Assembly: GCF_014205255.1 (NCBI RefSeq)
Contig: NZ_JACHNE010000001.1
Span: 1,426,001-1,490,000 of the forward strand
DNA: 64,000 nucleotides
Reading direction: 5' to 3'
Origin: Streptomyces caelestis
Lineage (GTDB): Bacteria; Actinomycetota; Actinomycetes; Streptomycetales; Streptomycetaceae
Shown here: positions 1-64,000 of the stretch, piece by piece
Position numbering within the stretch: the first letter of the stretch is position 1
Layout of the letters: the number at the start of each line of letters is the position of its first letter
Notes under the pieces: model-generated
Told to the model about the DNA's origin: nothing
Databases searched by the model: none
Seen by the model: the letters and a program-made list of their open reading frames with translations, nothing else
Position numbers and translations under genes: made by a program

Positions 1-517
1 GCGCGGCGATGAGCGAGGCCACCGTGACCGCCTCCGCGTCGTACACCCCGTCCTCCAGTGGGGTGACGAGCCCGTACGACTCCCACTCCCGGAGCTCCTC
101 CGCGCCGACACCGGCGGCGGCGAGCAGCTCGTCGCGCCCGATCCTGGCCGCCGTGGGCGTCTCGGGGGATTCGGGCACGGTGTCGCCGTCACGCTGACGG
201 CCCAGCGCCGGCAGCTGGACGGCCTCGCCGCGCTCCATGGCCTCCAGGTGCTCGCGGATCACCTTCAGGGGCAGATAGTGGTCCCGCTGCATCCTCAGGA
301 CGTGACCGAGACGCTCGACGTCGTGCGCACTGAACTTGCGATACCCCGACGGGGTCCGCTGCGGCTCGATGAGCCCCTCCGCCTCCAGGAAACGGATCTT
401 GGAGATGGTGACTTCGGGAAACTCGTCGCGCAGCACGTTCAGCACCGTGCCGATGCTCATCAGCCTGTCCGTGGCGGCGGCGCCGCGCCCGGCACCGCCG
501 CTCGGTGTTTGAAGCAT
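1..517 (-). CDS. ftsR: MerR-family regulator, FtsR-like (partial, 3' end outside window)
   Basis: The gene starts at an ATG at 515-517, preceded by an AGGGAAGG-like ribosome binding site, and runs off the left edge, so only about 172 residues are visible. After about 20 low-complexity residues comes a MerR winged helix-turn-helix: 'SIGTVLNVLRDEFPEVTISK', then the recognition helix and wing with 'FLEAEGLIEPQRTPSGYRKF'. A second helix-turn-helix-like block follows the linker ('ELLAAAGVGAEELREWESYG'). This layout and the position next to a GarA/OdhI-type FHA gene match corynebacterial FtsR and mycobacterial Rv1828, regulators linked to cell division in that family. The division role here is inferred from family and synteny. 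Confidence 0.8.
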   Translation of the reverse strand, partial: MLQTPSGGAGRGAAATDRLMSIGTVLNVLRDEFPEVTISKIRFLEAEGLIEPQRTPSGYRKFSAHDVERLGHVLRMQRDHYLPLKVIREHLEAMERGEAVQLPALGRQRDGDTVPESPETPTAARIGRDELLAAAGVGAEELREWESYGLVTPLEDGVYDAEAVTVASLIAA

Positions 518-568
518 GGACCTTCCCTGACGGACGGACCTTCGCGGGGTTCCCCGGACGGGATCCGG

Positions 569-1393
569 TCAGTAGCCCCGCTGGCTGGCGTAGAAGACCA
601 GCCGGTACTTGCCGATCTGCACCTCGTCACCATTGTTCAGGGCGACCTGGTCGATCCGCTCGCGGTTGACGTACGTGCCGTTCAGGCTGCCCACGTCGGC
701 CACCGTGAACGAGCCGTCCTGACCCCGGCGGAACTCCACATGGCGCCGGGAGACCGTCACGTCGTCCAGGAAGATGTCGCTCTGCGGATGACGCCCGGCC
801 GTGGTCAGATCGCCGTCCAGCAGGAAGCGGCTGCCCGAGTTCGGCCCGCGGCGCACGACCAGGAGCGCGGAGCCCAGCGGCAGCGCGTCGACTGCAGCCT
901 GCGCCTCGGGGGACAGCGTCGGCATCGGCGTCTGGCCGGTGGTCTCGCTGTCGTAGGCCTCAAGACCGGAGATGGAGATCGTGGAGGTCGTCTCGGACGG
1001 ACGCTCCGCCGCCGCCCCGGCCCGCAGCGGCGCGCCGCAGTTGGAGCAGAAGCGGCTGTTCTCCGCGTTGCGGTTACCGCACCTCGTACACACCAGGGCC
1101 GACATCGGATCCTCCTGCCGCGGCTGCCCACCGGGGGCATGGGACGCATACGGGTCGGAAAACCCTCCACCCGCACCTGAGGTTGACGGTTGCCCGAAAC
1201 CTATGCCGCCGGGCTGCGCAGGGTCAACCGACGGCGCGCCCTGACCTCCGGAAACGTCACCGCCCGGACCACCGACCTGGTCCCGGAACAGCGGCCGCTG
1301 GCCCTCCGCGTCAGGCTGTGCGCGATGGCGAGCGGTCGCGTTGTCGCTACCCTCTCGCGCGCTCTTGCCGAACAACTTCGCAAACAACTTCAC
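569..1393 (-). CDS. garA: GarA/OdhI-like FHA-domain protein with zinc ribbon
   Basis: The 274-residue reading starts at GTG 1393 (AAGGGGA seven bases upstream). Residues 1-96 are a Gly/Pro/Gln-rich linker after 'MKLFAKLFGKSAREG'. Residues 102-119 form a CxxC...CxxC zinc ribbon. 'ETTS' at 134-137 is the threonine motif phosphorylated by Ser/Thr kinases in GarA/OdhI. The C-terminal FHA domain keeps the GRHPQSDI, SRRH and NGTYVN signatures. In the family, the unphosphorylated protein inhibits 2-oxoglutarate dehydrogenase and related enzymes, and phosphorylation switches this off by self-binding. A second strong start exists at ATG 1105 (residue 97), with AGGAGG five bases upstream; it would give a 178-residue protein beginning just before the zinc ribbon, close to classical GarA length. 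It lies immediately upstream of ftsR, as garA does in mycobacteria. Confidence 0.85.
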   Translation of the reverse strand: MKLFAKLFGKSAREGSDNATARHRAQPDAEGQRPLFRDQVGGPGGDVSGGQGAPSVDPAQPGGIGFGQPSTSGAGGGFSDPYASHAPGGQPRQEDPMSALVCTRCGNRNAENSRFCSNCGAPLRAGAAAERPSETTSTISISGLEAYDSETTGQTPMPTLSPEAQAAVDALPLGSALLVVRRGPNSGSRFLLDGDLTTAGRHPQSDIFLDDVTVSRRHVEFRRGQDGSFTVADVGSLNGTYVNRERIDQVALNNGDEVQIGKYRLVFYASQRGY

Positions 1394-1583
1394 GGGCGAT
1401 TCCCCTTGACCGAAACAGACCCGCCCGTGGGGCAGGACGAACCCTGACTGAACACTCTGGCCGACCCGGACATCCTGACAACGTCCGTCTGCACCAGACA
1501 GTTTCCACCACGCACCACCCATTCGGTGCGCCGACCCCCCGCAACCTCATGCCCTCGCCGAACGTCGCCCATGCACCCCCGGT

Positions 1584-2519
1584 TCACTGGGAGGACGACC
1601 GAGCGTAGTCAGGCCGCTTCACCGCCCGCAAGGCGTCCACGACGATCTTGGTCGACCGCTCGATGGTGACCGTGGCCTGTTCCTTCTCGAGAGTCTGCAC
1701 CACGCCTCCGGGGATGTTGAGCGCCGGCTCGAGGTCCTGCGGCTTGCCGATGACCTTGAAACGATAGGGCGCGTTGATCTTGTTCCCGTCGACGCCCACA
1801 CCCTTGCCGGAGTCCGTCAGATAGGTGCCCGCGACGACCCGTACGCCGTTCACCTGAATCGCCTCGGCACCCGCCGCGCGCAGCTCCTGGATCGCGTCGA
1901 GCAGCATGTCCGCCTCGACCGTCCCCTTCGTGTCCTCGATGGTCATGGTGATGCCGGGCCCCTGCGCGGCCACGGTGCCCGCCAGGATGCCGAGTTGCCT
2001 CTCCTTCTCGATGGTCTGCTTCCGGGCCTCCTCGGCCTGGTCCGAGCTGTTCTCCAGCTCGTCGCGCTGCCTCTCGAGGCCCTGCTTCTCGTCCTCAAGA
2101 CGCTGCGTACGGTCATCCAGTTCATCGAGGATGCGGACAAGATCTTCCTGACGCGCCCCGCGTAGCGCGCTGTCACCGTCGCTGTTCGAGGCCACCTGCA
2201 CGGCCAGCCCGAACCCGAGGCCGAACAGCAGTACCGCGACGATGAGTTGGGCCCGTGAGACCCGCGGCGGCCACAGCCCCTTCACCAGCCGCTGCCGACC
2301 GGTCAGCCGCGGCTCGGCATCGGGCTCGGGGGCTGCCTCCGGTTCGGGTTCGGGTTCCGGCTCCGGGGTGTCCTGGGCGGCGGGCACCGGCACGGACACC
2401 TCTTGGGGCAGTTCCTCGCGCAGCCTGTTCCCGGACGAGCCGCTCCCGTCGCTCCGGTCCGCGGGCGGGTCGCTCTTCTCCTCGGGGCGCTTGTCGTCCT
2501 GCTCGCTCATCGGCCTCAC
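1584..2519 (-). CDS. DUF881 membrane protein (second copy of the pair)
   Basis: This 311-residue protein has a long acidic/proline-rich cytoplasmic N-terminus with a run of Pro-Glu dipeptides (about residues 50-70). One membrane helix ('LIVAVLLFGLGFGLAV', about 90-110) is followed by a charged coiled coil (about 130-175) and then the extracytoplasmic DUF881 domain. The GTG start at 2519 overlaps the stop of the upstream sbp gene by four bases (GTGA), indicating translational coupling; an ATG three codons in is an alternative. DUF881-Sbp-DUF881 clusters are conserved in actinobacteria beside cell-division or cell-wall genes. Their molecular function is not established and none is inferred here. 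Confidence 0.85.
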   Translation of the reverse strand: MRPMSEQDDKRPEEKSDPPADRSDGSGSSGNRLREELPQEVSVPVPAAQDTPEPEPEPEPEAAPEPDAEPRLTGRQRLVKGLWPPRVSRAQLIVAVLLFGLGFGLAVQVASNSDGDSALRGARQEDLVRILDELDDRTQRLEDEKQGLERQRDELENSSDQAEEARKQTIEKERQLGILAGTVAAQGPGITMTIEDTKGTVEADMLLDAIQELRAAGAEAIQVNGVRVVAGTYLTDSGKGVGVDGNKINAPYRFKVIGKPQDLEPALNIPGGVVQTLEKEQATVTIERSTKIVVDALRAVKRPDYARSSSQ

Positions 2520-2848
2520 GCCCGGAACACGTGCCGGCGGATCGCCGCAGCGTTGGAGAAGATCCGGATACCGAGGACGACCACCACACCGGTGGACAGC
2601 TGGGCACCCACGCCCAGCTTGTCCCCCAGGAACACGATCAACGCGGCCACCACCACGTTCGACAGGAACGACACCACGAAGACCTTGTCGTCGAAGATGC
2701 CGTCGAGCATGGCCCGCAGGCCGCCGAAGACGGCGTCGAGCGCCGCCACGACAGCGATCGGCAGATAAGGCTCGACCACCGCCGGAACCTCAGGCCGGAC
2801 CAACAGGCCGGCCACGACTCCCACGACGAGGCCCAGTACGGCGATCAC
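2516..2848 (-). CDS. sbp: Small basic protein Sbp (DUF1290)
   Basis: The 110-residue integral membrane protein is almost entirely hydrophobic: a first helix (residues 1-16), a segment around 25-60 containing the 'LDAVFGGLRAMLDGIFDDKVF' region typical of the Sbp family, and further helices 60-100. In Bacillus the homologue lies in the division/cell-wall gene region. The GTG start at 2848 overlaps the stop of the upstream DUF881 gene (GTGA), and its own stop overlaps the next DUF881 gene the same way. The three proteins are therefore probably made in fixed proportion and may form one membrane complex (inference). Confidence 0.87.
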   Translation of the reverse strand: MIAVLGLVVGVVAGLLVRPEVPAVVEPYLPIAVVAALDAVFGGLRAMLDGIFDDKVFVVSFLSNVVVAALIVFLGDKLGVGAQLSTGVVVVLGIRIFSNAAAIRRHVFRA

Positions 2849-3759
2849 GATGTGCCCTTCTCGCTCTTCTCAGTGCTCGGCTGTGCTGTACGTACGATCA
2901 CACTCGGGGCGGCAGGCAGCCGAAGGTCCTCCTCCACGGAGATGCCTGTCCTGATGCCGTAGCTCTCCTGCAGCGCGTGCAGATACAGCCCGTCCGCGCT
3001 GTTCTGGAACCGAGTGCTCAGCCGCTGCCCGTCCCCCACCGCGAGCACCGTGTACGGCGGCACCAGCGGCTTGTTGTCGACCAGTATCGCGTCCCCCGCG
3101 GCCCTGATCGCGGACAGCGCGGTCAGCCGCTGCCCGTTGATCGAGACCGCCTCGGCGCCCGACTCCCACAGCCCGTTGACCACGCGCTGCATGTCCCGGT
3201 CGCGCACCCGGCCGATGTCGGAGAACCCGGTGGTCTCTCGCGGGTTATCGTCACCGCCCGTGCCGGTGTCCTTGGCGTCGTTCACCACGAGCTTCACGCC
3301 CGGGCCGTGCACCGCCGTGGCACCCGACAGAATGCCCACGATCTCGGACTCGGCGCTGCCACCGCTGTGCTTCAGCGCCTCCCGCTGTCGCGCGCTCACG
3401 TCCCCGCGCAGCCGGTCGACGGCATCCTCCAGCTTGTCCGCCGCCTCGGTCTCCCGGTCGATCCTGTCGACCAGTTCCTCGCGCTCCTTGGCCACGACCG
3501 GAGCGGCGACCCGCGCCTGCGCCGCCCCCACGGTCACGACGAGGGCCGCGAGCACCAGGCCGGCGGCAAGCCCCAGCTTCGCCCTGAGCGTCTTCGGCAT
3601 GCCGGCGTCACCCGCGGCCTTCTTCCGCGCGGCGGCCTCGGCGTATCCGTCGTCGAGGCTGTGGTCCATGACGTTGGTGATCAACGACATGGACGCGTCC
3701 GGGCGCCTGGGCCGCGTCGGTGTGCTCCGAATGGGGGGTTGCTGCGGCATGCCGCACAT
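2845..3759 (-). CDS. DUF881 membrane protein (first copy of the pair)
   Basis: The product is 304 residues from ATG 3759 (301 from the ATG at 3750; no clear ribosome binding site favours either). After a basic N-terminal segment there is one membrane anchor ('LGLAAGLVLAALVVTVGA', about residues 60-80), a short heptad-like stretch ('EREELVDRIDRETEAADKLE') and a DUF881 domain with the family's 'GPGVKLVVNDA' and 'INGQRLT' type motifs. It is paralogous to the DUF881 gene two positions downstream, the two flanking sbp. It is the first gene of the coupled DUF881-sbp-DUF881 unit; the preceding 98 bp contain a hairpin that probably ends the upstream transcript. Confidence 0.82.
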   Translation of the reverse strand: MCGMPQQPPIRSTPTRPRRPDASMSLITNVMDHSLDDGYAEAAARKKAAGDAGMPKTLRAKLGLAAGLVLAALVVTVGAAQARVAAPVVAKEREELVDRIDRETEAADKLEDAVDRLRGDVSARQREALKHSGGSAESEIVGILSGATAVHGPGVKLVVNDAKDTGTGGDDNPRETTGFSDIGRVRDRDMQRVVNGLWESGAEAVSINGQRLTALSAIRAAGDAILVDNKPLVPPYTVLAVGDGQRLSTRFQNSADGLYLHALQESYGIRTGISVEEDLRLPAAPSVIVRTAQPSTEKSEKGTS

Positions 3760-3800
3760 CGTCGCACGTCGGGGCCACTACCTCCGAACGGCCCCACCGG

Positions 3801-3840
3801 CGTGCCGGACAGGCCCCCTGGGGGACGCTTGTCCGGCACG
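3801..3840 (-). terminator. Hairpin after the nucleotidyltransferase gene
   Basis: Perfect 11-bp arms (3801-3811 and 3830-3840, CGTGCCGGACA/TGTCCGGCACG) enclose a loop with a further CCCC/GGGG pairing. It sits 17 bp beyond the stop codon of the nucleotidyltransferase gene and before the DUF881 start. There is no T-tract, which is common for Streptomyces terminators. Confidence 0.55.
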
Positions 3841-3856
3841 CACGCGTGCAGCCGTT

Positions 3857-6352
3857 CTACCGGCCGGCGCTGTCCACGACCGCCGACCACTCATCCAGCA
3901 GAGCCTGCGCGGAGGCGTCGTCCGGCCCTTCCGCCCATAGGTGGGTGACGGCCTCGGCCGGGTCGGGCAGCACCATCACCCAACGGCCGTCCGTCTCCAC
4001 CACGCGCACGCCGTCCGTGGTGTCGACGAACCGGTCTCCGGCAGCCTCGACGACCCGCCGCATCACGAGCCCCTTGACGGCCCACGGAGTCGCCAGATCC
4101 CGCTTCAGGACGTGCGCCCGCGGGATCCGCGCGTCGATCTGGCTGAGCGTGAGCTGCGTCCGCGCCACGAGCCCGATGAGTCGTACGAACGCCGCGGTGG
4201 CGTCGTACACGCTGCTGAACTCGGGGACGATGAAGCCGCCCTTGCCGTCGCCGCCGAAGATCGTCCCTTCCTCACCGCCCACGCGCGTGAGGTCGTCGGG
4301 AGACGTGGTCGTCCACTCGACCTGAGTCCCGTGGTACGCCGCCACCTGCTCGGCGATCCGGGTCGTGGTCACCGGCAGCGCGACCCGGCCGCTGCGCCGC
4401 TCGGCCGCGATGAGGTCGAGCATCACGAGCAGCGCCCGGTCGTCCTCGATGATGCGCCCCTTCTCGTCGACGAGGGACAGCCGCTCACCGACGGGATCGA
4501 ACCGCACCCCGAACGCGGCCCCCGAGGACGCCACGATCTCCCCGAGACGCACCATCCCCGACCGCCGCATGTCGGCCGTCTCCGTCGGCCTGGACTCGTC
4601 GAGACCGGGATTGATCGTCAGCGAGTCGACACCGAGCTTCCCCAGCAGACTCGGCAGCACGAGTCCCGCACTTCCGTTGGACGCGTCCACGACCACCTTC
4701 AGACCGGACTCCGCGATCCCGGTCGTGTCGACGTTCCGCAGCAGCGACCCGGTGTACGAGTCGAAGACACTCGCCGGGAAGTGCAGGTCACCGATCTCCC
4801 CGGGGAAGGCTCGCCGGTACTCCTGCCTCGCGAACACCCGGTCCAGCTTCCGCTGGCTGCCCTGCGACAGGTCCGCGCCCTGCCCGTCGAAGAACATGAT
4901 GTCGACGGAGTCCGGCACCCCGGGCGTCGTACGGATCATGATCCCGCCCGCGCTGCCTCGCGCTGTCTGCTGCCGGGCCACCGGCAGCGGCACGTTCTCC
5001 AGGTCCCGTACGTCGATGGCGCTGGCCTGCAAGGCGGAGATCACCGCCCGCTTCAAGGCTCGGGCACCACGCGAGTGGTCGCGGGCCGTAGTGACGGTCG
5101 AGCCCTTCTTCAGGGTCGTCGCATAGGCACCGGCAAGCCGTACCGCCAGCTCCGGTGTGATCTCCACGTTCAGGATTCCGGACACCCCACGGGCCCCGAA
5201 GAGATGCGCCTGCCCCCTGGATTCCCAGATGACCGAGGTATTGACGAAGGCACCGGCTTCGATGGTCTTGAACGGATAGACCCGCACATTGCCCTGAACG
5301 ATCGATTCTTCACCGATCAGGCACTCATCACCGATGACCGCCCCGTCCTCGATCCGCGCCGCGCGCATGATGTCGGTGTTCTTTCCGACCACGCAACCGC
5401 GCAGATTGCTGTGCGGCCCCACGTAGACGTTGTCGTGAACGACGGCCTTGTGCAGAAAAGCGCCGCTCTTGACGACCACGTTGGAGCCCACGACGGTGTG
5501 CTCACGGATTTCGGCGCCGACCTCGACCTTTGCGTAGTCCCCGATGTAAAGCGGCCCACGGAGCACGGCGTCAGGATGGACCTCGGCCCCCTCGGCGACC
5601 CACACCCCGGGGGAGATCTCGAACCCGTCGATGTCGACGTCGACCTTGCCCTCCAGGACATCGGCCTGCGCCTTCACATAGCTCTCGTGGGTGCCGACGT
5701 CCTCCCAGTACCCCTCGGCGATGTAGCCGTAGACCGGTTTGCCTTCCTTCATCAACTGCGGGAAGACATCGCCGGACCAGTCGACGGGCACATCGGGTTC
5801 GACATAGTCGAAGACCTCGGGCTCCATCACATAGATGCCGGTGTTCACGGTGTCGGAGAAGACCTGGCCCCAGGTCGGCTTCTCGAGGAAGCGCTCAACC
5901 TTGCCTTCCTCGTCGACAATGGTGATGCCGAATTCCAACGGATTGGGCACACGCGTCAGACAGACCGTGACCAGGGCGCCCTTTTCCTTGTGGAAATTGA
6001 TGAGCTCGGTGAGATCGAAATCCGTCAGTGCATCGCCGGAGATGACGAGGAAGGCATCGTCCTTCAACGCCTCTTCGGCATTCTTGACGCTTCCAGCGGT
6101 ACCGAGTGGCTTCTCCTCATTGGCATAGGTGAGCTCCATACCGAGCTCTTCGCCGTCACCGAAGTAGTTCTTGACGAGCGAGGCCAGGAACTGGACAGTT
6201 ACGACTGTTTCGTTGAGCCCATGCCTTTTCAGCAACCGCAGCACATGCTCCATGATCGGGCGGTTCGCCACGGGCAGGAGCGGCTTGGGCATGCTTGAGG
6301 TCATGGGGCGAAGGCGCGTGCCTTCGCCTCCGGCCATCACGACGGCCTTCAT
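3857..6352 (-). CDS. Sugar-1-phosphate nucleotidyltransferase fused to degenerate phosphomutase domain (ManC/GlmU-like)
   Basis: The 831-residue protein starts at ATG 6352 (GAGGA upstream); an in-frame upstream extension is not credible because homology begins at '[16 protein letters not shown]'. Residues 1-235 are a nucleotidyltransferase domain with the GxGTRLRPxT and PKPLLP signatures. Residues about 255-370 are left-handed beta-helix hexapeptide repeats. Residues about 385-830 are an alpha-D-phosphohexomutase-like domain. In family terms it makes GDP-mannose or a related NDP-sugar from the sugar 1-phosphate; Streptomyces homologues are annotated mannose-1-phosphate guanylyltransferase. 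The mutase half lacks hallmark residues: the TxSHNP phosphoserine loop reads 'GIMIRTTPG' (about 469) and the DGDxDR metal loop reads 'FDPVGERL' (about 619). Only the sugar-binding GGEE-type loop remains, so mutase activity is unlikely. Confidence 0.82.
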
Positions 6353-6466
6353 GTCGGAAGCGTCCTCCTCTAAAGACGACGGTCTAGCCGACTTCCCCCG
6401 CCAGGATTGTCCCGCACTTTTCCACGTCGGGCCATCGGGCCGCGTCAGTGGGGCCAATCCGCGAGT

Positions 6467-7075
6467 TCAATCGGCCATGGCGTCCGCACGGACGAGGCGG
6501 CGGACCTGTACTACGTAGAGGACTCCTGCCCACCAATACAGCGTTGTACCCCATCCGGCGAACGCCCATCCGAAAATGGCAGCCAGTGACGAGATCCAAC
6601 CGCTTCCATCACTGAGCAGGAGCAGCGGGAAGGCATACATCAAGTTGAAGGTGGCGGCCTTGCCCAGGAAGTTCACCTGGGGCGGCGGATAGCCGTGCCG
6701 GCGGAGGATGCCCACCATCACCAGCAGAACCAGCTCCCGCGCCAGAAGTGCAGCAGTCAACCAGAGAGGCAGAATCTCGCGCCAAGTGAGGCCGACGAGA
6801 GTCGACAGAATGTAGAGCCGGTCGGCCGCGGGATCCAGGAGCCGGCCGAGGCTGCTGATCTGGTTCCAGCGCCGTGCGAGCTTGCCGTCCAGGTAGTCGC
6901 TGACGCCGCTCAGGGCCAGTACCAGAAGGGCCCAGCCGTCACTCTGGGGCCCACCGAACTCAGGCCGCAGAATCAGCCACAGGAAGAGCGGCACGCCGAC
7001 GAGGCGCGCCATGCTGAGGATGTTCGGGATGGTGAGGACACGGTCCGTCTGGACGCGAGTCTCCTGAACCTCCAC
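6467..7075 (-). CDS. cls: CDP-alcohol phosphatidyltransferase, probable cardiolipin synthase
   Basis: The 202-residue membrane protein starts at GTG 7075 with AGGAGG seven bases upstream. It carries the complete CDP-alcohol phosphotransferase motif D(x2)DG(x2)AR(x8)G(x3)D(x3)D as 'DYLDGKLARRW...GRLLDPAAD' (about residues 63-88), and five to six hydrophobic helices. The family joins CDP-diacylglycerol to an alcohol acceptor in the cytoplasmic membrane. From memory, the S. coelicolor protein at this syntenic position (SCO1389) was shown to be a eukaryote-type cardiolipin synthase, which supports the call; the mycobacterial positional equivalent is called pgsA2. Substrate cannot be read from the sequence. 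It is followed after 114 bp by the nucleotidyltransferase gene on the same strand. Confidence 0.8.
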   Translation of the reverse strand: MEVQETRVQTDRVLTIPNILSMARLVGVPLFLWLILRPEFGGPQSDGWALLVLALSGVSDYLDGKLARRWNQISSLGRLLDPAADRLYILSTLVGLTWREILPLWLTAALLARELVLLVMVGILRRHGYPPPQVNFLGKAATFNLMYAFPLLLLSDGSGWISSLAAIFGWAFAGWGTTLYWWAGVLYVVQVRRLVRADAMAD

Positions 7076-7131
7076 CCGGGGGCCTCCTGTGGGAAACGAT
7101 CCAACGATGCTCCCTGACCTTACCTCAACGC

Positions 7132-7176
7132 AAAAAAGCTCTGGCTCTCGGGCTGTATGCCCAAGAGCCAGAGCTC
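7132..7176 (-). terminator. Rho-independent terminator of the rRNA operon
   Basis: A 17-bp stem with one mismatch (7137-7153 pairs with 7159-7175, loop TGTAT) is followed on the minus strand by six T residues (A tract at 7132-7137). It lies seven bases past the 5S 3' end, so it ends 16S-23S-5S transcription. Confidence 0.93.
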
Positions 7177-7182
7177 AAAAGG

Positions 7183-7302
7183 AGTTCGGCGGCGTCCTAC
7201 TCTCCCACAGGGTCCCCCCTGCAGTACCATCGGCGCTGTAAGGCTTAGCTTCCGGGTTCGGAATGTAACCGGGCGTTTCCCCTACGCTATAACCACCGAA
7301 AC
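7183..7302 (-). rRNA. rrf: 5S ribosomal RNA
   Basis: The minus strand reads GTTTCGGTGGTTATAGCG at its 5' end, contains the conserved loop CCGAACCCGGAAGCTAAGCC, and ends GGACGCCGCCGAACTC. Length is about 120 nt, normal for Streptomyces. It is the last gene of the rRNA operon, about 90 nt after 23S and directly before the terminator. Ends are set by the terminal stem and could move by one or two bases. Confidence 0.95.
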
Positions 7303-7364
7303 ACTATGAAACTGTCAGCCGCACCACGTGTGGCACGTGGGGCTGTTCGTGGTTTCAGAACCAA

Positions 7365-7381
7365 CACAGTGGACGCGAGCA
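7365..7381 (-). repeat. 3' arm of the pre-23S processing stem
   Basis: CACAGTGGACGCGAGCA here is the exact inverted repeat (17/17) of 10512-10528, immediately before the 23S 5' end. The two arms enclose the whole 23S gene and would form the long stem that RNase III cuts in rRNA precursors. Confidence 0.85.
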
Positions 7382-7389
7382 ACTGAGGA

Positions 7390-12343
<4,954 letters not shown>

Positions 12344-12767
12344 ATGTGTACCGGTAATCCGGTGCAACACCACGAGAGCGGAACAGCCAGGCGGAATAAG
12401 CCCGGCCGTTCACAGCGTCCTCGCTGTGTTTTTTCAAAGGAACCTCGCCCCAGCTGATGCTGGAGACGGGGTATCAACATATCTGGCGTTGACTTTTGGC
12501 ACGCTGTTGAGTTCTCAAGGAACGGCCGCTTCCTTTGTACTCACCCTCTCGGGCTTTCCTCCGGGCGCTTCCCTTCGGTGTTCCCAACTCTACCAGTGTT
12601 TTTCCGACCCTCTGACCACTGTCCTGCAGGCATGCAGAAAGTGACCCCGAGATAGGATCTGACAAGTTGGGTGCTGCCAGACGAGGACACGTGGTTGTGT
12701 CGCTCAGCCCCAAGCAGGAGTACGACTGTACACCCGGCCGTGGAGCCGGTGCAAATCGCTTTGAGGT
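12344..12767 (-). promoter_or_regulatory. rRNA leader and promoter region
   Basis: This gene-free stretch holds the operon leader and, further upstream, its promoters. Streptomyces rRNA operons normally have several tandem promoters. One candidate -10 (TAGAGT on the minus strand, 12587-12592) is visible, but its -35 spacing is not ideal, so individual start sites are not called. CTGATGCTGG at 12454-12463 is the 16S-side partner of a 10-bp inverted repeat in the spacer. Confidence 0.5.
12499..12519 (-). promoter_or_regulatory. rRNA leader boxA-type antitermination element
   Basis: The minus strand reads CTTGAGAACTCAACAGCGTGC about 160 nt upstream of 16S. The core TTGAGAACT-N2-ACAG recurs in the 16S-23S spacer, the arrangement expected of Nus-dependent antitermination sites in actinobacterial rRNA operons. 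The assignment rests on position and recurrence. Confidence 0.6.
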
Positions 12768-12781
12768 ATGGTCTAGACCAT
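12768..12781 (+). promoter_or_regulatory. DasR operator (dre site) upstream of crr
   Basis: ATGGTCTAGACCAT is a perfect 14-bp palindrome containing the DasR core TGGTCTAGACCA. It lies 114 bp before the crr start codon. In Streptomyces DasR, a GntR-family regulator released by glucosamine-6-phosphate, binds such sites at the GlcNAc phosphotransferase genes, including crr-ptsI. Confidence 0.9.
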
Positions 12782-12894
12782 TCTGGAGTGCCTACGCGGA
12801 ACCGGCACTTCAGGTGACATACCCTGCTGAACAGTGTGCCGTCCGGTACCGGCAGGGACGGCCCCTTTAGAACTCCACCCCTGGGAGGCTTCCC

Positions 12895-13344
12895 ATGACC
12901 ACCGTGACGTCCCCACTCGCAGGACGCGCCATCGGACTGGCAGCCGTGCCGGATCCGGTCTTCTCCGGGGCCATGGTCGGCCCGGGGACAGCGATCGACC
13001 CCGTACGTGAGCCTTCCGAGGCCGTTTCGCCCGTGGACGGCGTCATCGTCTCCCTGCACCCGCACGCGTTCGTAGTCGTCGACGAGAACGGTCATGGCGT
13101 GCTCACTCACCTCGGTATCGACACCGTGCAGCTCAACGGCGAGGGTTTCGAGCTGCTCGTGAACAAGGGTGACACCGTCAGGCGCGGCCAGGGCATCGTG
13201 CGCTGGGACCCGGCTGCCGTCGAGGCCGCGGGCAAGTCCGCGGTCTGCCCGATCGTGGCGCTGGAGGCCACGGCCGAAGCACTCTCCGATCTTCGTGACG
13301 ACGGCGATGTGAAGGCCGGCGACAGTCTCTTCCTCTGGGAGTGA
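12895..13344 (+). CDS. crr: PTS enzyme IIA, Crr-type
   Basis: The 149-residue cytoplasmic protein carries the EIIA-Glc fold motifs: 'VSPVDGVIVSL' (residues 44-54), His57 as the auxiliary histidine and 'VLTHLGIDTV' with His72 as the phosphorylated residue. It passes phosphate from HPr to the GlcNAc-type IIB/IIC components. CTGGGAGG lies just upstream of ATG 12895. ptsI follows after 42 bp, so the two are cotranscribed; ptsH and the permease genes are not in the window. A DasR palindrome upstream indicates repression relieved by amino-sugar phosphates. Confidence 0.95.
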   Translation: MTTVTSPLAGRAIGLAAVPDPVFSGAMVGPGTAIDPVREPSEAVSPVDGVIVSLHPHAFVVVDENGHGVLTHLGIDTVQLNGEGFELLVNKGDTVRRGQGIVRWDPAAVEAAGKSAVCPIVALEATAEALSDLRDDGDVKAGDSLFLWE

Positions 13345-13386
13345 CCTCAGTGCCGTCGTAAGGCGGCTAGCAGGAGAACCAACGCG

Positions 13387-15093
13387 GTGGCTGAATCCGC
13401 CGCACTATCGGAGACGGGTGAGATGGACACAACGCTGCGAGGCGTCGGCGTCAGCCACGGTGTGGCGATCGGCGAGGTTCGGCACATGGGAACGGCGGTG
13501 CTGGAGCCGCCTGCGAAGCAGATCCCCGCGGAAGAGGCGGAGCGCGAACAGGGGCGCGCCCGCAAGGCCGTGGAGGCTGTGGCGGCCGACCTGATGGCAC
13601 GGGGCAACCTGGCGGGGGGTGAAGCCCAGGCGGTGCTCGAGGCACAGGCCATGATGGCCCAGGACCCCGAGCTGATGGCAGACGTGGAACGGCGGATCGA
13701 CGTCGGCAGCACGGCCGAGCGCGGGGTGTACGACGCCTTCGCCGCGTACCGCGAGCTGCTGGCGGGTGCCGGTGAGTACCTCGCCGGTCGTGTGGCCGAT
13801 CTCGACGATGTGCGGAATCGTATCGTCGCCCGTCTGCTGGGGGTGCCGATGCCGGGTGTGCCCGACAGCGACGAGCCCTATGTCCTTGTCGCCCGTGACC
13901 TCGCGCCTGCCGACACCGCGCTGCTGGACCCGACTCTGGTGCTCGGCTTCGTCACCGAGGAGGGCGGTCCGACCAGCCACAGTGCGATTCTGGCGCGGGC
14001 GCTCGGGGTGCCGGCCGTGGTCGCGCTTCCGGGTGCCGGCGAGCTCGCCGAAGGCACGATGATCGCCGTCGACGGCAGCACCGGCGAGATCTTCGTGGAC
14101 CCGAGCGATGAGAAGAAGGCTCAGCTCGAGGCCGCGGCCTCCGAGCGCAGGGCGGCGCTGGCGGCTTCGACCGGCCCCGGTGCCACCGCGGACGGTCACA
14201 AGGTGCCACTGCTCGCGAACATCGGCGGCCCTGCGGATGTGGAGGCAGCGGTCGAGGCCGGTGCCGAGGGTGTCGGACTCTTCCGCACCGAGTTCCTCTT
14301 CCTGGACGACAGCAAGCAGGCGCCGTCCGAGGAGAAGCAGGTCGCTGCGTACCGGCAGGTGCTGGAGGCGTTCCCCGAGGGGCGTGTCGTGGTGCGGGTG
14401 CTGGACGCGGGTGCGGACAAGCCGCTCGACTTTCTGACGCCGGCCGACGAGCCGAACCCGGCGCTCGGCGTGCGGGGGCTGCGGACGCTGCTGGATCACC
14501 CGGAGGTTCTGCGTACCCAGCTGACGGCGCTCGCGAAGGCCGCGGAAGGGCTGCCGGTCTACCTCGAGGTCATGGCCCCGATGGTCGCGGACCGCACCGA
14601 TGCCCGGGCTTTCGCGGACGCGTGCCGAGAGGCCGGGCTGCGGGCGAAGTTCGGCGCGATGGTCGAGATCCCGTCGGCCGCGCTCCGGGCGCGCTCGATT
14701 CTCCAGGAGGTCGAGTTCCTGTCGCTGGGGACGAACGACCTGGCGCAGTACACCTTCGCCGCCGACCGTCAGGTGGGTGCGGTCTCCCGTCTGCAGGATC
14801 CGTGGCAGCCCGCGCTGCTCGACCTGGTGGCGCTGTCCGCCGAGGCGGCGAAGGCCGAGGGCAAGAGCTGTGGCGTCTGTGGTGAGGCCGCGTCCGACCC
14901 GCTGCTCGCGTGTGTGCTGGCTGGTCTGGGCGTCACCTCTCTTTCGATGGGCGCGGCGTCGATTCCCTACGTCCGGGCCGCGCTGGCGAAGTACACGCTG
15001 GCGCAGTGCGAGCGGGCTGCTGCTGCGGCGCGGGCCACGGACAGCGCCGAGGACGCGCGCAGCGCGGCGCAGGCGGTGTTGTCGGGCGAGTGA
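13387..15093 (+). CDS. ptsI: PTS enzyme I (phosphoenolpyruvate-protein phosphotransferase)
   Basis: Enzyme I takes phosphate from PEP on a histidine and passes it to HPr. The active-site block 'GGPTSHSAILARALGVPAVV' is intact, the PEP-binding barrel shows 'GVGLFRTEFLF' and 'LGTNDLAQYTFAADR', and the C-terminal Cys in 'GVCGEAASDP' is present. Two starts are possible: GTG 13387 (568 residues, AGGAG ten bases upstream) and ATG 13423 (556 residues, GGGTGAG directly upstream). Homology begins at 'TTLRGVGVSHG', and 556 residues is the usual Streptomyces length, so 13423 may be the real start. It is the second gene of crr-ptsI. Confidence 0.95.
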   Translation: MAESAALSETGEMDTTLRGVGVSHGVAIGEVRHMGTAVLEPPAKQIPAEEAEREQGRARKAVEAVAADLMARGNLAGGEAQAVLEAQAMMAQDPELMADVERRIDVGSTAERGVYDAFAAYRELLAGAGEYLAGRVADLDDVRNRIVARLLGVPMPGVPDSDEPYVLVARDLAPADTALLDPTLVLGFVTEEGGPTSHSAILARALGVPAVVALPGAGELAEGTMIAVDGSTGEIFVDPSDEKKAQLEAAASERRAALAASTGPGATADGHKVPLLANIGGPADVEAAVEAGAEGVGLFRTEFLFLDDSKQAPSEEKQVAAYRQVLEAFPEGRVVVRVLDAGADKPLDFLTPADEPNPALGVRGLRTLLDHPEVLRTQLTALAKAAEGLPVYLEVMAPMVADRTDARAFADACREAGLRAKFGAMVEIPSAALRARSILQEVEFLSLGTNDLAQYTFAADRQVGAVSRLQDPWQPALLDLVALSAEAAKAEGKSCGVCGEAASDPLLACVLAGLGVTSLSMGAASIPYVRAALAKYTLAQCERAAAAARATDSAEDARSAAQAVLSGE

Positions 15094-15120
15094 GCCGGGC
15101 CTGACCGGCCGATGACTGCC

Positions 15121-15163
15121 CGGGCGGGGCGCTCCACTGCGGTGGGGCGCCCCGCCCGCTTTT
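15121..15163 (+). terminator. Terminator after ptsI
   Basis: An 11-bp GC stem (15121-15131 with 15148-15158, extended inward with one mismatch) is followed by CTTTTC. It lies 27 bp after the ptsI stop and touches the stop codon of the convergent gene, so it may serve both directions. Confidence 0.85.
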
Positions 15164-16053
15164 CAGTGGTTGTGTCCCTGTTCCGGTTGCACGTCTCCCA
15201 GGTCGGGCGGTTCGCAGTAATCGACGTTGGATTCGGGGGAGATCAGGTCGCCGGATTCCACGTCGGTGCAGTAGGCGTCGAAGACCTCTCCCGCGGTGAG
15301 GGGTTCGAGTCCGTATGCGCGCAGGCGCCAGCCGTAGACACGGTCGGGGCTGCCTGGGGCGCTGGCTCGGATGACGAGTCCTCCGGGGCTTTCGGTGGCC
15401 AGGCCGAGGGCCAGGACCGTGGTGAACTCGAGGGCTTCCGTCTCGTCCAGTTTGACGGCGCCGCCGGTGTCGGCGACGTGGAGGGCGGCGACGAGGGTCT
15501 CGGGCGGTCCGGTGACGCTGCACACGAGGTGCCGGTTGCCGGACGGGGCCGTGTCGAGGATGCGGACGAGGAGGTCCGAGGCCCGGGCGAAGGCGGCGCG
15601 TCCGATGTCTTCGCCGCAGGAGGTGCAGGCGCCCAGGCGAGCGAGGAGTGTGGTCGCGTACTCCCAGGTGGCCTGCCGCACGGCCTCATCGACGAGGGCC
15701 GGGAGCAGGTCGGACAGAGGCTGGCCCTCGTACGGAAGGGTCGGGCCTGTGACCGCGAGTCGTGCCGTGAAGCGTGTGCGGCTCGACGGGTTGTCGGGGT
15801 CGAGGCCGTTTTGGGTGCAGAACTCGGCGTACTCCTCGGGGTCGAAGAGGGCCACGGTGGTGTGGCTGCCTTGGAGGGCACGTGTCCTGAGGAGGCCTTC
15901 CACATGCTTGAGGTAGGCCGCGTGGTCGTCGAAGGTGAAGCTGCGGTAGCGCCGCATGGCCAGGAAGTCGTGCTCGTCGGTGAGCAGGCCGAGGGTGCCG
16001 GCGATTTCGCGGCGCAGGACGCGTCGCATGGTCCGGCTGTCGGTGTGCGTCAT
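15163..16053 (-). CDS. Hypothetical protein
   Basis: I do not recognise the family. The 296-residue reading begins at ATG 16053, preceded by AGGGGGAA; an upstream in-frame codon at 16086 has no comparable site. The protein is soluble, acidic towards the C-terminus and without signal peptide or membrane helices. It begins with a charged helical stretch ('MRRVLRREIAGTLGLLTDEHDF'), has an isolated 'CTSCGED' pair of cysteines near the middle and ends in a His/Gln/Pro-rich tail. The sequence 'LFDPEEYAEFC' suggests a folded helical domain. It stands alone, convergent with ptsI. Codon use and third-position GC are like its neighbours, which supports coding. Confidence 0.75.
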   Translation of the reverse strand: MTHTDSRTMRRVLRREIAGTLGLLTDEHDFLAMRRYRSFTFDDHAAYLKHVEGLLRTRALQGSHTTVALFDPEEYAEFCTQNGLDPDNPSSRTRFTARLAVTGPTLPYEGQPLSDLLPALVDEAVRQATWEYATTLLARLGACTSCGEDIGRAAFARASDLLVRILDTAPSGNRHLVCSVTGPPETLVAALHVADTGGAVKLDETEALEFTTVLALGLATESPGGLVIRASAPGSPDRVYGWRLRAYGLEPLTAGEVFDAYCTDVESGDLISPESNVDYCEPPDLGDVQPEQGHNH

Positions 16054-16228
16054 TGTTCCCCCTGTGCACGGTCGATCAATGCTCACTCACAGTAATCGGT
16101 GGCACTGACAACGGGCGCTGGGCAGGGGATCGGTATCCGGATGAGGACATAACTGCAGGTCAGCTGCCGGGTGGTTAACGTGATCGCGTCAACAGACATG
16201 GTGACGAAGAGTGTTCGAGTGGTGCTGG

Positions 16229-18196
16229 TCAGGGGCGTTTGCGGGCCAGGTCCTCGTAGAAGCTCAGCAGGTCGAGGTTGTCGATGGAGCCCGGGTTGAC
16301 CGCCTTCTCCAGCGGCGTTCCCTGGAGGAGGCGTTTGACCGGGACCTCGATGCGTTTGCCGGTCAGGGTGTGGGGGACGCCGGGTACTTCGATGATCTCG
16401 TCGGGGACGTGGCGTGGTGACAGTTGTTCGCGGATGGTCTGCTTGATGCGGTTCAGCAGGGCCTCGTCGAGGACGGCTCCGGGGACGAGGTGCACGAAGA
16501 GGGGCATCCAGTAGCCGCCGTCGGGCTGTTCGATGCCGATGACGAGGGATTCCCTGATCTCGGGGAGGCGCTCCACGGCCTCGTAGATGTCGGCGGAGCC
16601 CATGCGTACGCCTTGGCGGTTGAGCGTGGAGTCGGAGCGGCCGTGGATGACGACGGATCCGCGGGAGGTGACGGTGATCCAGTCGCCGTGCCGCCATACG
16701 CCGGGATACGTGTCGAAGTAGCTGTCGTGGTAGCGGCTGCCGTCGGGGTCGTTCCAGAAGTGGATGGGCATCGACGGCATGGGGTTGGTGACCACGAGTT
16801 CGCCGACCTCGTCGATCAGGGGGGTGCCGTTCGGGTCCCAGGACTGGAGGTCGGTGCCGAGGCAGGGGGCCTGGAGTTCGCCGACGTGGACCGGGAGGGT
16901 CGGTACGGCTCCGGCGAAGCAGGAGCACACGTCCGTGCCGCCGCTGACGGAGGCGATCCACAGGTTGTCGCGCACCTCGCCGTGGAGCCAGCGGAAGCCG
17001 TCGGGGGGCAGGGGCGAGCCGGTGGTGGCGACGCACTGGACGGAGGAGAGGTCGAAGTCGCGGGACGGGTGTACGTCCGCCTTGCGGCAGGCCATGACGT
17101 AGGCGGCCGAGGTGCCGTAGAGGGTGGCCTTGGTGCGTTCGGCGATGCGCCACTGGGCGCCGGTGTCCGGGTAGCCGGGGCTGCCGTCGTAGAGGACGAT
17201 CGTGGTGCCGGTGAGCAGGCCGGAGACGAGGAAGTTCCACATCATCCAGCCGGTCGACGTGTACCAGAAGAAGCGGTCCTCGGGGCCCAGGTCGCAGTGC
17301 AGGCCGAGTTGCTTGAGGTGCTCGACCAGGATGCCGCCCTGGGACTGGACGATGGCCTTGGGCAGGCCGGTGGTGCCGGAGGAGTAGAGCACCCACAGGG
17401 GGTGGTCGAAGGGCACCTGCTCGAAGACGGGGTCCGTGTCGGCGGAGGTGAGGGCCGACCAGTCCAGGGCGCCCTCGGGTGTCTCGGTGCCGAGGAGGGG
17501 GATGTGGACGACGGCACGCAGGGTGGGCAGTTCGCGGCGCAGTTCGGCGACGACCTCGCGCCGGTCGTGCTCCTTGCCGCCGTAGCGGTAGCCGTCGACC
17601 GTGAACAGCAGGACGGGTTCGACCTGCTGGAAGCGGTCGAGGACGCTGCGGGCGCCGAAGTCGGGCGCGCAGGACGTCCAGACGGCGCCGACGGCGGCTG
17701 TCGCGAGGAGGGCGACCACGGCCTCCGGGATGTTGGGGAGGTAGCCGCTGACGCGGTCTCCTGGGCGTACGCCGAGGGCGCGCAGCTCGGCGGCCAGGGA
17801 GCTGACCTGGCGGCGCAGCTCGGCCCAGGTGACGGGGCTTGGTTCGTGCGTCTCGTCGACGTGCAGGAGGGCCGGTTCGTCGGCGCGGGTGTCGGCCGCG
17901 CGGAGGGCGTGTTCGGCGTAGTTGAGGGTCGCCCCGGGGAACCACTGGGCGCCCGGCATCGAACGGTCGCCGAGCACGCGCGCGTAGGGCGTCGAGAAAC
18001 GGACGTCGAACCACTCCGTGACGGCTTTCCAGAAGGTGTCCAGCTCGTCGACGGACCAGCGCTGGAGGGCCGCGTAGCCGCCCTCGGCGGGGGCGCCGTG
18101 GTGCTCGGCTGCCCAGGCCTGGAACCTGGTGATCCGTGCCCGGGCGATGCGCTCGGGGTCTGGCTGCCAGAGCGGCTGAGGACTAGCGGTCGACAT
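16229..18196 (-). CDS. Acetoacetyl-CoA synthetase
   Basis: This 655-residue ANL-superfamily enzyme has the AMP-binding signature 'YSSGTTGLPKAIVQS' and the acetoacetyl-CoA synthetase N-terminus ('WQPDPERI', 'ARITRF', 'LNYAEH'). Its 'GGTDVCSCFAG' loop replaces the acetyl-CoA synthetase equivalent. It activates acetoacetate to acetoacetyl-CoA with ATP in the cytoplasm, feeding ketone-body or lipid carbon into central metabolism. The start is ATG 18196 with GGGAG upstream; length matches the family (about 650-670). It is divergent from the GH31 gene across 212 bp and has no partner in an operon. Confidence 0.9.
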   Translation of the reverse strand: MSTASPQPLWQPDPERIARARITRFQAWAAEHHGAPAEGGYAALQRWSVDELDTFWKAVTEWFDVRFSTPYARVLGDRSMPGAQWFPGATLNYAEHALRAADTRADEPALLHVDETHEPSPVTWAELRRQVSSLAAELRALGVRPGDRVSGYLPNIPEAVVALLATAAVGAVWTSCAPDFGARSVLDRFQQVEPVLLFTVDGYRYGGKEHDRREVVAELRRELPTLRAVVHIPLLGTETPEGALDWSALTSADTDPVFEQVPFDHPLWVLYSSGTTGLPKAIVQSQGGILVEHLKQLGLHCDLGPEDRFFWYTSTGWMMWNFLVSGLLTGTTIVLYDGSPGYPDTGAQWRIAERTKATLYGTSAAYVMACRKADVHPSRDFDLSSVQCVATTGSPLPPDGFRWLHGEVRDNLWIASVSGGTDVCSCFAGAVPTLPVHVGELQAPCLGTDLQSWDPNGTPLIDEVGELVVTNPMPSMPIHFWNDPDGSRYHDSYFDTYPGVWRHGDWITVTSRGSVVIHGRSDSTLNRQGVRMGSADIYEAVERLPEIRESLVIGIEQPDGGYWMPLFVHLVPGAVLDEALLNRIKQTIREQLSPRHVPDEIIEVPGVPHTLTGKRIEVPVKRLLQGTPLEKAVNPGSIDNLDLLSFYEDLARKRP

Positions 18197-18408
18197 GGTC
18201 GGCTCCCGGACTGTGCGCGTCGTGTGCGTCCTCCGCGCACGGGCTGGGGTGTGCGCGTGACGCGGCTGGCACGGACAATGCCATGTGATCGACTTCGGCA
18301 CCAGGGTGCGCCCCACATAGTCCGTGTCGTGAAGATGTGGTCGTGGCACAGGTGAACGGCAGTTGAACGACACGCGCGCGTGGGGCGGTCAGTGGCAGGG
18401 TGAGCAGC

Positions 18409-20787
18409 ATGAACGGTCGTGACCTGGTGCGTTCGGTGATAGCGGTGGGTTCGGTGGGCGCGGCGCAGGGTGTGCGTACCGTACGAGCAGCGTGGCGCAG
18501 GCGGCGGGCCGACGCCACCGGACTGCCGTCGCGGGGGGCGGAGCGTGCGCGGGTGCCCGGGGCCGTGCAGGAGGTGGAGCCGGGGCCGGGGGGCGGTGTC
18601 GTCCGGTTCAGCCGGTCGGAGCTGCGGATTCTGGTCGCCGTGAACGGCGCCGTCTTCTACGGCTGGGACGGGGCGGAGCCCGAGCCGTCGTACGCGCTGG
18701 CCGGCCGGTGTCCTGAGGCGGATCCCCGGGCGGTGCTGGAGCCGGACAAGGACGGTGGCTGGCGGGTGGTGGCCGAGCGGGTGACGGTCGTCGTGTCGCG
18801 GCACGGCGCGGTGGAAGTGCGCACCCCCGGTGGTGTGACCCTGCGCCGCGATCTGCCGCCGCGGTGGTGGGAGCCGGTCGGCGGCGGCCCGGCGCGGTGG
18901 ATGCAGCGGTCGGAGGTGGCTGCCGACGCGCGGTTCTTCGGGCTCGGTGGTCGGGCTGCGGGTCCTCGGCTGCCGGACGGGACGTACCGGCTGTGGAACA
19001 CCGACCCCGGTTATGCCTTCGGGCCTGGTGACGACCCGCTGTACATCACGATGCCGGTGCAGATGGTCGTGTCCGACGGCGGTACGCATCTGGTGTTCCA
19101 CGACAGTTCGTGGGACGGCACGGTGACGCTGCGGGAGGGCGAGGAGGGCGCCGGTTCCGGGCACGACCGGGCCGGGACGAGCGAGCTGCGGATGGACGGC
19201 GGTCCACTGCGCTGCTGGGTGATGGTGGGCGCCCCCGCGCGCGTGCTGCTCGCCTGGGCCTCACTCACCGGCGCGCCGGCACTGCCGCCCGCGTGGGCAC
19301 TCGGGCACCACCACGCGCGGTGGGGGTTCGGCAGCGAGCAGGAGGTGCGGCGGATCGTCGCGGGGTATCTGGAGCGTGGTCTGCCGCTCGACGCCGTGCA
19401 CCTGGACATCGACCATTTCGACGCGCATCAGGTGTTCACCGTCGACCAGGACCGCTTCCCGAAGCTGCCCGTTCTGGCCGAGGAACTCCGGCGGGACGGC
19501 ATTCGCCTGGTGTCGATCGTCGACGCGGCCGTGAAGGCCCTGCCCGGCAATGCCGTGTACGACGGTGGGACGGCTGAGGACGCGTTCGTGCGGGATGCCT
19601 CGGGGCAGGTCGTGCAGGGGGTCGTGTGGCCTGGGGATGCCGTGTTTCCCGATTTCACGCACGCGCGCGTGCGTGAATGGTGGGGCGGTCTCTACGAGGA
19701 GCGGCTCGCGCAGGGCTTCTCGGGTTTCTGGCATGACATGAACGAGCCCACGTCGTTCACCGCCTTCGGGGAGTCGACGCTGCCACGTTCGGCGTGGCAC
19801 TCCCTGGAGGGGCGGGGCGGTGACCATCGTGAGGCGCACAACGTGTACGCGCTGTGCATGGCCAGGGCCGGCTTCGAAGGGCTGCGGAAACTCACGCCCC
19901 AGGAGCGGCCGTTCCTGTTCTCCCGCTCGGGATGGGCCGGCATGCAGCGCTACGGCGGGACCTGGTCCGGGGACGTGGCCACCGGCTGGCCGGGACTGCG
20001 GGCGTCCTTGGCGCTGGTGATGGGGCTCGGGCTGTGCGGCGTGCCGTACTCGGGGCCGGACATCGGAGGCTTCGACGGGGCCCCCTCCCCCGAGCTGTTC
20101 CTGCGGTGGTTCCAGCTGGGTGCGTACCTGCCGCTGTTCCGTACGCACGCGAGTCTGCGGGCGGGGCGCAGGGAGCCGTGGGAGTTCGGTGCCGAGGTGC
20201 TGAAGCACGCGCGCGTGGCGCTCGTCGAACGCCGGCGGCTGCTGCCGTACTTCATGACGCTGGCGCACCTGGCGCGGCGTACCGGAGCGCCCTATGTGCG
20301 GCCCCTGTGGTGGGCGGCGCCGGAGGAGCGGGCGCTGCGTGACTGCGGGGACGCCTTCCTGCTGGGCGACTGCCTGCTGGTGGCGCCGGTGCTCGACCCG
20401 GGCGCGGACCGGCGTGCCGTACAGCTGCCGCGGGGGCGCTGGTACGACACAGCGACGGAGCGGGCATACGAAGGGCCGGCGCAGGTGCTCGTCGACGCGC
20501 CTCTGTCGCGGATCCCGGTGTTCGCGCGCGCGGGTGCGGTGCTTCCCGTACGCGGGGAGGACGGCGGGCTGGAGCTGGAGGTGTGGGCGCCCGCCCCGGG
20601 ACGGACCGGGGGCGGGCTGGTCGTCCCGGACGGGGGCGAGGGGTGGGACGAGCCGGAGATCGAGCGCTACACGGCTCGGTGGATGGGCTCGCGGGTGGTC
20701 GTCGAGCGGGAGGGTGAGAACGGTGGGGGCGAACCGTCCCACCCGGTGCGCGTCCGCGGGGCCGGGAACGCTGAAGTTCAGATGTAG
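18409..20787 (+). CDS. Glycoside hydrolase family 31, probable alpha-glucosidase
   Basis: The protein is 792 residues from ATG 18409; GTG 18400 is an alternative three codons upstream. GH31 hallmarks are present: 'HLDIDHFDAHQVFTVDQDRFP', the nucleophile motif 'GFWHDMNEPTSF' and the acid/base block 'RSGWAGMQRYGGTWSGDVATGW'. A beta-sandwich N-terminal domain (about 60-270) and C-terminal beta domains flank the barrel. No Sec signal peptide is evident, so it is probably cytoplasmic. Family members remove alpha-linked glucose from maltose-type oligosaccharides; the exact linkage cannot be read. Its last ten bases overlap the convergent Nudix gene. The coding region contains a perfect 24-bp palindrome (19654-19677). 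Confidence 0.9.
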   Translation: MNGRDLVRSVIAVGSVGAAQGVRTVRAAWRRRRADATGLPSRGAERARVPGAVQEVEPGPGGGVVRFSRSELRILVAVNGAVFYGWDGAEPEPSYALAGRCPEADPRAVLEPDKDGGWRVVAERVTVVVSRHGAVEVRTPGGVTLRRDLPPRWWEPVGGGPARWMQRSEVAADARFFGLGGRAAGPRLPDGTYRLWNTDPGYAFGPGDDPLYITMPVQMVVSDGGTHLVFHDSSWDGTVTLREGEEGAGSGHDRAGTSELRMDGGPLRCWVMVGAPARVLLAWASLTGAPALPPAWALGHHHARWGFGSEQEVRRIVAGYLERGLPLDAVHLDIDHFDAHQVFTVDQDRFPKLPVLAEELRRDGIRLVSIVDAAVKALPGNAVYDGGTAEDAFVRDASGQVVQGVVWPGDAVFPDFTHARVREWWGGLYEERLAQGFSGFWHDMNEPTSFTAFGESTLPRSAWHSLEGRGGDHREAHNVYALCMARAGFEGLRKLTPQERPFLFSRSGWAGMQRYGGTWSGDVATGWPGLRASLALVMGLGLCGVPYSGPDIGGFDGAPSPELFLRWFQLGAYLPLFRTHASLRAGRREPWEFGAEVLKHARVALVERRRLLPYFMTLAHLARRTGAPYVRPLWWAAPEERALRDCGDAFLLGDCLLVAPVLDPGADRRAVQLPRGRWYDTATERAYEGPAQVLVDAPLSRIPVFARAGAVLPVRGEDGGLELEVWAPAPGRTGGGLVVPDGGEGWDEPEIERYTARWMGSRVVVEREGENGGGEPSHPVRVRGAGNAEVQM

Positions 20788-21314
20788 CGGCCCTCGAACC
20801 AGGCCCGTACGGCCACGGTGTGCAGGGGGAAGGCGAGTTCCTCCGCCCTGCGCAGGAGGTGCCAGCCCTCCGTCTCACCCGTGGCGGCGGAGGGCGGCAG
20901 ACTCTCGACAGGGCGTTCCGGGAGGAGGCCGAACAGCAGCAGGTGTCCGTCGGGCGAGCTCATCGCATCGACGAGGCGTACGTCGCGACCGGCCGCGTCG
21001 ATGCCGGTTTCCTCCTTGAGTTCGCGTACGACGGCCTGCCGCCAGTCCTCCCGGTCGTCGATGTAGCCGCCGGGCAGGGCGATGCCCCCGCGCGCGGGAG
21101 CGACGGTTCGGGTGATGACGACCAAGGCGGTGCCCTTGGTGTCGTACACGGGCTGGAGGGCCACCGCGACCGGGAGGGGATTGCGGTAGGCCACGCTGCC
21201 GCACGCCGGGCAGGTGCGGGGCCAGCCGGAGACGCCCTCTCCGTAGGGCGCGCCGCAGCTCGAACAGTGGGAGCCCGGCGCGGAGTTGGAACTGGAGTGC
21301 TGAGTTTCGGACAC
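20778..21314 (-). CDS. Nudix hydrolase with N-terminal zinc ribbon
   Basis: The 178-residue protein has a CxxC...CxxC ribbon at about residues 17-38, followed by a Nudix domain with the complete Gx5Ex7REUxEExGU box, read as 'GGYIDDRED' then 'VVRELKEETGI'. This architecture resembles NUDT14/NudC-like and ribbon-containing Nudix proteins that hydrolyse nucleoside diphosphate derivatives. The substrate is not deducible. It starts at ATG 21314 and its 3' end overlaps the GH31 gene by ten bases tail to tail. Confidence 0.88.
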   Translation of the reverse strand: MSETQHSSSNSAPGSHCSSCGAPYGEGVSGWPRTCPACGSVAYRNPLPVAVALQPVYDTKGTALVVITRTVAPARGGIALPGGYIDDREDWRQAVVRELKEETGIDAAGRDVRLVDAMSSPDGHLLLFGLLPERPVESLPPSAATGETEGWHLLRRAEELAFPLHTVAVRAWFEGRYI

Positions 21315-21361
21315 GCGGCGGACTGTAGCCGATCACGGAGAGGGCGTCTGCGGCGGGCGGC

Positions 21362-22171
21362 TCAGTGAGCGCTGGTGAGCGCCTTCCTGGACACGGGGAA
21401 GTCGAAGTAGGTGTCCGGGTAGGGCTCGGGCTTGTAGGTGTAGTGCCACCACTCCTCTGCCAGGTTCACGAAGCCGAGGCCTTCCAGGGTGCTCTTGAGC
21501 AGCAGCCGGTTGGCGCGTTGTCCGCCCTGGACGCGTGGGTCGAGGGTGTGGGAGAGGGTGTCGAAGCAGTCGAAGCCGGTCCCCATGTCGACGGAGTTGT
21601 CGGGGAACCGCTCCTCCAGGGGTGCGAAGCACGGCACGAGGGGCTCTCCGGGGTGGTACGGCCGGGTCGGCTTCGCCGGCAGTTTCACGAGGGTGACGTC
21701 CAGGGTCGATCCGCGGCTGTGGCCGGACTTCTCGGCGATGTAGCCGTCGGCGAACAGCCGGGTCTTGTCGACGTTCGGGTAGAACTCGTCCTTCATGGCC
21801 TGGTCGTCGAGGTCCTTGGCCCAGCGGACGAAGTGGTCCACCGCGCGCTGCGGCCGGTAGCAGTCGTACACCTTGAGTGTGTAGCCCTGGGACAGCAGCT
21901 TCGTCTGGGCCCTGTGGAGGGCTTGGGCGGCGGGGCGGGTAAGGACGCAGATCGGCTGGACGTAGCCGTCGATGCGCTCACCGACGAAGTTGTGCGGGGT
22001 GAAGTAGCGGATCTCCTGAAGGATCGTGGGGTCCACGCTTCTCAGGGTCACGAAGTCCCTGGGCGCCTGGGGCCCGGTCTCGGCCTGGGCGGTTGCGGCG
22101 GGGGCGGTCGCCGCCAGCAGGGCGGCGAAGGCGGTGATCAGGCCGCGCGCCACGGTGGTGAGTCGTGTCAT
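21362..22171 (-). CDS. Secreted VanX-like D-Ala-D-Ala dipeptidase (peptidase M15D)
   Basis: The 269-residue protein starts at ATG 22171 and has a typical Sec signal peptide (basic 'MTRLTTVARG', a hydrophobic core, cleavage after 'ATAQA' near residue 31). The mature part has both VanX metal and catalytic motifs: SxHxxGxxxD as 'SGHSRGSTLD' and ExWH as 'EEWWHY'. VanX hydrolyses D-Ala-D-Ala; cytoplasmic VanX serves glycopeptide resistance, but an exported version more likely trims or recycles D-Ala-D-Ala outside the membrane. No vanA/vanH-type genes adjoin it, so a resistance role is not supported here. It is divergent from the DUF35 gene. Confidence 0.87.
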   Translation of the reverse strand: MTRLTTVARGLITAFAALLAATAPAATAQAETGPQAPRDFVTLRSVDPTILQEIRYFTPHNFVGERIDGYVQPICVLTRPAAQALHRAQTKLLSQGYTLKVYDCYRPQRAVDHFVRWAKDLDDQAMKDEFYPNVDKTRLFADGYIAEKSGHSRGSTLDVTLVKLPAKPTRPYHPGEPLVPCFAPLEERFPDNSVDMGTGFDCFDTLSHTLDPRVQGGQRANRLLLKSTLEGLGFVNLAEEWWHYTYKPEPYPDTYFDFPVSRKALTSAH

Positions 22172-22242
22172 GGCTCTTGCGTCTACCAGGAGACGGTCCC
22201 GCCGGGGAAGGGATGTAGAAGTCCGGAAAGCCGTGGCAGACT

Positions 22243-22259
22243 TCTGACGTTCCGTCAGA
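22243..22259. promoter_or_regulatory. Inverted repeat, candidate operator of the DUF35/thiolase pair
   Basis: TCTGACG-TTC-CGTCAGA has perfect 7-bp arms around 3 bp. It sits 21 bp before the DUF35 start in the divergent region shared with the vanX-like gene. The form is typical of a dimeric TetR-family operator, but no TetR gene is adjacent. Confidence 0.6.
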
Positions 22260-22280
22260 TACGGTCTGCGGGGAGGCACT

Positions 22281-22727
22281 GTGGCGCGTACACGAACGCC
22301 CGTGGTGGTGGGGTGGTTCACCGGGGAGGGGGATGGTTTCCGGCTGCTCGGCACGCGTTGCGCGGCGTGCGCCTCGGTCTTCTTCCCCCGTGAGGACCAT
22401 CACTGCCGCAACCCGGCCTGCGCGGGCGGGGCTTTGGTGGAGGTCCCGCTGTCGCGGCGTGGTCGCGTCTGGTCGTATACGGACAGCCGGTATCGGCCAC
22501 CGTCACCCTACGTGAGCGATCCGGAACTTCCGTGGGATCCGTGCGCGTTGATCGCTGTGGAGCTGGAGGCCGAGCGGATCGTGGTGCTGGGACAGGCTGC
22601 TCCCGGGGTCACCGTCGCGGACCTGACGGTGGGCATGGAGGTGGAGGTCGTGCCCGGCGTGCTCCACGAGGACACGGAAACGACCTGGACGACGTGGCAC
22701 TGGCGGCCGACGGGGGTGAAGGCGTGA
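22281..22727 (+). CDS. DUF35 OB-fold acyl-CoA-binding protein (ChsH2-like)
   Basis: The 148-residue protein begins at GTG 22281, eight bases after GGGGAGG. It shows the rubredoxin-like zinc ribbon ('CAAC' about residue 30, 'CRNPAC' about 45) followed by an OB-fold with 'GRVWSYTD' and 'VGMEVEVV' strands. DUF35 proteins form obligate complexes with thiolase-like proteins, binding the CoA substrate; the best known is ChsH2 with Ltp2 in steroid side-chain retro-aldol cleavage. The following thiolase-like gene overlaps it by four bases (GTGA), so a two-subunit enzyme is likely. The steroid role is only an analogy: no other steroid genes are nearby. Confidence 0.87.
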   Translation: MARTRTPVVVGWFTGEGDGFRLLGTRCAACASVFFPREDHHCRNPACAGGALVEVPLSRRGRVWSYTDSRYRPPSPYVSDPELPWDPCALIAVELEAERIVVLGQAAPGVTVADLTVGMEVEVVPGVLHEDTETTWTTWHWRPTGVKA

Positions 22728-23914
22728 CGGGCGAGGTGGCGGTGCTGGGTGCGGGCATGCACCCATGGGGCAAGTGGGGACGGAACTTCGTCGAGTACGG
22801 CGTCGCAGCCGCCCGCGCGGCGCTCACCGACGCCGGGCTGGACTGGCGGGACATCGGCTCGATCATCGGCGCGGATACCGTCCGTGGCGGCTATCCCGGG
22901 TATGTGGCCGGAGCTACGTTCGCGAAAGCACTGGGCTGGCAAGGGGCCCGGGTCACGAGCGTGTACGCCGCGTGCGCGACCGGGGCGCAGGCCGTGGACG
23001 CGGCGCGGGCCCAGATCCTCTCCGGGCAAGCCGAAGTGGTGCTCGTGGTGGGAGCCGATGCCGCTCCCAAAGGGTTCTTCCGACCTGCGGGTGGCCACCG
23101 GCCCGACGATCCCGACTGGCTGCGGTTCCGGGTTCTCGGGGCGACCAACCCGGTGTACTTCGGGCTGTACGCCCGCAGGCGCATGGCCGTGCACGGCGAC
23201 ACCCCGGACGACTTCGCACAGGTGAAGGTGAAGAACGCCGAGATGGGAGCGCTGAACCCCCACGCGCGCTACCGCAAGCGGGTCACCGCCGAGGAGGTCG
23301 CCGCCTCCGCCGTCGTCGCCGATCCGCTGCGGCTGCTCGACATCTGTGCGACCTCCGACGGCGGCGCGGCGGTGGTGCTCTCCAGCCTGGAGTTCGCGCG
23401 GCGGCACGGCGATGCGGATCCGGTGCGGATACGGGCCGTGTCCACGGTGACGCCACGTTACCCGAACACCGTTCTGGACCTGCCGGACGTCGCCACCGAC
23501 TCCGCTGTGGCGGTCGATCCGCCTGCCGAGACGTTCCGCATGTCGATCGCCCGGGCGGCCTACGAGGAGGCAGGAGTCGGGCCGGAGGACCTGTCGCTGG
23601 CCGAGGTCTACGACCTGTCCACGGCGCTTGAGGTGCAGTGGTACGAGGACCTGGGGCTGTGCGCTGAGGGCGAGGGCGCGAAGCTGCTGCGGGACGGGGA
23701 GACGGCCCTGGGCGGGCGCATACCGGTGAACGCCAGCGGCGGACTGGCCTCCTTCGGCGAGGCGGTTCCGGCACAGGCGATAGCCCAGGTGTGCGAGCTG
23801 GCCTGGCAGTTGCGGGGCGAGGCAGGTCAACGGCAGGTGGCGGGAGCGCGCGTGGGCATCAGTGCGAACCAGGGGCTGTTCGGGCATGGGTCGGCGGTGA
23901 TCGCGGTGCGGTGA
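22724..23914 (+). CDS. Thiolase-like lipid-transfer protein / acyl-CoA aldolase (Ltp2-like)
   Basis: The 396-residue protein starts at GTG 22724, inside the stop codon of the DUF35 gene. It has the thiolase fold with the conserved nucleophile-position Cys in 'YAACATGAQAVDAARAQI'. The usual thiolase histidine block is replaced by 'AEVYDLST', and the C-terminal CxGxG-type loop reads 'GHGSAVIAV'. Loss of the standard thiolase residues with retention of a tyrosine in the VYD motif fits SCP-x/Ltp2 enzymes, which cleave beta-hydroxyacyl-CoA by retro-aldol chemistry with a DUF35 partner. Substrate is unknown. Confidence 0.85.
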   Translation: MTGEVAVLGAGMHPWGKWGRNFVEYGVAAARAALTDAGLDWRDIGSIIGADTVRGGYPGYVAGATFAKALGWQGARVTSVYAACATGAQAVDAARAQILSGQAEVVLVVGADAAPKGFFRPAGGHRPDDPDWLRFRVLGATNPVYFGLYARRRMAVHGDTPDDFAQVKVKNAEMGALNPHARYRKRVTAEEVAASAVVADPLRLLDICATSDGGAAVVLSSLEFARRHGDADPVRIRAVSTVTPRYPNTVLDLPDVATDSAVAVDPPAETFRMSIARAAYEEAGVGPEDLSLAEVYDLSTALEVQWYEDLGLCAEGEGAKLLRDGETALGGRIPVNASGGLASFGEAVPAQAIAQVCELAWQLRGEAGQRQVAGARVGISANQGLFGHGSAVIAVR

Positions 23915-24177
23915 GCCTGGAGGGGCAGACGCGGGACGGGGTGGGTGCCGGACACGGCGTGGGGCTGGTGCCGGGACGCGGCAGGGGCGGAGTCAGGACG
24001 GCGTGACAGGGGGCGGTGCCACGGGAGGTGCCGGGACGTGGCATGGAGCCGTCTCGCGCGGGCGCTGGCGGTGCGGCCGCGACGCGCCTGGCATACGCTG
24101 TGTGACCGCTTCGGAATCCTGTGTGAACGTCTCATGAACTGCGCTTGGGCGTGTGCCAGCCGAGTCATCATGCTCCC

Positions 24178-25818
24178 GTGCACTCCTGGACGGACACTCT
24201 CCGCTTCGCCTTCCAACCGGTGGTCAATCTGACGACCGGCGCGGTCGCGGGACTGGAGATACTCGCCCGCCCGGAGACCGGCGACATCCTGGCCGAGGCC
24301 CGCCGGGATCCCGAGCTCGACAGCCGGCTGGCGGTGTCGGCGGTCCGCGCGGCGGTGCGCAAGGAGACCCTGCTGCCGCTGTTCGTCAACGTGTTCGCCG
24401 GCACCCTCGCCGACCTCGGCGGGCTGCCTTCGCTGCACGACGCCGTGCGCGAGGCGGGGCGGCTTCCGTGGGAGGTGACGATCGACGTCTGCCCGCCGTA
24501 CACGCACGTGCCGCAGCGGGCGCTGCTGGAGGCGGTGTCCAGGCTGCGCGGGCAGGGCTTCCGGATCTGCGCGGACGGTGTCGGGGACGGGGACGTGCCC
24601 TTGCGGCTCCTCTCGGACGTCACGCCAGACTTGGTGAAGCTGGACGCGTCGCTGCTGGCGCGGCCGGCGGTGGTGCGGTCGATGCGGACACTGTGCGACG
24701 AGTTGGGGGCTCTTCTGGCCGTCGAGGGCGTGGAGACCGAGGGGCAGTGCGCGGCAGCGGTGGCGGCCGGGGCGCAGCTGGCACAGGGTGAGCTGTTCGC
24801 CCCGCCGGCCCGGCTGCCCGCCGCGGACGTCTACGTTCCGCCCCGCTCCCCCGCCGATGTGGCCGTGCCGCGATCCGGACCGTCGGTGCGGGAGTTCGTA
24901 CGACCCGCGGCGCTGCTGCCCGCCACGGCCTCCGCCGGGCGGGTCCGGGCGCTGCTGACCGGATCGCCGGACGTCTCCGGGGTGTTGCTCGTGGACACTG
25001 CGGGAGTGCCGGTCCGCTCGGTGCACCGGTCACGCTTCCTGTTGTCGATGTCCGGGCGCTACGGGCATGCCCTGTACGCCGACCGGCCCGCGGCCAAGCT
25101 CGGTGACCCACCGCGGACGGTGGGCGTCGACGCCACCGCCTGGGAGGTGCTGGACGTCGTAGCCGTCGGCGAACGGGACCGCACGTCGGACGATGTCGCC
25201 GTCGTCGACGAGTACGGGCGGTGTGTGGGCGTCGTACGGCTCGCGGATCTCGTGCGCGCACTGGCCGAGACGCGGGTGGAGGAGGCGGCGGGGCTCAATC
25301 CGCTGACGCGTCTGCCCGGCTCGGACGCGATCACCGGTGAGGTGGACCGGCGGATCGCGTCCGGGCGGGCGTTCGCGCTGAGCTGGCTGGACGTCGACCA
25401 CTTCAAGCAGGTCAACGACGGGGCCGGGTTCGCTGCGGGCGACGAGCTGATCCGGGCGGTGGGGCGTGCGTTGCAGCAGGCCGCGACCGACGGTACCCGC
25501 GTGGGACACATCGGCGGCGACGACTTCCTGGTGCTCGCCGAACCGGAGAGCCTCGATCCACTGGCCGTCTCCGTGCTGGACGCCCCGTGGTCGGCGGGCG
25601 GTCGGCCGGTCACGCTGTCGCTCGCCACGGTGCTGTGCGCGCCGGGCAGCGTGACCGACCACCGGCAGGCGGCTGCTTGCCTGGCACCGCTGAAGAAGGC
25701 GGCGAAGGCGTTACGCGGCGCGAGTTGGGTGCTGGGCCGAGCGGGCCTGCCCGGGCATGAGACCCGCCGCGGCCCGGCGCCGGCCCCGGCAGGGTGTGGG
25801 GTGGCGGAGCCGGGTTGA
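24178..25818 (+). CDS. EAL-CBS-GGDEF cyclic-di-GMP protein, probably partly inactive
   Basis: Read from GTG 24178 (546 residues; a start at 24145 adds 11). Residues 1-225 are an EAL-type phosphodiesterase domain, about 240-385 a CBS-like pair with 'YGHALYADRPA', and 395-525 a GGDEF domain. The EAL domain is degenerate: EAL is EIL, the DDFG metal loop reads 'ADGVGDGD', and the helix-5 acidic residue lies in 'IDVCPP', although 'VEGVET' and the terminal Gln are kept. The GGDEF signature is 'GGDDF' and no RxxD inhibitory site precedes it. This domain order is known in regulatory rather than strongly catalytic proteins. It stands alone, plus strand, 263 bp after the thiolase gene. Confidence 0.87.
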   Translation: MHSWTDTLRFAFQPVVNLTTGAVAGLEILARPETGDILAEARRDPELDSRLAVSAVRAAVRKETLLPLFVNVFAGTLADLGGLPSLHDAVREAGRLPWEVTIDVCPPYTHVPQRALLEAVSRLRGQGFRICADGVGDGDVPLRLLSDVTPDLVKLDASLLARPAVVRSMRTLCDELGALLAVEGVETEGQCAAAVAAGAQLAQGELFAPPARLPAADVYVPPRSPADVAVPRSGPSVREFVRPAALLPATASAGRVRALLTGSPDVSGVLLVDTAGVPVRSVHRSRFLLSMSGRYGHALYADRPAAKLGDPPRTVGVDATAWEVLDVVAVGERDRTSDDVAVVDEYGRCVGVVRLADLVRALAETRVEEAAGLNPLTRLPGSDAITGEVDRRIASGRAFALSWLDVDHFKQVNDGAGFAAGDELIRAVGRALQQAATDGTRVGHIGGDDFLVLAEPESLDPLAVSVLDAPWSAGGRPVTLSLATVLCAPGSVTDHRQAAACLAPLKKAAKALRGASWVLGRAGLPGHETRRGPAPAPAGCGVAEPG

Positions 25819-26530
25819 GGCTGAGAGGGGCGCCCAGGGGCTCCTGGGGCGGGGCTGGAGCCATTGGCTGGGTGTGAGGCGGCAGGACGGGGCCGTACGG
25901 ACGCCGGTGGGGTCGTGGCGCCGTCGGGGGGTGGGCGCCTGGACGCGACTGTGCCCCGCCCGCCAAGGGCCGGCACGGGGCCATGGCCGGGGTGCATCTC
26001 GTCCGGTTGAGAACCCGCCTGGCCAGGTGGATGCTGGTGGCTAGCAAGCGAGGAGTCAGGTGCAGGCTGGGCGGTCGCCCACGGCGGAGCTCAGCGGAGG
26101 CCGGACGACACGACCAACAAGGCCCTCGCGCGGCTCACCAAGGACCGCGCAGGCCCCGACCAGATCTGAACAACGACCCGACCGGACACCGCCAGGGCCG
26201 TGCAACCGGCCACCCGGCCCGGCAGGAGCCCGGCTCACATGGCCGTCAACCGTTGCGGTAGGCGACCTTGACGCCCCTTGGGTGCCGGTGAACACTTCCG
26301 GTGTCAGTCGACATCGCCGTACATACTCGGCGTATCCGGCACTGCGGCGCGCGGGCGCGCCTGCGCAAAGCCCTTTCCCCCACGGGCGATTCGGCTGCGA
26401 CGGCACGCTCGTCACGGATGCCGGGCGGGGCGCGGGATCTCCCTGCCTTCGGCTGAAGTAGCCATGGGCAACGCACCCTGCACGTGAGGACCGGGGCGGA
26501 CCGTCCCCGGGCCACGGCCTAGGAGCCGCC
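25819..26530. other. 712-bp gene-poor region upstream of glpF
   Basis: No credible gene is visible on either strand: open frames here lack ribosome binding sites and recognisable motifs. Near the left end CGCCCAGG/CCTGGGGC (25831-25850) could form a terminator for the c-di-GMP gene. A frame ending at about 26169 gives 'DTTNKALARLTKDRAGPDQI' and may be the tail of a decayed gene, but I could not name it. The right 250 bp presumably carry the glpF promoter; no IclR/GylR regulator gene is present, unlike the classic gylR-gylCAB locus. Confidence 0.5.
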
Positions 26531-27325
26531 ATGAGTAACGGAGACATCTTCTTCGGCGAGATGATCGGCACGGCGATACTGATCCTGTTCGGCGCCGGTG
26601 TGTGCGCCGCAGTGACCCTCAGATTCTCCAAAGCCCGGGCCGCCGGCTGGGTGGTGATCGCCTTCGGCTGGGGCTTCGGCGTGCTGGCCGGCGCGTACAC
26701 CGCCGCTCCTCTCTCCGGAGGGCACCTGAACCCGGCCGTCACCTTCGGCATCGCCATCGACACCGGCGTGTGGGAGAAGGTCTGGATCTACGTGCTGGGG
26801 CAGATGGCCGGCGCCATGATCGGCGCCGTCCTGGCCTACCTCGTGTACTTCGCCCAGTTCCGGGCCAACGTGCGGCAGACGGGCACCACGGAGGGCACGC
26901 TGGACGAACCGCTTCCGACGCTGGGCATCTTCTCCACGATCCCCGAGATCCGGAACCCGGTGGCCAACCTGGTCACGGAGATCCTCGCCACCATCGCCCT
27001 GGTGTTGCCCCTCCTCGCCCTGGTCGGTAACAACAGGCACGTCGAGGGCATCGGCATCGGGCTGGTCCCCGGCGCCGAGGGCATCTACGGGTCCGGCATC
27101 GCGATCCTCCTGGTCGCCCTCCTGGTCGTCGGCATCGGCCTGTCCCTGGGTGGTCCCACCGGCTATGCCATCAACCCGGCGCGTGACCTCGGCCCGCGCA
27201 TCATCCACTCCGTCCTGCCGATCCCGAACAAGGGAGGGTCCGACTGGGGCTACTCCTGGATCCCGGTCGTCGGTCCACTGATCGGCGGAGTACTGGGTGG
27301 CCTCATCTACAACGCAGCCTTCTGA
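26531..27325 (+). CDS. glpF: Glycerol uptake facilitator (MIP family)
   Basis: The 264-residue protein has six membrane helices and the two half-helix signatures: '[10 protein letters not shown]' (about residues 64-73) and '[11 protein letters not shown]' (about 215-225). Asp after the second NPAR is typical of glycerol-conducting aquaglyceroporins, against plain water channels. It lets glycerol diffuse across the cytoplasmic membrane, to be trapped by the kinase encoded 19 bp downstream. TAGGAG lies six bases before ATG 26531. glpF and glpK form one operon; glpD is absent from the window. Confidence 0.93.
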
Positions 27326-27344
27326 ACCAGCCCAAGGGGTAGCC

Positions 27345-28865
27345 ATGACGGACAACGCCGAGAAGTACGTCGCCGCAATCGACCAGGGCACCACATCCAG
27401 CCGCTGCATCGTCTTCAACCAGGACGGCGCCATCGTCGCCGTGGACCAGCGCGAGCACCGGCAGATCTTCCCGAAACCCGGGTGGGTGGAGCACGACGCC
27501 ACCGAGATCTGGTCCAAGGTGCAGGCGGTGGTCGCCGGGGCGCTCGCCAAGGCCGGGCTGCGTGCCGACCAGCTGAGCGCGATGGGGATCACGAACCAGC
27601 GGGAGACGACGCTCCTGTGGGACCGCACGACGGGGAAGCCGGTGCACAACGCCATCGTGTGGCAGGACACGCGGACGGCGGCGCTGTGCAATCAGCTGGG
27701 CGGCTCGGAGGGGCAGGACCGTTTCCGCGAGCAGACGGGCCTGCCGCTGGCCACCTACTTCTCCGGGCCCAAGGCGGCCTGGCTGCTCGACAACGTGCCG
27801 GATCTCCGGACTCGTGCCGAACGCGGTGAGATCGCCTTCGGCACGATGGACTCCTGGCTGATCTGGAACCTCACCGGCGGCACGGACGGCGGGCAGCACG
27901 TCACCGACGTGACCAATGCCGGACGCACCATGCTGATGAACCTGGAGACCCTCCAGTGGGACTCCTCGATCCTCTCGGCGATGAACATCCCCGAGGCGAT
28001 GCTGCCCGAGATCAAGTCCTCCGCCGAGGTGTACGGCACCGCCCTCGGCCAGCTCGCCGGCGTACCCGTCGCCTCCGCGCTGGGCGACCAGCAGGCCGCC
28101 GTGTTCGGTCAGGCCTGCTACGACGTGGGCACCGCGAAGAACACCTACGGCACGGGCAGCTTCCTGCTGCTCAACACCGGCAACCGCCCCGTGTCGTCGA
28201 AGAGCGGCCTGCTGACGACGATGGGGTACAAGATCGGGAGCGAGGCGCCGGTCTACTGTCTGGAGGGGTCGATAGCCATAACGGGCGCGCTGGTCCAGTG
28301 GTTCCGCGACCAGCTGGGCATCATCCGCACCGCCGACGAGATCGAGCCCCTGGCCGCGAGCGTGGAGGACAACGGCGGCGCGTACATCGTGCCGGCGTTC
28401 TCGGGCCTGTTCGCGCCGTACTGGCGCTCCGACGCACGTGGCGTGATCACCGGGCTGACCCGGTACGTCACGAAGGCGCACCTCGCGCGTGCGGTGCTGG
28501 AGGCGACGAGCTGGCAGACGCGCGAGGTCGTGGACGCCATGTACCAGGACTCCGGGGTGCACATCACCACCCTGAAGGTCGACGGCGGCATGACGAAGAA
28601 CAACCTGCTCATGCAGCACCAGGCGGACGTGCTCGACGTGCCGGTGGTGCGGCCCAAGGTCTCCGAGACGACCTGTCTGGGCGCCGCGTACGCGGCCGGT
28701 CTGGCCACCGGTGTGTGGAACGACCTGGACGAGCTCAAGGCGCACTGGCAGAAGGACGTCGAGTGGACGCCGTCCATGGAGGCGTCGGTGCGGGACCGTG
28801 AGCACCACAACTGGCGCAAGGCCGTGGAGAGGAGCTTCGGCTGGGAGGAGGACGGCGACAGCTAG
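27345..28865 (+). CDS. glpK: Glycerol kinase
   Basis: The 506-residue FGGY-family kinase begins at ATG 27345 after AAGGGG. It has '[11 protein letters not shown]' (phosphate-binding loop), 'GITNQRETT', the substrate Asp region '[11 protein letters not shown]', '[10 protein letters not shown]' and the C-terminal FGGY signature '[15 protein letters not shown]'. It converts glycerol to glycerol-3-phosphate with ATP in the cytoplasm. It is coupled to glpF. Length and motifs are normal. A strong hairpin 74 bp after the stop ends the operon. Confidence 0.95.
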
Positions 28866-28938
28866 CCACGCGCGCGTGGAGCTTCGTTTGGGGCACGCAC
28901 GATGCGGAGCACGCACGCGTGGAGCGCGTTTTCGGACT

Positions 28939-28974
28939 GCGGACCGTACCCCTGTCGGCGGGGGTACGGTCCGC
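28939..28974. terminator. Terminator between glpK and cvnD
   Basis: A perfect 14-bp stem, GCGGACCGTACCCC (28939-28952) with GGGGTACGGTCCGC (28961-28974), 8-nt loop. It sits between two convergent genes and is symmetrical, so it can act in both directions. Confidence 0.85.
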
Positions 28975-28994
28975 GCCCGCCGGCCGGCCGAGCG

Positions 28995-29600
28995 TCAGGT
29001 GGTCACCGTCTGGCGGCGGTCGGCCGCGTACGCCATGGCGTGCTGGACGACGCCGATGAGTGCTTCCTTGACCGACTCGCGGTCGCGGGCGTCGCACATC
29101 ATGAGCGGTACGCCGTCGTCGAGGTCGAGGGCCTGGCGGACGTCCTCGACCGGGTAACGCGGGGCGCCCTCGAAGCAGTTGACGCTGACGAGGAACGGTA
29201 TCGAGCGACGTTCGAAGTAGTCGACGGCGGCGAAGGAGTCCTCCAGGCGGCGGGTGTCGGCCAGCACGACGGCACCCAGCGCGCCCTCCGAGAGCTCGTC
29301 CCACATGAACCAGAACCGCTCCTGGCCGGGCGTGCCGAAGAGATAGAGCACCAGGTCCTCGCGGAGCGTGATGCGGCCGAAGTCCATGGCCACGGTCGTG
29401 GTGTGCTTGCCTTCCACACCCCTGGTGTCGTCGACCGGGCGCCCGGCCTCGGTGAGCAGCTCCTCGGTGCGCAGCGGCCGGATCTCGCTGACCGCGCCGA
29501 CGAGCGTGGTCTTGCCCACGCCGAAGCCGCCGGCCACCAGGATCTTGAGCGTGACGGGCTCGACCGGAGGCTTCCCGCGCTCAGAACGCCCGAAGATCAT
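28995..29600 (-). CDS. cvnD: Conservon GTPase CvnD
   Basis: The 201-residue MglA-like small GTPase shows 'GGFGVGKTTLVGA' (P-loop, about residues 24-36), the switch-II 'LFGTPGQERFWF' and the base-recognition 'VSVNCFEG'. Conservons pair a sensor-kinase-like CvnA, a roadblock CvnB, a DUF742 CvnC and this GTPase into a membrane-associated complex likened to a eukaryotic G-protein system. Its first 20 bases overlap the end of a 5-oxoprolinase remnant, and it lies 334 bp from cvnC. In ordinary conservons cvnC and cvnD adjoin or overlap, so this spacing is abnormal. ATG 29600 is the likely start; an independent ribosome binding site is not obvious. Confidence 0.9.
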   Translation of the reverse strand: MIFGRSERGKPPVEPVTLKILVAGGFGVGKTTLVGAVSEIRPLRTEELLTEAGRPVDDTRGVEGKHTTTVAMDFGRITLREDLVLYLFGTPGQERFWFMWDELSEGALGAVVLADTRRLEDSFAAVDYFERRSIPFLVSVNCFEGAPRYPVEDVRQALDLDDGVPLMMCDARDRESVKEALIGVVQHAMAYAADRRQTVTT

Positions 29601-29910
29601 CGATCTCTTCTCCTGCTTGATGGGGGTCGGGCGACGGCGGGCCGTAGCCTCCGCCGCCTGGGGTTTCGATGACGAGTACGGCCTTGCGCTCCAGGAGGGC
29701 GTTGGTGGCGCCCCTCGTGCCCATGCGCACGGTGTCGACGGGGTCGCCGGAGCCGGCCGGCAGGGTGCGGACGCCCTGGACCGCCGCGTCGGCGGAGCGG
29801 GCCGGACTGTCCGTCAGGGGCTCGTGTGTGAGCAGCCAGCCGTCCGGGCGACGCGCGACGATGTCGGTGAAGGAGTCGTCCCGGTCGACCCGGAACTGCC
29901 GGCCCGTCAC
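29581..29910 (-). pseudogene. Remnant of ATP-dependent 5-oxoprolinase (HyuA head fused to HyuB tail)
   Basis: The 109-codon open frame begins like the N-terminus of hydantoinase A/5-oxoprolinase: 'FTDIVARRPDG', 'SPARSADAAV', 'GDPVDTVRMGT' and 'ATNALLERK' (residues about 14-76). Directly after 'LLERK' it continues 'AVLVIETPGGGGYGPP', the extreme C-terminus of the hydantoinase B part. A normal enzyme has about 1200 residues, so roughly 1100 internal residues are missing with the frame kept. The phosphate-binding 'DRGGTFTD' of the family reads 'DRDDSFTD'. It cannot be catalytic. It lies between cvnC and cvnD and overlaps the cvnD start by 20 bases. Confidence 0.85.
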
Positions 29911-29934
29911 GTCAGCACCCCGCTTCCGCGCTGC

Positions 29935-30330
29935 TCACAGCGCCCGGAGGCCGTTGATCACGTCGCGCAGAATACTCTCGTCCGGCAGCTCGGCAGGGGG
30001 TACGGGCCGGTTCACGTGGACGAACTCCGCGTCCACGAGGTCTCCGACAAGGACCCGTACCACCCCGATCGGCAGGTCGAGTTCCGCTGCGAGTTCGGCG
30101 ACCGACTGCGGGGCGTCACGACACAGTTCGACGATGTCCACATGCTCCGGGGAGAGCATGTGGTCCGCTTCCGGGTCATCCGCGTGCGGTTCCGTGACCA
30201 CGACCGCGATCAGGTCCAGGCGGTGCTGGCCCTGACTGCTGGTGCGGCCGCGCGTCATGGCGTACGGACGGACGACCGGTCCGGCCTCGTCGTCGAACCA
30301 GTGCCTTCTTCCCTGACCGTCAGCGCTCAT
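29935..30330 (-). CDS. cvnC: Conservon DUF742 protein CvnC
   Basis: The 131-residue soluble protein has the DUF742 winged-helix pattern: 'VRPYAMTRGR' near the N-terminus, a 'SPEHVDIVELC' segment, 'SVAELAAELDLPIGVVRVLVGDL' as a helix-turn-helix-like block, and the closing 'ESILRDVINGLRAL'. In conservons it links the roadblock protein and the GTPase. It follows cvnB by nine bases. The distance to cvnD is unusually long because of the 5-oxoprolinase remnant. Confidence 0.92.
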   Translation of the reverse strand: MSADGQGRRHWFDDEAGPVVRPYAMTRGRTSSQGQHRLDLIAVVVTEPHADDPEADHMLSPEHVDIVELCRDAPQSVAELAAELDLPIGVVRVLVGDLVDAEFVHVNRPVPPAELPDESILRDVINGLRAL

Positions 30331-30339
30331 GTCATCCCA

Positions 30340-30774
30340 CTACCCGCCTGCGGGCAGATCGGTGCGCGGAGCGGCGCCCAGATGCACGCCTACTCGCTTC
30401 ACGAGGAGCGTCATCTCGTAGGCGACCTGGCCGACGTCCGAGTCGGCGTCCGAGAGGACGGCGAGGCAGCTGCCGTCACCGGCGGCCGTCACGAACAGGA
30501 AGGCGTCGTCGAGCTCGACGACCGTCTGGCGGACGTTGCCGGCCTCGAAGTGGCGTCCCACACCCTTGGCGAGGCTGTGGAACCCGGAGGCGACGGCGGC
30601 CAGGTGCTCGCTGTCCTCCCTGGTCAGATCCCTGGACACGCCCGTCGGCAAACCGTCGCCGGAGAGCACGAGGGCCTTGCGGATGCTCGCGACGCGGTCC
30701 ACCAGGTCGTCGAGGAGCCAGTTCAGCTCCCCCTTGTTGCTTGCGGTGTGGCCGGTCGCCTTCGGTGCGGTCAT
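30340..30774 (-). CDS. cvnB: Conservon roadblock/LC7 protein CvnB
   Basis: The 144-residue protein belongs to the roadblock/LC7 family: 'ELNWLLDDLVDRVASIRKALVLSGDG' at the start, 'LAAVASGFHSLAKGVGRHF' in the middle, and a C-terminal strand-helix unit. Such proteins act as scaffolds or GTPase-activating partners of MglA-like GTPases. The ATG at 30774 overlaps the cvnA stop (ATGA), implying translational coupling with the sensor. Confidence 0.93.
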   Translation of the reverse strand: MTAPKATGHTASNKGELNWLLDDLVDRVASIRKALVLSGDGLPTGVSRDLTREDSEHLAAVASGFHSLAKGVGRHFEAGNVRQTVVELDDAFLFVTAAGDGSCLAVLSDADSDVGQVAYEMTLLVKRVGVHLGAAPRTDLPAGG

Positions 30775-33700
30775 CGACCGTCCCCCTCTGTCGTTCCTTG
30801 TCGTGCTGTACCGCTGTGGGCGGCATCGCCCTCTGCGTTCTCCTCGCGGCCGCGCTGCCAGCCGCGCTGGAGCGAGGCCATACGGCTGCGTACTTCATCG
30901 GCGTCGCGTTCGGCGGGCTCGGCTCTGTCCTCCGTACGCGGCTCGGCTCCTCGTTTCAGCTGCGGAGCCAGGTTGGCCTGGCGGACGCGCCGGGGCAGCG
31001 GCGCGGTGCCGGAGCCGGGCTCGTGCGGTGCGGAGCCCATGGCCTGTCCCCGTCGTGCGGAGCCGCGAGCCGAGCCGGTCTCCTGGGGCATGGCGCCGGG
31101 GCCGGTCACCTGGCGCGGCGGACCGCCGGTGGCCCCCGGCGTGAGGCCGGGGCGGCCCGGGTCGCTCGAGGCGATCTCCGCGCGGCGTGTCCGCGTGGGC
31201 AGTGTGGGCGGCTCCGCCCCCGGGCCGGACGAGGCCGGTGATTCGGTGCGGTCGTCGTTACGGCCGGTGGCGCCGATGCCCTGGCGACCGGACTCCGCCC
31301 CCCGACGGCGGGCCGGCAGGGGTGGCGGTGTGCCGGGCCGGGTTTCGCCTCGCCGGCTGCCCGTCGAGGGGTCTTCGGTGCGGCGGCGGACCGGAGGCGC
31401 GGACGCGGGCTCCGCCCCGGACCGGCCCGTGGGCCCGCTCACGGAGTCGTCGCCCCGGCGACGGGCAGGGAGCGGGGAGGTGCCGCCCGAGTCCGCTCGG
31501 CCGGTGCCCGTGGTGGTCTCCTCGTCCGTCCTGCCCCGCCGGGGGCGCTGCTCGGTGACCGGGCGCCCGTGCGAGCTGACCAGTTTGGGAGTGTGGCGGC
31601 GCGGCAACTGGACCGGGTCGTCGTCGGTGTCGGTCCGGTCGTGTGCGCTGTGGGCGTCGGCGGCCTGGCGCGGGTCGGGGCGGCGGCCGGCTGTCTCGTC
31701 CTGGGCGCGGGTGAGGGAGGGGCGGGGGCGGAACAGGTCGCCGTGTTCGCTGTCCTCGTCGTCGAGAGCGCCGGGGAAGTCGCCGATGACATCCAGGTCG
31801 ACGGGAGCCTCCAGCTCCACCGGTCCGTCCAGGAGGGAGGCGGGCAGGCCGGGCCGCTGCGCGGACCCCTGGGACAGCGCGGCGCGGCGGCTGTCCTGCG
31901 GCTCGCCCTCCTTGGCCAACTGGGGGCGGTCGAGCCGGAACCCGATGCCGTTCGTGTCCGGGACGTCGTCCGTCAGCAGGGCGTCCGGGATGAAGACGAC
32001 GGCGGTCGTGCCGCCGTACGGGGAGGGTTGCAAGGAGACGCGGATGTTCTGCCGCTGGGCGAGACGGCTGACCACGAACAGGCCGAGCCGGTCGGTGTCG
32101 GACAGCTCGAACTCCGGGGTCTCGGCGAGCCGGAGGTTGGCGTCCAGGAGGGCTTCGGCGGCCATCCCGAGACCACGGTCGTGGATCTCCAGGGTGAAGC
32201 CGTTCGCGACCCGCTCGCCCAGGACCTGGACGGCGGTGTGCGGCGGGGAGAAGACCGTGGCGTTCTCCAGGAGTTCCGCCACGAGGTGCGTGATGTCGGC
32301 GACGGCCGGGCCGGTGACGGCGATACGCGGAAGGCGGCGGACCTCGATGCGCTCGTAGTCCTCGACCTCGGCGACGGCGGCGCGTACGACGTCCATGAGC
32401 TGGACGGGCTTGCGCCACTGGCGGGAGGGCGCGGCGCCGGAGAGGATCACGAGGCCCTCGGCGTGCCGGCGCATGCGGGTCGTCAGGTGGTCGAGGCGGA
32501 ACAGGTCGGCGAGTTCATCGGTGTCCTCGGTCCGGCGCTCCATGGCGTCGAGCAGGGTGAGCTGCTTGTGGAGCAGGACCTGGCTGCGGCGCGCGAGGTT
32601 GACGAAGACCTCGGAGACGCCGGCGCGCAACTCGGCCTGTTTGACGGCGGCTTCGACGGCGGCGCGCTGGAGGGTGTTGAGGGCCTGGCCGACCTCGCCC
32701 ATCTCGTTCTTGTCGTACTCCAGGCGCGGGACCTCGGTCTCCACGTCGACCTGCTCGCCCGCCGACAGGCGGCGCATCACGCTGGGCAGCCGCACGCCGG
32801 ACGCCTCGTGGGCCTCCAGACGCAGCTGCCGCAGATCGCGGATGAGGGTGCGGCCGACGCGCACGGACAGGAAGAGGGAGACCAGGAGAGCGAGCAGGCC
32901 GAGTACGCCGGCGATGACCGCCTTGGCGATGACGCCCATGGCCACCGGTTCGACGCGGTTCTGGTAGCGGTCGTTGGCCTGGTCGTTGAGCGTGCCGAGT
33001 TCGTCGAGCACGTTGCCGGCGGCGCTGTCCCAGCTCTTCGCGGTGACGCCGCGCGGTGTTCCGCCGGCGGAGGAGACGGCCGCTTCCTCGGCCACGCGCA
33101 GCGGAGCGGTGGAGGCGTTCTTCCAGAAGCTCTGGTAGCGGTCGCGTTCCGAGACGGGCAGCAGCGGGAGGTTGGTGTCGTACATCAGGGTGCGCTGTGC
33201 CACGAGGTCGGAGATGTCACGCTCCTCGGAGCGGGAGATCTCTCCGACGATCAGGGCGGAGCCGAGGAGAGCGTCCTCGCGGGAGAGCAGTTCGCGGGCG
33301 CGGGCGAGATTGACCAGCGCGCGGTACTGCTTGTCCAGTTCCACGTTGTCGACGACGTGGAGGTTGGCGAGCAGGACGTAGCACGGGTCGACCAGCCGGT
33401 TGTAGAGGTCGAGGGCCTGGGAGCGGTCGACGGTGCCGTCCTCGACACTGCGGCGCAGCGACTCGATGCCGTCGAAGGCGTCCAGGACCGCGGTCAGCCG
33501 CTCGTCGGTGTCCGCGCCCATCGCGTCGCGCACGTCCGGATTCCGGGCGTTGTCGCGGATGCCGCCGACGGCCTCGTCGGTGGCGGTCCGGCTGCGCCGG
33601 AGCGCGGCGAGCCCGTCGGAGGCACGGGGGTCGGCCAGGTAGACGAGGGTCTGGCGGCGTTCCTCCTGGAGGACACGGACGGTGTCCTCGATGGGATAGC

Positions 33701-33854
33701 CGATCTTCTCCACCACGGACGACACGTTGAACAGGTCGCCCGCCTCACGTCCCGTGAGCACGGTGGCGAAGGCCCAGATCGCGGTCAGGGACACCAGCGG
33801 CACGAGAAGCAGCGCCACGATCTTCCGGCGGATGGACTTCCCGCGAAAGCGCAT
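30771..33854 (-). CDS. cvnA: Conservon sensor-kinase-like membrane protein CvnA
   Basis: The 1027-residue protein starts at ATG 33854 with GGGGGAGG just upstream. Domains: membrane helix 12-34, a large extracytoplasmic nitrate/nitrite-sensor-like helical domain (about 40-300), second helix about 305-330, HAMP, a dimerisation-like helical region, an HATPase domain with the N-box 'ELLENATVFSPP' (about 525) and 'DRGLGM', then a 400-residue Pro/Arg/Ser-rich disordered tail. It is the sensory component of the conservon. No canonical phospho-accepting H-box HExxxP is visible, as usual for CvnA. Divergent from a small membrane-protein gene across about 420 bp. Confidence 0.92.
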   Translation of the reverse strand: MRFRGKSIRRKIVALLLVPLVSLTAIWAFATVLTGREAGDLFNVSSVVEKIGYPIEDTVRVLQEERRQTLVYLADPRASDGLAALRRSRTATDEAVGGIRDNARNPDVRDAMGADTDERLTAVLDAFDGIESLRRSVEDGTVDRSQALDLYNRLVDPCYVLLANLHVVDNVELDKQYRALVNLARARELLSREDALLGSALIVGEISRSEERDISDLVAQRTLMYDTNLPLLPVSERDRYQSFWKNASTAPLRVAEEAAVSSAGGTPRGVTAKSWDSAAGNVLDELGTLNDQANDRYQNRVEPVAMGVIAKAVIAGVLGLLALLVSLFLSVRVGRTLIRDLRQLRLEAHEASGVRLPSVMRRLSAGEQVDVETEVPRLEYDKNEMGEVGQALNTLQRAAVEAAVKQAELRAGVSEVFVNLARRSQVLLHKQLTLLDAMERRTEDTDELADLFRLDHLTTRMRRHAEGLVILSGAAPSRQWRKPVQLMDVVRAAVAEVEDYERIEVRRLPRIAVTGPAVADITHLVAELLENATVFSPPHTAVQVLGERVANGFTLEIHDRGLGMAAEALLDANLRLAETPEFELSDTDRLGLFVVSRLAQRQNIRVSLQPSPYGGTTAVVFIPDALLTDDVPDTNGIGFRLDRPQLAKEGEPQDSRRAALSQGSAQRPGLPASLLDGPVELEAPVDLDVIGDFPGALDDEDSEHGDLFRPRPSLTRAQDETAGRRPDPRQAADAHSAHDRTDTDDDPVQLPRRHTPKLVSSHGRPVTEQRPRRGRTDEETTTGTGRADSGGTSPLPARRRGDDSVSGPTGRSGAEPASAPPVRRRTEDPSTGSRRGETRPGTPPPLPARRRGAESGRQGIGATGRNDDRTESPASSGPGAEPPTLPTRTRRAEIASSDPGRPGLTPGATGGPPRQVTGPGAMPQETGSARGSARRGQAMGSAPHEPGSGTAPLPRRVRQANLAPQLKRGAEPRTEDRAEPAERDADEVRSRMASLQRGWQRGREENAEGDAAHSGTARQGTTEGDGR

Positions 33855-34272
33855 GGCCTCCCCCAGCTCGGGCCCCCGGCTACCGGGGGTACACATGTGC
33901 GTCAACAAACGGCGCGAGCCTACTACCGACGGCCAGGGAACTCGAAGCCGGGCCGGAAGCTGAACTTCCGCGCCAGTCCCGGGGCATGTGGAGTTGTCCG
34001 GGCATTGCGGGAGTTGTCTCCCCGAAACCGATGGTGGCCATGCCGGACAACGCCCGTGATACGGCCGGGCGGTTGGCTGAAATTTTTCGGTTTCCGGGAA
34101 TCTTCGTGGCGGGTTGTTCGTCCTTCTCTGTGGGAAATGGAGGCGGAATCGGCCACAGCGGCCGCATCCCGCATCCGGGCGGCGTAAAACAGCGCAAGCC
34201 GGGCAGCCGCTGGGGAAGACGGGTCTTCGGATGCGAGTGAGCAGTCTGCCGGCGGTGGGGAGTGACACGGTG
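33855..34272. promoter_or_regulatory. Divergent promoter region of the conservon
   Basis: This gene-free stretch separates cvnA from the membrane-protein gene. It includes a locally AT-rich segment near 34079-34105 (GAAATTTTTCGGTTTCC), unusual for the window and a plausible promoter or nucleoid-protein binding area. No specific hexamers are called. Confidence 0.4.
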
Positions 34273-34833
34273 ATGGGCACGGCGGAGCGGCGCGGGGCGC
34301 CCAGGGCGGGCGGGGTGCAGGTGACGGCTCAGGAAGCCGAAGAGACCGATCGGGACAGTCCGGCCGACGAGGCGGAGGTCACGGCTCGCGAGTCGGGGGT
34401 TCCGGCTGACAAGGTGGGCCGTGACGTGCGCGAGCAGCAGTACTACCGGCCCCTGTGGGTCGAGGAGCCGGCGCGGCGGCGCCGGTTGCCGGATCCGGTA
34501 CGGACGGCCGCCGTGCGAGCGGTCCTCCTCATCGCTCTGACGCTGATTCAGGCCATGGTGGCCTTCCTGTGCACGATGGCCGGCTCCTGGCTGGCCTTTC
34601 CCATGGTGATCAGCAGCGTGGTGAGCACGATCGCGGCGACCTGGGGCGCGCTCGACGTATGGGTGACGCGTCAGGTCTGGAACCAGCGCCACGGCGTGGT
34701 GTCCATGCCGAGCAGCACGGCACGGGCCCTACGACGCGAGCGGCGCCGGGCCCGACGGCAGCAGCGCGCCACCGAGCGGGCGCAGGCGCGAATACGCCGA
34801 CGGGGCGGGGCTGGGCAGTTGTCCCACTCGTAA
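34273..34833 (+). CDS. Small two-helix membrane protein of unknown function
   Basis: From ATG 34273 the product has 186 residues; ATG 34231 would add 14. The N-terminal half is acidic and soluble. Two membrane helices follow ('VLLIALTLIQAMVAFLC' and 'FPMVISSVVSTIAATWGAL', about residues 85-140), then a strongly basic Arg-rich tail (about 150-180). I do not know the family. It is divergent from cvnA; genes of this type beside conservons suggest a membrane accessory, which is only inference. Confidence 0.7.
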   Translation: MGTAERRGAPRAGGVQVTAQEAEETDRDSPADEAEVTARESGVPADKVGRDVREQQYYRPLWVEEPARRRRLPDPVRTAAVRAVLLIALTLIQAMVAFLCTMAGSWLAFPMVISSVVSTIAATWGALDVWVTRQVWNQRHGVVSMPSSTARALRRERRRARRQQRATERAQARIRRRGGAGQLSHS

Positions 34834-35053
34834 GGAGGGACGACGGGCACCGGCGAGGCGACCGGACAGAGGGCCGGACGCTCGACGGTGTGGCGGATCC
34901 GGTTCGCCCCGCTCCACGTCGCGCAGCAGGCGGGTGGCCCCTGCGGCCGACAGCCGAGCCCGTACCCCTCACCGCACGACCGACTGCGCCCTCTCCTCCC
35001 CGGCGCTCCGGGCGAGTTCGCGTCTCGCCCGCATGAACGGGCGGGGCGGTCCA

Positions 35054-36300
35054 TGGCCAGCACGGCGGTCGTACGGCCGTCCCGCTCGTACCGGCGCGAG
35101 TACGACATCGACGACCTCGCGAACCGCCTCCGCTTCTTCAGGCGGCTGGTGGCGACCGAGTCCGGCCGGGTCGTCGGCACCGGCAGGGCGGACGTCGACA
35201 GCCCGGTGGGTACGAGCCCGCGGGCGTGTGCGGGCTGATCACGCCTTGGAACTACCCGCTCCTGCCGACGGCCTGGAAGGTTGCCCCGGCCCTCGCGGCC
35301 GGCAACACCTTCGTGCTCAAGCCGAGCGAGCTGACCCCGCACACCGCGATCCATCTCTTGCGGCTGCTGGCGGAGGCCGGGCTTCCGCCGGGTGCCGGCA
35401 ACCTGGTCCTCGGTGCCGGCCTGGAGGCGGGTGCCCCGCTCGGCGACCATCCGGATGTGGACCTCGTCTCGTTCACCGGCGGTGTGCAGACCGGCCGCCG
35501 GCTGATGGCGGCCGTCGCGGGGACGGTGAAGAAGGTGGCCCTCGAACTCGGCGGCGAGAACCCCGACATCGTCTTCGCCGACGCCGGCTTCGGGGCCGCC
35601 GTCGACATGGCGCTGACCGCCGTGTTCCCGCATTCGGTGTAGCTGCCGGGCGACCTCGCCGGCCGGCCGCGGCTCGACCTCGTGCTCTGCGGGGGCGCGG
35701 CTGCTCGTGGAGGACTCGCTGCACGACCGCTTCGTCGACGAGGTCGGCGGGCGCGGGACATCCGGCTGGGCGGGCCGTTCGACGAGTCGGCCCGGACCGG
35801 TCCGCTGATCCCGGCCGCGCACCGGGACAGGGTCGAGGCGTATGTGGCGAGAGGCCTGGCGGAGGGTGCGGCGCTGCGCTGCGGCGGCTCGCGCCCGGAC
35901 CGGCCGGACCTCGCCGACGGCTTCTCCTACCCGCCCACCGTGCTGGACTAGTGCGCCGCGAGCATGTCGGTGGTCCGCAAGGAGTCGCTCGGTCCGGGCC
36001 TCACCGTCGAACGGTTCTCGGACGAGGCGGGAGGCCGTCCGCCTCGCCAACGACCCGGTCTACGGCCTCGCGGGTGCGGTGTGGACGAGTGACGAGGCCC
36101 GGGCGGCGCGCGTCGCGGCCCGGCTGCGGCTCGGCACGGTGTGGATCAACGACTACCACTACGTCCCGCAGGCGGAGTGGGGCGGTTTCAAGCAGTCCGG
36201 CTTCGGACGCGAACTCGGGCCCGCGGGGCTCGCCGAGTACCGCGAGACGAAGCACATCTGGCGCAACATCCGTCCCACACCCCAGGGTTGGTTCGACTGA
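35054..36300 (+). pseudogene. Aldehyde dehydrogenase pseudogene (betaine-aldehyde dehydrogenase-like)
   Basis: Fragments in shifting frames together follow one ALDH. They are 'REYDIDDLANRLRFFRRLVA' near 35095, 'LITPWNYPLLPTAWKVAPAL' to 'VKKVALELGGENPDIVFADA' (35226-35640), the catalytic 'CSAGARLLVED' (Cys codon at 35683), 'IRLGGPFDESARTGPLIPAA' (about 35760-35820) and 'GTVWINDYHYVPQAEWGGFK' near the end. Lesions: about 100 N-terminal codons lost; a 1-base frameshift near 35217; a TAG at 35640 followed by about 40 bp of extra sequence before the Cys; a frameshift near 35745; a TAG at 35949-35951 where Glu is expected; another shift near 36028. No active enzyme can be made. It precedes the APC permease. 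Confidence 0.9.
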
Positions 36301-36338
36301 TCGAGCCCCCTGAGTGAACACCCCTTGAGGAACCGCCC

Positions 36339-37901
36339 ATGAAACCGACCGCGCAGCCCACCGACCAGCACGGCCAGGACGACGCCGAACTCACCGAGTT
36401 CGGCTACAGACCCGAACTCAAACGCACCCTCGGCAACTTCCACACCTTCGCCGCCGGGATCAGCTACATCTCGATCCTGACCGGCACCTTCCAGCTGTTC
36501 TACTTCGGCTACGGCAGCGGCGGCCCCGCCTACTGGTGGTCGTGGCCGATGGTCTTCGCCGGCCAGTTCATGGTCGCCCTGTGCTTCGCGGAGCTCGCCG
36601 CCCGCTATCCCGTCGCGGGCTCCGTCTACAACTGGTCCAAGAAGATAGGCAATCCGCATCTGGGCTGGCTCGCCGGCTGGATGATGTTGATCGCCTCGAT
36701 CGTGTCCATATCGGCCGTCGCGCTGGCCTACCAGTTGACGCTGCCGCAGATCTCGTCGGTCTTCCAGTTCGTGGGGGACGGCACCGGTACGTACGACGTG
36801 GCGACCAACGCGGTCATCCTGGCCGCGGTGTTGATCCTGTTCACGACCCTCGTGAACGCCTTCGGCGTCAAGTTGATGGCCCGGATCAACACGGCGGGCG
36901 TGTTCATCGAGTTGATCGCCACTGTCGTACTGATCGTCCTGTTCGCGGTCCACATCACGCGCGGCCCCCAGGTCGTCATGGAGACGCAGGGCACCGGCGC
37001 CGGCTACGGAACCGGGTACTTCGGTGCCTTCCTGGTCGCCTCGCTGGCCTCGGCGTACGTCATGTACGGCTTCGACACCGCCGCCTCGCTCGGCGAGGAG
37101 TCCCTGAACCCGACCCGCAACGCCCCGCGCGCGATCATCCGGGCGATCGTCGCCTCTTTCATCCTCGGCGGCCTGATCCTGCTGCTCGCGCTGATGAGCG
37201 TGTCCAGTCTGCAGGGCGAGAAGCTGTCCACGGACGGCCTGCAGTACATCGTCCTGGACGTGCTGGGTCCGACGGCCGGCAAGGCGATGCTGTGGTGCGT
37301 GCTGATCGCCGTGACGGTGTGCGCGTTGGCGGTGCACACGGCGGCGGTGCGGCTGGCGTTCGCGATGGCCCGGGACAACAACCTGCCCGCGTCCTCGAAG
37401 CTGGCCAAGTGCCACCCGCGGTTCCAGACGCCGGTCCTGCCGACCGTGATCATCGGGATCCTCGCGCTGGCGATCCTGGTGGTCAACATCCGCCAGCCGC
37501 AGATCTTCACCGTCGTCACCAGCATCGGCATCATCATGATCTACCTCGCCTACCTGGGCGTCACGGTGCCGCTGCTGGTCGCCCGGCTGCGCGGAAAGTG
37601 GCAGCCCGGGGGCGAGGGCCGGTTCTCGCTGGGCCGCTGGGGGCTGCCGGTCAACATCGTGGCCGTGCTGTGGGGCGCGGCCATGACGCTCAACCTCATC
37701 TGGCCGCGGGCCGCCGTCTACAACGCCGCGGCTCCCTACCACTGGTACCTGCGCTGGGGCGCGGTGCTGTTCGTCGCCGTCATCGCGGGCGGCGGCTTCG
37801 CCTACTACTGGTTCGTCCAGCGGCACAAGACCGGCGTGCTCGCCGAGCACCGCTCGGCCGCCACGGCCACTGCTCCCGCCGCCACCCCGGCGGCCGACTG
37901 A
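36339..37901 (+). CDS. APC-superfamily amino acid/amine permease
   Basis: The 520-residue protein has about 12 membrane helices and APC family features: 'FGYRPELKRTLGNFHTFAAG' at the N-terminus, 'FAELAARYPVAGSVYNWSKK' for helices 2-3 and 'YGFDTAASLGEESLNPTRNA' (about 240-260). It most resembles the BAT1/GABA-permease type that imports amino acids, choline-like or amine substrates by proton symport. The frame is intact, with GAGGA before ATG 36339, yet the flanking dehydrogenase and oxidoreductase genes are dead, so its catabolic partners here are lost. Substrate cannot be read. Confidence 0.85.
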   Translation: MKPTAQPTDQHGQDDAELTEFGYRPELKRTLGNFHTFAAGISYISILTGTFQLFYFGYGSGGPAYWWSWPMVFAGQFMVALCFAELAARYPVAGSVYNWSKKIGNPHLGWLAGWMMLIASIVSISAVALAYQLTLPQISSVFQFVGDGTGTYDVATNAVILAAVLILFTTLVNAFGVKLMARINTAGVFIELIATVVLIVLFAVHITRGPQVVMETQGTGAGYGTGYFGAFLVASLASAYVMYGFDTAASLGEESLNPTRNAPRAIIRAIVASFILGGLILLLALMSVSSLQGEKLSTDGLQYIVLDVLGPTAGKAMLWCVLIAVTVCALAVHTAAVRLAFAMARDNNLPASSKLAKCHPRFQTPVLPTVIIGILALAILVVNIRQPQIFTVVTSIGIIMIYLAYLGVTVPLLVARLRGKWQPGGEGRFSLGRWGLPVNIVAVLWGAAMTLNLIWPRAAVYNAAAPYHWYLRWGAVLFVAVIAGGGFAYYWFVQRHKTGVLAEHRSAATATAPAATPAAD

Positions 37902-37910
37902 AGGAGGACC

Positions 37911-38045
37911 GTGAGTACGCATGAGTTCGACTGCGTCGTGGTCGGCGGCGGCACCGCGGGCAACGTCACCGTCACCCCGTGCGTCACGACCATGATGATC
38001 GGCGAGAAGTGCGCGGATCTCCTGCGGGAGGACGCCCGAGCCTAG
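37911..38045 (+). pseudogene. Remnant of GMC oxidoreductase (choline dehydrogenase type), 44 codons
   Basis: A perfect AAGGAGGA site and GTG start at 37911 open a 44-codon frame: 'HEFDCVVVGGGTAGNVTV' is the FAD-binding N-terminus of glucose-methanol-choline oxidoreductases, joined directly to 'TTMMIGEKCADLLREDARA', the family's C-terminal end ('...MIGEKAADLIR'). Around 450-500 internal residues are gone, with the frame preserved. Expression signals are intact, so a short peptide could be made, but no enzyme. It follows the APC permease by nine bases, and its stop shares a CTAG with the convergent SMC-like gene. Confidence 0.85.
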
Positions 38046-41000
38046 GACACCGGGCGTTTGTACATCCTGGTGGCCGTGATCTCGCTGTGTCCCGCCTCCC
38101 CCGCCTGGGGCTGCTGCGGCAGCCCCGGGCGGAGGTGTTCCTCGACGCTGATGTACTTGAGGCCGGCCCGCAGGTCGGCGTCGTTGCGCATGCGGATGAC
38201 CAGGGGGAACTCGGCCAGCGCGGTCGTGTCGAACAGGCCCGTGGTGTAGAGGAGCTGGACGCCCAGGGCGTCCGACACCGCCCGCTGGAGCTCCAGCAGG
38301 TACGTGGCGTTGGCGCGGCCGATGGGGTTGTCGAGGAACAGCGTGCCGGCGTGCCGGTGCTTGTCGCGGCCCCGGTCGTTCGAGCGCAGCGCGGCCATCG
38401 TGCAGTACAGGGCGATCGCGGCGGTGAGGAGCTGACCGCCGGAGAAGACGTCGCCCATCTGCCCGACGGGGACGCGCTCGGCGCGCAGCACCGCGTCGGG
38501 CTTGAGGATCTCGACGGCGACGCCCTTGGGCTGCAGGGCCGCGGCGACGCCCCGCAGCAGCAGGGACATGCCGTCCCGCCGCAGGTCGGAGTTCTTCTTG
38601 ACGGCGGCACGGGTCGCCTCGTCGATGACCTCGCCGAGTCGTTCGGTGAGCGTGGCCTGGTCGGGCTCCTCGAAGCGGATGCGGAGGAACTCCTGTCCCG
38701 ACCACTCGCCGAGGCCCTCCGGGAGGCGGGAGAGGCGCTGTGCGGAGCGCAGGGTGGCCAGGGCCGACTCGACCAGGCCGCGCAGCCGGTCGACGATCGA
38801 GTCGCGGTTGCGCTCCAGTTGCTCCAGTTCGTCGGTCAGGACCCGGAGCCGGGGCGCGAAGGCGTCGGCCCACTTCTGGGCGTGTTCGGGCAGTGCGGAG
38901 GCGGGCAGTTCGCGGATCTGCTGCCGTGCCGGGGTGCGGACCTGTTCGTAGCGCGTGGAGTTGGCGTGCCGGACGAGGATGTCGCTGGCCTCGCGGACGG
39001 CGGCCTCGGCGGCGGACAGGTCGGCGGCGCAGCCGCGCAGGGAGCGGCGGGCTTCGGCGGCGGACTGCCGGGCCTCCTCCGGGCTGCCGGGGTACGGCTC
39101 GGTCTCCTCCTGCTCCTCCTCCGTGGCGTGCTCGCGCAGCAGGTCGCGGAGCATGACGGCGATCTCGTCGAAGCCGCTCGCCGCGTCCTCGGCGGCACGG
39201 TGGGCGTCGAGGAGCTCGGCGTGCGCCTCGCGTGCCTGGTTCAGCGCCTCGGTGTGGGAGGCGAGTTCGGCCGTGGCGGTGCGCAGCAGGGTCTGCGCGT
39301 GCTCGGCGTCGCGCGGCTGGAGGTCCTCGGGGAGGTCGGTGTGGGCCTCGCCGTCCTCGGGCGCGAGCCGTTCGGCCTCGCCGCGCAGCCGCCCGAGCTG
39401 CTCGCTCGCGCTCGACATACGGGTCTCCAGGAGCTGCACCAGCTCCTCGGCGCGGGCGGCGGCGGCCTGGCGGCTGGGGCCGTCGGAGCCGTCGGGGGAT
39501 TCGAGGAGCTGTTCGGCGCGCGTACGGACCTTGTTGCTCAGCCGGTCCAGCTCCGCGCGGGCCGCGCTCTCGTCGCTCTCGGCGCGGGCCTGTTCGGCCC
39601 GCAGGTCGGCACCGACGCCGACCTTCTCGTACAGCTGTGAGGCCGCCCGGTAGGCCTCGCGGAGGGCGGGCAGGGAGGCCTTCGGGGTCCGGGCGTCGTC
39701 CTCGGGCACGTCGTCGGGGGCGCCGGCGATCTCGGAGCGCTCGGCGCGCAGCGCGCGGGCGGTGCGGCGGGCGTCGTCGGCGGCGCGCTGGGCGGCCCGC
39801 CGGTCCTCGTCGGCGGCCCGGGCCCGCTCCAGGCAGGCCTGGGCGCTCGCCTCGGACTCGGCCGCCTCGTCGGCCAGTTCGCGCAGCTTGACCTGCCAGC
39901 CGGCCCGCTCGCGCAGCCGGAAGGCGAGCCCGGCGAGGGCGTCGGCGGAGCGGCGGGCCTTCTGGGCGGCGTCCTGCCGCTCGTCCCGGACGCGCGCGGC
40001 TTCGGCGGCGGCCTCGTCGGCCTCGGCCCGCACCGCGCGCGCCTCGGCCAGCTCGGCTTCCGACTCCTCGGCGAACGCGCGGGTGTCGTGTGCCGCCTGG
40101 GCCAGTTCGGCGAGCCGGCCGGCCGGGCAGCCGGTGCGCCAGGAGGCGAGCCGGGCGGCCAGTTCCCGGTCCTTGCCGAGCCGGGCAGCGAGTGTGCGGA
40201 TCTCCTCGTCCCGCTCGGCCGCCCGGGCGCGCAGCGCCTGGCGTTCCTCGTCGGCGGCGTGCTCGTCGTGCATGGCCGGGTTCGGCGGGACGAGGAACAC
40301 GTCACCGCTGTCGCTCTCCGGGGCGGGCGTCGGGGCGAGCAGGGCGGCGGCGGTGCCGACCGCCACGGCGGACCGGGGCAGCAGCGCCGCGTCGCCCAGC
40401 GCCTCCCTGGCGCGTGCGTGGGAGTCCGGGTCGGTGATGATCACGCCGTCGACCAGCTCGGGCCGGGCGGCCAGCACGCGCGCGTGGTCGGCCGGGTCGA
40501 CGGCCTGGGCGAGGTAGCGCCAGCCGGGCAGCGCGGGGATGCCGTGCTCGCCGAGGAACTCGACCGTGGCCAGCACGTCCGGGCCGGGCGGCAGCAACCC
40601 GCCGTCACCGAGCGCGCCGAGGATCCGGGAGTCGTCGGCGGCGGCCGTACGCAGTTCGAAGAGCTGCCGTTCGGCGGAGGCGACGGCGTCGTCGAGCAGT
40701 TCGCGCAGATCGTCGGCGAAGCGGTCGAGCTCCTCGGGGCTGAGCCCCTGTCCGCCCGGGGCGGGCCGGGTGGCCGGTTCGCTGTCCGTGCCGTGGCGGG
40801 GCTGCGGGATGCCCGGGCGGGTCTCGGAAGTCAGGCTGAGGAGTTCCGCGAGCCGCTCCTCCCCCGCCAGCGCCTCGGCGGTGCGGCGCTCGGCCTCGTA
40901 CGACCGCTCGGCCGCCGTCGCCGCGTCCGCCGCGCGGGCCGCGGTCAGTTCCGCGCGGGTCTCGGCGGCGGCGGCCTCGCGCGCGTGCTCGCCGGCCCGG

Positions 41001-42670
41001 CGGGACGCCTCACGGGCCGAGTCCCAGGCAGCGACGGCGGTCTTCTCGGCGTCGCTCGCGGCAAGGGCCGCACGGGCCGGGTCGGCGTCGGGCGCGCTGT
41101 CGTCGAGCCAGCCGGCCCGGACGGCCTCGGCGGTCTCCTGCTCGACCTCGGCGAGGCGCTGCTTCAGATGCCCGACTTCGCTGCGGGCCCGCTGCGCCTG
41201 CGTGGCGGCGGCGGTGGAGTCCCGGTAGGCGGCGTCGCTGACCTCCTGGAGGGCGTCGGAGCGCTCCTCCTCCTCGTTGGCGTGGTTCTCGGCCTTCTCC
41301 GCGGCCGCGTGCAGGGCCCGTACGAGGTCCACGGCGGCCTTGGAGCGGGCGGCGAGCGCCGGGGCGGCGTCGCGCTCCGCCTCCTGGATCGCGGCGGACA
41401 CCCGGGCGACGCGGTCGGCGGCGGCGCGGTGGCGCAGCACGACCTCGGCGGCCTGCCACGCGGCGTACAGCGTGCGGGCGTCGGCGAGCTCGCGCTTCTG
41501 CGCGGCTGCGGACTTCTCGGCCGCGGCGAGCGCCAGCGAGGCGTGCCGGTAGGCGAGTTCGGCGGAGATCAGCGCGCTGCGCTCGCGGGCCGCCTCGGCG
41601 TGCGTGACGGCGTACGCGGCGGCGGTGACCCGCTGGGCCAGGTCGGCGGCCCGGACCCGCTCCCGCACGCCGCGCGCGGAGAGCCTGCGCGCCAGGGTCC
41701 GCGTACGGCGCTCGGCTCCGGCGTGGATGTCACGCGCGCGGGAGCGGGCCTCGGCGGCCTCGACGATCCGTCCGAGCAGGTCGACGGACCCGGCGGTGAA
41801 GTCGCGTTCGGCGATCAGCTCGGCACGGCGGCCCAGCTTGTTGCCGAAGCCGCTGACCAGGTCCGCGAGCCCGTCGGTGTCGCGGGTGTCGGTGACGGCG
41901 CGCAGCAGCAGGTCGGTGAAGTCGGCGTCCTTCTTGACCGCGAAGAGACCGGCGGCCTCGCCCTCGTCGGCGTTCATCTCCCGCTGGTATCGGAAGAGTT
42001 CGGGGTCGAGTCCGAGGTCGCCGAGGTGCTCGATCCAGCGGTCGTGGATCTCCTCCCAGTGCACCTCCAGGTGCGGGTACGTCTTGCCCGCCTCCGTGAG
42101 GGCGTCGCGGAAGCCCTTCATGGTGCGACGCCGGCCGCGCGCGCCCGACTGGCCCTCGACCGACGCCCGTACGGCGGTGGACTCGGCCACGGGGAGGTTG
42201 TCGAGGCTCAGTCCGGGCCCGGGCCGGAAGGAGTACCAGGCCTCGGCGAACTTGCGCGGGTCGTTGGAGACCTGCCGCCCGCGCCACTCGCTCACCTTGC
42301 CGACGACGACGCACTCACCGGTCAGCACGTGCTGCCACTCCAGCGCGACGTGGCCGCAGTCGTCGGCGAGCAGGAACTTGCGCAGCACGCCGGAGCTGGC
42401 GCCGCCGAGAGTGTTGCGGTGGCCCGGCAGCATCACGGAGAAGATCAGCTTGAGCAGGACCGACTTGCCGCCGCCGTTCTCCAGGAAGAGCACACCGGCG
42501 GGCGCGGGCCGGCGCGGTGGGCCGACGGGCTCCTCCTCGAAGAACTCCGCCTGCGTGGGCGCGGGGTCGGGCACGGGCTCGCCCACACCCCGCAGGTCGA
42601 GCACGGTGTCGGCGTAGCGCGCACCGGCCGGCCCGATGGAGTAGAGGCGGACCCGGGACAGCTCGTACAT
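38042..42670 (-). CDS. SMC/MukB-like ATPase of a condensin-like complex (MksB/JetC-like)
   Basis: The 1542-residue protein has ABC/SMC head halves at both ends and long Ala/Glu/Arg-rich coiled coils between. The N-head has the P-loop 'LENGGGKSVLLKLIF' (about residue 66). A small globular hinge-like region sits near the middle (about 670-790, 'HGIPALPGWRYLAQ', 'LVDGVIITDPDSH'). The C-head has the signature 'FSGGQLLTAAIAL' and Walker B 'TLFLDNPIGRAN'. The catalytic Glu expected after Walker B Asp is Asn. This is the third gene of a kleisin-KITE-SMC operon, so a DNA-loop-extruding or plasmid-sensing complex is inferred. No nuclease (JetD/MksG) gene follows; the next sequence is the convergent GMC remnant. 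Confidence 0.8.
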   Translation of the reverse strand: MYELSRVRLYSIGPAGARYADTVLDLRGVGEPVPDPAPTQAEFFEEEPVGPPRRPAPAGVLFLENGGGKSVLLKLIFSVMLPGHRNTLGGASSGVLRKFLLADDCGHVALEWQHVLTGECVVVGKVSEWRGRQVSNDPRKFAEAWYSFRPGPGLSLDNLPVAESTAVRASVEGQSGARGRRRTMKGFRDALTEAGKTYPHLEVHWEEIHDRWIEHLGDLGLDPELFRYQREMNADEGEAAGLFAVKKDADFTDLLLRAVTDTRDTDGLADLVSGFGNKLGRRAELIAERDFTAGSVDLLGRIVEAAEARSRARDIHAGAERRTRTLARRLSARGVRERVRAADLAQRVTAAAYAVTHAEAARERSALISAELAYRHASLALAAAEKSAAAQKRELADARTLYAAWQAAEVVLRHRAAADRVARVSAAIQEAERDAAPALAARSKAAVDLVRALHAAAEKAENHANEEEERSDALQEVSDAAYRDSTAAATQAQRARSEVGHLKQRLAEVEQETAEAVRAGWLDDSAPDADPARAALAASDAEKTAVAAWDSAREASRRAGEHAREAAAAETRAELTAARAADAATAAERSYEAERRTAEALAGEERLAELLSLTSETRPGIPQPRHGTDSEPATRPAPGGQGLSPEELDRFADDLRELLDDAVASAERQLFELRTAAADDSRILGALGDGGLLPPGPDVLATVEFLGEHGIPALPGWRYLAQAVDPADHARVLAARPELVDGVIITDPDSHARAREALGDAALLPRSAVAVGTAAALLAPTPAPESDSGDVFLVPPNPAMHDEHAADEERQALRARAAERDEEIRTLAARLGKDRELAARLASWRTGCPAGRLAELAQAAHDTRAFAEESEAELAEARAVRAEADEAAAEAARVRDERQDAAQKARRSADALAGLAFRLRERAGWQVKLRELADEAAESEASAQACLERARAADEDRRAAQRAADDARRTARALRAERSEIAGAPDDVPEDDARTPKASLPALREAYRAASQLYEKVGVGADLRAEQARAESDESAARAELDRLSNKVRTRAEQLLESPDGSDGPSRQAAAARAEELVQLLETRMSSASEQLGRLRGEAERLAPEDGEAHTDLPEDLQPRDAEHAQTLLRTATAELASHTEALNQAREAHAELLDAHRAAEDAASGFDEIAVMLRDLLREHATEEEQEETEPYPGSPEEARQSAAEARRSLRGCAADLSAAEAAVREASDILVRHANSTRYEQVRTPARQQIRELPASALPEHAQKWADAFAPRLRVLTDELEQLERNRDSIVDRLRGLVESALATLRSAQRLSRLPEGLGEWSGQEFLRIRFEEPDQATLTERLGEVIDEATRAAVKKNSDLRRDGMSLLLRGVAAALQPKGVAVEILKPDAVLRAERVPVGQMGDVFSGGQLLTAAIALYCTMAALRSNDRGRDKHRHAGTLFLDNPIGRANATYLLELQRAVSDALGVQLLYTTGLFDTTALAEFPLVIRMRNDADLRAGLKYISVEEHLRPGLPQQPQAGEAGHSEITATRMYKRPVS

Positions 42671-42714
42671 GGCGGACTCTCGTAAGTCTTCGTGAGATGG
42701 GGGGCAGGAGGAGT

Positions 42715-43596
42715 TCAGGAGGAGTGGAACGGCAGCCCGGCGTCGGCGACCAGATCCAGGTCGTCGTTCTCCTCGGGGGGCAACAGCGTCGGTGTGCCGT
42801 CGGTGACCGGGACGACGCCCAGCTCGAGCAGTTCGGCGAGGGCGGCGCTGCCGGCCATGTCGCGGACCTGGAGCTGGTAGCGGGCGGTCGTGCGGTAGGT
42901 GCCGCCGTTGTCGTCGCCCGTGCGCTGCAGAAACCCGGAGTCGGTGAGGAACGCCACGGCCTTGGCGACGATGCCGGTGGTCGAACCGGCGAGCCGGCGC
43001 GCGTCCTTCGTGGCGCCGGTCGAGCTGCGCCGCACCCAGATCCGCCAGGCGGCCTCCAGGCCGGGCGCGTCGGTGGCCGGGTCGGTGTTCGCGCCCTGTT
43101 CGGCGGCGCGCTCCTCCAGACGGCGGCAGGCCTGGCGGACGAAGGCGTCGACGCCGTTGACCGTGACGCGGCCGATGTAGCCGTCGTCGGCGAGGTCCTC
43201 GGGACGCGGGAACGCCATGGCGGCGACGGCGAGATGGGCCAGCCCGTGCAGGAACCGGTCGCCGCCGTCGGCGGACGTACGACGCGCGTAGTCGCCCATG
43301 CGGACGGCGAAGACGGAGTCCTCGGCGGCGGTCACGGCCATGCCCGCGCGCGGGGACACCTCCAGCACGATCAGCCCCAGCCCCGTCGCCACGGCGTCGG
43401 CGAGTCGCGCGAACGGCGAGTCCTCGCGGTAGCGCCGCAGCAGGTCCGCGTACTCCTGGTCGCGGGCGGGCTGGAGCTTGGGCTGCAACCCGAAGGAGAC
43501 GAGCCGCGCCGCGTCGGCGGCGTCGGCGGGTGTGACGGCGGGGGTGGCCGCCGGGGCCGGGCCCTCCGACTCACTCCACTCGACGTGCTCGCTCAC
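42715..43596 (-). CDS. KITE-like winged-helix subunit (MksE/JetB-like)
   Basis: From GTG 43596, seven bases after AAGGAG, the product has 293 residues; an in-frame GTG at 43617 would add seven. After a Pro/Ala-rich leader two helical/winged segments appear: 'YADLLRRYREDSPFARLADAV' through 'LAHLAVAAMAFPRPEDL', and a second ('GIVAKAVAFLTDSGFLQRTG') ending in a beta-wing 'YRTTARYQLQVRDMAG'. Size, tandem winged helices and place between kleisin-like and SMC-like genes match the KITE subunits of MukBEF/MksBEF/Wadjet complexes. Sequence resemblance alone is weak, so the call relies on context. Confidence 0.68.
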   Translation of the reverse strand: MSEHVEWSESEGPAPAATPAVTPADAADAARLVSFGLQPKLQPARDQEYADLLRRYREDSPFARLADAVATGLGLIVLEVSPRAGMAVTAAEDSVFAVRMGDYARRTSADGGDRFLHGLAHLAVAAMAFPRPEDLADDGYIGRVTVNGVDAFVRQACRRLEERAAEQGANTDPATDAPGLEAAWRIWVRRSSTGATKDARRLAGSTTGIVAKAVAFLTDSGFLQRTGDDNGGTYRTTARYQLQVRDMAGSAALAELLELGVVPVTDGTPTLLPPEENDDLDLVADAGLPFHSS

Positions 43597-43631
43597 GGTC
43601 GGGACTCCTTGTGCCACTTGTACGTGCTCAT
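43593..43631 (-). CDS. 12-codon bridging reading frame between kleisin-like and KITE-like genes
   Basis: ATG at 43631 overlaps the stop of the kleisin-like gene (ATGA) and the TGA at 43593 overlaps the KITE GTG start (GTGA). It encodes 'MSTYKWHKESRP', and the AAGGAG used by the KITE gene lies inside it. It could carry terminating ribosomes across the gap; whether the peptide itself matters is unknown. Confidence 0.35.
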   Translation of the reverse strand: MSTYKWHKESRP

Positions 43632-45154
43632 GCCGCTTCCGTCCGATCCGCCGCCATGCCCGCCGCGTCCAGCAGCGCGGTGCCGACGATCAGGTCCGCC
43701 CCGCCGAACTCCGGATCCTCCAGCTCCGTCCCGTCGTCCACGGCGAACAACAGTTTCTGCTCCCCCTGCCGATAGGCGGTGCCGACCGGCGGACTCGCGG
43801 CATGCACCGCCAACAGGGCCACCAGATACGGCAGCTCGGGATCCCGCCGCCGGGCCTCGGCCAGCAACCCGGACAACCGGCGCGGCGCGTCCGCCGGCAG
43901 GTCGAGCAGCTCCTGCGCGGCCGCCATCTGCTCCTCGCTGAACCGGCTGTCGTCGGGCGTGGCGATGAGATCCGGCTCGGGCATCTCCGCACCCAGGTGC
44001 TCCCGCTCCACCGGCGGCGTCAGCAGTATGTCGACGAGGTCCCCCACCCGGACGGACACCGGCGTACGCAGCCCCGTACCCCGCCCGAAGAAGGCGTCCG
44101 TGACGCGGACGGCCTGCTCCAGCGGCAGGGGGAGGACGGGGGCGACGAGGTGGCCGTACAGGTCGATCCCCGCGGTGGCCGCCGGGGCGGCGAAGGCCTG
44201 CCGGTCCTGCTCGGCGCGGAACAGCGGTCCGGCCTCCAGCAGCCGGGACTGCAACTGCGTGTGCCGCCGGATGCAGTCCTTGACGATGTCGACGAGCTCG
44301 GCGGCGCGGCGCTTGTGCTCCGGGTCCTCGGACTCGTCGCGGGCCTTGCGGATGTTGGTGAGGATCGCGTTCTCGTGGCGATAGCGGTCGGCCACGTGCT
44401 CCAGGGCCTCGGCGATCATGTCGGGCACGGTGGTGAGCCAGTCCACCGCGCGCACGTTGCGCCGGGTCGCCTCCAGGGCGCGGCGCAGGGTCTCCGAGTA
44501 CTGCACGGTGCGGTAGCGGGCCTGTTCGGCCGCGAGCTGGGCGTCGGCGAGCCGGCCGCGGCTGATCAGCACCTCCAGCTTGACCTCGGCGGCGATCTGC
44601 GCGCTGGTGACGTCCGTGTCGAGGGCGCCGACGAGGACGTTGACCGCCTCGTCCGTCGTCCGCAGGTAGACCGTGCCGCCCGGGCCCGGGACCTCCTCGA
44701 TCAGCTTGAAGTCGTAGTCACGGCGCACATAGGTGCCGTCCGCCCCGAACGTGCCGTACACCGCGCGGAAGCCGCGGTCGACGCTGCCGACGTTGATCAG
44801 GTTCTCCAGGACCCAGCGGGCCACCCGCTCGTGCTCGGCGGCGGGCCGCTGCGGTGCCTGGGCGGCGATGCGCGGGATGAGGCGGGCGACGATCTGGTCG
44901 TGGTCCGCGCCCGTGTCGAAGTCCATGTTCAGGGTGACGAGGTCGATCGCCGCGAGGGCGACCTCCGCCATGCCGTACACCGAGTACTCACCGGCGAGGT
45001 TGGCCTTGCGCGCGTCGAGGTCGTGCAGCGGCGCGGTGCAGGCGAGCGCGCGCAGTCGCCGCGCCAGGCCCTCGTCGGCGGCCGGCCCCAGGGCTGGGCG
45101 CGGCCCCGCGCTGAGCTGGGGCGGAACGCTGTCCGTCGATGCAGGCGAAGTCAC
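43628..45154 (-). CDS. Kleisin-like subunit (MksF/JetA-like)
   Basis: Read from GTG 45154 it has 508 residues; TTG 45184 would add ten. The N-terminal part is winged-helix-like ('YSVYGMAEVALAAIDLVTLN', about 65-85; 'ERVARWVLENLINVGSVDRG'). A long helical region (about 190-330, including 'QARYRTVQYSETLRRALEATRR') and a C-terminal globular part ('GDLVDILLTPPVER', then 'RRDPELPYLVALLAVHA') follow. This matches the plan of MukF/MksF-type kleisins. TAGTCT ends seven bases before the GTG and no Shine-Dalgarno is present, so a leaderless transcript starting at the GTG is plausible. It is the first gene of the operon, divergent from nothing but 57 bp from the GntR gene stop. Confidence 0.7.
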   Translation of the reverse strand: MTSPASTDSVPPQLSAGPRPALGPAADEGLARRLRALACTAPLHDLDARKANLAGEYSVYGMAEVALAAIDLVTLNMDFDTGADHDQIVARLIPRIAAQAPQRPAAEHERVARWVLENLINVGSVDRGFRAVYGTFGADGTYVRRDYDFKLIEEVPGPGGTVYLRTTDEAVNVLVGALDTDVTSAQIAAEVKLEVLISRGRLADAQLAAEQARYRTVQYSETLRRALEATRRNVRAVDWLTTVPDMIAEALEHVADRYRHENAILTNIRKARDESEDPEHKRRAAELVDIVKDCIRRHTQLQSRLLEAGPLFRAEQDRQAFAAPAATAGIDLYGHLVAPVLPLPLEQAVRVTDAFFGRGTGLRTPVSVRVGDLVDILLTPPVEREHLGAEMPEPDLIATPDDSRFSEEQMAAAQELLDLPADAPRRLSGLLAEARRRDPELPYLVALLAVHAASPPVGTAYRQGEQKLLFAVDDGTELEDPEFGGADLIVGTALLDAAGMAADRTEAA

Positions 45155-45211
45155 GGTGCACAGACTAGGTCCTGGGTATGACAACGACCCAAACGACGCG
45201 GGTGGGCCTCG

Positions 45212-45907
45212 TCAGCCGTCCTCGCCGACGCGCCGCCGGTACACCTCGACGACCCGTTCCAGCGAGTCGTCGAGGTACCCGGCGAGCAGTCCCTCGGCCT
45301 TCTCGCGGTCTCCCACCTGAAGAGCCTCAAGAATGGCGATATTTCGCGCGATGTACGGTTCGTGCAGCCGCTGCGGCTCGTCCACCACATGGAAGGCCAG
45401 GCGCAGTTCGGCGAAAACACTCCGCATCAACTCCTCGGTACGCTCGCTCGCCGCGAGGGCGACCAGTTCCCGGTGGAAGTGGATGTTGGCCGTGCCCACC
45501 CCCTTCCAGTCGCCTTCCCGAGCCGCCCGCCGCCCTTCCTCCACGGCACCGTTGAGCCCGTCGAGGCCGTAGGGCGGCTCCCCGAGGCCGCGGACCACGG
45601 CGCACTCGACGAGCCGGCGCGTGCGGTAGATGTCCTCGACGTCCTCCACCGTCAGCACCCGGACGAAGACGCCCCGGTTCAGCTCGTGAACGAGCAGGCG
45701 TTCGTGCGTGAGCAGCCGGAACGCCTCGCGCAGTGTGTTGCGGGAGACGCCGAGCGCGCCGCCGATGCTGTCCTCCGAGAGCCGGGTACCGGGCGGGAAG
45801 TAGCCCTCGGCGATCCGGCTCCTGAGGATGTCGGAGACCCGTTCGGCGGTGCTGGTGCGCCCCAGGAGAGCCCGGTCGTCGGCGAGGTCCTTCAGCTGCT
45901 CTGCCAT
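45212..45907 (-). CDS. GntR-family regulator, FCD subfamily
   Basis: The 231-residue protein starts at ATG 45907. The N-terminal winged helix has 'VSDILRSRIAEGYFPPGTRLSED' and 'ALGVSRNTLREAFRLLTHERLL'. The C-terminal FCD domain (about 80-220) keeps the metal-ligand pattern 'NIHFHRELVALA' and 'EALQVGDREKAEGLL'. It is divergent from the MFS-DUF1445-pxpABC operon, and an operator of FadR form lies between them, so it most likely represses that operon and responds to 5-oxoproline or a related acid (inference). Confidence 0.88.
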   Translation of the reverse strand: MAEQLKDLADDRALLGRTSTAERVSDILRSRIAEGYFPPGTRLSEDSIGGALGVSRNTLREAFRLLTHERLLVHELNRGVFVRVLTVEDVEDIYRTRRLVECAVVRGLGEPPYGLDGLNGAVEEGRRAAREGDWKGVGTANIHFHRELVALAASERTEELMRSVFAELRLAFHVVDEPQRLHEPYIARNIAILEALQVGDREKAEGLLAGYLDDSLERVVEVYRRRVGEDG

Positions 45908-45951
45908 GCCGGAATTCAATCGCAGATCTCAAGAACGAAACAACATGGGTA

Positions 45952-45981
45952 TTGAGGGATCGTTGAACAATCCTCTACGGT
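45952..45981 (+). promoter_or_regulatory. Promoter of the 5-oxoproline operon with FCD-GntR operator in the spacer
   Basis: TTGAGG (45952-45957) and TACGGT (45976-45981) are 18 bp apart, a good vegetative promoter 99 bp before the MFS start. Between them TCGTTGAACAA (45960-45970) fits the FadR/FCD consensus TNGTNNNACNA and lies in a near-perfect palindrome ATCGTTGAACAAT. Binding here would block RNA polymerase. Confidence 0.65.
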
Positions 45982-46079
45982 GCTAAGCACGGCGTCGCTC
46001 GCTCACCGCGGTGGCGACCGCTTCCGCACGGCACGGCTCACTCCGACGCACCCTCCGTCCCTCCTTCAGCGAGGTGCCC

Positions 46080-47381
46080 ATGAGCACGACCCCTCCACCG
46101 CAGGCCCTGACCGACGACACGCGCCCCGCGGCGGCCGAACACACCGACGACCAAGGGGCGTTCGGCTGGCTGCGCGCCCTCGGCCCGCGCGGCCGCCGCG
46201 CGTTCACCGGTGCCTTCGGCGGCTACGCCCTGGACTCGTACGACTACTTCACACTGCCGCTGAGCATGGTCGCGCTGTCCGCCTACTTCGGTCTGAACAG
46301 CGGCCAGACCGGCCTCTTCACGACGGTCACGCTGGTGGTCTCCGCGATCGGCGGCGCCCTCGCGGGCGTCCTCGCGGACCGCGTCGGCCGGGTGAAGGCG
46401 CTGATGGTCACGGTGATCACCTACGCGGTGTTCACCGTCGCCTGCGGCTTCGCGCCCAACTACGAGACACTGCTGGTCTTCCGCGCCCTCCAGGGCCTCG
46501 GTTTCGGCGGCGAGTGGGCCGTCGGCGCGATCCTGGTCGCCGAGTACGCGAGCGCGAAGCACCGGGGCCGCACGCTCGGCGCGATCCAGAGCTCCTGGGC
46601 CGTGGGCTGGGGCATGGCCGTGATCGCCTACACCGTCATCTTCTCGGTGGCCGGTGACGATCTGGCCTGGCGCATCATGTTCTGGACCGGCGCCCTGCCC
46701 GCCCTGCTGGTCATCTGGCTGCGGCGCAGTGTGCAGGACGCGCCCGAGGCGGCAGCGGCGCGCGAACAGAGCGCGGAGAAGGGCTCGTTCACGGCGATCT
46801 TCAAGCCCGGCCTGCTGCGGACGACGGTCTTCGCGGTGCTGCTCTCGACCGGTGTCCAGGGCGGCTACTACACGCTGGCCACCTGGGTGCCGACGTACCT
46901 CAAGTCCGAGCGCGACCTGTCGGTCGTGGGCACCGGGGGCTATCTGACGTTCCTGATCTCCGGCGCCTTCATCGGCTACCTGACGGGCGGTTACCTCACC
47001 GACAAGCTGGGCCGGCGGCGCAACATCTGGCTCTTCGCCCTGTTGTCGGCGATCTGCATCCTGGCGTACGCGAACCTCCCGAGCGGCGCCAACACCCTGG
47101 TCCTGGTGCTGGGTTTTCCGCTCGGGTTCTGCATGTCGGCGATCTTCAGCGGTTTCGGCTCCTACCTGAGCGAGCTGTACCCGACGGCGGTGCGCGGCAC
47201 GGGGCAGGGCTTCACGTACAACACCGGGCGCGCGGTGGGTGCCGTCTTCCCGACGACGGTCGGTTTCCTGGCCGACAGCTGGGGCGTGGGCGGCGCGCTG
47301 GTCTTCGGGGCGATCGGCTACGGCCTGGCGGCGCTGGCGCTGCTCGGACTGCCGGAGACGCGCGGGAAGGAGCTCACGTGA
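46080..47381 (+). CDS. MFS transporter of the 5-oxoproline operon
   Basis: The 433-residue protein starts at ATG 46080 with GAGGTG upstream. Twelve helices are apparent, with the MFS loop motif '[13 protein letters not shown]' between helices 2 and 3 and '[12 protein letters not shown]' in the second half; it resembles the acid:H+ symporter group. It is first in the operon with DUF1445 and pxpABC, so 5-oxoproline or a related carboxylate is the probable substrate. Its stop overlaps the next start by four bases (GTGA). Confidence 0.87.
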
Positions 47382-48211
47382 ACCGCATGAGCACCGAGAC
47401 CGAGGACCGTCCTGTCCTCCTCGTCGAGGAGCACGCGCGCGCGTGGAGCCCGGAAACGGCCCGCGCCCGCTTCCGGGAGGGTCTGACGGGCCCCACGGCC
47501 GGGGTCGCGGCGGGCCACACCCAGGCCAACCTGATCTCGGTGCCCGCCGACTGGGCCTACGACATGCTGCTGTTCTGCCAGCGCAACCCCAAGCCGTGCC
47601 CGGTCCTCGACGTCACGGACGCGGGATCCTGGACCACCGTGCTCGCCGACGGCGCGGACCTGCGCACCGACCTGCCGCGCTACCGGGTGTGGCGGGACGG
47701 CGAACTGGTGGACGAGCCGACGGACGCGCGCGCGTACTGGCGGGACGACCTGGTGTCGTTCCTGATCGGGTGCAGTTTCACGTTCGAGTGGGCGCTGGGC
47801 GAGGCGGGCGTTCCGATCCGCCACGTCGAGCAGGGCCGCAACGTCCCGATGTACGTGACCGGCCGGCAGTGCCGTCCGGCGGGGCGGCTGCACGGGCCGC
47901 TGGTGGTGTCCATGCGGCCGGTGCCGCCGGAGCACCTGGCGGCGGCGATCCGGGAGAGCAGTCTGCTGCCGGCGGTGCACGGCAGCCCCGTGCACTGCGG
48001 CGATCCCTCGGGGCTCGGCATCGACGACCTCGGCCGCCCCGACTTCGGCGACGCGGTGGACGCCGAGCCGGACGACATCCCGGTGTTCTGGGCCTGCGGA
48101 GTGACCCCGCAGGCGGCTGTGATGGCCTCGCGCCCGCCGTTCGCCCTCACGCACGCCCCGGGGCAGATGTTCCTCACCGACGCCCGCGACGAGCAGTACC
48201 GCGTGGCCTGA
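47378..48211 (+). CDS. DUF1445 putative hydro-lyase / D-glutamate cyclase family
   Basis: The 277-residue cytoplasmic protein (GTG 47378) has the DUF1445 blocks '[20 protein letters not shown]', '[17 protein letters not shown]', '[13 protein letters not shown]' and '[12 protein letters not shown]', the last two being near-invariant in the family. A mammalian member interconverts D-glutamate and 5-oxo-D-proline. In bacteria such genes often sit with pxpABC, which hydrolyses L-5-oxoproline, so a role in handling 5-oxoproline or its enantiomer is inferred. It is coupled to the MFS gene and lies ten bases before pxpA. Confidence 0.85.
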
Positions 48212-48221
48212 GCAGGAGACA

Positions 48222-48989
48222 ATGGGAACCATGGCCTGCATCGATCTGAACGCCGACCTCGGCGAGGGCTTCGGCCGCTGGCGGCTCACCGACGACGAAC
48301 GGCTGCTGTCGGTCGTCACCAGCGCCAACGTGGCGTGCGGTTTCCACGCCGGGGACGCGATCACCATGCGCCGGGTGTGCGAGCTGGCGGCCGAGCGCGG
48401 CGTCCGGATCGGTGCCCAGGTGTCCTACCGGGACCTGGCCGGGTTCGGGCGGCGCGCGATGGACGTGCCGCCCGCCGAGCTGGCGGCCGAGGTGGCCTAC
48501 CAGATCGGCGCCCTGGAGGTCTTCGCACGGGCGGCGGGTGCCCGCGTGGCCTACGTGAAACCGCACGGCGCGCTCTACAACCGGGTCGTGCGCGACGAGG
48601 AGCAGGCCGCCGCGGTCGTCGACGGCGTGCTCCTCGCGGACGCATCCCTTCCGGTGCTGGGCCTGCCCGGCTCGCGCCTGCTGGAGCTGGCCGGGAAGGC
48701 CGGGCTGCCGGTCGTCACGGAGGCCTTCGCGGACCGGGCGTACACCGAGGCGGGCACGCTCGTGCCGCGCACCCTGGAGGGCGCCGTGGTCACCGACCCC
48801 GACACCGTCGTGGAGCGGTCGCTGAGCCTGGCCCGCTCCGGCGAGGTCGTCTCGCACTCGGGGACCCGGATCGAGGTACGCGCGCGTTCCCTGTGCCTGC
48901 ACGGCGACACGCCCGGCGCGGTGGAGCTGGCGCGCCGGGTGCGGGAGCGGCTGGAGGCGTCGGGCGTCCGGGTGGAGGCTTTCGCATGA
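48222..48989 (+). CDS. pxpA: 5-oxoprolinase subunit A (LamB/YcsF family)
   Basis: The 255-residue protein shows the family opening 'IDLNADLGEGFGRW', then 'NVACGFHAGDA', 'GAQVSYRDLAGFGRR' and 'VKPHGALYN'. PxpA with PxpB and PxpC forms the ATP-dependent bacterial 5-oxoprolinase, which opens 5-oxo-L-proline to glutamate. AGGAG precedes ATG 48222 by only three bases; ATG 48231 is an alternative. The stop overlaps the pxpB ATG (ATGA). Confidence 0.93.
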   Translation: MGTMACIDLNADLGEGFGRWRLTDDERLLSVVTSANVACGFHAGDAITMRRVCELAAERGVRIGAQVSYRDLAGFGRRAMDVPPAELAAEVAYQIGALEVFARAAGARVAYVKPHGALYNRVVRDEEQAAAVVDGVLLADASLPVLGLPGSRLLELAGKAGLPVVTEAFADRAYTEAGTLVPRTLEGAVVTDPDTVVERSLSLARSGEVVSHSGTRIEVRARSLCLHGDTPGAVELARRVRERLEASGVRVEAFA

Positions 48990-49612
48990 AGGTGCTGCCG
49001 GTCGGCGACGACGCGCTGCTCGTCGAGGTCTCCTCGGGCGACGAGGCCCAGGCCCTCCACGCCGAGCTGCTGCGACGCCGCGCGGAGGGCTCGCTGTCGG
49101 CCCGCGAGATCGTGCCCGCGGCCCGCACGGTCCTCCTCGACGGCCTCGACTCCCCCGCCCGGCTGACCGCCGAACTGACCGCCGCGGAGCTGCCGCCCGC
49201 TCCCCCACGCGCGCGTGAGGCGGTCGAGATCCCCGTGCGCTACGACGGCCCGGACCTGGCCGATGTCGCCGCACACTGGGGCGTGCCCGAGCGGGAGGTC
49301 GCCCGCATTCACGCGGAGACGGAGTTCCGGGTCGCCTTCTGCGGCTTCGCCCCCGGCTTCGGCTACCTCACCGGCCTGCCGCCGCGCTACGACGTCCCGC
49401 GCCGGGCCACCCCGCGCACGGCCGTCCCGGCCGGTTCGGTGGCGCTGGCGGGCCCGTACACGGGCGTGTACCCGCGCTCGTCGCCGGGCGGCTGGCAGCT
49501 GATCGGCACGACGGACGCCGTCCTGTGGGACCACGCGCGCGTGCCGGCCGCGCTGCTGTCGCCGGGCACGCGTGTGCGGTTCGTCCCCGTCGAGCCGGTG
49601 GGGCACCCGTGA
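48986..49612 (+). CDS. pxpB: 5-oxoprolinase subunit B (KipI/allophanate hydrolase subunit 1 family)
   Basis: The 208-residue protein has the subunit-1 signatures 'VGDDALLVEVS', 'FCGFAPGFGYLTGLPP', 'PAGSVALAGPYTGVYPRSSP' and 'GGWQLIGTT'. With PxpC it forms the unit that phosphorylates 5-oxoproline. The ATG at 48986 overlaps the pxpA stop and its TGA overlaps the pxpC GTG, so the three subunits are translationally coupled. Confidence 0.93.
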   Translation: MKVLPVGDDALLVEVSSGDEAQALHAELLRRRAEGSLSAREIVPAARTVLLDGLDSPARLTAELTAAELPPAPPRAREAVEIPVRYDGPDLADVAAHWGVPEREVARIHAETEFRVAFCGFAPGFGYLTGLPPRYDVPRRATPRTAVPAGSVALAGPYTGVYPRSSPGGWQLIGTTDAVLWDHARVPAALLSPGTRVRFVPVEPVGHP

Positions 49613-50478
49613 CCGACCGCGCGCTCGCCGTCGTACGGGCCGGGGCCCTGACCACCGTGCAGGACCTGGGGCGCCCCGGGCACGCCCATCTCGGTGTGCC
49701 CCGTTCCGGGGCGCTGGACCGGCCCGCGGCGGACCTCGTCAATCGGCTGGCCGGCAATCCGCCCGCGGCGGCCGTGCTGGAGACGACCCTCAGCGGCTGT
49801 GCCGTACGCCCCCGTTCGACCGTCACGGTGGCCGTGGCGGGGGCGCCCTGCCGGGTCACGGTGGACGGACGGCCCGTCGCCTGGGGCGCGCCGGTGCGCG
49901 TGCCCGCCGGGGCGCTGCTGGACGTCGGACCCGCCGTGTCGGGCGTGCGCAGCTATGTGGGCGTCTCCGGGGGCATCGCCGTCGAGCGGGTGCTCGGCAG
50001 CCGCTCGACGGACCTGCTGTCGGGGCTCGGCCCGCCCCCTCTCACGAACGGCACGGTGCTGCCCCTGGGCCGGCCGGCGGGCGCGTACGCGTGCGTGGAC
50101 GTCGCCCCGCAGCCGGCGCCACCGGCCGAGCTGGTCCTGCGGGTGACACTCGGCCCGCGCGACGGCTGGTTCACACCGGAGGCCGTACGCGCTTTCGTCT
50201 CACGTCCCTACCGGGTGTCCCCCGCGAGCAACCGCATCGGGCTGCGCACGGAGGGGCCCGCCCTGGAGCGGGCCCGGCCCGGGGAGCTCCCCAGCGAGGG
50301 CATGGTGCTGGGCGCGGTCCAGGTCCCGCCCGACGGCGGGCCGGTGGTGTTCCTCGCCGACCACCCGACCACCGGGGGCTACCCGGTGATCGCGGTGGTC
50401 CGCGCCGCCGACCTCCCGGCCGCGGCCCAGGCGGTTCCGGGCACGCCGGTCCGCTTCGTGGCCGTGCGGCGCCGCTGA
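49609..50478 (+). CDS. pxpC: 5-oxoprolinase subunit C (KipA/allophanate hydrolase subunit 2 family)
   Basis: The 289-residue protein starts at GTG 49609. Subunit-2 motifs are present: 'VQDLGRPGHAHLGVPRSGALD', 'NRLAGNPP', 'SYVGVSGGIAV', 'SSRSTD'-like 'SRSTDLLSGLG' and 'SEGMVLGAVQVPPDG' with 'LADHPTTGGYPVIA'. It completes the PxpABC enzyme. It is the last gene of the operon; 33 bp later the convergent SGNH gene ends. Confidence 0.92.
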   Translation: MTDRALAVVRAGALTTVQDLGRPGHAHLGVPRSGALDRPAADLVNRLAGNPPAAAVLETTLSGCAVRPRSTVTVAVAGAPCRVTVDGRPVAWGAPVRVPAGALLDVGPAVSGVRSYVGVSGGIAVERVLGSRSTDLLSGLGPPPLTNGTVLPLGRPAGAYACVDVAPQPAPPAELVLRVTLGPRDGWFTPEAVRAFVSRPYRVSPASNRIGLRTEGPALERARPGELPSEGMVLGAVQVPPDGGPVVFLADHPTTGGYPVIAVVRAADLPAAAQAVPGTPVRFVAVRRR

Positions 50479-50511
50479 GCCGGGCGGGCCACGTCCGTCA
50501 CCGCCGATCTG

Positions 50512-51399
50512 TCAGGCCACGTCCGGCTGCTCCGCCACCGACAGGGCGGCCAGCGCGGCGGACACGGCGGCGGAGGCCCGTAGATCGAGCCGGGCGCTGG
50601 TGCCCCGGGCCCGGTGCCGGAGCTCGTCGGCGGCCAGGGTCAGGAGCTGGGGCAGCAGGTCGGTGCACCGGCGGGCCACCCAGCCGGTACCGGCCGTGGC
50701 CAGCCACCGCAGGCTCGCCGACCTGGTCGGGCCGGGGAACTCGGGCTCGGGCGAGGGCGCGGGCCCGGTGGCGAGGCCGTGTTCCGCGAGGAGCGTGTGG
50801 AATCGCAGGGCCAGTTGCCGGTGCCCGCGCTCCCCGGGATGCAGCCGGTCCGCGCTCCACAGGTCGCGGTCCGTGATCCACTCGCCCTCGCACGTGTGCA
50901 GGTGCAGAGCTCCGTACCGGTCGGACAGCGCGTGGACGACCGTGTTCACGGCCCGCTGCCGCCGCGCCAGCGGGTGGGCCAGTGCCCCGGGCAGCCCTAG
51001 CATCGTGCCCGGATCGGGCAGGCAGGCGGTGAGCAGGACCGCGCCCTGCCCGGTGAGAGCCGCGTACACCTGGTCGAGCCGGGCCGCCACCCCCTGGATG
51101 TCGAAGGTGCAGCGCAGGGTGTCGTTGACGCCGACGACGACGGACACGAGGTCGGGCCGCAGCTCCAGCGCGGCAGGCAGCTGCCGCTCCAGCACATCCC
51201 GGGTCTGCGACCCGCTCACCGCCAGGTTGGTGAACCGGGCGGGTCCCTCGCCGAGCCCGGCGGCCAGCAGCGCGGCCCAGCCGCGCCACGCCCCGTCGCC
51301 GACGGGATCACCCACCCCCTCGGTCAGCGAATCACCGAGGGCCACGAACCTCGGGGACCCGCCGAACCGGGAAGGCCCCCCGAACCGCACGGGTCTCAT
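50512..51399 (-). CDS. SGNH/GDSL hydrolase
   Basis: The 295-residue protein starts at ATG 51399 inside the stop of the upstream glycosyltransferase gene (ATGA). SGNH blocks: 'ALGDSLTEGVGD' with the nucleophile Ser (block I), an oxyanion Gly in 'NLAVSGSQTRD', 'VGVNDTLR' (block III Asn) and 'SADRLHPGERGH' (block V Asp/His). About 60 C-terminal residues are extra. No signal peptide, so it is probably cytoplasmic. Members are esterases or deacetylases; here a glycolipid or polysaccharide acyl group is a reasonable target because of the two glycosyltransferase partners. Confidence 0.9.
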   Translation of the reverse strand: MRPVRFGGPSRFGGSPRFVALGDSLTEGVGDPVGDGAWRGWAALLAAGLGEGPARFTNLAVSGSQTRDVLERQLPAALELRPDLVSVVVGVNDTLRCTFDIQGVAARLDQVYAALTGQGAVLLTACLPDPGTMLGLPGALAHPLARRQRAVNTVVHALSDRYGALHLHTCEGEWITDRDLWSADRLHPGERGHRQLALRFHTLLAEHGLATGPAPSPEPEFPGPTRSASLRWLATAGTGWVARRCTDLLPQLLTLAADELRHRARGTSARLDLRASAAVSAALAALSVAEQPDVA

Positions 51400-52583
51400 G
51401 CCATGCCCCCCGGCACGAACGGACGCACGGGGACGGCCGCGTCGTGCGCGGCGAGGAACGCGTCGACCGCCGCGTCCCACCCGAAGCACTCCGCACGCGC
51501 GCGTGCCCCCTCGCGCCGGTCCGTCTCCAGGCGCTCCAGCAGCAGGTCCACGGCGTCCGCGAAGGCCTCCCCGTGGTCCGCCGCGACGGCCCCGGCGGAG
51601 CCGATCACCTCCGGCAGCGCGGACGACGCGCTCGCCACCACGGGCGTGCCGCACGCCATGGCCTCCAGCGCGGCGAGCCCGAACGTCTCGGCGGGGCCCG
51701 GCGCCAGGGCCACGTCGGCGGACGCCTGGAGCGCGCCGAGCAGCCCGCGGTCGGAGACGTGCCCGAGGAAGGTGACCGGCAGGGCGCTCTCGCGCGCCCG
51801 CTGTTCGAGCCGGGCGCGCAACGGCCCGTCCCCGGCCACCACCAACACCGCCCGGCGTCCGCGCCGCCGCAGCGCCTCCAGGGCGTCCAGCGCCGTGCCG
51901 GGCCGCTTCTCCACGGACAGCCGCGAGCACATCACGAGCAGCGTCTCGTCCACGCGCGCGTGCCGCGCCCGCAGCTCCGGGTCGCGCAGCGCGGGGTGCC
52001 GCTGCACCAGGTCGACGCCCAGCGGGGCGCGGACGACGTTGCGTGCCCCGATCCGGACGAACTCCCGCTCGGCGAACTCGGTGGTGCACACCACGCGCGC
52101 GTACGTGTGTGCCGTACGGACGTTGAGGGCGTCTGCGGCACGCCGGGCGGCCCCCTCGGGCAGGCCCCAGGTGCGCAGCACGCCGTCGGCGGTCTCGTGG
52201 GAGACCATCACGGCCGGGACCCGGGCGCGCCGCGCCCACTTGCCGGTCCACCTGAGGGTCGTACGGTCGGACACCTCCAGCCGGTCCGGCGCGAGCTCCT
52301 CCAGGAGCCGTGCCACCCGCCGCTTGTCGGTGAGCACGCGGTAGCCGCCGGTGCCGGGCAGCAGCGGCCCGGGGAGGGTGATCACCCGCCCCTGCTCGGT
52401 CTCCCGGTCGGTCATCCGCTCGCCGGGGACCACGAGGACGGGCTCGTGCCCCGCCGCCTTGAAGCCCTTGCCGAGTTCGCGCAGGGCGGTGCGCAGGCCA
52501 CCGGACGCGGGCGCGACGAAGTTGGCGAGCCGGACGATCCGCAGCGACTGGCGGCTGCTGTTGCCGGAACGAGCGTCGTTCAT
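51396..52583 (-). CDS. Glycosyltransferase family 4
   Basis: The 395-residue GT-B enzyme has an N-terminal acceptor domain beginning 'LRIVRLANFVAPASGGLRTAL', and a C-terminal donor domain with 'MCSRLSVEKRPGTALDAL', 'VVAGDGPLRARLE' and the EX7E motif 'AETFGLAALEAMACGTPVVA'. It probably transfers mannose or another hexose from an NDP-sugar at the membrane face. ATG 52583 overlaps the stop of the preceding GT4 gene (four bases), and its stop overlaps the SGNH gene. Confidence 0.88.
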   Translation of the reverse strand: MNDARSGNSSRQSLRIVRLANFVAPASGGLRTALRELGKGFKAAGHEPVLVVPGERMTDRETEQGRVITLPGPLLPGTGGYRVLTDKRRVARLLEELAPDRLEVSDRTTLRWTGKWARRARVPAVMVSHETADGVLRTWGLPEGAARRAADALNVRTAHTYARVVCTTEFAEREFVRIGARNVVRAPLGVDLVQRHPALRDPELRARHARVDETLLVMCSRLSVEKRPGTALDALEALRRRGRRAVLVVAGDGPLRARLEQRARESALPVTFLGHVSDRGLLGALQASADVALAPGPAETFGLAALEAMACGTPVVASASSALPEVIGSAGAVAADHGEAFADAVDLLLERLETDRREGARARAECFGWDAAVDAFLAAHDAAVPVRPFVPGGMA

Positions 52584-53707
52584 GCCGCCACCGCCGTCCG
52601 GCGGGCGGCGAGCACGTTCGCGTAGTGCCCGATCAGCTGGTCCCCGACGGCCGCCCAGGTGCGGCCCTCCACGGTGGCGCGCCCGGCGGCACCGAAGGCG
52701 GCCCGCAGCCCGGCGTCGGCGGCCAGGGCACGCACCGCGTCCCGGACGGCGGTCGCGTCGCGCGGCGGCACCAGCAGGCCGGTGCGCCCGTGGGCGACCA
52801 GGTCCAGCGGCCCGCCCGCGGCGGGCGCCACGACCGGCAGGCCGCTGGCCATGGCCTCCTGCACCGTCTGGCAGAAGGTCTCGAAGGGGCCCGTGTGCGC
52901 GAAGACGTCGAACGAGGCGAAGACCCGGGCCAGGTCGTCACCGGTACGACGGCCGAGGAAGACCGCGCCGGGCAGCGCCTGCTCCAGGCCGGGCCGGCTC
53001 GGGCCGTCGCCGACGACCACGACCCGCACGCCCTCCAGGCCGCAGGCACCGGCGAGGAGTTCGACCTGCTTCTCCGGGGCGAGCCGGCCGACGTAGCCGA
53101 CGATCAGCTCGCCGTTCGGGGCGAGTTCGCGACGCAGGGCCTCGTCGCGGCGGTCGGGCCGGAAACGTTCGGTGTCGACGCCGCGCGGCCACAGCTCGAC
53201 GCGGGGCACACCGTGTGTCTCCAGGTCGCGCAGGGCCGCGCTGGACGGGGCGAGGGTGAGGTCGGCGGCGCCGTGCACGGAGCGGATGCGCCGCCAGGCG
53301 GCGGCCTCTCCGGCACCCATGTACGTACGGGCGTATCCGGCCAGGTCGGTCTGGTAGACGGCGACGGCGGGGGTGCCGAGGCGGGCGGCGGCGGCCATGC
53401 CGCGCACGCCGAGGACGAAGGGGCTGGCGAGGTGGACGACATCGGCACGGTGCTCGATGAGGGTGGCGGCCAGGCGGCGGCTGGGGAGGGCGACGCGGAC
53501 CTGGGGGTAGCCGGGGAGCGGGAGGGAGGGGACGTGGACGACGGGGCACGGCGCGTTGGCGTCGGGTTTGTGCCCGGGCGCGGGGGCCGGGGCGACGACG
53601 ACGGGGGCGTGACCGCGATCGACGAGGTGCCGGGCGGTCTGGAGCGCGCAGTGGGCCACGCCGTTCACATCGGGGGGAAAGGATTCGGTCACGATGACGA
53701 CACGCAT
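52580..53707 (-). CDS. Glycosyltransferase family 4, MgtA-like mannosyltransferase
   Basis: The 375-residue protein opens 'MRVVIVTESFPPDVNGVAH' and contains 'VHLASPFVLGVRGMAAA', 'YQTDLAGYARTY', 'WPRGVDTERFRP', 'VGYVGRLAPEKQVELLA' and EX7E 'FETFCQTVQEAMASGLPVVAP'. This pattern fits the MgtA/PimB-like GDP-mannose-dependent alpha-mannosyltransferases of actinobacteria acting on glycolipids. It is first in the GT4-GT4-SGNH operon, all joined by four-base overlaps. The exact acceptor is unknown. Confidence 0.87.
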   Translation of the reverse strand: MRVVIVTESFPPDVNGVAHCALQTARHLVDRGHAPVVVAPAPAPGHKPDANAPCPVVHVPSLPLPGYPQVRVALPSRRLAATLIEHRADVVHLASPFVLGVRGMAAAARLGTPAVAVYQTDLAGYARTYMGAGEAAAWRRIRSVHGAADLTLAPSSAALRDLETHGVPRVELWPRGVDTERFRPDRRDEALRRELAPNGELIVGYVGRLAPEKQVELLAGACGLEGVRVVVVGDGPSRPGLEQALPGAVFLGRRTGDDLARVFASFDVFAHTGPFETFCQTVQEAMASGLPVVAPAAGGPLDLVAHGRTGLLVPPRDATAVRDAVRALAADAGLRAAFGAAGRATVEGRTWAAVGDQLIGHYANVLAARRTAVAA

Positions 53708-53918
53708 ACCCGTGTTGTCGCCGTGCCGGACGTGGCCGCGTCAACGTGGATCTTTCCGGCCGAGGAACGTCCCATGAGCGTTCTGAGGCGCACCCGCGCA
53801 GGTCAGGCCACGTCCATGCGCCCCTGACCCGCGAGTCATCCCTCGTTCACCCGGGCGGCCTGATTCCGCCCTGGCGTCCTGGCACAAGGGGGGTCACACG
53901 CTCATGCAGAGGAAGGGG

Positions 53919-55337
53919 TCACACAGCGGTTTCCTCGGGACCGATCCGGCTGCGTACCGCCGTCTGGACCTCGGCCTCCTCGGCCGGGTCGGCGGCGAGC
54001 CGGCGCAGGCGCTCGACGACACGGGCGTCTCCGGTCTCGGCGTGCCGGGCGGCGAGCTCGCGGGTGCTCTCCTCGCAGTCCCACAGGCACTCGACGGCGA
54101 AGCCGGTGGCGAAGGAGGGGTCGGTGGCGGCGAGGGCACGGGCGGCCCGGCCGCGCAGATGGGAGGAGGCGGTCTCGCGGTAGATGTGGCGGAGCACGGG
54201 CGCGGCGCAGGCGATGCCGAGCCGTCCGGTGCCGTCGATCAGGGTCCACAGGGTCGGTGCGTCGGGGCCTTCACCCCGTACGGCTTCGCGTAGCGCCGCG
54301 AGGACCAGGCCGCGGTCCTGCGCCCCGCCCCGGCAGGCGAGGACACGTCCGGCGGCGGCGCCCAGCTCGTCCGGGCGCCGGGCCCAGCCGCGCGCCCGGT
54401 CCACGGCGGCGAGCGAGCGCATGCGTTCGAAGGCGTCGACGGCGGCGTCCACGACGACCGTCGAGCCGGTGGCCACGGCGTCCTCGATCAGGCCGAGGGT
54501 GTCGGGATCGTTGCCGTCGGCGAGGTAGCGCAGGGCGGTGCACCGGGCTCCGTCGCCGCCGTCCTTCGCCGCCTGGATGATCTCGGCCCGGTCCTCGGGC
54601 CCCGCCACCGCGCTGAGACAGCGGGCGGCCGGGACATGGAGTGCGGCGCCTCGTTCGAGGCCTTGCTGGGCCCATTCGAAGACGGCCCGCACGCTCCACC
54701 CGGGGCGGGGTCCGGTCGGCCGCATCTGTCGCTGCCAGCGGTCGAAACAGCCCGTCTCGTGGGCGGCACGCACGCGTGTCGCCACGGATTCGCGGGGGTC
54801 CTCGGCCCACAGCCGCCACGGCCGCGGTTCGAAGGCGTCCCGCACGGCGGCGGCCAGCTCGGCGTCACCCTCCGGATCGGCCGGGAACCGCGCGAGGACG
54901 GGAGCGGCGAGGGCGCGCAGGCCCGCGTCGTCGTCCCTGAGGGCGAGTTCGTCGAGGGCCCAGGCCCAGTTGGAGCCCTGGGCGGCGTACCTGCGCAGCA
55001 GTTCGAGCGCGTCCCGCCTGCCGTAGGAGGCGAGGTGCCCGAGGACGGCGAGGGCGAGCCCGGTGCGCGACTCGTCGGTGTCGAGGACGTCCTCGGCGCC
55101 GAAGAGGTGGGCCTCGATCGCGTCCAGCTCGCCGTTCAGGTCGAGGTAGAGGCGGGCGTAGTAGAGGGAGCGGTTCTCCACCTGCCAGTCGTGGCGGGGA
55201 TCGCGCAGCACGCACTGGTTGAGCGCTGCGAGCGCCTCGGGGCGCGGGGCGGTGAGCGCGTGCAGTGTGCCGTCGCCGCGGCCCCGCTGGAGCAGGCCGA
55301 GCAGCGTACCGCTGGGCGCTATGACCGGATCGAACAT
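53919..55337 (-). CDS. HEAT-repeat-like protein
   Basis: The 472-residue soluble protein (ATG 55337, GTGAGG nine bases upstream) consists almost wholly of paired helices: 'DALELLRRYAAQGSNWAWAL', 'RAEIIQAAKDGGDGARCTAL', 'SSHLRGRAARALAATDPSFA' and 'STRELAARHAETGDARVVER'. The repeats resemble HEAT/PBS-lyase repeats, usually protein-binding scaffolds. There are no catalytic motifs or membrane segments. Its partner is unknown. It is monocistronic on the minus strand. Confidence 0.82.
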   Translation of the reverse strand: MFDPVIAPSGTLLGLLQRGRGDGTLHALTAPRPEALAALNQCVLRDPRHDWQVENRSLYYARLYLDLNGELDAIEAHLFGAEDVLDTDESRTGLALAVLGHLASYGRRDALELLRRYAAQGSNWAWALDELALRDDDAGLRALAAPVLARFPADPEGDAELAAAVRDAFEPRPWRLWAEDPRESVATRVRAAHETGCFDRWQRQMRPTGPRPGWSVRAVFEWAQQGLERGAALHVPAARCLSAVAGPEDRAEIIQAAKDGGDGARCTALRYLADGNDPDTLGLIEDAVATGSTVVVDAAVDAFERMRSLAAVDRARGWARRPDELGAAAGRVLACRGGAQDRGLVLAALREAVRGEGPDAPTLWTLIDGTGRLGIACAAPVLRHIYRETASSHLRGRAARALAATDPSFATGFAVECLWDCEESTRELAARHAETGDARVVERLRRLAADPAEEAEVQTAVRSRIGPEETAV

Positions 55338-55636
55338 GGGAAACAGCCTCACATCAAGCGTCGACGCAACCGGGGACGTGTACTACCTGGCCGCGCGACA
55401 ACACGTCGGAGTGCCCGCCGTTTCCTGCTTGCTGTAGACCATCTTCCTCTGCCTCTCGTCGGTGGCCCTTGCGGACCGCTTCACGGCCCGCGCGGTGCGG
55501 CAACATCTGCCCAGCCATCACGTGCGTGAACCACGTCGTCATGATGACTCGGCATTTCCGTCCGCCGCGACCGAATTTCGGCGGCCCCGTCCCGCCTCCC
55601 CCGTTTTCGTTGTTGTACCAGGTCAGACTGGTCGGC
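55338..55636. other. Non-coding gap between HEAT and ankyrin genes
   Basis: About 300 bp with no supported gene. It should contain the promoter of the HEAT gene and the end of the ankyrin transcript. No strong hairpin or operator palindrome was seen. Confidence 0.4.
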
Positions 55637-56029
55637 TCAGTGCTCGCCGAACAGTTCGAGCAATTCCGTCCGGCCGAACATCCGAGCGGTGTCGACGGCC
55701 GAGGGGGTCCCGGCGGACGGGTCGGCGCCGCCCTCCAGGAGGGCCTTGATGACGTCCGTCTCGCCCTTGAAGACCGCTCCCGCGAGCGGCGTCTGGCCTC
55801 GGTCGTTCACCCGGTCGGCCTCGGCTCCGCGGGCCAGCAGCGCGCGTACCGCCTCGGAGTGGCCGTGGTAGGCGGTGAGCATCACGAGCGAGTCACCGCG
55901 GTCGTTGGTGAGGTTGGCCGGAACGCCCGCGTCGACGTACGCCACGAGCGCCTCGGTCTGTCCCCGCCGGGCCAGATCGAAGATCTTGGTCGCCAGCTCC
56001 ACGACCTCGGGGCCGGGGGCTTCGGTCAT
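55637..56029 (-). CDS. Ankyrin-repeat protein
   Basis: The 130-residue protein has three clear ankyrin repeats: 'TEALVAYVDAGVPANLTNDR', 'GDSLVMLTAYHGHSEAVRAL' and 'QTPLAGAVFKGETDVIKALL', with a degenerate fourth at the end. It is soluble and begins at ATG 56029. Ankyrin proteins bind other proteins; the partner is not evident. The divergent smeA starts 299 bp away. Confidence 0.88.
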   Translation of the reverse strand: MTEAPGPEVVELATKIFDLARRGQTEALVAYVDAGVPANLTNDRGDSLVMLTAYHGHSEAVRALLARGAEADRVNDRGQTPLAGAVFKGETDVIKALLEGGADPSAGTPSAVDTARMFGRTELLELFGEH

Positions 56030-56328
56030 CGGCCGGACCGCCTCTCACGTCACACATCGCGTCGGGTGCGTACGCCTGCGAGCGGTGCAGCCGTACGAGT
56101 GAATCGCCAGGGTACTGGCTCGCGCGGCACATGACCCGATGTGCCCGAGGTAAAGATCACCACAGACCTCGCCGAGCGCAACAGCCCAGGACGACCGGGC
56201 CGGGGACCACTCCACCAGCCGGGGGAAATAGTCCGAATTTCACCCAGTTGCACCTTTTGTCGTATGGATACATCCTGTGAGCCTGGAAGTACTCATGGTG
56301 ACTGTCCCCGCGAACCAGGAGAACTCAA
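56030..56328. promoter_or_regulatory. Region upstream of smeA
   Basis: Gene-free 299 bp between the divergent ankyrin gene and smeA. TTGCAC near 56248 followed by TACATC is the best promoter-like pair seen, with short spacing. AGGAGAA lies just before the smeA ATG. In S. coelicolor smeA is a sporulation gene; no WhiA-type GACAC cluster was recognised. Confidence 0.35.
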
Positions 56329-56523
56329 ATGATCCTCTCCATCTCAGGCGTGGTCCTGCTCGGCATCGTCGTCTTCATCTTTCTCCGCAAGGACGGCCTG
56401 AAGGCGTCGCATGCGGTGGTCGCGATGCTCTTCGGCTTCTATCTGGCGAGCACGGCCATCGCCCCGAGCATCAAGGCGGGCGGCGAGAGCCTGGCGAGCC
56501 TCCTCGGCGGAATCAAGTTCTGA
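56329..56523 (+). CDS. smeA: Small membrane protein SmeA
   Basis: The 64-residue protein has two predicted membrane segments ('ISGVVLLGIVVFIFL', residues 4-18, and 'HAVVAMLFGFYLASTAI', 28-44) joined by a basic loop, and ends 'LASLLGGIKF'. Size, sequence style and position before an FtsK-like gene match S. coelicolor SmeA. From memory, that protein acts in sporulation and targets the SpoIIIE/FtsK-like SffA to division septa. AGGAG precedes ATG 56329. Confidence 0.88.
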   Translation: MILSISGVVLLGIVVFIFLRKDGLKASHAVVAMLFGFYLASTAIAPSIKAGGESLASLLGGIKF

Positions 56524-56575
56524 CGATCCCACTCCCCGTACGCATCCCGCCCGTACGCACTCTCTGGAGGCAGCA

Positions 56576-58231
56576 GTGGCCCGGCGCCCCCTCCCCCGCA
56601 TTCTGAGCAACGGCAGCGCGCAGCTCGCCCGGAGCCGGGAGCTGGCCCGTACGGCGGCCGACAGCGCCACCGACGTCCTCCACCCGTTGATCACGATCAC
56701 GCGGGGTCTGCGCCGGCTGGCAGCGGCCGGACGGCGCAGATGGACCGAGACCCCCAAGGAGAAACGGGGAGCGCTGCTGTTCATGGTGGCCTCCGTGATG
56801 CTGGTCGTGGCGCTGCTGCCGTACGGACCGCTGCTCGCCACCGTCACCCTGATGGCGGCTGCGGCCTGGAAGGGCCGGGACCGCACCCCGGCGGCACCCG
56901 ACGGACCCGACGAGTCACAGACGGAACGCCTCAAGGCGCTCTACGAGGCCCTCGTGCCGTACTTCTCCACCGCCGAGGACCCCGAGCCGCTCTACGCCCA
57001 CGGCGGTGCGTGGGACAAGGCCTTCCCCACCTACGCGTTCGACGACGGCGGCCGGATCTCGCACCTGGTGGTCCGCTACCCGGCGTACTTCACCGACGGT
57101 GAGGCCGAGGCCCGCGCGCGGATCGAGCACCTGCTCGCGGCCAAGTCCGGCCGTGGCCGCGAATACCACTTCATGTGGGACGAAGAAGGCAACCAGGTGA
57201 CGCTCAGCGTGCTCCTGCCGCTGCCCGTCGACATCGCCGCCCAGCGTTTCGTCACCACCCCCGGCGAGACGGTCCTCGGCTTCACCGACCCCACGCAGGT
57301 CCGGCGCACGCTTCCCCTCACCTATGGCGAGCAGCAACGGGACGTGCCCCCGGTCGTCTGGCGCACGGGCCTGCGCTCGACCGAGCCCCATCTGCTCGCC
57401 CTCGGCCAGCCGGGCAGCGGCACCTCGACCCTGCTGCGGTCCGTCGCCCTCCAGGCCCTCCAGCACGGCGACGTGGTGATCGTGGACGGCGGCGGCACCG
57501 GCGAGTACGCCTGCCTGACCGGCCGGGACGGCGTCCTGGCCGTCGAGTGCGGGCTCACCGGGGCGCTGGCCAGTCTGGAGTGGGCCGCGCACGAGACGGA
57601 GCGCCGCCTCATCGCCGCCAACCGCGCCCACCAGGCGGGCCACCCGCCGCCCGACGACACCAAGCGTCCTCTGTGGATCCTCCTGGACCGCCCGACGGCG
57701 TTCACCCACCTGGCCGCCGCCGACGACCGCAAGGACCCGCAGTCCCTCCTCCAGGTCCCCCTGCGGCACGGCCGCCCGGCGAACGTGACGGTGGTGGTGG
57801 CCGACCAGCTCGACAGCGCCGACACGCTCAGCGACGCGGTACGGCAGCACACCCGCGCGCGCGTGGTCCTCGGCCCGGCGACGGCCGACCAGGTCGAGTC
57901 CGTCCTGGGCGCACCCCCGCACACCACCCCCGTCGACCAGGTCCCACCCGGCCGCGGCTACGCCCGCCTGGGCACGGGCCCGGTCCACCGCCTCCAGGTT
58001 CCGGCGACGCCCAACCCCTACGACGACGCCACGTCCGACGCCCACCGCCAGGCGGTACTGGACCTCGTCCCGCCCCGCACGACACCGGCGGACGGGGAGA
58101 CGGTGCCCGATCCGGATCCGGCGCAAGGGGAACCGGAGCCGGTCGAACCGGAGACGGAGACGGTGCCGGAGCCCGAGCCGGTGGAACCCGATGCGGTACC
58201 CGTACTGACGAAGCCCACGAAGGCGCCCTAG
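56576..58231 (+). CDS. sffA: SpoIIIE/FtsK-like septal protein SffA
   Basis: The 551-residue protein starts at GTG 56576 (GGAGG six bases upstream), 52 bp after smeA. A basic N-terminus precedes two membrane helices ('ALLFMVASVMLVVALLPYGP' and 'LLATVTLMAAAAW', about 65-100). An FtsK/SpoIIIE-type ATPase domain covers about 260-480, and the tail is Glu/Pro-rich. The P-loop reads 'GQPGSGTSTLL', with Thr in place of the Walker A Lys, and the Walker B region is 'LWILLDRPTAF' without the usual Glu. ATP hydrolysis is therefore doubtful. In S. coelicolor SffA acts with SmeA in spore chromosome segregation and septation. Confidence 0.88.
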   Translation: MARRPLPRILSNGSAQLARSRELARTAADSATDVLHPLITITRGLRRLAAAGRRRWTETPKEKRGALLFMVASVMLVVALLPYGPLLATVTLMAAAAWKGRDRTPAAPDGPDESQTERLKALYEALVPYFSTAEDPEPLYAHGGAWDKAFPTYAFDDGGRISHLVVRYPAYFTDGEAEARARIEHLLAAKSGRGREYHFMWDEEGNQVTLSVLLPLPVDIAAQRFVTTPGETVLGFTDPTQVRRTLPLTYGEQQRDVPPVVWRTGLRSTEPHLLALGQPGSGTSTLLRSVALQALQHGDVVIVDGGGTGEYACLTGRDGVLAVECGLTGALASLEWAAHETERRLIAANRAHQAGHPPPDDTKRPLWILLDRPTAFTHLAAADDRKDPQSLLQVPLRHGRPANVTVVVADQLDSADTLSDAVRQHTRARVVLGPATADQVESVLGAPPHTTPVDQVPPGRGYARLGTGPVHRLQVPATPNPYDDATSDAHRQAVLDLVPPRTTPADGETVPDPDPAQGEPEPVEPETETVPEPEPVEPDAVPVLTKPTKAP

Positions 58232-58266
58232 CCGCGGCCGGTCAGGCCGACCTCGGCAGTCGCGGG

Positions 58267-59766
58267 CTACGCCACGAACGTACGCGGCGACTCGCCGGCC
58301 CCCACGCCTCCGTCCTCCACGATCCGCGCCGCCGCGGCCAACCGCACGGCCGCCTCCTCGGCCACCGCACCCCCCACGGTGAACGGCAACCGCACATACC
58401 CCTCGAACGCCCCGTCCACCCCGAAGCGCGGCCCGGACGGCACCCGCACGCCCACCCGCTCCCCCGCCTCCGCGAGCCGGGATCCGGACAGACCCCCCGT
58501 CCGCACCCACAGGGTCAGCCCACCCCGAGGCACCTCGAACTCCCACTCGGGCAGCTCCCGCCGCACCGCCGCCACGATCGCGTCCCGGTTCTCCCGCGCC
58601 TGCTCGCGCCGCACTTCCACGGCCTGTTCCCAGCCCCCCGTACCGAACAGCCAGTGGACGGCCAGCTGCTCCAGTACGGGCGTACCGAGGTCGGCGTACG
58701 CCCGCGCCGCGACCAGGCTGCGGATCACGTCCGGCGCGGCCCGCACCCAGCCGATGCGCATCCCGGCCCAGAAGGCCTTGCTCGCCGACCCCACGGTGAT
58801 CACCGTCGACCCGGCCGGGTCGAAGGCACACACCGGCCGCGGCATCCGCACGTCCGGGTCGAGCCACAGCTCGGTCATCGTCTCGTCGGCTATCAGCACG
58901 GTCCCGGCGGACCTGGCCGCGTCGACCAGCCGCCGCCGCTGGTCCTCGTCGGCGAGCGCACCGGTCGGGTTGTGGAAGTCGGCGACGACGTACGCGATCC
59001 GGGGCGCGGCGTCCCGCAGGACCTGCCGCCAGCGGTCCATGTCCCACCCGGCGAGCCCCTCCGCCATCGCGACGGGCACGAGCCGGGCCCCGGCCTCCCG
59101 CATCAGCTGAAGGATGTTGGCGTAGGAGGGCGACTCGACGGCGATGCGCTCGCCGCGCCCGGCGAACAGATGGCAGATCGCGTCGATCGCACCCATCGCC
59201 CCGGTCGTCACCATGATCTGCTCGGGCATGGTCGGGATCCCGCGCGCGGTGTAGCGCTCGGCGATCATCGACCGCAGCGCGGGCAGCCCGGCGGGATAGT
59301 CGCCGTGCGTGTGCGCGTACGGCGGCAGTTCCTCCAGCGCGCCCTGCACGGCCCGGGTCAGCCACGGCTCGGGGGCCGGAAGCGCCGCACAGCCCAGGTC
59401 GATCATCGAGCCGAGGGCCTCGGGGGGCAGGGGCTCCAGCCCGCGCGCGGGCAGCGGGTTCCCGGCCGGTACGGCGGTCCAGCTGCCCGCGCCGCGCCGG
59501 GACTCCAGGAACCCCTCGCTGCGCAGCGCCTCGTACGCGGCGGCGACCGTCGTACGGCTGACGGACAGGGAGAGGGCGAGTTCCCGCTCGGCGGGCAGCC
59601 GGGCGGCCACCGGGACCCGTCCTTCGAGCACCAGCAGGCGGATGCCGTCGGCGAGCGCCCGGTAGGCGGGCGGTCGGCGTGTGCCGGGCCCCGCAGGGCG
59701 GTCCTGCTGGGAGTTGAGCAGCCGTGCGAGCTGCGCCGCACCCACGGCCGAGGTCCACTGCGCCAT
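58267..59766 (-). CDS. MocR-type regulator (GntR helix-turn-helix fused to aminotransferase)
   Basis: The 499-residue protein starts at ATG 59766, with GGAAGG upstream. Residues about 35-100 are a GntR winged helix ('YRALADGIRLLVLEGRVPVA', 'LSVSRTTVAAAYEALRSEGF'). Residues 120-490 are a fold-type I aminotransferase-like domain with 'DFHNPTG' and the PLP lysine block 'VGSASKAFWAGMRIGW'. MocR regulators sense amino compounds or vitamin B6. It is divergent from a YczE-type membrane-protein gene, a pairing common in actinobacteria, so it probably controls that gene. CAGTCCAC occurs twice in the same orientation (59773-59780, 59837-59844) in the intergenic region, as possible binding sites. Confidence 0.9.
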   Translation of the reverse strand: MAQWTSAVGAAQLARLLNSQQDRPAGPGTRRPPAYRALADGIRLLVLEGRVPVAARLPAERELALSLSVSRTTVAAAYEALRSEGFLESRRGAGSWTAVPAGNPLPARGLEPLPPEALGSMIDLGCAALPAPEPWLTRAVQGALEELPPYAHTHGDYPAGLPALRSMIAERYTARGIPTMPEQIMVTTGAMGAIDAICHLFAGRGERIAVESPSYANILQLMREAGARLVPVAMAEGLAGWDMDRWRQVLRDAAPRIAYVVADFHNPTGALADEDQRRRLVDAARSAGTVLIADETMTELWLDPDVRMPRPVCAFDPAGSTVITVGSASKAFWAGMRIGWVRAAPDVIRSLVAARAYADLGTPVLEQLAVHWLFGTGGWEQAVEVRREQARENRDAIVAAVRRELPEWEFEVPRGGLTLWVRTGGLSGSRLAEAGERVGVRVPSGPRFGVDGAFEGYVRLPFTVGGAVAEEAAVRLAAAARIVEDGGVGAGESPRTFVA

Positions 59767-59864
59767 GAGAATCAGTCCACCTTCCCCGGATTGGCCATGG
59801 AGGGCCTCTCCACCCAAGCCACAGGGTGTCATGCAGCAGTCCACTACCAACAGGGGGGCACCTC

Positions 59865-60518
59865 ATGTCCACGCAGCGGCGACTGGGTCGGCGACTGACA
59901 CAGCTCTACGCCGGTCTCGCGCTGTACGGGGCGAGTTCGGCGCTGCTCGTCCGATCGGGGCTCGGGCTGGAGCCGTGGAACGTGCTGCACCAGGGCCTCG
60001 CCGAGCGGACCGGTCTGTCGATCGGCGTCGTGCTGACCATCGTGGGCGCCGCGGTGCTGCTCGCGTGGATCCCGCTGCGCCAGCGGCCGGGCCTCGGCAC
60101 GATCTCCAACGTGCTGGTCATCGGCATGGCGATGGACGCGACGCTGGCCCTGGTGCCCGACGCTCACGGCTGGACGCTCCGCGTGACGCTGATGGTGGCC
60201 GGAATCGTCCTGAACGGCGCGGCGACCGGCCTGTACATCGCGGCGCGCTTCGGCCCGGGCCCGCGCGACGGCCTGATGACGGGACTGCACCAGCGCACGG
60301 GCGTCTCGATCCGCCTGGTGCGCACCGTCATCGAGTTCACGGTCGTGGCCACCGGCTTCGCCCTGGGCGGCACCGTCGGGATCGGCACCCTCCTGTACGC
60401 GGTGGCGATCGGCCCGCTCGCCCAGCTGTTCCTGCGCGTGTTCGCCGTCCCCTCGGCATCCGGCGGCAGCGCGGTCGTTGCCACCGGTCAACCCCGAGGA
60501 GCGATACTGCGTCCGTGA
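59865..60518 (+). CDS. YczE/YitT-type integral membrane protein
   Basis: The 217-residue protein (ATG 59865, AGGGGGG upstream) has five or six membrane helices and the YczE signatures 'LGLEPWNVLHQGLAERTG' near the N-terminus and 'ARFGPGPRDGLMTGLHQRTG' in the middle. Function in the family is unknown; the divergent MocR gene suggests a link to amino acid or pyridoxal-type metabolites. The stop overlaps the start of the glycerophosphodiesterase gene (GTGA). Confidence 0.88.
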   Translation: MSTQRRLGRRLTQLYAGLALYGASSALLVRSGLGLEPWNVLHQGLAERTGLSIGVVLTIVGAAVLLAWIPLRQRPGLGTISNVLVIGMAMDATLALVPDAHGWTLRVTLMVAGIVLNGAATGLYIAARFGPGPRDGLMTGLHQRTGVSIRLVRTVIEFTVVATGFALGGTVGIGTLLYAVAIGPLAQLFLRVFAVPSASGGSAVVATGQPRGAILRP

Positions 60519-61282
60519 CCCCGCGGATACGCCACCCCTACCTCGACCACCCCGGCCCGATCGCCTTCGCCCACCGGGGCGGGGCCGCGGCCGGCCTGGA
60601 GAACACCGCGCGGCAGTTCCGGTGCGCCGTCGAGGCGGGCTACCGCTACATCGAGACCGATGTCCACGCCACCCGGGACGGCAAACTCGTCGCCTTCCAC
60701 GACGCGACCCTGGACCGGGTGACGGACGGGGCGGGCCGGATCGCCGACCTGCCATGGCAGGAGGTGCGCCACGCGCGCGTGGCGGGCGTGGAACCGGTGC
60801 CGCTCTTCGAGGAGCTCCTGGAGACCTTCCCCGAGGTGCGCTGGAACGTCGACGTCAAGGCGGAGGCCGCCCTGCTGCCCTTCCTGGACCTGGTCGGCCG
60901 GACGGACGCCTGGGACCGGATCTGCCTCGGCTCGTTCTCCGAGGCCCGCGTGGTGCGCGCCCAGCGGCTGGCCGGCCCGCGCCTGGCGACCTCGTACGGC
61001 ACCCGTGGGGTGCTCAACCTGCGGCTGCGCTCCTGGTGGCTGCCGGCGGCGGTGCGCCGCTCGGCGGTCGCCGCCCAGGTCCCCGAGATCCAGTCCGGCA
61101 TCCAGGTCGTGGACCACCGTTTCCTCCACGCCGCCCACGCGCGCGGGCTCCAGGTGCACGTGTGGACCGTCAACGATCCCGAGAGCATGCACCGGCTTCT
61201 GGACCTCGGCGTGGATGGCATCATGACCGATCACATCGACACGTTGCGCAAGGTCATGGAGGACCGCGGCGTCTGGGTCTGA
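60515..61282 (+). CDS. Glycerophosphodiester phosphodiesterase
   Basis: The 255-residue protein starts at GTG 60515. Family motifs: 'AFAHRGGAAAGLENT' with the catalytic His and metal Glu, 'YIETDVHATRDGKLVAFHD' with the ETD metal ligands and second His, and 'VHVWTVND' and 'GVDGIMTDH' near the C-terminus. It hydrolyses glycerophosphodiesters to glycerol-3-phosphate and an alcohol. No signal peptide is seen, so it is cytoplasmic. It is translationally coupled to the YczE-type gene. Confidence 0.92.
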   Translation: MTPRIRHPYLDHPGPIAFAHRGGAAAGLENTARQFRCAVEAGYRYIETDVHATRDGKLVAFHDATLDRVTDGAGRIADLPWQEVRHARVAGVEPVPLFEELLETFPEVRWNVDVKAEAALLPFLDLVGRTDAWDRICLGSFSEARVVRAQRLAGPRLATSYGTRGVLNLRLRSWWLPAAVRRSAVAAQVPEIQSGIQVVDHRFLHAAHARGLQVHVWTVNDPESMHRLLDLGVDGIMTDHIDTLRKVMEDRGVWV

Positions 61283-61331
61283 GACCCCCGGCCGGTCGCC
61301 TCTGCGCGTTCACGGGGAAGCGAGGGCGCGG

Positions 61332-62678
61332 GTGGGCACCGACACCGTGCGGACACCGCCGGCCGACGGGGCCGCCGAACTCAGGCGCCAGCAGCGCGGC
61401 TGGTACTTCTACGACTGGGCGTGCTCCGTCTACTCGACGAGTGTGCTCACGGTGTTCCTGGGCCCCTATCTGACGTCGGTCGCCGAGTCGGCGGCCGACG
61501 CCGACGGGTACGTCCACCCCCTCGGTATCCCCGTGCGCGCCGGGTCCTTCTTCGCGTACGCGGTGTCCCTGTCGGTGATCGTGGCCGTACTGGTGATGCC
61601 CCTGGTGGGCGCCGCCGCCGACCGCACCGGCCGCAAGAAGCCCCTCCTCGCGGCCGCCGCCTACCTGGGGGCCACGGCCACGACGGCCATGTTCTTCCTG
61701 GACGGCGAGCGCTATCTGCTCGGCGGGGCGCTGCTGATCGTCGCGAACGCCGCGCAGTCCGTGGCGATGATGCTCTACAACTCCTACCTGCCGCAGATCG
61801 CCCCGCCCGAGCAGCGGGACGCGGTCTCCTCCCGCGGCTGGGCCTTCGGCTACGCGGCGGGCTCGCTCGTCCTCGTCGTCAACCTGGCCCTGTACACCGG
61901 GCACGACAGCTTCGGCGTCTCCGAGGGCACGGCGGTCCGCATCTGCCTGGCGTCGGCCGGCCTGTGGTGGGGCGCGTTCGCCCTCATCCCGCTGACCCGG
62001 CTCCGCGATCGCAGGACAGCCGCGCGGGAGGCGGCCCTCCCGGGCTTCCGGCAGCTCGCGGCGACCGTCCGCGGCATGCGCCGCCACCCGCTGACCCTCG
62101 CCTTCCTGCTGGCGTACCTCGTCTACAACGACGGCATCCAGACGGTGATCTCCCAGGCCTCGGTCTACGGCTCCGAGGAACTCGGCCTCGGGCAGTCCAC
62201 CCTGATCGGCGCCGTCCTGCTCGTGCAGGTGCTGGCGGTGGCGGGCGCGCTGACGATGGGCCGGCTGGCCCGGATCTACGGGGCCAAACGCACGATCCTC
62301 GGCTCGCTGGTCGCCTGGACGGTGACACTGGCCGCCGGGTACTTCCTGCCGGCCGGGGCGCCGGTGTGGTTCTTCGTCCTGGCCGCCGGCATCGGCCTGG
62401 TCCTCGGAGGCAGCCAGGCGCTGTCCCGGTCCTTGTTCTCCCATCTCGTCCCGCCCGGCAAGGAGGCCGAATACTTCTCCGCGTACGAGATGAGCGACCG
62501 CGGAATGAGCTGGCTCGGGCCGTTGCTGTTCGGGCTCACCTATCAGCTGACCGGGAGCTACCGGGACGCGATCCTCTCTCTGGTGGGCTTCTTCGTCATC
62601 GGATTCGCCCTGCTCGTACGGGTTCCGGTGCGGCGTGCGATCGAAGAAGCGGGGAACCCGGTTCCTGACAGGATTTAG
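61332..62678 (+). CDS. UMF1-family MFS transporter
   Basis: The 448-residue membrane protein (GTG 61332) has about 12 helices and the UMF1/Atg22-like start 'GWYFYDWACSVYST', plus 'GAAADRTGRKKPLLAAA' and 'GGSQALSRSLFSHLVPPGKE', all typical of that family. Eukaryotic relatives export amino acids from vacuoles; bacterial substrates are unknown. It lies 49 bp after the glycerophosphodiesterase gene and is probably cotranscribed. Confidence 0.9.
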   Translation: MGTDTVRTPPADGAAELRRQQRGWYFYDWACSVYSTSVLTVFLGPYLTSVAESAADADGYVHPLGIPVRAGSFFAYAVSLSVIVAVLVMPLVGAAADRTGRKKPLLAAAAYLGATATTAMFFLDGERYLLGGALLIVANAAQSVAMMLYNSYLPQIAPPEQRDAVSSRGWAFGYAAGSLVLVVNLALYTGHDSFGVSEGTAVRICLASAGLWWGAFALIPLTRLRDRRTAAREAALPGFRQLAATVRGMRRHPLTLAFLLAYLVYNDGIQTVISQASVYGSEELGLGQSTLIGAVLLVQVLAVAGALTMGRLARIYGAKRTILGSLVAWTVTLAAGYFLPAGAPVWFFVLAAGIGLVLGGSQALSRSLFSHLVPPGKEAEYFSAYEMSDRGMSWLGPLLFGLTYQLTGSYRDAILSLVGFFVIGFALLVRVPVRRAIEEAGNPVPDRI

Positions 62679-62704
62679 CACTCGGCGCGAAAGGGCTGTA
62701 GTGT
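62675..62704 (+). promoter_or_regulatory. Candidate vegetative promoter upstream of rbpA
   Basis: TTAGCA (62675-62680) and TAGTGT (62699-62704) are 18 bp apart and match HrdB-type promoters. The -35 overlaps the end of the UMF1 gene. It would give a long rbpA leader containing the palindrome at 62765 and the sigma-R site. Confidence 0.5.
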
Positions 62705-62764
62705 ACGCGTTTGGCCTGCCAGGCGTACCGTTACTGCGCGTCAAAGATGCCGAAACGCTGTGTT

Positions 62765-62782
62765 ACATCTGCTAGCAGATGT
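62765..62782. promoter_or_regulatory. 18-bp perfect palindrome upstream of rbpA
   Basis: ACATCTGCTAGCAGATGT is a perfect 18-bp palindrome, extendable to 24 bp with one mismatched pair. It lies 163 bp before the rbpA start, between the candidate vegetative and sigma-R promoters. It looks like an operator for a dimeric regulator; a hairpin in the leader RNA is the alternative. Confidence 0.55.
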
Positions 62783-62856
62783 GACAAACCGGGCGCTGGT
62801 GGGTACAACAAGGGCGGCTACGACGGCGACGCATGACCCGGAACGGGACTCGGAAC

Positions 62857-62883
62857 GGGAATCTTTACCGCCGACCGGACGTT
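62857..62883 (+). promoter_or_regulatory. Sigma-R promoter of rbpA
   Basis: GGGAAT (62857-62862), 18 bp, then GTT (62881-62883) matches the GGAAT-N18-GTT consensus of the disulfide-stress sigma factor SigR. It sits about 60 bp before the rbpA start; rbpA is a known SigR target in S. coelicolor. Confidence 0.88.
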
Positions 62884-62944
62884 GACCGGATGACGACGAC
62901 AGCGACACCTGTCCTGTGGGCGACAAGCCCGGGAGGCACGATTC

Positions 62945-63319
62945 ATGAGTGAGCGAGCTCTTCGCGGCACGCGCCTCGTGGTGACCAGCTACGAGACGGA
63001 CCGCGGCATCGACCTGGCCCCCCGCCAGGCCGTGGAGTACGCATGCGAGAAGGGGCACCGGTTTGAGATGCCCTTCTCGGTCGAGGCGGAGATCCCGCCG
63101 GAGTGGGAGTGCAAGGTCTGCGGGGCCCAGGCACTCCTCGTGGACGGCGACGGCCCGGAAGAGAAGAAGGCCAAGCCCGCGCGTACGCATTGGGACATGC
63201 TGATGGAGCGGCGAACCCGCGAGGAACTCGAAGAGGTCCTCGCGGAGCGCCTGGCGGTTCTGCGCTCCGGTGCGATGAACATCGCGGTTCATCCCCGAGA
63301 CAGCCGCAAGTCGGCGTAA
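62945..63319 (+). CDS. rbpA: RNA polymerase-binding protein RbpA
   Basis: The 124-residue protein begins 'MSERALRGTRLVVTSYETDR'. It has the zinc ligands Cys34, His38, Cys56 and Cys59, and the C-terminal sigma-interaction domain with 'THWDMLMERRTREELEEVL'. RbpA binds the primary sigma factor and RNA polymerase and stabilises the open complex; it is actinobacterium-specific. The upstream region has a SigR promoter and a probable vegetative promoter. A strong terminator follows 41 bp after the stop. Confidence 0.96.
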   Translation: MSERALRGTRLVVTSYETDRGIDLAPRQAVEYACEKGHRFEMPFSVEAEIPPEWECKVCGAQALLVDGDGPEEKKAKPARTHWDMLMERRTREELEEVLAERLAVLRSGAMNIAVHPRDSRKSA

Positions 63320-63359
63320 GTCCCTCCGGGGCCTGGCCGAAAGTTACAGCGCGTCAAGG

Positions 63360-63400
63360 ACCGCGGGCGCCGTACTTCACGTACGGCGCCCGCGGTTTTT
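63360..63400 (+). terminator. Terminator of rbpA
   Basis: ACCGCGGGCGCCGTAC (63360-63375) pairs perfectly with GTACGGCGCCCGCGGT (63381-63396), loop TTCAC, followed by a run of T. A textbook intrinsic terminator. Confidence 0.95.
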
Positions 63401-63495
63401 GTCGTGCGCTCCTGTCGCGTGTTCTTGTCGTGCGCTCCTGCGGCTACGCCCCTACGACCTCTGCCGGGGCGCAGTGCACCCGGACGCCGGGACGC

Positions 63496-64000
63496 TCAGT
63501 GCGTCAGCGGCGGGCGCGGTTCCTGCGGCGTGTCGCCCGGCTCGTCCCTGACGACCTCGCCCGGGACGACCTTGCCGTCGGGCCGGTACATACGGGCCTG
63601 CTGGAAGGCGCCGCCCAGGGTGCCCGCGTCGGCCTCGCGGAGCTTGCGCTCGAAGGTGCGCTCAGCGGAGCGGCTCACGGCCTTCTGGACCGGGGGCAGC
63701 AGCAGGAGCAGGCCCACCGCGTCCGACACCAGGCCGGGGATCATCAGCAGGAGTCCGCCCAGCATCATCAGGCCGTTGCCCTCGCTGTTCGGCCGGGCCG
63801 CCGCGGGCATCACGCCGCTCTGTCGCTGTTGCAGCGCCTCGGAGAGGTTACGGAAGGCCCGCCGGCCGGCCCGCTTGATCACGACCGAGCCGAGGATGAT
63901 GCCCGCCACCAGGACGAGGAAGACCACCAGCCCGCTCGACGCCCCCGCGACCAGCGTGAGCAGCCAGATCTCCAGCACGAGCCACGCGGCGACGCCCAAC
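63496..64000 (-). CDS. fxsA: FxsA-family membrane protein (5' end outside window)
   Basis: The 167 or more visible residues show the FxsA pattern: a helix 'WLVLEIWLLTLVAGASSGLV', a second 'VVFLVLVAGIILGSVVIKRAG', and then the signature helix region 'GLLLMIPGLVSDAVGLLLLLPP'. A charged C-terminal tail follows. The frame continues open to the window edge and the family normally has more N-terminal residues, so the true start lies beyond 64000. FxsA is an inner-membrane protein named for suppression of phage F exclusion; its normal role is unknown. Confidence 0.88.
   Translation of the reverse strand, partial: LGVAAWLVLEIWLLTLVAGASSGLVVFLVLVAGIILGSVVIKRAGRRAFRNLSEALQQRQSGVMPAAARPNSEGNGLMMLGGLLLMIPGLVSDAVGLLLLLPPVQKAVSRSAERTFERKLREADAGTLGGAFQQARMYRPDGKVVPGEVVRDEPGDTPQEPRPPLTH

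Follow-up and report, generated by a model that had tools for sequence, protein, structure and literature searches.

The window analysed here, a stretch of 64,000 nucleotides of the Streptomyces caelestis genome, contains three minus-strand genes at 38042-45154 (ORF list of the window) that encode a kleisin (A), a KITE protein (B) and an SMC ATPase (C; Table 1). The preliminary description of this DNA had proposed a kleisin-KITE-SMC trio on this strand, and its coordinates proved exact, with PADLOC matches for A and C and fold matches for A and B. An alternative upstream TTG start at 45184 would extend A to 518 aa. The GntR regulator described beyond the kleisin gene is present directly upstream of A, whilst the GMC-oxidoreductase remnant described beyond the SMC gene was not found: the disrupted gene is an aldehyde dehydrogenase, separated from C by an amino-acid permease. 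Promoter, terminator and Rfam scans gave nothing useful.

Table 1. Features of the trio locus and its surroundings; positions are those of the window.
Feature	Position	Strand	Basis
A: kleisin, JetA3/MukF-like, 508 aa from GTG	43628..45154	-	PADLOC JetA3; Foldseek MukF
B: KITE (tandem winged-helix), JetB/MukE-like, 300 aa	42715..43617	-	Foldseek MukE/JetB
C: SMC ATPase, JetC3-like, 1542 aa	38042..42670	-	PADLOC JetC3; ATPase motifs
Candidate associated gene: HEAT-repeat-like protein, 477 aa	53919..55352	-	HEAT_2 below Pfam cut-off; linkage
GntR/FCD regulator, flank gene outside the conserved unit	45212..45907	-	PF00392, PF07729
Disrupted aldehyde dehydrogenase, two pieces	35226-35642, 35842-36300		PF00171
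Amino-acid permease, between aldehyde dehydrogenase remnant and C	36339-37901		

The kleisin A was matched by the PADLOC JetA3 model (PDLC00567) with an E-value of 1.7e-188, which identifies it as a kleisin of the Wadjet type III kind. Sequence searches returned no solved relative of A at a convincing E-value (best 0.93); using its AF2 model (pLDDT 73.6) in Foldseek, the best match was MukF (9gm7_C, E 5.7e-5, probability 0.99). In case of B, no family matches were obtained from Pfam, PADLOC or NCBIfam at E<=1e-3, and the AF2 model (pLDDT 66.6) matched MukE (3rpu_G, E 9e-3, probability 0.99) and JetB (8dk1_E, E 1.9e-2, probability 1.00). The structural matches of both models support the kleisin and KITE assignments made at the outset. 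In addition, four JetD-bearing loci (L083, L085, L089, L090) have between their A and C genes a gene to which B is 31-55% identical.

The SMC ATPase C scored 1425.8 bits against the PADLOC JetC3 model (PDLC00588), as a Wadjet type III SMC protein does, and JetC3 models were the only ones matched: no JetC1 or JetC2 matches were found in PADLOC, and no Pfam MukB match was found that would place C in the MukB/MksB sequence family. Searches for SMC_N-type matches in Pfam and NCBIfam were likewise negative (zero Pfam SMC-family matches at E<=1), as was the search for solved relatives by sequence at E<=0.01. C has ATPase motifs at both of its ends; in a crude view of composition it shows helical-looking arms, and a Pro/Gly-rich stretch near residues 600-800 may correspond to the hinge. 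The motifs ENGGGKS, FSGGQ and LFLDNPIG are invariant in all 79 core C sequences aligned. The strong JetA3 and JetC3 scores of A and C show that the subunits, which had been described as distant from known families, are relatives of type III Wadjet, with which the locus also shares the A-B-C gene order and a homologous gene B. The suggestion of a diverged fourth condensin class therefore overstates the sequence distance, since the trio forms a nuclease-free group inside Wadjet type III. Like MksBEF and MukBEF, the trio combines a kleisin, a KITE and an SMC protein, and the folds of A and B are closest to MukF and to MukE/JetB; unlike in these systems, C matches JetC3 profiles and neither JetC1 nor MukB.

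The main difference from Wadjet type III concerns the nuclease. JetD3 follows C in 13 JetD3 loci and in L083, L085 and L087-L090, whereas the streptomycete trio has no JetD3 after C: none of the 81 complete core loci carries JetD, as judged with an HMM built from six JetD sequences that also recovers the L086 JetD from outside the build set. The absence of JetD beside the trio, reported at the outset for this DNA, thus extends to relatives, where an ordinary JetD gene conserved beside the trio would have spoken against it, and is a fixed trait. A conserved replacement for JetD beside C was considered and rejected, with the neighbours in L093 and L094 being serpins. Across the whole S. caelestis genome, neither PF09983 nor JetD3 was matched at the sensitivities used; the single PF11796 (JetD2-type) match lies at 7.9 Mb, 6.4 Mb from the trio, in a separate type II system. 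The presence of this JetD2 gene would suit a defence complex that restricts circular DNA or phage by means of a nuclease encoded elsewhere and unrecognisable as JetD, as would the fact that all close JetD-bearing relatives are plasmid-defence systems by family and that MksBEFG of Corynebacterium glutamicum targets plasmids (accessible text of PMC7083940). However, no JetD of type 1, 2 or 3 was detected in 35 of the 60 Streptomycetaceae genomes that carry the core kleisin (no match to PDLC00594, PF09983 or PF11796), on which ground a trans-acting JetD was rejected as a general answer. Furthermore, in an all-against-all comparison of 123 called genes from 10 divergent loci, with fetched flanks reaching 5-8 kb downstream and about 5 kb upstream (2.7 kb in the case of L094), nothing was shared by at least five loci except A, B and C, the HEAT-like gene and long frames antisense to these. 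The initial suggestion of a defence complex with a nuclease elsewhere is therefore weakened for nucleases of the JetD type, and given also the near-universal occurrence of the trio in the family, unlike that of the patchy JetD-bearing systems, we regard this explanation as unlikely.

In order to describe this occurrence we relied on genome-wide counts of the kleisin only, B and C having been sought in fetched loci. A kleisin match was found in 193 of 199 Streptomyces genomes and in all 132 Streptomyces of an order-wide sample overlapping that set. Among 61 Streptomycetaceae genomes, 60 have a match with at least 74% identity. B and C are both present in 89 of 90 core loci, with the remaining locus running off its contig. 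Strong JetD3 matches are patchy (14/199 Streptomyces), and the complete type III JetABCD systems of Streptomycetaceae are separate accessory loci. The near-universal kleisin, set against these patchy JetD-bearing systems, shows the pattern of a core gene. In trees containing 17 core A and 17 core C rows selected from the core loci, the nuclease-free rows fall on one side of a branch and all JetD-bearing rows used on the other, with support of 99/100 for A and 100 (SH-aLRT only) for C. It is likely that JetD was lost once, in the ancestor of the nuclease-free group. Clade-specific switches that would mark a lost JetD contact were not found in A, and C shows three conservative ones. Median dN/dS values are 0.076 (A), 0.148 (B) and 0.129 (C); the value for the conservon kinase (1.2), based on partial alignments and a frame cut by coordinate, was unusable and set aside. 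Whilst the absence of JetD could be taken as the mark of a functionless, decaying Wadjet remnant, the low values of A, B and C together with the open frames and the invariant ATPase motifs make such a reading scarcely credible.

The HEAT-like gene is the sole gene beyond A, B and C that is common to all 10 divergent loci within the fetched flanks. It was matched in 60 of 61 family genomes, the one absence being the genome without the core kleisin, and it lies upstream of A on the same strand in 57 of 57 genomes with both genes on one contig, at a distance of 55-219 bp in eight genomes. The HEAT_2 match of the 477-aa protein lies under the cut-off of Pfam, and profile self-comparison revealed no internal repeats above 1% probability, using a shallow alignment (Neff 1.8). 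Paralogues occur elsewhere: none of the six loci fetched for these has an A, B, C or JetD match, so that a tie to SMC genes does not hold for the entire HEAT family. The protein is possibly a partner of the trio, and its gene offers a specific new candidate for this role. Were it an Nse5/6-like loader, the trio could be a chromosomal SMC complex serving mainly DNA repair or replication-fork support; this is very unlikely, as the relevant fold match is one of many winged-helix rows and no link of the locus to repair genes was seen.

Taken together, the trio is in our judgement rather probably a Wadjet type III-related kleisin-KITE-SMC set without JetD that organises the DNA of its own cell in a condensin-like manner. 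The gene for the cutting subunit is missing from every complete copy examined, which makes an organiser of own DNA likely as opposed to a destroyer of foreign DNA. Of the nuclease-free chromosome organiser initially proposed, the nuclease-free part stands, and the organiser part is the best fit, based on conservation. By analogy with studied Wadjet and MukBEF complexes, dimers of JetC with JetA and JetB would bind ATP and then clamp DNA, and JetABC would extrude DNA loops; the substrate would be chromosomal DNA. Since a stalled motor would have no JetD to trigger, its action would end without cleavage, in loops, compaction or positioning of the DNA. The same activity could be directed at foreign plasmids, which would be extruded and compacted and thereby silenced or lost without cleavage: the ATPase motifs of C are intact, and JetABC is thought to be responsible for shape and size sensing in the studied Wadjets (accessible text of PMC10586767). 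Such non-cutting restraint is quite unlikely, with the core-gene distribution favouring a task on self DNA. The best reading of the organiser is that of a housekeeping role evolved from a plasmid-defence SMC. A more far-reaching version is tentative, and we consider it doubtful: a new bacterial condensin lineage, in which a plasmid-killing type III Wadjet, having lost its nuclease in the ancestor of streptomycetes, turned into a second organiser of their linear chromosomes that is universal among them and works with a HEAT-repeat partner, combining KITE and HEAT-type subunits in one bacterial SMC complex.

These findings bear on the question of how SMC motors are divided between folding of own DNA and destruction of foreign DNA, for which Streptomycetaceae provide a natural experiment by holding both accessory JetABCD with the nuclease and near-universal JetABC without it. 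MukBEF, likewise, is not known to include a nuclease. The literature searched contained no nuclease-free member of the Wadjet type III branch. In the accessible portions of the respective papers, P. aeruginosa MksBEF is assumed to act on the chromosome (PMC7083940), a precedent for such a role of complexes of the MukBEF/Mks type, although Pseudomonas operons include MksG (PMC10123090); SMC alone is named in work on Streptomyces condensin (PMC8410768, PMC13121528). The trio resembles Smc-ScpAB, the studied Streptomyces condensin, in comprising an SMC ATPase, a kleisin and a KITE and in the chromosome organisation proposed for it; it differs in that C has no Pfam SMC-family match and in that its genes form one cluster. 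If its role is indeed chromosomal, then Streptomyces, a well-studied model genus, has a second and apparently unstudied condensin-like complex, and smc phenotypes would be open to re-examination in double deletions.

Regarding chromosome position, the outer 10% holds 2 of 32 core loci versus 2 of 6 accessory systems, a weak contrast counted over the single-contig genomes among the rows listed, with most sizes rounded and rotated assemblies uncorrected. The GntR/FCD regulator stands beside the trio in 80 of 90 core loci compared to 1 of 10 divergent loci.

The trio of genes for a kleisin (A, JetA3-like), a KITE subunit (B, JetB/MukE-like) and an SMC ATPase (C, JetC3-like) is best assigned as a nuclease-free type III JetABC that is core to the whole family. 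The preliminary description of a kleisin-KITE-SMC operon free of a Wadjet nuclease was borne out as to the trio and the missing nuclease; its interpretation found partial support, and the separate condensin class that it entertained gave way to type III JetABC. Profile searches of the window's own genome returned zero matches to JetD3 (PDLC00594) and to PF09983, together with one match to PF11796 at 7.898 Mb, which is part of a separate type II system (JetC2 1367 bits, JetD2 E 3.1e-140; two genes scanned). Searching kleisin A against genome contigs gave at least 560 relatives, the best 80 of which were retained, all from Streptomyces and with 91–97% identity; a further ten loci of greater divergence, one from Streptomyces and nine spread over seven other genera, brought the core set to 90. 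Complete loci, with A, B, a nearly complete C and at least 1500 bases beyond, numbered 81, the other nine being set aside for a contig end or a broken C frame. A survey of these neighbourhoods using a JetD HMM found no JetD in the 81 complete loci, nor in the 90 overall. Six JetD genes adjoining distant relatives went into this HMM, and their recovery is by construction; the model also recovers JetD in L086, a locus outside the build set, and in 13/13 later-fetched loci, though these had been chosen via a JetD3 search.

Coordinates of the genes and loci discussed (locus coordinates are relative to the fetched stretch)
Feature	Location	Strand	Remark
Trio A, B, C	window 38042–45154	−	
HEAT-like gene	window 53919–55352	−	477 aa; same strand as trio, retained with it
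Aldehyde dehydrogenase (PF00171)	window 34888–36300	+	split across different frames
NIT/histidine-kinase-like ATPase, roadblock/LC7 and ATP-binding genes	window 28995–34280	−	
JetC2 and JetD2 genes	L102 (G000:C1:7888000–7907900), 5458–9669 and 9585–10964		separate type II Wadjet
JetD3 copies near both contig ends	G150:C1:66624–67625 and 8038764–8039765		equal score
JetD3 copies near both contig ends	G090:C1:15696–16697 and 9222617–9223438		second shorter
Adjacent JetA-like and JetD-like frames	L086, 11680–14984	−	no B match, merely a short JetC-like match
Serpin genes	L093, 12314–13447; L094, 11470–12612		3′ of trio

Presence across genomes was counted by kleisin A, with B and C looked for in fetched loci only. 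Among 199 Streptomyces genomes, a set that contains the window's own, 193 gave a match to A (192/194 good genomes), the best match in one being only E 2.1e-71. All 61 genomes of the family sample gave an A match, at 74% identity or more in 60 and at only 27% in the exception, G592. In an order-wide sample A was matched in 132/132 Streptomyces (overlapping the genus sample) and in 2/15 genomes of two other families (44% and 32% identity), and phylum-wide in 18/396, namely 12 Streptomyces and six others at 26–42%. JetD3 was strong in 4/61 family genomes, with two more weak (E 4e-4 and 6e-4), and in 14/199 Streptomyces genomes, where a further 14 gave weak matches (E 6.5e-10 to 7.9e-4). Thirteen of the 14 strong Streptomyces loci were fetched, where each JetD3 adjoins its own B and C and A is visible in 12, the remaining stretch beginning at a contig edge; the fourteenth is L085, carrying A, B and C. 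PF09983 was found in 7/61 and PF11796 in 21/61 family genomes, which pooled with JetD3 gives any JetD in 26/61; 35 of the 60 genomes with the core kleisin had no JetD by any of the three profiles. Judged by these matches to A, the nuclease-free trio has the distribution of a core gene set, unlike the accessory defence systems with JetD3. In two genomes the JetD3 copies are paired, as if a type III Wadjet lay within terminal inverted repeats, and L086 reads as a type III locus that has decayed or undergone rearrangement. Wadjet is reported in 42% of Actinobacteria, with enrichment towards Streptomyces chromosome ends (PMC10482375); in the excerpts of that paper we found no mention of a core trio without JetD, nor a description of this trio in the open-licence literature searched, to which "undescribed" is limited. 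The Streptomyces condensin is SMC in the passages available from PMC8410768 and PMC13121528, where a second complex is not named.

The A tree comprised 35 rows and the C tree, made by a quick method, 34, with 17 core rows in each. A single branch, supported at 99/100 for A and 100 for C (SH-aLRT only), divides the core rows from every JetD-bearing row used. A single JetD loss before the family spread would be the simplest reading, not a proof, because midpoint rooting was used for both and some of the JetD-bearing rows, several in number, sit on long branches. Invariant in 79 core C proteins are Walker A (ENGGGKS), the signature (FSGGQ) and Walker B (LFLDNPIG), whose Asn (LDNP) is common to the six JetD-bearing C proteins aligned (L083, L085, L087–L090); ABC ATPases usually carry Glu (DE) at this position. 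Over 65–80 Streptomyces loci, A has a median dN/dS of 0.076, B of 0.148 and C of 0.129; the values are 0.15–0.16 for the HEAT-like gene, GntR and permease and 0.21 for the transporter.

In studied relatives the sensing of DNA circles and their size is attributed to JetABC, and cutting by JetD requires ATP and a functional JetC ATPase (PMC10586767); by analogy, a JetABC motor lacking JetD would load, extrude and release. Because the trio is family-wide, conserved and nuclease-free, a role in handling the host chromosome itself fits, and it likely acts there. Precedents for chromosomal action of Mks-type proteins are P. aeruginosa MksBEF, assumed to act on the chromosome (PMC7083940), although Pseudomonas operons do carry MksG (PMC10123090); MksB of Borrelia burgdorferi, which promotes long-range contacts on the linear chromosome of this species, itself devoid of MksE and MksF (PMC10406323); and M. 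smegmatis Mks, which clusters near replisomes according to PMC13121528. As a counter-case, C. glutamicum MksBEFG is reported active on non-chromosomal DNA only (PMC7083940).

Apart from the trio itself, the HEAT-like gene is the sole gene of the window present in all ten divergent loci, the others tested each occurring in at most four, and an all-against-all comparison of the 123 genes called there left A, B, C, the HEAT-like gene and frames antisense to them common to at least five. Both comparisons covered flanks of some 5 kb upstream (one locus, 2.7 kb) and 5–8 kb downstream. It was matched in 60/61 family genomes, the exception again being G592, which is also without the core kleisin and is 93% complete, such that a single gap in the assembly could account for both absences. 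In 57/57 genomes where the HEAT-like gene and A share a contig, the former is upstream and on the same strand (median distance 6.5 kb), and at 55–219 bp in eight genomes of three genera branching first in the core; in the window the genes between are GntR, transporter, D-glutamate cyclase, LamB/YcsF and carboxyltransferase genes and two glycosyltransferases. Phylum-wide, 14/396 genomes gave a match: the same 12 Streptomyces as for A and two weaker. In 19 accessory loci it was not found, with upstream flanks of 1.6–5 kb and four without a flank measure. Pfam HEAT_2 scores 24.7 bits, under the 27.7-bit cut-off, with a match at E≤0.01 in 4/5 homologues. Against a tie to the trio count the lack of repeats by profile self-comparison and the paralogues elsewhere, with no A, B, C or JetD match in 6/6 fetched loci. 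A partnership is treated as a lead, and the type III JetABC of streptomycetes may possibly include this protein. Near the trio, the split aldehyde dehydrogenase would be a pseudogene or reflect sequencing errors, the neighbouring ATPase and roadblock/LC7 cluster is one we take to be conservon-like, and both serpin genes belong to one streptomycete genus.
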